Part shown: positions 1 to 30,289 of the stretch, piece after piece
Layout: every line of letters starts with the position of its first letter
Numbering within the stretch: the first letter of the stretch is position 1
IMG/VR virus record: IMGVR_UViG_3300015372_000014
Location: 1-30,289 of that record
DNA length: 30,289 nt
Source of the DNA: a virus
Direction: 5' to 3' (one strand)
The notes under the pieces: generated by a model
Databases searched by the model: none
The model's input: the letters and a program-made list of their open reading frames with translations, nothing else
What the model was told of the DNA's origin: nothing
Program-made: the position numbers and the translations under genes

Positions 1-1235
1 CGGCCAACGCGACCCAGGTCGAACTCGCTACCGCTACCCTACCGGGTGTGGGCAGTCTGGTCGGCAACGCTACGCATACACCGTCAGCCAGCGCCACAAT
101 TGCCGGTGTCGGCAGCTTTACAGCCGATGCCGCAACCGCTGGGGTGCAGAGCGGCGCCGCAACCTTCGGTGGGTCCGGCTCACTTAGTGCCACAGCGGTG
201 CTAATAGCGGCTGGAAGTGCCGCACTTTCCGGCGTTGGCCAGCCAACTTCAGCCGAAGTCGGCCAGTTGGTTACCTCGGCGACAGAACCGGGCATCGGTA
301 GCCTGACCGCAAATATCGTCGGTCGGCTCGTCGCCTCGACCGCGCTGACCGCCGTTGGCACCATCATCGCCGATGCCACCCAGGCCGGTGTGCAGAACGG
401 CGCCGCCACACTCACTGGACTTGGCTCGCTGACCATCGCCAATCCAATCCAGCGTTTGGCAGGGAATGTCAGCCTCGCCGGCGACAGCACACTGACCGCA
501 ACCGAGCTGGCGCGTCTGCTCGGTGCGGTAACCGTCTCAGCTTTGGGCACGCTCGCGACTGACGGTCTGCGCATTACCTATAGCGCCACGACAATCGACG
601 GCGTTGGCAGCCTCACCGCAGTTCCGGCAAGAGCTAGCACATGCACCGCTAGTATTTCCGGCGCTGGCTCACTCACAGCAACCAGTCTCAATATTATTGC
701 CGCGAGTAGCGCTACTGTTGCGGGCGTCGGCACCGTCACTGGCGACGGTATTCCCTGCCAATTCGGCGATGGGACGATAGCGGGCATCGGATCTGTTACC
801 GCTACCGGCAAGCTCACCGCCGCAGTATCGGCGACACTTGGGGGCTCAGGCTCACTTACGGTTAGCGCCGGCGTCATCCGCCGGGCAGCGACCGCACAAA
901 TAGACGGTGTTGGCACCGAGACGATAACACCGGTGCAGCGCCAGGTCGCTGGGGCATTGCTTCCGGGTGATGGCCTCGCCGATGGAACGCCGGATCAGAA
1001 TTGGGCATCGTCGGCGCAGATCGACGCGGTCGGCACCGCGGAAGGCGCTGGCTCTTGGCATCCATCCGCCACGCGCACGACATTCGGCGGTGCGGCGACG
1101 ATCAACGCGACGCCACACGTCATTCCACCCGCTCTGGAACGACCACCCCCTGGAGCCGCCCACGCCCGCGGTCCCGGTGGAACAGCACTCGCAGCGCCAC
1201 GTCGCTATAGCGGTCTCGCCGTCGGCGTTACGTAA
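1..1235 (+). CDS. Repeat-rich adhesin/fibre-like virion protein, 5' truncated
   Basis: The reading frame is open from the first bases (first whole codon at 3), so the gene begins upstream; the GTG at 48 is internal to a repeat and not a credible start. The visible 410 residues are almost entirely degenerate repeats of about 20 residues, roughly 18 of them, with the core A-T-x-x-G-x-G-S-L-T-A followed by a variable hydrophobic/charged stretch. Such a regular Gly/Ala/Thr/Ser pattern with alternating hydrophobics suggests a stacked beta structure. The C-terminus carries GSWHPSATRTTF and ends in a Pro/Arg-rich tail with RRYSGLA. The protein at 1708-4533 aligns with it colinearly through the last ~150 residues, so the two are paralogues. 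No signal peptide is visible. The role is inferred to be a head fibre, decoration or tail adhesin from its place before the head-tail connector. I recall similar G-x-G-x-L-x-A repeats in minor tail proteins of some actinobacteriophages, unverified. Confidence 0.8.
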   Translation, partial: ANATQVELATATLPGVGSLVGNATHTPSASATIAGVGSFTADAATAGVQSGAATFGGSGSLSATAVLIAAGSAALSGVGQPTSAEVGQLVTSATEPGIGSLTANIVGRLVASTALTAVGTIIADATQAGVQNGAATLTGLGSLTIANPIQRLAGNVSLAGDSTLTATELARLLGAVTVSALGTLATDGLRITYSATTIDGVGSLTAVPARASTCTASISGAGSLTATSLNIIAASSATVAGVGTVTGDGIPCQFGDGTIAGIGSVTATGKLTAAVSATLGGSGSLTVSAGVIRRAATAQIDGVGTETITPVQRQVAGALLPGDGLADGTPDQNWASSAQIDAVGTAEGAGSWHPSATRTTFGGAATINATPHVIPPALERPPPGAAHARGPGGTALAAPRRYSGLAVGVT

Positions 1236-1247
1236 AGGGGGTTGGCT

Positions 1248-1706
1248 ATGACGCTGCCGGTAAGCGGTTCACCCGTCATCAACGATTACGACAGGCTGTG
1301 GAACGCGATCGTCACGCTGCGGTCCGACTGTCTGAACATTAAACAATTGACCACCGCCGGATCGTGCAGTCTGCAATGGTTTCTGCAACTCGCGCAGGAC
1401 TGTCGGCAATACAACGCCATCTATGCTATCTGCACTGCCACCCCGACCTTGTCGAACGCGATTATTACTTGGGCACAACAGCAAACCCCGGGAGTGACGT
1501 TCAGCGGCACGGATTTCACCAATACGAATGCTGCGGTGCAAACCATGTTGTCGACGATCGCCGCGCAGTATCCCACGGGCTCAGGAGGCTTTCTCGCCGA
1601 TCGACACTGGGATCCGGCGGAAGGCCTCGTGTGGACGACGGTCACCGCGGCGCAGGTGCCGACGGTGCTAGCCGCGATCGACGCGTTCCTGGCGACGTTG
1701 TCCTGA
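1248..1706 (+). CDS. Hypothetical phage protein (152 aa)
   Basis: I do not recognise this protein. The frame can be opened at a TTG at 1242, but the ATG at 1248 is preceded by the purine-rich AAAGGGG at 1234-1240 with about 7 bases of spacing, so 1248 is the better start. The product is a small, probably soluble, mixed helical protein with a Cys-containing central part (residues about 27-62) and no signal peptide or membrane segment. It begins 12 bases after the previous stop, and the next gene's GTG starts one base after its own stop, so it is very likely translated from the same message as the two repeat proteins that flank it. A chaperone or assembly partner for those proteins is possible, but nothing in the sequence shows it. 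Confidence 0.8.
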   Translation: MTLPVSGSPVINDYDRLWNAIVTLRSDCLNIKQLTTAGSCSLQWFLQLAQDCRQYNAIYAICTATPTLSNAIITWAQQQTPGVTFSGTDFTNTNAAVQTMLSTIAAQYPTGSGGFLADRHWDPAEGLVWTTVTAAQVPTVLAAIDAFLATLS

Positions 1707-1707
1707 T

Positions 1708-4533
1708 GTGGCCCGTCTAGCGGGGTTTCTCCGCCACGCACCACTCCTCTTTCTGCGTCTCCCGACCTACCGCGAGATCGCCATCGCGGACTGGCAGACG
1801 ATGCGGCGGATCCGGACCGAGGGCGGCTGTCCGCAGCCGATCCCGGGACAGATCAGCAGCTATACGGTTATCGCCACTGTCACCGAAGCCGACGAGTGGG
1901 GCCAGGGAATTTGCGGCTGGCCTGGCCAACTCAAGGATTGTCCGAGCACTTGGTGGTGGGACGGTATCGTCCCTTGGGTTGCCGCAACCACGACGTTCGT
2001 CACCACGCCCGGCACCAATGCGACATGGTCGGTGCCGAGCGACTGGAACAGCGGCAACAACACGGTCGAGGCGATCGGCGCTGGCGGCACCGGCGGCCAT
2101 GATATCGGCAGCAACGGCGGCGGTGGCGGTGGCGGTGGCGGCGCTTACGCCAAGGCGCTGAACGTCTCGCTGACCCCAAGCGGCAGTGCCACCTACACGA
2201 TCGGCACGACTGCGGTCGATACGATGTTCGTCTCGACCAGCGTGTTGCTCGCCAAGGCGGGTGCCACCGGTCCTTCCGGCATCGGCGGCCAAGGCGGTCA
2301 GGCGGCGTCCTGCGTGCCGACGTTGGGGGCGTATTCCGGCGGCGACGGCAAGACCTGCAACACCGATAACGGCGGTTGCAGTGGCGGTGGCGGTGCCGCT
2401 GGGCCGGATGGCACAGGCAAGACTGGCGGCGCCAATGTGTCCAACAACGGCGGCGGCGGCGGCGGTGCAGGCGGCGGATCGTCGACTGCTGGCTCGGATG
2501 GCGCCGGGTTCACTGGGGGGAACGGCGGCGACGGGTTTAACGGCACCGGTCATGGGACCGCCAGCGCCGACGCGACGGATGGGACCGGTGGTGGTGGCGG
2601 CGGCGGCAATTTCGGAAATGCGGCCGGCAAGGGCGGCACCGGCATCGCGTCCTGGACCCAGACCGCTGGCGGGGCAACCGCTGGGGCTGGCGGCGGCGGC
2701 GGCGGCGATGGGATTTTAGGCGGTTCAGGCACAGCAAACGTCGGCGGATTGTATGGCGGCGGCGGCGGCGGTCACAGCAGTGGCGGCGCCTCTGGAGCTC
2801 AGGGCATCATCGTCACCACCTATACGGCGGGCGGCGGCACACAAACTGGTTCCGCAACCGAAGCTGGGGCAGGCACCGTTGTCGCGACAACCATCATGCG
2901 GGAGGTCGGAACCGCGACCGAGCCGGGCGTCGGCCAGCTCACGGTCAGCGCCAAACAAGTTCTCCTCGCCAGTGCCGCACTGCCGGGCATCGCCACACCT
3001 TTGGCAAGCCCGGTTGCCAGACTACTCGCCACCGCGACATTTGCTGGTTCTGGTGGCCTGACGGCGGCGCCGGTCCAAGCAGACATCGCCACCGCAACCT
3101 TCCCCGGTCTGGGTTCATTGATTTCGGCCCCGGCTGTCTGCGCCACGGCGCAGCTGAATGGCGCAGGCGGACTGACAGCATCGGCGGTTCAGCGGCAGAT
3201 CGCGACTTCGACGCTTCCCGGCGCAGGGTCGGTAACGGCGTCGCCCATTCAGCGGCAGCTTGCCACCAGGACGCTCGCTGGTGCAGGCGCCGTAACCGCG
3301 GATAGCCAGCACGCCCCATCCGGTGCAGCGACCATCGCGGGTAGCGGCAACTTCGGGGTCTCCGCCACACAGGTTGAGCTTGGCGCCGCGACGTTGCCGG
3401 GCGTTGGTGCATTGATACCGGCCGGGACGCACACCCCAGCGGCAACGGCCACTTTACCTGGTGTCGGCATACTGACTGCTGCGCTTGTCCAGCGGGAGCT
3501 CGGCGCTGCGACTTTGGCTGGTGCTGGAGCTCTGTCGGCCGCCGGCATGCATATCCCGACTGCCTCTGCCACGCTCGACGGCCAGGGCACATTCGATGCC
3601 GAAGCCGCGACGGCGGGCATAGCCAGCGGGGCATCAACGTTCCACGGCCATGGGTCAGTCAACGTCACCCCGGTTCAAGCCGAAGCGGTGACCGCGGCCC
3701 TGAATGGCACGGGAAGCATAACGCCTACGCCAGTCATGTGCGCTGCCGCCACAGGGACCATCGATGGCGTCGGACAGCTAACCGCAGCCGCTGACCATTC
3801 GGTCTCGGCGACAGTAACTTTGGACGGCGTCGGCATAATCACGGCTGGACCTACTCACGCGCCATCCGGCGCGGCTTTGTTTTCCGGTGCGGCCAGCTTC
3901 GTTGCTGACGCAGCTTCGAATGCCCCGGCAGGCGCCGCGACGCTCTTGGGGCTTGGCACACTGTCGGCCGATCAGCTCAATACGATCGACGCCGCAACCG
4001 CCATACTCGCCGGTAGCGGTGCGGTCGTCGGCACCGGTATGCCGGCACAATTCGCCGACGGCGTAGAGGCGGGAACCGGGACGGTCACGGCTAGCGCCAA
4101 GCTAATCGCGGCAGGATCCGCGACAGTCGCTGCCAATAGTTCGTTGACCGCGAATAACGTTGTCCGTCGAGCAGCCGCCGTTGAGCTAGACGGTGCTGGC
4201 GAAGCAACCGGCACTCCGGTTCAGCGCATGAGTGGCGCAGGCACGCTGGTCGCTGACGCGATGGTTGTCCCCGCACCGGTGCAGCGGTTGGCAACTGCCG
4301 CCGAACTGGTTGGCGAGAGCGAGGCTGTCGGCGCTGGCTCCTGGCATCCGTCAGCGACGCGGACCACGTTCGATGGCGGCGGCGCGCTGCTGGGTAATCC
4401 GCACATCATCCCGCCCAGCCTACCTTGGGCCAGAGCTGGCCGTGGCGGCGCCCTAGCACGGACAGGAGGTGACGTGGCCTCGCCAACCAATCGCAGGTAT
4501 TCAGGGCAGGCGGGGGAGCGAGAATTGGCATGA
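1708..4533 (+). CDS. Glycine-rich domain plus G-x-G-x-L-x-A repeat adhesin (941 aa)
   Basis: Probable virion adhesin. Residues ~1-93 form a unique N-terminal region with Trp/Cys-containing stretches. Residues ~94-375 match the glycine-rich domain type seen in phage receptor-recognition proteins: an entry strand (TWSVPSDWNSG, then TVEAIGAGG), long poly-Gly tracts, and an exit strand GAQGIIVTTY. From ~380 to ~905 follow about 26 repeats of roughly 20 residues with core A-T-L-x-G-x-G-x-L-T-A. The C-terminus (GSWHPSATRTTF, then NPHIIPPSLP and NRRYSG) mirrors the end of the truncated gene at the window start, showing gene duplication. GTG at 1708 is chosen because it sits one base after the preceding TGA and suggests translational coupling; an ATG at 1801 is an alternative. 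It overlaps the connector gene by ATGA. Attachment to head or tail is unknown; the repeats probably make an elongated shaft. Confidence 0.85.
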   Translation: MARLAGFLRHAPLLFLRLPTYREIAIADWQTMRRIRTEGGCPQPIPGQISSYTVIATVTEADEWGQGICGWPGQLKDCPSTWWWDGIVPWVAATTTFVTTPGTNATWSVPSDWNSGNNTVEAIGAGGTGGHDIGSNGGGGGGGGGAYAKALNVSLTPSGSATYTIGTTAVDTMFVSTSVLLAKAGATGPSGIGGQGGQAASCVPTLGAYSGGDGKTCNTDNGGCSGGGGAAGPDGTGKTGGANVSNNGGGGGGAGGGSSTAGSDGAGFTGGNGGDGFNGTGHGTASADATDGTGGGGGGGNFGNAAGKGGTGIASWTQTAGGATAGAGGGGGGDGILGGSGTANVGGLYGGGGGGHSSGGASGAQGIIVTTYTAGGGTQTGSATEAGAGTVVATTIMREVGTATEPGVGQLTVSAKQVLLASAALPGIATPLASPVARLLATATFAGSGGLTAAPVQADIATATFPGLGSLISAPAVCATAQLNGAGGLTASAVQRQIATSTLPGAGSVTASPIQRQLATRTLAGAGAVTADSQHAPSGAATIAGSGNFGVSATQVELGAATLPGVGALIPAGTHTPAATATLPGVGILTAALVQRELGAATLAGAGALSAAGMHIPTASATLDGQGTFDAEAATAGIASGASTFHGHGSVNVTPVQAEAVTAALNGTGSITPTPVMCAAATGTIDGVGQLTAAADHSVSATVTLDGVGIITAGPTHAPSGAALFSGAASFVADAASNAPAGAATLLGLGTLSADQLNTIDAATAILAGSGAVVGTGMPAQFADGVEAGTGTVTASAKLIAAGSATVAANSSLTANNVVRRAAAVELDGAGEATGTPVQRMSGAGTLVADAMVVPAPVQRLATAAELVGESEAVGAGSWHPSATRTTFDGGGALLGNPHIIPPSLPWARAGRGGALARTGGDVASPTNRRYSGQAGERELA
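2846..4410 (+). repeat. About 26 degenerate ~60-bp coding repeats
   Basis: Inside the 941-residue protein, segments of 19-23 codons recur, each encoding a variant of A-T-L-x-G-x-G-x-L-T-A plus a linker often ending V-Q-R-x-x-A. The repeats are well diverged at DNA level, so this is an old array maintained as protein structure, not a recent tandem expansion. Confidence 0.8.
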
Positions 4534-5147
4534 CATACAGCCAAAGCCTGGAAATCACCGAGGTCGCCGATACGCAAGATCTTACCGTTTTGGCCAGAGC
4601 CAAGATGGAACTAGGGATTGCGGTTGGCGACACATCGCAGGACGATCAGCTAACGGTCTGGATTCACGAAGCATCCTCACTGATCAATTCGCAGGTCAAT
4701 CGCGTGCTCGGCCGCGAAAAGGTCAGCGAGACATTCGAATGCGGATACAGCGGCCATATCGGTGGGTTATCATTGTCACGCTATCCAGTCGCTATCATCG
4801 ATAGCGTTTCATGTTCTACCCAATCGCTCGCAACCACCGACTATCGCTTGGATGCAAACAAGGGTCTGCTCTATCGTAACTTCGGTCGATGGACCGGCGA
4901 GATTGTCGTTAACTATCAGGCTGGTTATCAATTGCTCGGCGAACTGCCCTACGATTTGGAACGTGCCTGTCTGCAACTGATGCGTTACCGCCAAACATCG
5001 GCGCTGCGTGATCCATCGATCCGCAGTGAAGAGGTGCCGGGGGTTTACAATGTGTCGTATTGGGTGGGCACCGTGCCCGGATCCGATGCGGCAATGCCCG
5101 CCGATGTCACCAGCATGCTAGCGCCGTATCGCGACCTTCCTATCTGA
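4530..5147 (+). CDS. Head-tail connector protein (gp6-like adaptor)
   Basis: At 205 residues it fits the HK97 gp6 / phiE125 gp8-type connector family, whose rings join the portal vertex to the tail. Features seen: a helical N-terminus (LARAKMELGI, then DDQLTVWIHEASSLINSQVNRVLGRE), a central beta part with SRYPVAIIDSV, the YRLDANKGLLYR segment, VVNYQAGYQLLGELPYDLERA, and a late helix with RYRQTSALRDPSIRSEEVPG ahead of the C-terminal LAPYRDL. These match the conserved order of the family as I know it. The ATG overlaps the stop of the preceding gene (ATGA), indicating translational coupling. A portal and capsid gene would be expected upstream, outside the window. Confidence 0.8.
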   Translation: MTYSQSLEITEVADTQDLTVLARAKMELGIAVGDTSQDDQLTVWIHEASSLINSQVNRVLGREKVSETFECGYSGHIGGLSLSRYPVAIIDSVSCSTQSLATTDYRLDANKGLLYRNFGRWTGEIVVNYQAGYQLLGELPYDLERACLQLMRYRQTSALRDPSIRSEEVPGVYNVSYWVGTVPGSDAAMPADVTSMLAPYRDLPI

Positions 5148-5195
5148 AACCTGCGGGCTGCCACTGTAATTACTAATCACAGGAGGAATGGTCGA

Positions 5196-5381
5196 ATGGA
5201 CTTTCTGGTCGAACTCCTGGATGCAGATGGCAAGGTAATGGTTCAGGACGATAAGTTCCTCGGTTACAGCTTACCGTCGCTGCTGCTTTTGCTTGCTCGC
5301 CGCGCCACCCTGCGACCCGAACTGAGTGAATGCCGCGGACTGAATGTCCGCGAATTACCTCCTCAGGTCATTGAGCCATGA
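5196..5381 (+). CDS. Small hypothetical protein (61 aa)
   Basis: Not recognised. A near-perfect Shine-Dalgarno sequence AGGAGGA (5181-5187) lies 8 bases before this ATG; another ATG at 5188 directly touches the SD and is in a different frame, so 5196 is preferred. The protein has an acidic N-terminal part (ELLDADGKVMVQDDKF) and one hydrophobic stretch SLPSLLLLLARR that is short for a transmembrane helix, then a charged tail. It lies between the connector and the probable head-closure gene and overlaps the latter by ATGA, so it is probably a virion morphogenesis factor; no specific role can be shown. Confidence 0.7.
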   Translation: MDFLVELLDADGKVMVQDDKFLGYSLPSLLLLLARRATLRPELSECRGLNVRELPPQVIEP

Positions 5382-5707
5382 ACGCCGACGGGTTTATGCG
5401 CATCATCGCCGGCCAGCAAGGTCCGGTGCAGGCGATTACGATGCGTCGCGCTGGCTTCCCCGATGTTCCTTGCGCTGCAGCGGTGCTTATCGGTCGTGCT
5501 TTCGACGTAGTTGGTGATGCGCAGCAGACGCAGGACAGAGTCATGCTGTCTGACCGCCAACTCAACGCGGCGGGATGGACTGAGGAGCCGCATCACGGGG
5601 ATCAGGTCATCTACCAGAATGGTCGCGTGACAGTGGTCCAAGGTCGCTCCGAGATTTTCAAAATGGGTGGTGATCGCGTATTCATCCTCCGTTGCTTAGG
5701 CGGCTAA
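5378..5707 (+). CDS. Putative head-closure / head-tail joining protein (109 aa)
   Basis: The assignment rests on size and position: in siphoviruses a ~100-130 residue head-closure protein usually lies between connector and tail terminator, as here. The sequence is a small beta-rich protein: an N-terminal segment with PVQAITMRRAG, a middle GRAFDVVGDAQQTQDRVMLSDRQL, and a C-terminal DQVIYQNGRVTVVQGRSEIF followed by VFILRCLGG, which reads like the beta-barrel of joining proteins (describe property, test nominal vs real shape, return to strand). Its ATG overlaps the preceding TGA, and the next gene starts one base after its stop. Without a structure or profile match the function is provisional. 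Confidence 0.6.
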   Translation: MNADGFMRIIAGQQGPVQAITMRRAGFPDVPCAAAVLIGRAFDVVGDAQQTQDRVMLSDRQLNAAGWTEEPHHGDQVIYQNGRVTVVQGRSEIFKMGGDRVFILRCLGG

Positions 5708-5708
5708 C

Positions 5709-6176
5709 GTGTCGCCCGATGTTTGGCAAGCGGCTCGTGCACTCATCGAAGAACGCGCCATCGCGCTGAACCTGCCGGTGCAGTGGCCAAACGCCGACTT
5801 CGTCACCCCACCGCCGCCATCGCTCTGGCTAGCGATCGATCTCGCGGCCGAGTCGGCCGAAGCCATCGAACTCGGCATTCACACGTGGATGGAAACTGGC
5901 AGCGTCTGGCTGCACCTCATGGTGCCGCTGAATAGCGGGATCGATACCGCGCTTGTCTATCGCAAGTCACTGGCCACCGCATTCCGCGTAACGCCTCCCA
6001 CCAACGTCGGACTCTACTGGGACCGGCACACGTTCGATCCGCTGTCGCCCGACGATGGCGTATGGCGGCGTCTATCGGTGGCGATATCCTATCGCTTCAC
6101 CGACATCCCCGCCCTGGGCGTTGAAGCTGCCGCAGCATTTCCGGGCGTCGCCGATATGGATGCCACCGCAGCGTAG
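5709..6176 (+). CDS. Tail terminator-like protein (155 aa)
   Basis: Resembles the DUF4128-type phage tail terminator family, which forms a ring that caps the tail tube and stops its polymerisation before head joining. Supporting features: an N-terminal helix (DVWQAARALIEERAIALN), a PVQWPNADF segment like the family's W/P-N-x-x-F, a central strand pair with TGSVWLHLMVPLNSG, a helix (IDTALVYRKSLATAF) and a C-terminal strand WRRLSVAISYRFTD. It starts with GTG one base after the stop of the head-closure candidate. Length and place, after connector and closure genes and before the tube gene, agree with the assignment. The appendage gene that separates it from the tube gene is an insertion relative to the usual order. 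Confidence 0.7.
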   Translation: MSPDVWQAARALIEERAIALNLPVQWPNADFVTPPPPSLWLAIDLAAESAEAIELGIHTWMETGSVWLHLMVPLNSGIDTALVYRKSLATAFRVTPPTNVGLYWDRHTFDPLSPDDGVWRRLSVAISYRFTDIPALGVEAAAAFPGVADMDATAA

Positions 6177-6190
6177 CGCGTTTTCTACGC
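6171..6190 (+). terminator. Weak hairpin at the tail terminator gene stop
   Basis: GCGTAG (6171-6176) pairs with CTACGC (6185-6190) around an 8-base loop; the TAG stop codon lies in the left arm. The following bases are only moderately T-rich (AATCTTATCTTT), so this is a weak terminator or message-processing element at best. Confidence 0.3.
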
Positions 6191-6221
6191 ACTAATCTTA
6201 TCTTTGATTGGAGTCACCCAC

Positions 6222-7499
6222 ATGAGTGGTAGCACCACCGTGCCGACGATGGACGCATTCAATGCGGTCGTATCCAAGGTGGATGCGCTGAACAACCGCG
6301 TCACCGTGCTCGAGCATGGCAATCCTCCGCCCCCACCACCACCGCCGCCGGATAAGAAGCCATCGGCTGATGGCACCACGGTCACCAACACGACCGGCGA
6401 AATTGTCGACGGCAAAGGGCGGACGTTCAAGCTCACCGGCCCGGCAAGCAACTACCAAATCAGCACCGACGGCGCGGTCTCTGGCGGGATGGTCGTGCGG
6501 CTCTATGCCAAAGGCGGGCTCTGCTACCAGGAGAATGTCAACCACGACTGGTGGGTGATGCCGCTTGCTGCGACAACCTACGGAGACGACGACTGGGTTG
6601 GATGTCCTAATCCCACCGGCGTCGCTCCTCCGCCACCGCCCCCACCAACGCCTCCTGGGCCAGTCGCTGGTGTTCCCAAACCCGCCGCTGATGTCGGCTT
6701 TACCAAGCTGACGCATGGTCCGGATGTCACGCTGGGAAAGAACTGGTTTGCGGTCCCCGGTGCATCGAACGGCGTCGTCCAAGTCTCCCCAGGAGTGGTC
6801 AGGGATAACGGCCCGATCAACGGCGGCAATTGGCACTACAACTACCACTTCGGCACCGAACGCAATGACAACGGCAAATTTGGCGGCGTTGGCTTCGGTG
6901 GTGGCGGCTACTTCGAGATCATCATGTCGATCGAAGGTAACATCGGTGGCTGGCCCGGCAACGGCACCGGGTGGCCTGCATGGTGGACCGATGCCGTCGA
7001 GGGCGCCTACGACGATTTCCCCAATCCACCTGGGCCAAAGATGCAACATATCGAGTATGATGCCGCTGAGTTTCTGCCCAAATCAAACCGCGACTACAGC
7101 GCCGGCATCATCCACTGGACCGATGCGCTTTCGCCACCTGACCAATTCAACAACAACGCCATCGGACAGGACAGCCACGTACAGCTTCCGTCCAACAACA
7201 ACTTCGCCGCGCGTCATAAATATGCTTGGCTGTGGGTGCCAGCGACCAGCACGACCAAAGGTTATATCAAGAACTACTTTGATGACCAACAGGTCGGCGC
7301 CACCTACACGTGGACGCCCTACGTCAGTGGCGACGCGCCAAACACTCCCGGCGATCCACCGTGGAGCATCATGGACCGCCAGCACTGCCGGTTGATGATC
7401 GGCACCTGCGTCGAAAACCCGCTGACGGTTTATAGTGTGTCCGTCTGGCAGAAAGACGACAGCCACAACATCCGGCGCGGTGTATCGATACCCGGATAA
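6222..7499 (+). CDS. Appendage protein with coiled coil, proline linkers and GH16-like domain (425 aa)
   Basis: Probable virion glycan-binding or glycan-cleaving protein. Residues ~8-32 form a heptad-like coiled coil (FNAVVSKVDALNNRVTVLEH), likely an oligomerisation stalk. Two polyproline linkers (from ~34 and ~135) bracket a ~90-residue module that recurs four times in the giant protein downstream. Residues ~155-425 look like a GH16/concanavalin-type domain: GGGYFEI, GWPAWW, the catalytic-type motif IEYDAAEF (E278, D280, E283, fitting E-x-D-x-x-E), and YAWLWVPATSTTKGYIKNYF. In GH16 enzymes the two Glu are nucleophile and acid/base for beta-glucan hydrolysis; the substrate here is unknown. 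A TTG at 6204 can open the frame, but ATG 6222 has GGAG at 6210-6213 with 8-base spacing. No signal peptide. It is inserted between tail terminator and tube genes. Confidence 0.8.
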   Translation: MSGSTTVPTMDAFNAVVSKVDALNNRVTVLEHGNPPPPPPPPPDKKPSADGTTVTNTTGEIVDGKGRTFKLTGPASNYQISTDGAVSGGMVVRLYAKGGLCYQENVNHDWWVMPLAATTYGDDDWVGCPNPTGVAPPPPPPPTPPGPVAGVPKPAADVGFTKLTHGPDVTLGKNWFAVPGASNGVVQVSPGVVRDNGPINGGNWHYNYHFGTERNDNGKFGGVGFGGGGYFEIIMSIEGNIGGWPGNGTGWPAWWTDAVEGAYDDFPNPPGPKMQHIEYDAAEFLPKSNRDYSAGIIHWTDALSPPDQFNNNAIGQDSHVQLPSNNNFAARHKYAWLWVPATSTTKGYIKNYFDDQQVGATYTWTPYVSGDAPNTPGDPPWSIMDRQHCRLMIGTCVENPLTVYSVSVWQKDDSHNIRRGVSIPG

Positions 7500-7530
7500 C
7501 GCCGGCCTAAAGCCCCCCGCTCATAGCTGC

Positions 7531-7557
7531 TTCGCCGACAGCTTATTCATCGGCGAA
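7531..7557 (+). promoter_or_regulatory. Perfect 8-bp hairpin upstream of tail tube gene
   Basis: TTCGCCGA (7531-7538) and TCGGCGAA (7550-7557) are exact inverted repeats with an 11-base loop. No T-tract follows on either strand, so it is not a typical intrinsic terminator; an mRNA-stabilising or processing structure in the 182-base gap before the highly expressed tube gene is possible. Confidence 0.4.
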
Positions 7558-7580
7558 ATCTGAAAGATCGACGGTCTATC

Positions 7581-7610
7581 TGATCAAGCGGCGCCCCCCG
7601 CGCTTGGTCG
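7581..7610 (+). promoter_or_regulatory. Second hairpin upstream of tail tube gene
   Basis: TGATCAAGCG (7581-7590) can pair with CGCTTGGTCG (7601-7610) as ten pairs including two G-U wobbles, around the C-rich loop GCGCCCCCCG. It lacks a following T-run. Together with the hairpin 24 bases upstream it occupies most of the non-coding leader of the tube gene; no convincing -35/-10 promoter was seen in the gap. Confidence 0.35.
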
Positions 7611-7681
7611 ATACGCCGCTGTAGCGCCCGCCGGCTGCGTCAAGTCCCGGCATTTCTTCCACACAGACGGAGGGCAATGCC

Positions 7682-8911
7682 GTGGTTGCGACAACCGGCT
7701 ACAAAGCTGCTTTAGAGACTAATGGCACGCAAATCTCTTATGGCATTGAAGCCGCATGGGGAACAGCGGCGGGGCAATTTCAAGCGATACGCACTGTATC
7801 GAGCACCCTCGCAGGTGCCCGCACCACGCAACGACCGTCGGAAATCACCAGCACGCGCGAGGCGGCACAAGAGGTAACCACGCAGATCACTGCGGGTGGG
7901 ACCATAAACTACGCGTTCAGTTCAACAACGTTCGACGATATCGTGTTTGCCAACGTGCTGCAGAATGAGTGGGGTTCAACGATCTCCATCAATGGCTCGA
8001 GCGGTGACATCACACTGACCATATCCTCTGGCATGGCGACGCTATCGTCCTCCACGCCGGGTAAGTTCGTCGGGCTGATCAATAAGCAGTGGATCCGTCT
8101 GCTTGGCTTCTCGCTTGGCGCGACGCTGACCGATGGAACTGTCGCCAACAATGGTTGGTGGTTTATCGACAATCGCGGATCCAGCCCGGATAATGTCCTA
8201 AGCTTGATCGGTCCTAATCTGGCATCGGCGGTAACCGAAACGCCTACGGGATCGGCGGCGAAAGTGCGTGGCTGCACAATTAAGAACGCATCGGTATGTC
8301 GGACCTTCTTCTTGGAGCAGAAGCTGGATACCGCGTTGTTTTTACAATATCCGGGATCGTATGCGGCACGCGCGACACTGACCGGAGGGCTTGGAGCGTT
8401 CACCACCGGAACCGTCGACTTGGTAGCCAAGACCGAACAGAAAGCCACATCGTCATCATCGACCGGCGCGGTGCTCGCAGCACCAACCGGAAGGGTGATT
8501 GATCCGGTCGGCGGCTTCATTGGCGCATTTTGGAACGGCGCCGTCTTGGGCACCTGCGTCGAGAACTTCGCCATCACGATGGAGAACACTGGCGCGGCAT
8601 CGGAATTCTGCATGGGTGATACCGCAGCGCACGGCATCCTGACGGGGACTTTTACCGCAAGCGGAACGATGAGATGCTACTTCAACGACTTTACGCTGTT
8701 CGATAACGTTCTAACTGAAACTACCGGTGAATTGTCTTTCCTGCTTAAGGACTCCACCGGCTATTCCTATGCCTTCACCTTCCTCGATGCGCGGTTGAAC
8801 GGCCGGATTGTAATCGGCGGACCCGGGCAACCGGTCTCGGCCGAATACACCATCTCGGGCGGCCCGACCACTGCTGGCACGTTCGTCATCGATAGGATGG
8901 CCGCTTCGTAA
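7682..8911 (+). CDS. Major tail tube protein (409 aa)
   Basis: Forms the tail tube by stacking of hexameric rings. The N-terminal half reads like the Phage_tube_2 family: YGIEAAWGTAAGQFQAIR, then LAGARTTQRPSEI, and an AAQEVTTQITAGGTINYAFSS stretch before the TTFDDIVFANVLQ helix. The C-terminal half has alternating strands ending with SAEYTISGGPTTAGTF, usual for tube subunits. The GTG at 7682 is chosen because GGAGGG (7669-7674) lies 7 bases upstream; the ATG at 7677 is out of frame and reaches a stop after twelve codons. At 409 residues it is on the long side for the family. The gene stands alone between a hairpin-bearing leader and a strong intrinsic terminator, fitting a need for much more of this protein than of its neighbours. 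Confidence 0.8.
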   Translation: MVATTGYKAALETNGTQISYGIEAAWGTAAGQFQAIRTVSSTLAGARTTQRPSEITSTREAAQEVTTQITAGGTINYAFSSTTFDDIVFANVLQNEWGSTISINGSSGDITLTISSGMATLSSSTPGKFVGLINKQWIRLLGFSLGATLTDGTVANNGWWFIDNRGSSPDNVLSLIGPNLASAVTETPTGSAAKVRGCTIKNASVCRTFFLEQKLDTALFLQYPGSYAARATLTGGLGAFTTGTVDLVAKTEQKATSSSSTGAVLAAPTGRVIDPVGGFIGAFWNGAVLGTCVENFAITMENTGAASEFCMGDTAAHGILTGTFTASGTMRCYFNDFTLFDNVLTETTGELSFLLKDSTGYSYAFTFLDARLNGRIVIGGPGQPVSAEYTISGGPTTAGTFVIDRMAAS

Positions 8912-8986
8912 TCGAATGGTTGCCCTCGGCTGGGGGCGATCAAGGGCGGTGAAGGTTTCCTCCCCATCGGAAGACGGACCCGCCTG

Positions 8987-9029
8987 GGCGCGGTGGTAAG
9001 CCGGGGGGCCTCGCCACCGCGCCTTTCTT
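8987..9029 (+). terminator. Intrinsic terminator after the tail tube gene
   Basis: GGCGCGGTGG (8987-8996) pairs perfectly with CCACCGCGCC (9014-9023) across a 17-base loop, and is followed at once by TTTCTT (9024-9029). It would stop or reduce transcription between the abundant tube protein and the tail assembly chaperone. It also shows that the ATG at 9030, which touches the T-tract, is a poor start for the next gene. Confidence 0.85.
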
Positions 9030-9050
9030 ATGTTCAACAGGAGAATATGC

Positions 9051-9524
9051 TTGGTTAAGCTATCAGACTTCGTTACGGATCCTCGAGCAATGCTCGATGG
9101 CATGTGGGTCAGGGTAGACCCAGCGAAATACGGCGAGTTGGAAATCCTATCCTGCGGCTTTACCGACGAGATGCTGGACGCCCGCGCTGAACTGGAATGG
9201 GCGGCGGCCGATAGGCTCGGGGTTGATCGCAATCGGTTGCCTAACGCCGAACAGCGACAGGTCAACGCCATCCTGCTGGAGCGCTATCTGATCAAGGACA
9301 TTCGTGGCCTTGAGGATGATGACGGCAAGCCGATCAGCGTCGAGCAGTTCCATCGCTTCATGCATCAGCCGGGTTATGAGAACCTGTCTAACGCTGCGTG
9401 GCAGGCAGCGCGGCGCATTTCGACCACCACCGCCAAGCAGATGGAATCCGCCCTGGGAAACTCACTGAAGCCCTCAATCAAGAACTCGAATGGGGCCCCT
9501 TTAGGCGCAAATACCAAGGCATAA
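9051..9524 (+). CDS. Tail assembly chaperone, short (unshifted) form
   Basis: Counterpart of lambda gpG: a helical chaperone that coats the tape measure protein and recruits tube subunits. It follows the tube gene and precedes the tape measure gene, as in most siphoviruses. The sequence is acidic/helical, with ILSCGFTDEMLDARAELEW and EQRQVNAILLERYLIKDIRG, then a segment around FHRFMHQPGYENLSNAAWQ. The frame can open at ATG 9030, but that codon abuts the terminator T-tract; the TTG at 9051 lies 6 bases after AGGAGA (9039-9044) and gives a natural N-terminus M-V-K-L-S-D-F. The unshifted product is 157 residues. A GGGAAAC heptamer 63 bases before the stop allows -1 shifting into the overlapping frame that ends at 9829. 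Confidence 0.75.
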   Translation: MVKLSDFVTDPRAMLDGMWVRVDPAKYGELEILSCGFTDEMLDARAELEWAAADRLGVDRNRLPNAEQRQVNAILLERYLIKDIRGLEDDDGKPISVEQFHRFMHQPGYENLSNAAWQAARRISTTTAKQMESALGNSLKPSIKNSNGAPLGANTKA

Positions 9525-9829
9525 TTCCTGAGGCCGAGCTGCCGCAGAAGCCCGACGTGCACCCGCGCTGGGTTTGGATATGGCGGGTGTGGCACCGGCT
9601 GTCTCCTGACCAACCGTATCATGGCGGCGGCATGGGACCTCCGGTTCCGGGCAATATACCGTGGCGTGATCTTCGATTGTGGGCTGATACGCACGACCTG
9701 ACGCGGGGGCAGTTCATGATGCTGGATGTCTGTGTCCGCAAAATGGATGAAGCATATCGAGACTGGGTGCGAACGCGTCAGGAGCGCGAGCAAGAGATCA
9801 CCAAAGAACAGCAGCGCAAGGCTCGCTAA
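9398..9829 (+). CDS. Frameshift extension of the tail assembly chaperone (GT-like product)
   Basis: This frame is open from GTG 9398 but is probably not initiated on its own: it lies in the -1 frame relative to the chaperone and overlaps its last 127 bases. A shift at GGGAAAC (9455-9461) would join residue 137 of the chaperone directly to LTEALNQELEWGPFRRK and continue to the stop at 9827-9829, giving a fusion of about 259 residues, as in lambda gpGT. The extension contains a Trp/Pro-rich part (HPRWVWIWRVWHRLSPDQP, then GPPVPGNIPWRDLRLWAD) and a strongly charged C-terminal helix (RTRQEREQEITKEQQRKAR), fitting a domain that contacts tube subunits or tape measure. Coding coordinates of the fusion are best written as 9051-9461 joined to 9461-9829. 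Confidence 0.75.
   Translation: MAGSAAHFDHHRQADGIRPGKLTEALNQELEWGPFRRKYQGIIPEAELPQKPDVHPRWVWIWRVWHRLSPDQPYHGGGMGPPVPGNIPWRDLRLWADTHDLTRGQFMMLDVCVRKMDEAYRDWVRTRQEREQEITKEQQRKAR
9455..9461 (+). other. -1 programmed frameshift slippery site GGGAAAC
   Basis: In the chaperone frame the heptamer reads G GGA AAC, a canonical X-XXY-YYZ site (lambda uses GGGAAAG). After slippage the ribosome enters exactly the frame of the downstream extension. The self-complementary GGGGCCCC 30 bases downstream (9492-9499) may help form a stimulatory structure, which I could not fold. Confidence 0.8.
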
Positions 9830-10486
9830 GTGGCCCAGCTGGGTGATGCGCTGCGTAAGCAGATCGTGAGAGTCAAACTCAATGGTCCGATCTCACCCAG
9901 GCAACTTGGTAGACTGGCGGGAACCATCGCCAAGACACGGCATGCGGCGCTGGTCGCTGATGGCAAACTTCCTGAGGCGAACATTCGCTTCGTCGATGGG
10001 GTTCAGGGTGCGCCGGAAACCTCCGTCAAGATTTCCGTGGGAAAACCAGGGATCATCCGATACGAAGGATCGTCGCTATCCCAGGCTGTAGCCTACGCCC
10101 TGAAGGCCGCGCGCGAGGCGTCGCAGCGCATCAGCCGATCCGGAACCTATGCGGCGTCTTGGCGCATCTTCGTCAATGGCCAGGAGGTCATCGATGAAGC
10201 GCGCATTCCTCCTAATGCGCAAGAAGCCATCGTGGTGAACATAACGCCGTATTCGCGATTCCTCGAACAGGCCATCGGGCGAGGCATGAAACGCGCCCCT
10301 TACCTGATCACCGAGATCGTGACGCGGGCCACCAAGTCACAGTTCTCCGGTCTCATGGTCAGCCGTAGGTTCGTGTCGTTGTCCGGCGCGTCCAGCAACC
10401 GGTTCCCAGTGCCGTATCATGTCGAGCGCCTCGGCGGCGCCGAAATGCTTTATCCAGCCGTTGTTCTATCAATGAAGGGGGTCTGA
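9830..10486 (+). CDS. Hypothetical virion protein between chaperone and tape measure (218 aa)
   Basis: Not recognised with confidence. The GTG start follows the previous TAA without a gap, so translation is probably coupled. The N-terminal part is basic and helical (GDALRKQIVRVKLNG, RQLGRLAGTIAKTRHAALVADG); a middle region has KISVGKPGIIRYEGSSLSQAV and AASWRIFVNGQEVIDEARIP; the C-terminal third has TPYSRFLEQAIGRGMKRAPYLITEI followed by a basic stretch. The last motif faintly recalls HK97 gp10-type neck/tail-completion proteins, but such genes normally precede the tube gene, so I do not assign it. No signal peptide or membrane segment. It ends just before the tape measure start region (TGATG overlap with a nine-codon mini-frame). 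Confidence 0.75.
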   Translation: MAQLGDALRKQIVRVKLNGPISPRQLGRLAGTIAKTRHAALVADGKLPEANIRFVDGVQGAPETSVKISVGKPGIIRYEGSSLSQAVAYALKAAREASQRISRSGTYAASWRIFVNGQEVIDEARIPPNAQEAIVVNITPYSRFLEQAIGRGMKRAPYLITEIVTRATKSQFSGLMVSRRFVSLSGASSNRFPVPYHVERLGGAEMLYPAVVLSMKGV

Positions 10487-10515
10487 TGCAGAACATTGAT
10501 CCCCTGGCGACCTAA
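10486..10515 (+). other. Possible nine-codon mini-cistron before the tape measure gene
   Basis: ATG at 10486 overlaps the previous stop (TGATG), has GAAGGGGG (10473-10480) 5 bases upstream, and reads MQNIDPLAT then TAA at 10513-10515, one base before the tape measure ATG at 10517. The tape measure ATG itself has no clear Shine-Dalgarno sequence, so re-initiation after this mini-frame may be how it is translated. This is inference; an in-frame TTG at 10496 is another possible tape measure start. Confidence 0.35.
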
Positions 10516-10516
10516 G

Positions 10517-13500
10517 ATGTCCGGCACATTCCAAAGTGGCACATACACCGAAACGTATCAATTCGTCGGCGAGTTCGTCGATCGGGTAACTGCGCCCGCT
10601 GATCAGGCCAGTGTATCGCTGGATAACGTCGGCACGGCGGCAACCGATATGGGAGCGCAGGTTAAGGCCGCAACCGATGCGGTTGACGCAGGCTTCCAAA
10701 AGGTGGGCGCTTCTGCTACTGCGTCGGCCAGGGGCTTTAATGTCCTGCAGCGGGCCATCGATCCACTCGGTGCACAGTTACGTGTCGCGGAAAACAATCT
10801 CTCACGGCTGAATACGAGGATAGCAGAGGGAGGCGCGGACCTAAACAAGTATGCATCACTGCTGCCTCTCGCCATATCGCGAGTTGATGAATTAAGAAAG
10901 CGCCACGACGAACTTGCGCAGTCTCTCAAGAGTTCCGCTCAAGCAGCGCTGAATCAGACCTTGGGCATAAAACTCCCAGGATCGGACGAGGATTACAAGG
11001 CTCGCGCGGCTGATATCCAGGCATATGGCAACTCGCTCGATGCGTTACGGGCAAAATTCAATCCAGTATTCGCGCTATCGAAACAATATGAGAATACGCT
11101 AAACGAGATAGCCAAAGCACAGAAGGTCGGCGCCCTCAGCACGAATGAAGTCACGGCCGCCCAGGAGAAGGCAAGACTAAATTTCGTTGCCGCTACCCAG
11201 GCGGCCGAGGTCCATGATCGGGTAATGACCGTTCTCGACAGTAGGAACCGCCAGGTCTCACAAGGCCTGCGAATTATGTCGCTGCAGTGGATTGATCTTG
11301 TCCAAGGCATCGGCAGCGGCATGCCAATTTGGCAAACCCTGGTTCAGCAAGGCGGCCAAGTCTACCAGGTAGCGCAATTGATGAACGTCGGATTTCGTGA
11401 CGTGGGGACCTATCTTGCCAACCTAGTCTCTCCTGGGAAGCTTGCGGTCACCAGTATCGTCGCGGTCGGCGCTGCACTGGGCGCGATGGCTATCTATGCA
11501 GAGTCGACCAACCGCAGGCTGGGGGAATTGCGCGCCGAGCTATCGGCGTCGCGCGCTGACTTCGAGACCATGGCGAAGGACGTCGAAAAGTCTGCCCGCC
11601 AGGTAGCGCGGGCAACCACGGCGTCGTTCAAAGAGGCCAGTGAGGCGGCGCAGACGATCGGCAGCACCCGGGCGTTCACCGGCACGCAGCAGGACCTCGC
11701 TGATCTGACAAAGACGGCGGTCGATCTGGCCAAGGTCATGGGCACCGACATTCCAGCCGCGAGCAAGCTGTTGGCACAGGCCATGACCAACCCGGCGGCG
11801 GCACTAAAGACGCTGTCTGAGGGGGAAAAGCCGCTACAGACGGTAACGGTCGCGCTGCGGCTGCAGGTCGATGAACTGGTCAGGGTCGGCAAGTTCGCCG
11901 AGGCGGCCAAGCTGGCAGTCGATGCACTGAAGGCATCCAGCAGCGAAGCCCCCAAGCAAATGACGCCGCTGCAGAACGCCCTGCATCAGTTATCCGAAGC
12001 GCTCAGCACGGTGGGCGAGGACGGCAGGTCGTTCTCGAAGGTGATGGGAGAAGCCTTCACCGACGCGGCGGCGGCGGTGATTGGCTTTGCCGCCAAGGCG
12101 ATCAACGCCCTGCGCGATTTCCGCGATTATCTCGCCAAGCCGTCGCCAAATGTTAAGCAATCCCTCGGCATCGGCGAAGTCGGTGAGTTCGGGCAGGTTA
12201 ATCCGACGCTACAAATGACGCCGGGGGGTGGGATCAGCGTCAGCAACATCAACCCCACGGCGCTGCAATATCGGCTACAGGCGCAATTTCCGTCGCTGTT
12301 CACGCAGGGCGGAAGCCCACTGCTCGGTCCAAACGTCCCGGGGCAGGGACAGGCCGTCGGCCTCATGCAGTTGATGCCGGGGACCTATGGCGGATTGGGC
12401 TACTCCAGGGACGCCGTGACCTCAACGGCGGGCGGCAATCTCGCCGCTGGCCTGAACTACATCAACCAACTCTATGGCGGCGGACAGCGCGGCGCGTCGG
12501 AGATTTCCAACATCTATGGCGGTGCTACCAGCCCAAGCGCGCAAGCCGCCCGAGCGTCCGCCATCGGCTCCGCCGATATCAGCAAGCTGCCATCCGATGT
12601 GGTGGGCGGGATCGAATTCATCGGCCAGATATTCGGCTGGCCCGATTGGTTGATTAAGCTCGCCAAGCAGACGGCCTACGTCGAAAGCCATGGACAACAG
12701 TTTTCTGGCGGGGAGACGGGTGGCGGGTTGGGCGCGACTGCCCCGGCCGATCGTCGCAGCGCTGCAGCGAGCATCTATGGCGGCGGGCAGGATGAAGCCG
12801 CTGCCATGCGGGGCATCGAGGCCGCTAAAGATATAAAGCTGCAAGCCGACGAAGTTAAGCGGCTCACGCTTATTCTGGATGACCTGACTGCGGCACGTCA
12901 GAAGGCGCGTGACGATAAAAACGTAACAGAAGAAAAGCGCCTGACCGATGCGATCACGGTCCAGAAGGACGCGGTCGCCAACGCCGAGAATGTCCTACGG
13001 AAGGAGACGCAGGCCCTCCAGGATCAAGCCAAGGTTGCTGGCATCGTCGGCCAGGCCAACAAGGAACTGGCGCAGATCTATATAGCGGCAGCGCGGGCAC
13101 GCGAAGCCGGTCGTGGCGCCACCGATGCGCAAGTGCAGGAGCAAGTCGCCGCCCTTACCGAGAAGCAGAACTCGGCGTTTAAAGATCAGAATGCAATTCT
13201 AGATCAGACGATTGCCGCAAATAATGCAGTTGCTGCATCGTGGGAGAATGGTGCTGTCGAAGCTGCTAAGGCCACCGCAAAGGCCGAAGCGCACAAGCAG
13301 GTGATGGATACTCTGGCCACATCAACGCATGATGTCGCTGCAGCCGAGGATGAACGCACGAAGAAAATCCTTGAGGCTGCGTCGGGCCAGGAAAAGCTTA
13401 ATGCGACGAAGGAAGCGTCGCAAATCCGCGATCAGATCGGCCTCATCCAACTCGAATCACAGACGCTTGGGGAAAACAACGACCAACGCGCATTGGCCAT

Positions 13501-16066
13501 TCAGCATCGTAAAGACGAAATCGATGTGATGAACCAATACGCCCACAGATCCGAGGAAGAGCGCGCGGCAATAGTGGCTAATCGCGACGCGCTGGCACAA
13601 TCAACTCAGGCCCTGCGGAACCAGACGCGAGACGTAGATACCGTCGCCAATTCGTTCCTCTCCGCCTTCGATACAATCGGCAATGCCATCACCGAGGCCT
13701 TTGTCCAAGGCAGCGCGAGTGCCGTCAACTTCGGCAACGTGATGAAAAGCGTTGTGTCGGCGATTATCCAGCAGTTCCTCCGGCTTGCGGTCATCAACCC
13801 GATCATCAATTCGCTGTTCGGAGGCATTGGTGGCCAATCACTACCCGTGCTTGGCGGAGTGCTCGGCTCAGTGGTCGGTGGCGGCACCGGGATAGCGGAA
13901 GGCGGCACAGGTAGCAGTGGCTTCGGCGGCTTATTGCAGATCGGCGGTTTGGCCTCGCAGGGTTACAGTCTGTTCGGCGGTGGCGGCGGCCTCGGCAACA
14001 TATTCTCCGGCACCGGCTTTCTTGGATCAGGCGGCGCCGCAGCCAATTTTCTCGCCACGCCGTTGTTTGGCTCGGTGTCCGGCGCTGCCACCAATTCGGC
14101 GCTTGCGGCTTCTGGTTTCGGCATAGGTGGTGCGCCGGGCGTAGCGACGGCTGGAGCCTATACCGCGGCGGGTGGCTCCATTCCGCTGACCATAGGCGGA
14201 GCGGCTACGGGCCTCGGTCTCGGCTTCGGCCTCGGCAGTCTTGCTGGCGGCCTGCTGCAAAGCTCGCTCGGTAAGACAGGCCCCGGCCCGATGATCGGCG
14301 CTGGACTTGGCGCGGCCGGTGGCCTGGCTGGCGGCGCGCTCGCCGGTGCGGCGGCCGGATCGGTGGTTCCGGTCATCGGCACAATTATCGGTGCCATTGC
14401 AGGCGGGCTGCTAGGCGGCGCACTCGGGCCTAAGCCACCCAGCCCATATTCTGCGACCTTCGTGGGTCTCGGTAACAACGGCTTTCTGGAGGCGTATCCC
14501 GGTCTCTCCGGCAATCAGATCACGCCGTCAAACTACCAGATGGTCGCCAACGAGGTTTCAACCTTCAACCAGAACCTCGGCAATCTTGGCGTGCGGGTTA
14601 GCGGCATATCATCACCACCACCCGCCGGCGCTGCCGGTGGCCTCGGTTTCTTCGGCCAGGCCAAGAATCCCCAGGGTCTAGCGGGCGCCTCAGTCACCGA
14701 CGCATTCTCGAGATTGCGCTTTGGCGCACAGACCACAGGTTATGGCGCCGAAGAGACGGACGTGCTGAACCGTGCGCTCGATCGCACCTTCTCGTCATTC
14801 GCCGAGCTTGCGCCGGTTGTGGAAAAGGTGCGCACGTTCATGGAGCGCACGCTGCCGAGCATGCGGCAATACGGCGAGAACATCGGCTCTCTGCAACAGG
14901 CCATCAATCAGATCTCAGCGGCGTTCAATCCCGCGATTGCGACGGCCCACGATTTAGGCTTCGCCGAGCAGGAACTGACCGACAAGCGCGACGCGCAGAT
15001 CGCCAAGGTTACCGAGCAGGCCAACGCCGCATTCGCTGTGACCCAGCAGGGCTATGCATCGCGTTTTGCCACCGCAGCCGCTGCGCTATCCGGTAACTCC
15101 GCGCAGGTTGCGGCAGCTAATCTGCAAGCCTTCGATCTTCAGTCGAATGCTGAGCGTAAACAACTCACAGATAACCTTACCCAAACGTATGGCGACGCGA
15201 TCAAGACATCGCAGTTCTATGCCGATCAGATCGTCGGCCTCGACCGCGCGTTGGCCGCAGAGAGGTTGGTGATAATCAAAGATGCGGACGCCGCGATACT
15301 CCAGCAGCAACAGCAAGCTGCCGAACAGCAACGGCTATTGGCAGAGGCCGCAGCGCAGGCCGATGTATTGCGGGGTGATCTAAACGCGCGCCTCGCGGCC
15401 GCTCAGGCAACAACGCCAGCAGAGATAACGGCAGCCAATCTCGCTGCCTTCGATCAGCAGGCCAACGCCCAGAGAAAGCAGCTGGCGGACCAATATCAAA
15501 CCCAAGCTTACTATGCCGACCTGTCGGCGCGGTTGGAGACCACGCTCGGGGCAGAGCGTCTCAAAATACAGACGGCCGCGAATGACCAAATCATCCAGCA
15601 GCAACAGCAAGCGATGGAGCAAGCGAAGCAGACCGCGACGGGGTTAGTGACATCGCTGGCGGATTACGTGCGCGGGTTAAAGTTCGGCGGACAATCCCCG
15701 CTCGCTCCTAACCAGCAACTTCTCGAAGCATCGCGGCAATTCGGGGCCGTCGCTGGTGCGGCAATGGCGGGCGACAGTAACTCTTTTGCGAAGCTGCCGT
15801 CATACACGGATGCCTACTTGTCTGCGGCGCGCACAACCTACGGTAGCGGCCTAGGGTATGCTACACTTTTTCAGCAAATTACGGATATATTGGCCTCAGT
15901 TGCCGAGGTTCCTGTAGATATGTTAACAGCCAGTATTTACGTAGTCGAAACTAGAACACAAACCGCTACTTTGGAGGCGGCCATCCAGAATCTCCAGAAT
16001 GAGGTAGCCGGCCTGCGCGGCCAGTTAGCGGCTGGCTCGGCAATGCCAGACCGCCTTGCTGCTTGA
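10517..16066 (+). CDS. Tape measure protein (1849 aa) with transglycosylase-like segment
   Basis: Determines tail length and is ejected into the cell at infection. Residues ~1-250 are coiled-coil rich; ~255-560 resemble the prophage TMP_2 type (LRIMSLQWIDLVQGIGSG, LAQAMTNPAAALKTLSEG). Residues ~600-735 hold lysozyme-like fragments: GLMQLMPGTYGG (G615), NLAAGLNYINQLYGG, and a separate YVESHGQQFSGGE (E723). Residues ~1030-1103 match the lambda tape-measure C-terminal type (VANSFLSAFDTIGNAITEAF, IIQQFLRLAVINPI). About 1107-1305 is a Gly/Ala-zipper hydrophobic region that could insert into membrane. The rest is helical with a tandem duplication rich in Gln. ATG 10517 is preferred over TTG 10496. 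By the rough rule of 0.15 nm per residue the tail would be near 280 nm. Its 3' end overlaps the convergent minus-strand gene by 101 bases. Confidence 0.9.
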   Translation: MSGTFQSGTYTETYQFVGEFVDRVTAPADQASVSLDNVGTAATDMGAQVKAATDAVDAGFQKVGASATASARGFNVLQRAIDPLGAQLRVAENNLSRLNTRIAEGGADLNKYASLLPLAISRVDELRKRHDELAQSLKSSAQAALNQTLGIKLPGSDEDYKARAADIQAYGNSLDALRAKFNPVFALSKQYENTLNEIAKAQKVGALSTNEVTAAQEKARLNFVAATQAAEVHDRVMTVLDSRNRQVSQGLRIMSLQWIDLVQGIGSGMPIWQTLVQQGGQVYQVAQLMNVGFRDVGTYLANLVSPGKLAVTSIVAVGAALGAMAIYAESTNRRLGELRAELSASRADFETMAKDVEKSARQVARATTASFKEASEAAQTIGSTRAFTGTQQDLADLTKTAVDLAKVMGTDIPAASKLLAQAMTNPAAALKTLSEGEKPLQTVTVALRLQVDELVRVGKFAEAAKLAVDALKASSSEAPKQMTPLQNALHQLSEALSTVGEDGRSFSKVMGEAFTDAAAAVIGFAAKAINALRDFRDYLAKPSPNVKQSLGIGEVGEFGQVNPTLQMTPGGGISVSNINPTALQYRLQAQFPSLFTQGGSPLLGPNVPGQGQAVGLMQLMPGTYGGLGYSRDAVTSTAGGNLAAGLNYINQLYGGGQRGASEISNIYGGATSPSAQAARASAIGSADISKLPSDVVGGIEFIGQIFGWPDWLIKLAKQTAYVESHGQQFSGGETGGGLGATAPADRRSAAASIYGGGQDEAAAMRGIEAAKDIKLQADEVKRLTLILDDLTAARQKARDDKNVTEEKRLTDAITVQKDAVANAENVLRKETQALQDQAKVAGIVGQANKELAQIYIAAARAREAGRGATDAQVQEQVAALTEKQNSAFKDQNAILDQTIAANNAVAASWENGAVEAAKATAKAEAHKQVMDTLATSTHDVAAAEDERTKKILEAASGQEKLNATKEASQIRDQIGLIQLESQTLGENNDQRALAIQHRKDEIDVMNQYAHRSEEERAAIVANRDALAQSTQALRNQTRDVDTVANSFLSAFDTIGNAITEAFVQGSASAVNFGNVMKSVVSAIIQQFLRLAVINPIINSLFGGIGGQSLPVLGGVLGSVVGGGTGIAEGGTGSSGFGGLLQIGGLASQGYSLFGGGGGLGNIFSGTGFLGSGGAAANFLATPLFGSVSGAATNSALAASGFGIGGAPGVATAGAYTAAGGSIPLTIGGAATGLGLGFGLGSLAGGLLQSSLGKTGPGPMIGAGLGAAGGLAGGALAGAAAGSVVPVIGTIIGAIAGGLLGGALGPKPPSPYSATFVGLGNNGFLEAYPGLSGNQITPSNYQMVANEVSTFNQNLGNLGVRVSGISSPPPAGAAGGLGFFGQAKNPQGLAGASVTDAFSRLRFGAQTTGYGAEETDVLNRALDRTFSSFAELAPVVEKVRTFMERTLPSMRQYGENIGSLQQAINQISAAFNPAIATAHDLGFAEQELTDKRDAQIAKVTEQANAAFAVTQQGYASRFATAAAALSGNSAQVAAANLQAFDLQSNAERKQLTDNLTQTYGDAIKTSQFYADQIVGLDRALAAERLVIIKDADAAILQQQQQAAEQQRLLAEAAAQADVLRGDLNARLAAAQATTPAEITAANLAAFDQQANAQRKQLADQYQTQAYYADLSARLETTLGAERLKIQTAANDQIIQQQQQAMEQAKQTATGLVTSLADYVRGLKFGGQSPLAPNQQLLEASRQFGAVAGAAMAGDSNSFAKLPSYTDAYLSAARTTYGSGLGYATLFQQITDILASVAEVPVDMLTASIYVVETRTQTATLEAAIQNLQNEVAGLRGQLAAGSAMPDRLAA
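15060..15630 (+). repeat. Tandem duplication in the tape measure C-terminal region
   Basis: Two copies of a ~80-90 residue helical unit (about 15060-15345 and 15385-15630). Both contain A-A-N-L-x-A-F-D-x-Q-x-N-A-x-R-K-Q-L, then an x-x-Y-A-D segment, A-E-R-L-x-I and a poly-Gln run. Copies are clearly diverged, so the duplication is not recent. Confidence 0.7.
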
Positions 16067-17681
16067 GTTGAGAGATCAGTGGATTGTCTCCTCGCGAGAT
16101 GCGCCTTTTCGCAGAGTCGGACATCCTTGCGCGCGTTTCGCTAGAGAATATGCGCCGCTTGCGGCAGTCCGGACACCATGCCGTGGATCGCCGAGCAAAA
16201 GATGAAGAAAAAAAGCTGTTATATCCTCGCTCCCACTGATGGCCATTGGCGCACTGAAACCTTAGAACAGTCTGCTTTTTGTCGAAAAAGGTTAAAGATA
16301 GACATACGCCGCCTTGGCTCTCTGCGAACTCCTTAGCCCTCATAAACCTAGCGTCTCGTTGGGACAGGATAAAACATTGACCGCACCAGCTACCGCGTGT
16401 CTTAACGCTCCAAAAAGTTGCACGAATCGGATGCCCTTCTAGGCATTCCCAATTCATCGGCTTCTTGTTGCCGAGATATTCCGTCGATACAAGCCTCCCA
16501 CCCCTAGAGGCCGCGAAGGCTTGTGCTTCTTCAAGGGACCCAACGCGCTTTCTTAATTTTGCGCATTTACCGCACCATTCACCATACTTGATGATGCCAA
16601 CCGGCAGTGAAAAGACGTGCCCGCTAGCACATCTCCATGTCAAGTTATCGCGTGCCCTCCGATAGGTAGTAGAAACCAGTTCTCCGCCATTCTTGTGCGC
16701 TAGCGCTAACATCTCAGCCGTGACAGGCTTCTCTTGCCCAAGCAAGTCAATACTAGGCACCTGTGCCAATCGGCTCTTCCACCCGCGAATAGGCTTCAAC
16801 CCAGCGCACGAAACTGCAAACTCGACCTGCTTTATGATTTTCATCTTATCTGGGAAGCCGATAGGCGCCACAACGATAACCAGCGACACGCCATTCTCCC
16901 AACAGCGCCTGCGCTTTTCGTCATCCTTTTCCTGCGTAGAGACAGTAACCCTTTCTCCTAGATGTCTCTGTGGTTCGAAATGTTGAATGCCTTGGTATTC
17001 AAAGGCGATGCCTAGGCTCTGGTTGTATCCATCCAACTCTAGAATGCTGCGCTTACTGCGCCGCAAGAAGTCAGGCCTGGACTTTGGGAAGGGAGCTCTG
17101 AACAGCGCTTCCATGGTTGCTCTACATATAACCTCGCCTCTCAAGGGGCCCCTGCACTCGAGGCACCATGTCCCTGCTCTATTACTGGTGCCTTTGACGT
17201 TGCCCCATGCAGCAGTCCAGTTATGCCCGTATGAGCAGCGCCATAAATATTGGTGATTTCTGGAGATGTAGCTATCCGAGAGACACTCTCCGCCCAATCC
17301 TGCCGCATGAGCTTTTAGGTCTTCAATCGTCCATACCTTACGGTCCGGCGCAATCATATCTGCGCCCTTCCAGAATCTCTGGTAGTGTTTTACGCAAAGG
17401 TTCCTGGTTTTCGATTTGCGGCCACAGTTTGGGAACTGGCAGGTCTTCGGAGGGCGCCGCCGCAACTCTCCGGTTGACACATCTAGCGGCTGACCGCGCT
17501 GATTTCGGATATAGTGTTTTAGGCAGTAGCCGCGAGCAGCGTGCTTCCTGTTGCAGTCCCCGACCGAACAGGTTCGCACTGGCCGAACTGAATCATCGCA
17601 GAACAGCGAAGGCTGCGTTGGCTCCGCATCGGTGATGAGTTGCGGAAGTATGCTGCTAGCCATAAGGCTGTCGTCAGCCAT
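15966..17681 (-). CDS. Homing-endonuclease-like protein with zinc ribbons and NUMOD3-type motif (571 aa)
   Basis: Probable free-standing homing endonuclease. N-terminal small zinc fingers: CSVGDCNRKHAARGYCLKHY and a second copy CQFPNCGRKSKTRNLCVKHY. Four zinc ribbons of the W-x-C-x2-G-H ... C-x2-C type (DUF4379-like) flank a Vsr/PD-(D/E)xK-like core: ILELDGYNQSLGIAFEYQG (E215, D217, E228), then Q-H-F (H234), and later DDEKRRRCWENGVSLVIV. A NUMOD3-like DNA-binding motif, SSETRARMSDSAKRR, lies near the C-terminus. Such core-plus-NUMOD architecture is typical of phage mobile endonucleases. ATG 17681 is preferred (AGGAGA at 17696-17691 on the minus strand, spacing 9); ATG 17699 adds six residues. 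It runs against the tail operon and its last 33 codons and stop are antisense to the tape measure 3' end. It lies 103 bases downstream of the lipoprotein on the same strand. No substrate site can be deduced. Confidence 0.75.
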   Translation of the reverse strand: MADDSLMASSILPQLITDAEPTQPSLFCDDSVRPVRTCSVGDCNRKHAARGYCLKHYIRNQRGQPLDVSTGELRRRPPKTCQFPNCGRKSKTRNLCVKHYQRFWKGADMIAPDRKVWTIEDLKAHAAGLGGECLSDSYISRNHQYLWRCSYGHNWTAAWGNVKGTSNRAGTWCLECRGPLRGEVICRATMEALFRAPFPKSRPDFLRRSKRSILELDGYNQSLGIAFEYQGIQHFEPQRHLGERVTVSTQEKDDEKRRRCWENGVSLVIVVAPIGFPDKMKIIKQVEFAVSCAGLKPIRGWKSRLAQVPSIDLLGQEKPVTAEMLALAHKNGGELVSTTYRRARDNLTWRCASGHVFSLPVGIIKYGEWCGKCAKLRKRVGSLEEAQAFAASRGGRLVSTEYLGNKKPMNWECLEGHPIRATFWSVKTRGSWCGQCFILSQRDARFMRAKEFAESQGGVCLSLTFFDKKQTVLRFQCANGHQWERGYNSFFSSSFARRSTAWCPDCRKRRIFSSETRARMSDSAKRRISRGDNPLISQLKQQGGLALPSQPLTGRAGRLPHSGDSGWPPPK

Positions 17682-17711
17682 GTGGCGATGTCTCCTCATC
17701 CCTCGTGGTCA

Positions 17712-17750
17712 GGGGACGGATCGGCGTTAGAGCGCTGCCCGTCCCCGTTT
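17712..17750 (+). terminator. Hairpin between endonuclease-like and lipoprotein genes
   Basis: GGGGACGG (17712-17719) pairs perfectly with CCGTCCCC (17739-17746), with further partial pairing inside, and is followed by GTTTCGTTCT. On the plus strand it could terminate transcripts that run from the tape measure gene through the antisense endonuclease-like gene. On the minus strand it lies just after the lipoprotein stop but lacks a T-run. Confidence 0.5.
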
Positions 17751-17784
17751 CGTTCTAGGCTGACATCTGGCGGCTAGCAAGCTT

Positions 17785-18429
17785 TCAGCCAACCGGCCCC
17801 GCCGAATGCACGAGCGCTTGGAATTCGTGGCTCGCGATAAACAATCGGATCGCATGGCGCACGGCCGCAGTATCAGCGACGTTCAACGGCTGCGATGCAC
17901 CACTAATCCTTGATACACCCGTAGTTGTCGTCCTTAGGACGACGGTCCTGCTGGCAGGGTCGAACACCTGCCACTCAATCGCGACAGCGGAGTCGGCTGA
18001 TCCGTTGGTCAGATCTCCGAACCCACCCATCGGGAAGCACGCGTTGTCATGCACATCAATGACGCGGCCTGCGATACGGATGGCGGTCGGGTTATCGTCA
18101 GCCGTGGCGAACAGATCGCCCGGCGGATTGATCAGCGGGTAGCCGTTCATAGCGAATTCCTCGCGGATGATTTCGAGCGCCACCTCACTCGTCGAGTTAA
18201 ACGCATGTGCGTTCAGCGTCGCGTGTGGGATACACAACAGACCGAGGGCAATCACCCCATTCTGGTGGCCGAGCGGAAGCTGGAGCACCAGTTTCTGGAC
18301 AGCGATGGGTCGCATATTGGCGTCCGCATGTGGCACGTAAACCTCTGGCACGGGTGGTGGCGCTGAGACGCACCCAGCTAGCGCGCCCAATGTTAGCGCC
18401 GTTGTAGCTAGAATGATGAACTTACGCAT
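17785..18429 (-). CDS. Phage-encoded lipoprotein (214 aa)
   Basis: The start at 18429 is fixed by AGGAGGGA five bases upstream and by the signal peptide it produces: MRKFIILATTALTLGALAGC, a lipoprotein signal with lipobox L-A-G-C (lipidated Cys20). Val at position +2 predicts outer-membrane sorting in a Gram-negative host. The frame is open up to 18477, but that adds a non-signal extension. After a Pro-rich linker (SAPPPVPEVYVP) the mature domain is about 180 residues, with EIIREEFAMNGYPLI, RIAGRVIDVHDNACFP and a strand pair AVAIEWQVFDPASRTVVLRTT, then a helix VRHAIRLFIASHEF. The fold reads like small periplasmic lipoproteins (CsgG/YajG-like), but the function is not established. Because it is transcribed apart from the tail operon it may be a cargo (moron) gene, for example for surface exclusion; that is inference. 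Confidence 0.8.
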   Translation of the reverse strand: MRKFIILATTALTLGALAGCVSAPPPVPEVYVPHADANMRPIAVQKLVLQLPLGHQNGVIALGLLCIPHATLNAHAFNSTSEVALEIIREEFAMNGYPLINPPGDLFATADDNPTAIRIAGRVIDVHDNACFPMGGFGDLTNGSADSAVAIEWQVFDPASRTVVLRTTTTGVSRISGASQPLNVADTAAVRHAIRLFIASHEFQALVHSAGPVG

Positions 18430-18567
18430 TGTTCCCTCCTGTTGGAGGATCTCTAGCATAATTGTTATGCGTTGCACAACAATTCAGTGACGTGCGGCTG
18501 CTTCCGTAGCGAAGCATAGCGGCCTCCCCGACCAATCGATTGAGATCAATAATGAAAGGGCACACCA
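18430..18567. promoter_or_regulatory. Divergent intergenic region with several dyads
   Basis: This 138-base, relatively AT-rich gap separates the minus-strand lipoprotein from the plus-strand giant gene and should hold the lipoprotein promoter. Dyads seen: GCATAA-TTG-TTATGC (18456-18470), ATTGTT/AACAAT (18461-18466 and 18478-18483), the palindrome CAATCGATTG (18533-18542), and ATTGA-GA-TCAAT (18539-18550). A weak minus-strand promoter candidate is TTGTTG, 16 bases, TATGCT. No clear plus-strand promoter was found. Confidence 0.45.
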
Positions 18568-21500
18568 TTGGAATATGGTTGGGCCGGCAGCGGCAGCTAT
18601 TTAACCGCACCAGTTACCGCACTATCGACTGAATTAACCGGCCTCGCATCGTCATCTGGCGATGTGTTGGCGGTCTCGGCGCCGTTCGCCAACTCGCAAG
18701 GCGCGGTCTGGGCCGACTTGGAGTTTATCGCCGGTGGGACATGTTCCCCCGGCGTTGATGCGTTCCTTGAGGTATGGATCCTCCGTTCACTCGACGGCGG
18801 CCTGACGTTCGAAGACGGTTCCTCCACGGTCGCTCCCGCGCGCGGTCCGGATGCGACCATCGAAATCAATACCGGCACGAGCATAACCCCGCACGCGGGA
18901 TATCCAGGCGTCATGCTGCCGCCGGGGACATTCAAGGTTGCCCTACGCAATCAAATGGGCGTCGCCATTCCGTCCGGTTCCTCGGTGCGCTTTGCCGTCT
19001 ATTCCGAGGGCTCTGGGGCCGATAGCGCGGTTTTGGCCGGTGATGCCACAGGCACCACCGCGCTGCGCATTGCCGACATGATGGAGCGCTTCGGCGTCGT
19101 CACCTATTCGCAGTCAGTTGCCGGGACCAATCCGTGGGGAGCCGGGGTCAGCAACTACACCACAGACTCGGTGATCCAGGCGCTTACCTACCTGACCGCC
19201 AATAGCGGCATGCGCTGCAACATTCGAGAATACCACGTTGCTGGCCGCGACACCGGCGGCGGCTCAAATCAGCTGTCCTGGTGCCCGACCGTCGCTGCCT
19301 CCACCGGCAGTAAGTTTTCCGTTTCTTTACTGCGCGGTGCAGTCGCCGCCGATGCGACATCGCTCGCAGCAATGGCAGTTTCATCGGCCGACGGCACGGG
19401 CTGGATGGCCTGGGCCGAAGGTTTGAACACGCCAAACGACGGCAGCGTCTCCGCGGCGAACTGCGTCACGGTGCAGCAAACGCTGTATAACGGCGTTGCA
19501 GCGACCCGAGATAGGACGAACCCTGTCACCGTCGCCAGTCCGTCGTATACATACAATACGCTGCCTCCTGAGACCTCGACGGCAATCGCCAGCTATCTCA
19601 CCACGCAGCAAAAGTCTGATCTGCTGGCATCATCCTCGCTCGCCTCGGTGCGGTTCTTCCCAACGCTTGATCCAGAGGCGGACGACAGTTCCAGCCGCGG
19701 TGGCAATGCTGATGACGTAGCGCTGGGCCACGGTGTCTACTTCGGCAAGCCACTAATCCTTGGTGAGTGGCATCCGACCTCGGGGAATACTGACAGCCCA
19801 AGCCATGCCACCGACGATAGCTTTGGCGCGCTCTATGCCGCGCTCGGCATATTGAACTTTCATCGGCTCGGCTACGAGGCGTGGTTCTACAAATCTCTGT
19901 TCGATATCGGCCAGAGTGGTGACAGTCCGTTTGTGCGCGTCGGCCTGTTTCCCAATAGCGGCAGCGACACACCGCGGCTGCCTGCGCGCACCATCCGTGC
20001 GATGTATGCGCTGACCGGAGATAGCGGATCCAAGAAACGCACCTTCCGGCCATCGAAGTTAGACTACACGATCACGGGCCTGCAGGCGCCAGGGTCCAAT
20101 GCGACGCCATGGACCGGCGGTCACCATCGTCTGTATCAGAATTCAGGCGGCACATTTTTCCTGTTCATCTGGAACGAGCAGCGGCCGATACTCGGCAGCG
20201 GCGCCACCATTACGGTCAGTTTCATCCGATCTATGGCGCGGGTCGTGCATTATGATCTGACCACCGATGCGACGACCGCGGAGACTCCGGTTGCGACGTT
20301 GACCAACATCGCCACGCTGAACTTCTCGCTGACCGCGTCGGTGCATCTGTTTGTCATATCCCCACAGGGATCGATTATTCCCACCGAAAGTGCGCAGGAC
20401 ACCACCCTGACCACGGCAACTGGGGCGATTTATGACGCGGCTGGCGTTGCCTATACGCTGATCAACAATCCGCCCAACGGCTTCCAGGTCAATCACGCGG
20501 GGCAGACCGACGGATCCAATATCGTCCTGCTTCTCTATCACGATCATGCCGTTTATTGGCAGACATCGACCAACTCCTGGGCGGTTTGGTCAGGCAGCAC
20601 TTGGGTAACAGTTCCAGGCGACCCGCGCATCGTCTTGAGTGAAAGCCCAGAGGGCCTGACGATTACTGGGCCTGGAACGACGATATTTGCATCGCAGACC
20701 CCTGGCTCTCCTGCAGGCGCCTCGCTTGACCAGTTCACCATCAACTCCAGCGCGCAGATGGTGCGAAATGGCGTCGCCGATGCCGGCACGGCAAACGTCA
20801 TGCAGGCCTACTATCATAATCATACGGTATATATCCAGCAGACCGCGGGAAACGCCTTTGGCACGCCTGGTTGGTCGACTTGGAACGGCGCGACGTGGGT
20901 CGCAGTGGCAAATCCGTTCGGCACCGTGGAATCACCCGAAGGCACACAAGTCTCAAGCATCGGGCCGACGATCAATGCCTCGGTAACCCCAGGCACGGCA
21001 TCGAGCACGGTGCATGTCTTTGCGCTCGTCCAGGGCACGCAACCTGACAATCCAGTTTTCCAGATGACCTTCGATGGCACCCTGGATACCGAAAGCTGGG
21101 GCGTCGATCTGCTCTACTACCACAATCATCAGATCTACGAGCGCACGATCGGTTCCAATTCGCTCGGCAGTCCGGCGTGGTATGTCTGGACAGGGCCTGG
21201 AATGTTCGACTGGACCGATACATCTAATCCGATCCCAGCGGCACCGACCGAGACGACCAGCGGCACCTATGTCACCACCGCAGGAACGATCATCTATGCA
21301 TCACTGACGCCAGGCCAGGTAGGCGGCATCGTTCTTGACCAATGGGCTATAACTTCGAGCCGCACATTGAACCGCAACGGCTCGCCAGACGGTTCGTCCA
21401 GTAACGTCGTCGCTATCTACTACGCCTCACACTTCCTGTATCGCCAGGAATCCACCCCTAACACGCTCGGCGATAATCCTGGTTGGTGGCAATGGAACGG

Positions 21501-24210
21501 CTCCGGCTGGATCGACGTGCACGACCCGCGCCCAGTCAATCCCGCCATTACGATCGCCAACATCCCGCAGGTCATCGAGGGCCAAACATTTGGCGTGAGT
21601 GGCACGCTGCAGGGACAGGCCACACCTCCAGCACTGCAATACCGCGATGGCGCTGGTGCATGGGTAGCGCTGCCGGCCGGGGCGTCGGTCTCGACGACGG
21701 CGTTCAGTTTTACCCATCCGGCGATGACGACAACTTCCGCAGGAGCGCCTCCACTCGCGGCTGCGCAAGGCTACAACATGCGCACCCTCGGGCCGCTGCC
21801 AACGCTGAACAGCAATTGGTTCGTGCAGCCCGGCTACAGCGTATTTCAAAACGCCAACGGATCCATGACTGACCCTGGTCCCCAGGGGGCTGGCTATGGC
21901 GCGAACGACCATGTGCGCACTTGCAGCCCGAATGGAACGAATTTCCATGGCAGCGCATTCGGCGGCGGCGGCTATTTTGAAATCGATATGGCGTTCCAGA
22001 ACAACTCCTCGTCGCAGACGGGGAGCGGCTGGCCCGCATGGTGGGCCAATAATATCGAAGACGCGTTTAACGACACGCCGGGATTTCTTCCAGAAGGCAT
22101 TGGCATCGAATATGATGCGGCGGAATTCTTGGACCAAATTCCCAGCCAAGGCGGCACGATCAACGCCGGCATCATCCTGTGGGACCAACCCGGCCATATG
22201 TGGACATCGCTGGATAATGGCCAGCCCGGCGGCATGACCCCGCCCTCCGACCTGAGGCAGCGGCATAAATATTCGTGGCTCTGGGTGCCTGCAACAGGAA
22301 GCACGCAAGGCTACATCAAGAATTACATCGATGGTGTGCAGCTCGGGAATACCTACACCTGGAACCTATACGACGTTAGCCGCGGATGGGCCGAAACGCG
22401 AGATGTCGATCCATGGTCCCCGATGGACGCTCTTCGCTTCAAGTTGATGATTGGCACGAACGACGAAAATCCGTGCACGATTTACACAGTGTCCGTCTGG
22501 CAAAGGGACGATAGCCAGAACCTTCGCGTCGGCGTCGCTCTACCGAGCCAAGGTGGCGGCGGCAGTGGTGGAACGTCATCGGTCAGCGTTCGGCTTGCAG
22601 CAAATACTGCCATCCAAGCGACGTCAAACACGTTCAACATTGTCCCCGCCGGAGCGATGACGCTGACCGGCATTACGCTCTCTGGCACCACCGTGGTGGC
22701 GGGATCCGGTGCTGGCACACCGATTGGCAATGTCGCTGTCCAAGCAACCGGCGGCACCTTCTCAGGCACGCTCTCGGTCAACGATACGACGCACTTCCGC
22801 TTTGTCGGTTCTTCACTGCAATTGGCCACCACGCTGGCCGCCGGCAATTACCCGATCAACATCACCGCGACCCAGTCAGGCGCGTCCGCGTCACCGATGG
22901 TCAGAGCGTTCACCATTCAGGCGACGACCTCAAGCAACACCACTGTGAACTTCTCGGCGCCTACTGGGAAAACCCTGCTCAAGACGATGTGGGGCTTTTC
23001 TTGCAGCATCTATGGCGGCCAGTTCTTCAGCAACGCAACATTCCGCAACACCGCCAACACGTGGCTGAAACCCGCGTGCCTATGGTTCAACACGGACTGG
23101 AACCTCGACACCGACTACGCCAACGGCAATATGGGAACCATCAATGCGCTGTTGGGTAACTACCGCTCGTTCTGTCAGACCGGCGTGCGCGTCATCATGG
23201 GCGTCGCCGGCTCTCTGACACCGACGGACTCACCTTCTGTTGTGGCGTCGCGGGCGGCGAATTTTGCCAGCTATCTGGCGAACAACGGCTACTCCGACAT
23301 TATGGACTTCAGCGCCGGAAATATGTGGAATATCGATGGCGTGTCACAGGCGACGATGACGCCATACTTTACCGCTATTGCTGACGCGCTGCACAACGTC
23401 AATTCAGCCTATCGTGTCTGGGGACCACCGCAGTGGGATCCGGCGGTTTATGCCAATTCGACGTTCGCCAACGTGTCCAATATGGCCAATCGGTGCAATG
23501 GCGTGATCTGGATGGCCTATCACGGCGGCGGCCCAAACAATAATCTAACCACACCGTTGAACACGCTTTACGGGCAATTCGGCGTTAACACCACGGACAA
23601 CAGCGTCCAGCGCTCAGCACTATCTGGCACACCATTGGCCAACAAGCCGTTCGGCGTCATCGAATATAATCTTGGAGAGAACGATAACCATAGCAATACA
23701 CTCGCCGAGACCGGGCAATACCACGGAGCGATCTACGCCGCAGCCTACACATATGGCGTGTTCAAGAACGGCACCGGCATGGAGTTCTGCAACTGGCAAA
23801 ACATCGTCAGATATGTGGACGAGGGCTGTATTGGCAGTGTTCAGCAGGGCAGTAGCCTTACAGCGGTAACGGCTGCTGGGTATTTCCTAGGCAAGGCCGG
23901 CCAGTCGCTGTTTGGCGCGGAATACACTGTCTCGAGTTCTATCGCCAACTTGGTGATCCTGGCGGTAAAGCCGACCGCGACGACGTTCGCCATCATGCTG
24001 CTTAACTACGATCTGTCGGCGTCACGCACCGTCAACCTCTCGGTGAGCGCGGGCGGTGTGCCGACAGGCACCATATCACGCTGGGAAATCGGCAAGTCAT
24101 CACCCGGTGGGCCGGTCTCGCCGACCCCAGTGACTGGCACCCAGGCCAGCCTCGCCTCGATCTCCGTCGCTTCGGAGACCGTGGTTATCCTGACGGGAAC
24201 ACTGGCATGA
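18568..24210 (+). CDS. Giant multidomain protein with three glycoside-hydrolase-like domains (1880 aa)
   Basis: Probable tail-tip glycan-processing or receptor-binding protein. Order: N-module (~1-152, paralogous to the next gene); TIM-barrel GH-like domain (~165-610) with WAEGLNTPND at 282-291 and LILGEW (E400); four ~95-residue modules (~608-990) with NVxxxYYHxHxVYxQ and PGWxxWNGxxW; a beta-sandwich-like segment (~990-1060); GH16-like domain (~1070-1325) with GSGWPAWW and IEYDAAEF (E1181, D1183, E1186); a GGGGSGG linker (~1329); a cadherin/Ig-like domain (~1335-1450); and a second GH39/GH79-like barrel plus beta-sandwich (~1455-1880) with SAGNMWNID and FGVIEYN (E1699). In both barrels the usual acid/base Glu of N-E appears replaced (T288, M1586). 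TTG start: GAAAGGG lies 7 bases upstream and the N-terminus aligns with its paralogue. No signal peptide. The stop overlaps the next ATG (ATGA). Confidence 0.85.
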   Translation: MEYGWAGSGSYLTAPVTALSTELTGLASSSGDVLAVSAPFANSQGAVWADLEFIAGGTCSPGVDAFLEVWILRSLDGGLTFEDGSSTVAPARGPDATIEINTGTSITPHAGYPGVMLPPGTFKVALRNQMGVAIPSGSSVRFAVYSEGSGADSAVLAGDATGTTALRIADMMERFGVVTYSQSVAGTNPWGAGVSNYTTDSVIQALTYLTANSGMRCNIREYHVAGRDTGGGSNQLSWCPTVAASTGSKFSVSLLRGAVAADATSLAAMAVSSADGTGWMAWAEGLNTPNDGSVSAANCVTVQQTLYNGVAATRDRTNPVTVASPSYTYNTLPPETSTAIASYLTTQQKSDLLASSSLASVRFFPTLDPEADDSSSRGGNADDVALGHGVYFGKPLILGEWHPTSGNTDSPSHATDDSFGALYAALGILNFHRLGYEAWFYKSLFDIGQSGDSPFVRVGLFPNSGSDTPRLPARTIRAMYALTGDSGSKKRTFRPSKLDYTITGLQAPGSNATPWTGGHHRLYQNSGGTFFLFIWNEQRPILGSGATITVSFIRSMARVVHYDLTTDATTAETPVATLTNIATLNFSLTASVHLFVISPQGSIIPTESAQDTTLTTATGAIYDAAGVAYTLINNPPNGFQVNHAGQTDGSNIVLLLYHDHAVYWQTSTNSWAVWSGSTWVTVPGDPRIVLSESPEGLTITGPGTTIFASQTPGSPAGASLDQFTINSSAQMVRNGVADAGTANVMQAYYHNHTVYIQQTAGNAFGTPGWSTWNGATWVAVANPFGTVESPEGTQVSSIGPTINASVTPGTASSTVHVFALVQGTQPDNPVFQMTFDGTLDTESWGVDLLYYHNHQIYERTIGSNSLGSPAWYVWTGPGMFDWTDTSNPIPAAPTETTSGTYVTTAGTIIYASLTPGQVGGIVLDQWAITSSRTLNRNGSPDGSSSNVVAIYYASHFLYRQESTPNTLGDNPGWWQWNGSGWIDVHDPRPVNPAITIANIPQVIEGQTFGVSGTLQGQATPPALQYRDGAGAWVALPAGASVSTTAFSFTHPAMTTTSAGAPPLAAAQGYNMRTLGPLPTLNSNWFVQPGYSVFQNANGSMTDPGPQGAGYGANDHVRTCSPNGTNFHGSAFGGGGYFEIDMAFQNNSSSQTGSGWPAWWANNIEDAFNDTPGFLPEGIGIEYDAAEFLDQIPSQGGTINAGIILWDQPGHMWTSLDNGQPGGMTPPSDLRQRHKYSWLWVPATGSTQGYIKNYIDGVQLGNTYTWNLYDVSRGWAETRDVDPWSPMDALRFKLMIGTNDENPCTIYTVSVWQRDDSQNLRVGVALPSQGGGGSGGTSSVSVRLAANTAIQATSNTFNIVPAGAMTLTGITLSGTTVVAGSGAGTPIGNVAVQATGGTFSGTLSVNDTTHFRFVGSSLQLATTLAAGNYPINITATQSGASASPMVRAFTIQATTSSNTTVNFSAPTGKTLLKTMWGFSCSIYGGQFFSNATFRNTANTWLKPACLWFNTDWNLDTDYANGNMGTINALLGNYRSFCQTGVRVIMGVAGSLTPTDSPSVVASRAANFASYLANNGYSDIMDFSAGNMWNIDGVSQATMTPYFTAIADALHNVNSAYRVWGPPQWDPAVYANSTFANVSNMANRCNGVIWMAYHGGGPNNNLTTPLNTLYGQFGVNTTDNSVQRSALSGTPLANKPFGVIEYNLGENDNHSNTLAETGQYHGAIYAAAYTYGVFKNGTGMEFCNWQNIVRYVDEGCIGSVQQGSSLTAVTAAGYFLGKAGQSLFGAEYTVSSSIANLVILAVKPTATTFAIMLLNYDLSASRTVNLSVSAGGVPTGTISRWEIGKSSPGGPVSPTPVTGTQASLASISVASETVVILTGTLA
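20392..21535 (+). repeat. Four tandem ~95-codon modules (YYH-x-H type)
   Basis: Inside the giant protein, units starting near 20392, 20638, 20929 and 21247 each encode a segment with G-T/P-x-I-x-A-S, then N-V-x-x-x-Y-Y-H-N-H-x-V-Y, and end in P-G-W-x-x-W-N-G-x-x-W. A fifth, more diverged unit lies in the 425-residue appendage protein between its two proline linkers. The repeated aromatic/His pattern suggests a carbohydrate-binding beta module, which is inference. Confidence 0.75.
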
Positions 24211-24647
24211 CGATCGTTCGCTGGGGCGCCTATGAACTGCCGGTTGTGCTGCTCAATGCCAGCGTGTTGGCAGGCTTAGCCAACACCGGGATCAGCGCGC
24301 CAGGCGACGACATCATTAATACCGGTGGATCGCTCTACTGCGATGTCGAGTTTGTTGCCGGGGCGGCGTTCTCCCCTGGCGCCAACGCTATGCTGGATAT
24401 CTGGGTGTTGCGCTCGATCGATGGCGGGGTGTCGTTCGAGGATGGTGCTGCGGGGTTCATTCCATCGCGTGACGCTGATCTGACGATCGCGGTGCGCACC
24501 GGAACATCGATCATTCCGCGCGCCGGTGGCGCCCAGCTAGTTCTACCGCCAGGCCACTTCAAGGCGTTGGCCCGCAATCGCCTCGGCGTGTCGATCCCAG
24601 CCGCTAGCCTCGTGCGTATCGCCTCCTACACCGAAACCGCTGTGTAG
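24207..24647 (+). CDS. Stand-alone copy of the giant protein's N-terminal module (146 aa)
   Basis: It aligns end to end with residues ~1-150 of the preceding giant protein: DVEFVAGAAFSPGANAMLDI against DLEFIAGGTCSPGVDAFLEV, WVLRSIDGGVSFEDG against WILRSLDGGLTFEDG, RTGTSIIP against NTGTSITP, and VLPPGHFKALARNRLGVSIP against MLPPGTFKVALRNQMGVAIP. The fold is probably an all-beta jelly-roll-like domain. Its start ATG overlaps the previous TGA. Since the giant protein begins with this module, it is probably an attachment or assembly domain, and the stand-alone copy could form a mixed ring, act as an adaptor, or remain from an earlier fibre whose distal part was lost. The function is unassigned. 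Confidence 0.8.
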   Translation: MTIVRWGAYELPVVLLNASVLAGLANTGISAPGDDIINTGGSLYCDVEFVAGAAFSPGANAMLDIWVLRSIDGGVSFEDGAAGFIPSRDADLTIAVRTGTSIIPRAGGAQLVLPPGHFKALARNRLGVSIPAASLVRIASYTETAV

Positions 24648-24649
24648 CC

Positions 24650-27600
24650 ATGGCGCAGCCGCCGTTTGAACGGGCCGCAAGGCAGAGCCCCGGCAAACCG
24701 CACGGTCCGATTTCCGTTGACCTCAGCCACCCGCTCGGCAACTTCCTGCGCACAGTGCTGCTGTTCGAAGACAGCCGACTGACGGACACCGCGCTTCCGG
24801 CCCGTAGGAACGCCCGCCGCGGCACCATTACCATCTCCCGTGGTCCGAATGGCGCGCAGGCCCGCAGTTCGCTCAGCGGCACCACAGGGCCGGCGAACAC
24901 ACCGTGTCTTACGCTGGCCCCCAAGGATACCGTCACAAGCGCGTTCACCCTGTCGGCCATGGTGCGGTTTTCCGGCATAGGGCCACAGGCAGGTAGCTTC
25001 AACTCAATCGGTGCCGGGTTGGCAGGCGACGACACCGGGCGCATGCCGCTATACGTGTCGGTTGCCGCGGGCACCTTTCGCACCCGCGTGCCAGCCGAGA
25101 ATGCGTTTCTCTCAGCCGGCCAACCGCTGGTCGCCTCGTCGCTGACCGGCTGGCATCGCGTTACGGTCACCGTCACCGGTTCCACCGCTACGCTCTACAT
25201 CGATGGCGGCACGACTTGGATCGGCACGACAACCCAGGCGTTTGCCGGTTTCACCTTGCGCTCGGTGTTCGGCTCGGATGTGACGTCTGGCATTGAGTGG
25301 CCGTGGCCCGCCGCGGACGTGTTCTATTGGACGCGGGCGCTGGCAGCCAACGAGGTCGCGGCCCACGCGCGGCGTCCCTACGCGGTGCTGAAAACCCGCT
25401 TATCAGAGCGTTGGCTCACCCCGTCGGTGATCCCCGCCCCGCCAGAGAGCGGCGATGCGTGGGATCCGGTGTTCGACGATAGCTTCGGTAGCGGAGTAGC
25501 TATAGGCGTGCTGGTGCAAATCCCTGGCGCTGGCAGGCTACGGGCTACCGCGGTGGTTTTCCAGGCCTCGACACCGGTCGACGCCAACACCGTCATCAGA
25601 GGCGACAGTTTTTTCCACGCCTCGGCAAGGGCGGTGAAACCAGCCACGGCGATCATCCGTGGGAGCGGCGGGTTGACCGCTAATGCACTCACCACAGCAC
25701 CCCACGTCGACTTCGGCGGGGTTGGCGCATTGGCCGCCGTCCCCTCGCGCGTGCTACGGCGGTCGTCACTCAAGATCGATGGCGACGCCAACATCATTGC
25801 CAGACCCGGCGTCCGCTATTCCGTGCGTGGCGCGGCACAAGGCAGTGGCGCGCTGCTTACTGATCCTTTCGTGCTGGAGCCGTTTAATCACGGCCGCTAT
25901 GCTGGAAGGGGCGTCGGCACCATTATCGCGACGCCGATACGCACTGCCGCTCCGCCGAAGATGGCGATCCTTGCTGGTTCTGGGACGCTGCGCGTCAGCA
26001 ACCTGACCTTCAAAGGCAGCTCCCGCTGCAAGATCATCGGCAATGGGACGCTTATTGCCAAACCGCACGTTCGTAGGAAGGTAAGACTACGTCCGGGTAT
26101 CGCCGCTGGTATGGAGCCTGACTTCGTCGCCTTCGAGCTGGAGACATTCACGCCAGGATCCGTGCCGGTCGTGGCAACCTACGCCCACGGCACACGCGCG
26201 CACGGCACGTTGTCTCGCTTGCCGCCGACCTTGTTAGAAAATACCGAGTTCATCGTCGCCTCTGATCTAGGTTATCGCTCATCGCCGAGCGATCAGGGAG
26301 GTGTGGTGGCTTATCCGCCGTTGTTATCTGACGCCTACCAGATCGATGCCGCGCTCACGCTCGAGCCGTCGCGCACGTCAGCATCCGCCGCTTGGGGTAA
26401 TGTCGTGCTTGCTAATCCCAACCAGCGGTTTGACCATCTTAACGGCTTGCAGAATTCCGACGGGCGGTCGGTTAGGCTGCTGAGCGGAAGCAAGCGCTGG
26501 GACGCCACTCGGCAGTATTTCACCGACCCAACATATGCCTCGCTCGCAGTGCTGTTTTCCGGACTTGCCACGCCATGGGCGCTGACAGATCAAGGTCTAT
26601 CAGTGCCGTTACGCGATGCCTCATATTGGTTGGAAAAACCCCTGACAACCAACCTATACGGTGGCACGGGGCAGGCCGACGGAACGCCGGATCTTAAGGG
26701 CAAGCCGAAGCCTATGTTGCGCGGGGGCACGCAAAGCGCGCCGGTGCAGAACATAACACCAACATTGATCGATCCGAATCCTAATGGGTATATCTACCAA
26801 TATTCCGATGAACCAGGTGTAATTACCACCTTGTATGAAGCCGCCGGCTCCGGTCCGGGCGGGATCTCCTATGCAGGGGATACCACGAACTTATGGGGGG
26901 GCGCAGCGCCGATCGGACAATATCGAACCGACAATTCACGCGGCCTGTTCCAACTTGGTAGTCTTCCCGTTGGGCAAATCACCGTTGATGCAATCGGCTA
27001 TTTCCATACTGCGGGCCAAGTATCCAATGCACTCGACATCTGCCGCTATCTCCTCCTCGAGGAAATGACACTGTCTGAATCGATGATCGACGGCGATAGC
27101 TTCACGACAGCTGTCACAGCCCACCCAAACTATGTCGCTGGAATGTATTTCGGGACCGATGAGTCGTGGAGCTGCATCCAGGCTATCGATGCCATCCTAA
27201 GTTCATTGGGCGCCAATCTTGTGCCGACGCGTGACGGCCGCCTAAGATTGACTTTGCTGCGTGCCTTAAACGGCGATGAGACGCCCGTCGCAAGCTATGA
27301 TGAAACTGATATCATCAGTCTGACGCGCCGCCCATTACCGGCAACGCTCGATCCGCCGTCTTATCGGTTTCGCGTTTCCTATCTGCACAATTATACGGTG
27401 ATGACCGCAATTAACACCTTGTTGGCAGGCTCGGACGCGCGCGTGCAATACGTGCAATCTGCCGACCGCTACGCCACATGGTATGACCCGACTATCCTAA
27501 ACGCCTATCGTCGCCCCAACGACTTTCAGCCAATGAATGGTCCATTGCTGACCGAGGTGGGTGCGACAGAGGTCGCGTTCGAGCACGGAGCCCTGTGGGG

Positions 27601-27778
27601 GCAGAAGCGGCGAACCTACAATATCACTCTGCCACGGCGGGAGTTCGGCTGGGAGTTCGGTGATGTGCTGCATATTAAATACCCGGTTGAGGACCTGACC
27701 AATGGGCAGAATACTCAGGTCGTCGGCTACTCGCTGCGCGCAACGGACGCGACCGTGACGTATACGGTGCTGGTCTGA
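24650..27778 (+). CDS. Tail hub-like protein with LamG domain and G-x-G-x-L-x-A repeats (1042 aa)
   Basis: Probable tail-tip/hub component. Residues ~75-245 look like a LamG/concanavalin domain (SAFTLSAMVRFSG, GWHRVTVTVTGSTATLYIDG, then ALAANEVAAHARRPYAVLK). Residues ~283-478 hold about nine repeats of the same ~20-residue family found in the two proteins at the window start. The C-terminal ~550 residues resemble siphovirus hub proteins: VVLANPNQRFDHLNG, a GGTGQADGTPDLKGKPKPMLRGG stretch, a helix around LDICRYLLLEE, DGRLRLTLLRALNGDETPV, DIISLTRRPLPATLDPPSYRFRVSYLHNYT, and a terminal strand run VVGYSLRATDATVTYTVLV. ATG starts two bases after the previous stop; no clear SD. A hub carrying adhesion domains would couple receptor contact to tube opening; this is inference. 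Confidence 0.75.
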   Translation: MAQPPFERAARQSPGKPHGPISVDLSHPLGNFLRTVLLFEDSRLTDTALPARRNARRGTITISRGPNGAQARSSLSGTTGPANTPCLTLAPKDTVTSAFTLSAMVRFSGIGPQAGSFNSIGAGLAGDDTGRMPLYVSVAAGTFRTRVPAENAFLSAGQPLVASSLTGWHRVTVTVTGSTATLYIDGGTTWIGTTTQAFAGFTLRSVFGSDVTSGIEWPWPAADVFYWTRALAANEVAAHARRPYAVLKTRLSERWLTPSVIPAPPESGDAWDPVFDDSFGSGVAIGVLVQIPGAGRLRATAVVFQASTPVDANTVIRGDSFFHASARAVKPATAIIRGSGGLTANALTTAPHVDFGGVGALAAVPSRVLRRSSLKIDGDANIIARPGVRYSVRGAAQGSGALLTDPFVLEPFNHGRYAGRGVGTIIATPIRTAAPPKMAILAGSGTLRVSNLTFKGSSRCKIIGNGTLIAKPHVRRKVRLRPGIAAGMEPDFVAFELETFTPGSVPVVATYAHGTRAHGTLSRLPPTLLENTEFIVASDLGYRSSPSDQGGVVAYPPLLSDAYQIDAALTLEPSRTSASAAWGNVVLANPNQRFDHLNGLQNSDGRSVRLLSGSKRWDATRQYFTDPTYASLAVLFSGLATPWALTDQGLSVPLRDASYWLEKPLTTNLYGGTGQADGTPDLKGKPKPMLRGGTQSAPVQNITPTLIDPNPNGYIYQYSDEPGVITTLYEAAGSGPGGISYAGDTTNLWGGAAPIGQYRTDNSRGLFQLGSLPVGQITVDAIGYFHTAGQVSNALDICRYLLLEEMTLSESMIDGDSFTTAVTAHPNYVAGMYFGTDESWSCIQAIDAILSSLGANLVPTRDGRLRLTLLRALNGDETPVASYDETDIISLTRRPLPATLDPPSYRFRVSYLHNYTVMTAINTLLAGSDARVQYVQSADRYATWYDPTILNAYRRPNDFQPMNGPLLTEVGATEVAFEHGALWGQKRRTYNITLPRREFGWEFGDVLHIKYPVEDLTNGQNTQVVGYSLRATDATVTYTVLV
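25496..26085 (+). repeat. About nine G-x-G-x-L-x-A repeats within the hub-like gene
   Basis: Units such as IPGAGRLRA, IRGSGGLTA, FGGVGALAA, ILAGSGTLRV and IIGNGTLIA occur at about 20-residue spacing. They match the repeat core of the two repeat proteins at 1-1235 and 1708-4533 and link distant genes of the window. Confidence 0.75.
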
Positions 27779-28578
27779 TGCCAGCGACCGCGGGCATCGG
27801 CGGCAACACAGCGCTCGCCTGGAACAACTACGTTTTGACCTCGGTGCTGGTCGCGCAGGCGGGCGGCCAGGCGCTGCCTGTCACCAATCTTCAGATTGAA
27901 GTCGGCGACCCATCAACCGCATGGCAGACCGACGCTGGTCAGACCCATGCCACATTATACATCGTGCCCCCAACCACCCAGTCGCTCTGGCGGGCGTGGG
28001 CATTATGTCGCACCAACCTAACTTCATCCGCCACCGTCACCGTAACGCTATACAACAACCCTAGCCTGTTCGTATGGAACGCGTCGTTCGACGGAATAGA
28101 GCCGGGGTTCGGCCAGGCGGTCTTCATCGGAGACACCGACCGTAAAGCCGATTGGTGCAGCATAGACATCAATGATCCAGGCAACACGGATGGGTTTCTT
28201 AACATACCGCTGGTCTATGCTGGGCCAGCGTGGCTGCCGCTCACCGGCCTGGCTTACGAGACCACCTTCGGTGGCGACGCGGGGATAGACGAGACCATAT
28301 CGCGCGGCGGACAGGAATATCCCAAGTTTCGCTATGATCGACGACGTGGCGAGTTGGCCTTCATGGGCATTCGCCAAAGTGAGGTCATGGGCCAGCTTGC
28401 CGAGCTGCAATCCACCGCCCGACGCGGCAACAATATTCTCTGCGTGCCCGATGTCACATCTGAGACGATGACGCAGGAAGCGATCTATGGCCGCGTCTTC
28501 GCCACCTCTGATGTCGGGTTCCCTCATGCTGCCGCGGATCGCCGGTCGTGGCGCGCGCGGATAACTGAGCGGGTGTAG
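27778..28578 (+). CDS. Minor tail protein, unknown role (266 aa)
   Basis: Its ATG overlaps the stop of the hub-like gene (TGATG), so it is co-translated with it. N-terminal two thirds appear to be beta-sandwich (VTNLQIEVGDPSTAWQTDAG, LWRAWALCRTNLTSSATVTV, VFIGDTDRKADWCSIDIND), a pattern I associate with small ligand-binding or distal-tail-type domains. The C-terminal third has GGQEYPKFRYDRRRGELAFM, a helix EVMGQLAELQSTARRGNNIL and EAIYGRVFATSD, typical of a short tail-tip adaptor in rhizobial-type phages as far as I recall. No signal peptide or membrane span. It lies between hub and collar fibre, suggesting a tail-tip component; the exact function is not established. Confidence 0.8.
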   Translation: MPATAGIGGNTALAWNNYVLTSVLVAQAGGQALPVTNLQIEVGDPSTAWQTDAGQTHATLYIVPPTTQSLWRAWALCRTNLTSSATVTVTLYNNPSLFVWNASFDGIEPGFGQAVFIGDTDRKADWCSIDINDPGNTDGFLNIPLVYAGPAWLPLTGLAYETTFGGDAGIDETISRGGQEYPKFRYDRRRGELAFMGIRQSEVMGQLAELQSTARRGNNILCVPDVTSETMTQEAIYGRVFATSDVGFPHAAADRRSWRARITERV

Positions 28579-28623
28579 CACCGCGGCATTCCCCCTTGAG
28601 TCCATTCGGGAGCACCAGCGCAC

Positions 28624-29613
28624 GTGATCCGTAACTATATCCTCCAACGCTGCAATGCGCCTGGAACGAACGCCAATGTGTTATTGGGTTCGGGGCAGGC
28701 AGATCGACTGACCTGGGCGCAAGTGTATGGCGACGGTTCGCCGGTATTTTACTTCCTTGATGACGGGACAAAGGCTGAGTGGGGGATTGGCACTTTCCAT
28801 CTCGGACCGCCCCCGTCGATTAGCCGCGATAGGGTGATTGGTAGCACTGTGGACCCTGTCGCCGCCACCCGGCTTAATTTTCAGGGCCCAGTTGATTGCT
28901 ACAACGAGATTCCCGGCGAGGCGATGACCTATGTCAGGGATGGCATCCTGCACGCGGCCGGGTGGTTAGACCCGCAATGCGCTGGTGTGCCTATCGGCGC
29001 CAGTTGCGAATGGTGGGTGCCAAACTTTGTGCCAGCGGGATGGGTCTATATGAACGGCACGTCACTATCTCGCACGGTATATCCCACGCTGTTTTCCTTG
29101 ATAGGCGTGACCTACGGCGCCAACGATGCGGCAACATTCAAGGTGCCGAATGTGTGCGAATCGTTCACCGTCGGGCGGGCTTTTATGGGCGGCGCCCCAG
29201 GCGTGGGCAGGATGCCGATTGTCAACATAAACGTGCTCGGAGCGGCTATTGGCGATTATCGCCTGCCAATACATACCCATACCCTTAATTGGTCAGATCC
29301 GGGCCATGGACATCCCGTGCTTGACCCGAAACACTTTCACGGAACTCCCGCCTATGGCATGTTCCAAGCTCCAGGAGTGGGGCCGGTGGGTGGAGGCCTT
29401 GCCTTGACCTTGGATTTTATCCCCGCAGCGCTTAATGCAACCACCTCTGAGTTCTCAAACATTACAGTCAGCGCAAGCCTATCAGGCATAGAATCATCCC
29501 CAGGATCAGGGATTCCTCCGACCATCAATTCCACCGGCGCCGGAAGTCAAGAGAATATCCCTCCAGCATTGGTGTGCGACAAGATTATGTATACCGGGTT
29601 CCAAGGCAGATGA
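28624..29613 (+). CDS. Tail collar-domain fibre protein (329 aa)
   Basis: Probable receptor-binding fibre. Residues ~1-105 form a domain common at the N-terminus of phage tail proteins (VFYFLDDGTKAEWGIGTFHLG, then SISRDRVIGST). Residues ~130-185 match the phage tail collar domain: VPAGWVYMNGTSLSRTVYPTLF, then GVTYGANDAATFKVPNV. After it come His clusters, THTLNWSDPGHGH and DPKHFHG, which recall the metal-binding H-x-H motifs of trimeric fibre tips such as T4 gp12 and gp37. The C-terminus returns to a short beta part ending in PALVCDKIMYTGF. GTG 28624 is used; GGGAG at 28607-28611 is 12 bases away, rather far. The 45 bases before it show nothing else. The stop overlaps the next ATG (ATGA). Confidence 0.8.
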   Translation: MIRNYILQRCNAPGTNANVLLGSGQADRLTWAQVYGDGSPVFYFLDDGTKAEWGIGTFHLGPPPSISRDRVIGSTVDPVAATRLNFQGPVDCYNEIPGEAMTYVRDGILHAAGWLDPQCAGVPIGASCEWWVPNFVPAGWVYMNGTSLSRTVYPTLFSLIGVTYGANDAATFKVPNVCESFTVGRAFMGGAPGVGRMPIVNINVLGAAIGDYRLPIHTHTLNWSDPGHGHPVLDPKHFHGTPAYGMFQAPGVGPVGGGLALTLDFIPAALNATTSEFSNITVSASLSGIESSPGSGIPPTINSTGAGSQENIPPALVCDKIMYTGFQGR

Positions 29614-30289
29614 GCGCCTGGACCGATGCCCAAGGCACTCTGACGTCTGGCCATCGCTATGCCGACGGAATTGCCTGGGCGTATATCGCTTCCGGCATCA
29701 CCGAAGACGGCAGTGGCCCGCGCCTCAATACGCAGACGTTGATCGATGAGGCATTTGTCGCATTCGGTGATGACCTGCGCGCTGTAGCGATTGCCGAAAC
29801 CGTGCCGATCGAGCTACTGGTGGCCGCCATCTGCCTGATCTCGGAGACGCACGGCACAGCTGCCGCCGCAACCCATGTGCAATATGTCAATGGCTTCGAC
29901 AGCTTCGAGACTACACCAGAGCTTTGCTATGCGGGCTGCACTGGCTTGCGCTGGGACCGCATCACCCAGATTGTCGGAGCGACCACGCTCGAGAGCTATC
30001 TTGCCACCCCGGCCACCGCAATCACCGCCGCTGCTCAGCATATGCTTGCGGCGATCACCGAGACACGATTTCAGCCGCCGATGATGGCTTCGGCGTATAA
30101 CGCTGTCGGGCCACGCTATGATGCCATGTCGCCCTGGCGCATGACACAAGGCGCGCAGATCACCAGCTTTATCGGCTGGTTCAATACCGCCGTGCACGCG
30201 TTGCAACTCAATCCCACATTGGCAGGTGCGGCGCCGAGTTTTATGGCAGTGCTGTCCACCATTGGGCCGCCTAACCCTCAACTCATCAC
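29610..30289 (+). CDS. Lysozyme/transglycosylase-like peptidoglycan hydrolase, 3' truncated
   Basis: The frame opens at ATG 29610 (ATGA overlap with the fibre gene) and stays open to the window end, 226 codons. The pattern fits phage peptidoglycan hydrolases of the lytic-transglycosylase/lysozyme type: PIELLVAAICLISETHG with Glu79 in the place of the catalytic E-S/T-x-G, FETTPELCYAGCTGL in the place of the usual S-x-G-L-M-Q block, MASAYNAVGPRYDAMSPWRM resembling the A-A-Y-N-A-G ... N-P-W-R-L motif, and QITSFIGWFNTAVHALQ resembling the H-I-D-R-F-V-x-W-F-N motif. It would cleave host murein, as endolysin for release or as a virion enzyme for entry; place right after the fibre genes allows both. 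The middle block is less conserved than usual, so activity is uncertain. Confidence 0.7.
   Translation, partial: MSAWTDAQGTLTSGHRYADGIAWAYIASGITEDGSGPRLNTQTLIDEAFVAFGDDLRAVAIAETVPIELLVAAICLISETHGTAAAATHVQYVNGFDSFETTPELCYAGCTGLRWDRITQIVGATTLESYLATPATAITAAAQHMLAAITETRFQPPMMASAYNAVGPRYDAMSPWRMTQGAQITSFIGWFNTAVHALQLNPTLAGAAPSFMAVLSTIGPPNPQLI

Follow-up and report, generated by a model that had tools for sequence, protein, structure and literature searches.

A modular protein encoded in a phage tail-gene cluster that may read and cut host EPS

Introduction

Phage depolymerases have been described mostly as beta-helix tailspikes. What, then, does a phage do with a polypeptide of 1880 residues in which several domains resemble carbohydrate enzymes, and which of these domains are likely to act as enzymes? 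This question is raised by P0001, encoded in the 30,289-nucleotide stretch of viral DNA analysed here (hereafter the window; IMG/VR virus record IMGVR_UViG_3300015372_000014). The initial annotation, made from the sequence alone, had described P0001 as three hydrolase-like domains with accessory modules in an exceptional order, suggestive of a multi-substrate glycan depolymerase or a glycan-reading device.

Results

The P0001 gene and its module order

18568..24210 (+), P0001, 1880-aa modular protein (open frame, orthologs, start context)
18568..19017 (+), N-module, residues 1-150, possible docking module (47% identical to the 146-aa neighbour)
19018..20367 (+), TIM1, putative barrel with sandwich, residues 151-600 (Thr288 at the acid/base Glu of its relatives; Glu400 kept)
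20386..21528 (+), four YYH modules, residues 607-987 (L087 and L088 combine YYH with a TIM1-type domain)
21538..21747 (+), Ig-like 1, first part, about residues 991-1060 (HMM 5-59 at residues 1000-1068, iE 4.5e-22)
21742..22551 (+), GH16-type cassette, residues 1059-1328 (putative catalytic EYDAAE at residues 1181-1186, 22108-22125)
22545..22694 (+), Ig-like 1, second part, residues 1327-1376 (HMM positions 56-98, iE 1.5e-7)
22695..22932 (+), Ig-like 2, about residues 1377-1455 (labelled by eye; conserved between orthologs)
22933..24207 (+), TIM2, predicted clan GH-A barrel with sandwich, residues 1456-1880 (GNMWNID after strand 4; Glu1699 on strand 7)

P0001 begins at a TTG codon with AAAGGG 7 nt upstream, and the start position is common to its relatives L052, L053 and L054 (all TTG) and to L055, which has ATG at the same place; in L056 the open frame is longer in this region. 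The gene is also carried, with 8 nt differences, by the 124-kb contig G001 of the same phage, and an ortholog elsewhere (L006/L052) is equal in length and 77% identical, which together rule out an assembly artefact. Between the window phage and L052, the N-module and TIM1 are 90-92% identical in protein despite only 49-63% identity at fourfold sites (92% and about 50%, respectively, for TIM1), indicating that selection maintains P0001; a chance ORF is ruled out by this conservation.

Searches with the whole protein gave no match in Pfam, in PHROGs (queried with P0001 and nine other window proteins), in PDB sequences or, by tblastn at E 0.01, among 50,697 records of phage isolates. P0001 was not found described in the literature covered, which consisted of titles and abstract starts with subscription journals thinly represented; in the available parts of PMC11058221 and PMC11652154 the string GH16 occurs in reference lists only, PMC11058221 having it within the name GH169.

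A scan with TIM1 recovered seven contigs, comprising the same phage, five further distinct phages and one duplicate (L057, identical to L056 and not counted as a phage of its own). A single-sequence viral scan with TIM2 returned the same phage only. The full order (N-module, TIM1 with sandwich, four YYH modules, GH16-type domain within Ig-like 1, Ig-like 2, TIM2 with sandwich) is present in four distinct uncultured phages (window/G001, L052, L053 and L056), and two more carry variants: L054 has a different GH16-type domain in the slot, its gene being split into two ORFs just after that domain, and L055 is without GH16. The 1880-residue frame proposed initially is thus real, supported by its open frame, the same-length ortholog and four more distinct relatives in the same gene place, and the proposed architecture holds broadly, except that there are two Ig-like domains, the first of which is split by GH16 in HMM matches. 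The order is exceptional in having no match among the isolate records, but it is not unique: the relatives of identical order that the annotation had suggested looking for were found in L052, L053 and L056, and a unique architecture is rejected.

The tail-gene neighbourhood

10496..16066 (+), tape measure protein (PF06791 E 3.5e-22; phrog_24 E 1.2e-22)
24207..24647 (+), 146-aa protein, stand-alone N-module (start overlaps the P0001 stop)
24650..27778 (+), conserved gene in hub position, LamG-like N-terminal part (PF13385; phrog_8917 E 4.7e-81)

Tail-cluster genes of the window encode a head-tail adaptor, tail terminator, tail tube, tape measure and a collar-type protein. The gene at 24650-27778 is labelled hub by position only, phrog_8917 being a PHROG of unknown function. 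The order tape measure, P0001 ortholog, 146-aa N-module gene, hub-position gene recurs in all five other contigs, and this gene order points to a possible place for P0001 in the virion. The 47% identity between the N-terminus of P0001 and its 146-aa companion suggests docking, and the N-module is therefore a possible docking module for P0001 in the tail. The only isolate matching the hub-position protein was Synechococcus phage MinM1, in which the hub-type gene directly follows a gene for a 938-aa hypothetical protein with no Pfam match. By place and size this gene would be the tape measure, in which case the genes for P0001 and its companion would have been inserted between the two.

On the opposite strand, a 577-aa HNH-endonuclease-like gene (15966-17699; phrog_559, E 9.8e-31) overlaps the tape measure gene at its end and is missing from the matches obtained for the other five contigs, and a 230-aa lipoprotein-like ORF with a weak spanin-family match (17785-18477; E 0.037) adjoins P0001. 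Several tail-cluster proteins, encoded on the plus strand at 3-1235, 1708-4533 and 24650-27778, contain long stretches of Ala-, Gly- and Thr-rich short repeats that are degenerate versions of ATLxGxGxLTA, and the first two of these proteins had no family match in PHROGs.

The GH16-type domain

The predicted fold of residues 1055-1313 has GH16 enzymes as its best matches (Z 17.5, rmsd 2.8 over 203 residues; Foldseek E 2e-6), so that residues 1059-1328 have the predicted beta-jelly-roll fold of this family. We take E-x-D-x-x-E to be the GH16 catalytic motif. A five-row profile whose search patterns did not contain this motif identified 28 loci on 16 viral contigs, nine contigs having two or three copies. 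ExDxxE was kept in 28 of 28 non-identical modules (i-E < 1e-5, > 150 HMM positions, identical strings counted once) and is invariant across the 28 rows of alignment A8, L054 included, the other modules being 25-76% identical to that of P0001. The P0001 module had no match to Pfam PF00722 (cut-off 22 bits), to which the L054 slot variant scored 21.8 bits, and PDB sequence searches with the GH16 profiles gave no match. A further window protein also pairs GH16 with YYH:

6204..7499 (+), 431-aa protein, YYH module and second GH16-type domain (sequence comparison within the window)

An Ig HMM derived from nine GH16-free Ig-like copies of L040, L032, L055 and L042 (copy 2 of L040 left out) matches P0001 in two halves with GH16 between them, and is split the same way in L052, L053 and L056; in L054 the second ORF begins with the second half. 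GH16 thus lies inside an Ig-like domain in five distinct phages, and in L055 (itself in the HMM), where GH16 is dispensable, Ig positions 1-96 are uninterrupted. In a different protein, that of L040, one Ig copy kept out of the HMM is likewise interrupted (halves at 616-692 and 881-946) by an insert that reaches the Pfam GH16 cut-off (22.0 bits, E 1.2e-4) and is without ExDxxE by eye. By these split matches, proteins of two kinds carry GH16-type inserts in a loop of this Ig-like domain. From such comparisons, the GH16-type domain in the Ig loop appears to be a cassette that phages carry, have exchanged, have a different GH16 type in place of (L054) or do without (L055). The L040 gene (2856-7946, +) encodes two GH16-type domains at its start and seven Ig-like copies, with a further GH16-type insert within one of them.

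Exchange between phages

In protein, the GH16 domains of L052 and L056 are 89% identical, compared with 57-78% for the other modules, and 70 of 111 fourfold sites agree in GH16 versus 250 of 596 elsewhere (p=4.7e-5); exchange of GH16 between L052 and L056 is well supported by these alignments. Conversely, the window phage and L052 share 81-92% identity in other modules and 54% in GH16 (fourfold p=0.011). Their TIM2 cores are 53% identical with a fourfold difference that is not significant (p=0.097), and the TIM2 differences between phages may reflect fast divergence instead of exchange. In the GH16 tree the nearest neighbour of the window is L024 (support 1.0), whose ORF is cut by the contig end and stops after GH16. 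In the TIM2 tree L052 is nearest to a separate protein, L028 (0.988), and the window to L053 (1.0); the window-L052 pairing in the TIM1 tree is weak (0.374). As for the N-module (residues 1-150), 92 of 98 fourfold sites agree between L052 and L053, whereas other modules agree at 35-61%, a pattern that we read as a second recent exchange.

Two predicted barrels without the canonical acid

The TIM2 model (pLDDT 85.8, pTM 0.90) aligns from end to end with enzymes of clan GH-A (Z 31, rmsd 3.0 over 389 residues; Foldseek E 3e-15) and has the barrel with sandwich of GH39 and clan GH-A. A ten-row TIM2 profile matched the GH39 xylosidase 1px8 (E 2.1e-6), and Pfam PF01229 (GH39) gave no match above cut-off for P0001 TIM2; TIM2 of L055 scored 22.4 bits against its cut-off of 26 (E 6e-5). 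By model and profile, TIM2 is thus predicted to be a clan GH-A barrel with GH39 as its nearest family. The acid/base Glu of this clan presumably lies in the NEP after strand 4, which is present in two of the ten TIM2 sequences (L055 and L043) and missing in eight, including P0001 (GNMWNID). Three places after a conserved Trp, five of these eight have Asp or Glu (Asp1590 in P0001), and L052, L053 and L056 have Asn, His and Asn, respectively. On strand 7, five of the ten sequences, P0001 among them, have Glu and the other five have Asp.

For TIM1, a joint model of residues 150-1328 fell below pLDDT 50-60 and was unusable, the fold search with this model testing little beyond GH16; TIM1 profiles gave no match in the PDB, and a direct profile comparison lent no support to a relation between TIM1 and TIM2 (probability 0.6%). 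Its kinship comes instead from sequence relatives (L083-L102), Acetobacteraceae proteins that appear to hold both glycosidase glutamates. The acid/base Glu (EGxNE/EGxLE) is present in 20 of 20 relatives and is Thr in all six phage copies, while the second catalytic Glu (the nucleophile; Glu400 in P0001) is kept in 26 of 26 rows and Asp291, three residues after Thr288, in six of six phage copies. Because HMM matches to these relatives are mostly C-terminal, the acid site is placed by the multiple alignment.

These differences bear directly on what had been claimed. Three hydrolase-like domains are found as regards fold (in TIM1 by sequence kinship only) but not as regards catalytic residues, and three active hydrolases are rejected on the residue differences in TIM1 and TIM2. 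The proposed glycan depolymerase or glycan-reading device gains support from the carbohydrate-enzyme folds of GH16 and TIM2, the fold assignment that had been called for being available for these two parts but not for TIM1, which gave no usable model, and from TIM1 relatives with both glutamates; its multi-substrate form is undercut by the lack of the canonical acid/base Glu in both barrels. From motif conservation and predicted structure, GH16 looks to be the sole one of the three hydrolase-type domains that is catalytically intact.

Host and polysaccharide context

In the family to which an Acetobacteraceae MAG belongs, 14 of 397 genomes matched the TIM1 profile, compared with 0 of 398 sampled from its phylum (p=5e-5); since at most four candidates were scored per genome and related genomes are not independent, this distribution is a host lead and not proof. 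TIM1-type domains are joined to a YYH module in L087 and L088, and L109 joins two YYH modules to another barrel by eye. YYH matches occurred in five of 299 genomes of the family and two of 299 of the phylum sample, one being shared, and YYH is not clearly family-specific. The hosts are probably Acetobacteraceae-like bacteria coated with exopolysaccharide (EPS).

Seven of the 12 chromosomal GH16 loci were covered (L070, L072, L075, L076 and L077 left out), and six of these seven (L067, L068, L069, L071, L073 and L078) lie in polysaccharide-synthesis clusters with genes for chain-length/kinase, flippase, glycosyltransferase, polymerase or exosortase functions around them; by eye, L074 lies outside such a cluster. 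The two plasmid matches each follow a polysaccharide tyrosine autokinase gene. In L078 (8444-10741, +) one 766-aa frame joins an O-antigen-ligase-type domain (Wzy_C) to a GH16-type domain. Within the same phage as the window, L018 (G001 40001-60000) has epimerase- and glycosyltransferase-like ORFs, by eye, near a gene for a 788-aa GH16 protein, and from these genes the phage may modify surface glycans. A 348-aa protein at L010:93-1139 (-), which adjoins the 788-aa protein, resembles a further jelly-roll glycanase by eye and had no Pfam match at E 1.

Discussion

Two barrels that are under selection without the standard acid, their companion modules and one intact cutter lead us to propose, with a probability of about 0.5, that P0001 is an EPS reader-and-cutter of the tail cluster in phages of Acetobacteraceae-like hosts, in which the barrels read and GH16 cuts. 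The N-module, which is also a separate product of the next gene, would dock P0001 in the tail, and TIM1, the YYH modules and TIM2 would bind host EPS, the two glycosidase-type barrels serving as readers after loss of the canonical general-acid glutamate. GH16, with ExDxxE intact, would cut EPS chains as an endo-glycanase and thereby let the particle advance, and its swap or loss at the Ig loop would give the unchanged scaffold a different glycan specificity. P0001 thus probably grips and trims the host sugar coat. More tentatively, its origin may lie in captured bacterial secreted-type glycosidases, two of them switched off at the general acid to become tail glycan readers, with the live cutter as an exchangeable Ig-loop insert that sets specificity through swaps, and no beta-helix.

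The barrels might instead be active through relocated acids, for which Asp1590 (TIM2) and Asp291 (TIM1) are possible candidates, and P0001 would then be a true multi-substrate depolymerase with all three enzyme domains at work. The strand-7 Glu kept in all six phage copies of TIM1 and in P0001 TIM2 is consistent with this, as are the acidic residues after the Trp in TIM2 and the constancy of Asp291. Nevertheless, the Asn, His and Asn of L052, L053 and L056 at the TIM2 position, together with Asp on strand 7 in half of the sequences, are unlike the conservation expected of catalytic residues, and the TIM1 relatives all hold the standard Glu; we consider this explanation rather unlikely. At the other extreme, GH16 could also be a mere lectin and the whole of P0001 an adhesin without enzymatic activity. 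The fold list does include Rv0315 (titled pseudo beta-1,3-glucanase) and, at lower Z, lectins, and L055 does without GH16, but invariance of ExDxxE in modules of such divergence makes this very improbable.

A different objection concerns location: instead of being a virion protein, P0001 could be a glycanase that acts inside the cell or is set free at lysis, the product of a metabolic accessory gene that breaks down polysaccharide on the host's behalf or helps release. The parts of the literature covered here do discuss glycoside hydrolases in environmental viromes as auxiliary metabolic genes, and gene order is what places P0001 in the particle. That place is nevertheless fixed between the tape measure and hub-position genes in every other contig, the gene overlaps the start of the next tail-cluster gene and has an N-module in common with that neighbour, and no signal peptide is evident in P0001 by eye, all of which makes a role outside the virion unlikely.

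If P0001 is an EPS reader-and-cutter, its logic is like that of reviewed depolymerases and its building blocks differ. Virion-associated polysaccharide depolymerases and tailspikes have parallel beta-helix topology and undergo domain transfer, according to the accessible part of one review (PMC5380687). P0001 is like the proteins described there in being modular, in lying in a tail cluster (tape measure upstream), in having specificity domains exchanged between phages and in its expected binding and cutting of surface polysaccharide; where they have a beta-helix, it is predicted to have a GH16 sandwich in an Ig loop and GH-A-type barrels. No parallel beta-helix was among the matches listed for the modelled GH16 and TIM2 parts. 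GH16 resembles endo-glycanases (carrageenase 9xkt, endo-1,3-glucanase 2vy0) in predicted fold and ExDxxE, but is too distant for Pfam and PDB sequence profiles and sits inside an Ig-like domain. Likewise, TIM2 is similar in fold and profile to the GH39 beta-xylosidases of clan GH-A (1px8), whose acid/base Glu is missing in P0001 and in seven of nine other TIM2 sequences, and TIM1 is kin to the Acetobacteraceae EGxNE barrel proteins, two of which also carry YYH and which keep the Glu that is Thr in the phage copies.

If true, the proposed reading would be an example of phages converting bacterial enzymes into parts for recognising the host, through retired barrels and an Ig-loop insert. The six relatives form a natural series, with GH16, with another GH16 or with none, and with TIM2 that has or lacks the acid, and experiments on this series could tell EPS reading apart from EPS cutting.
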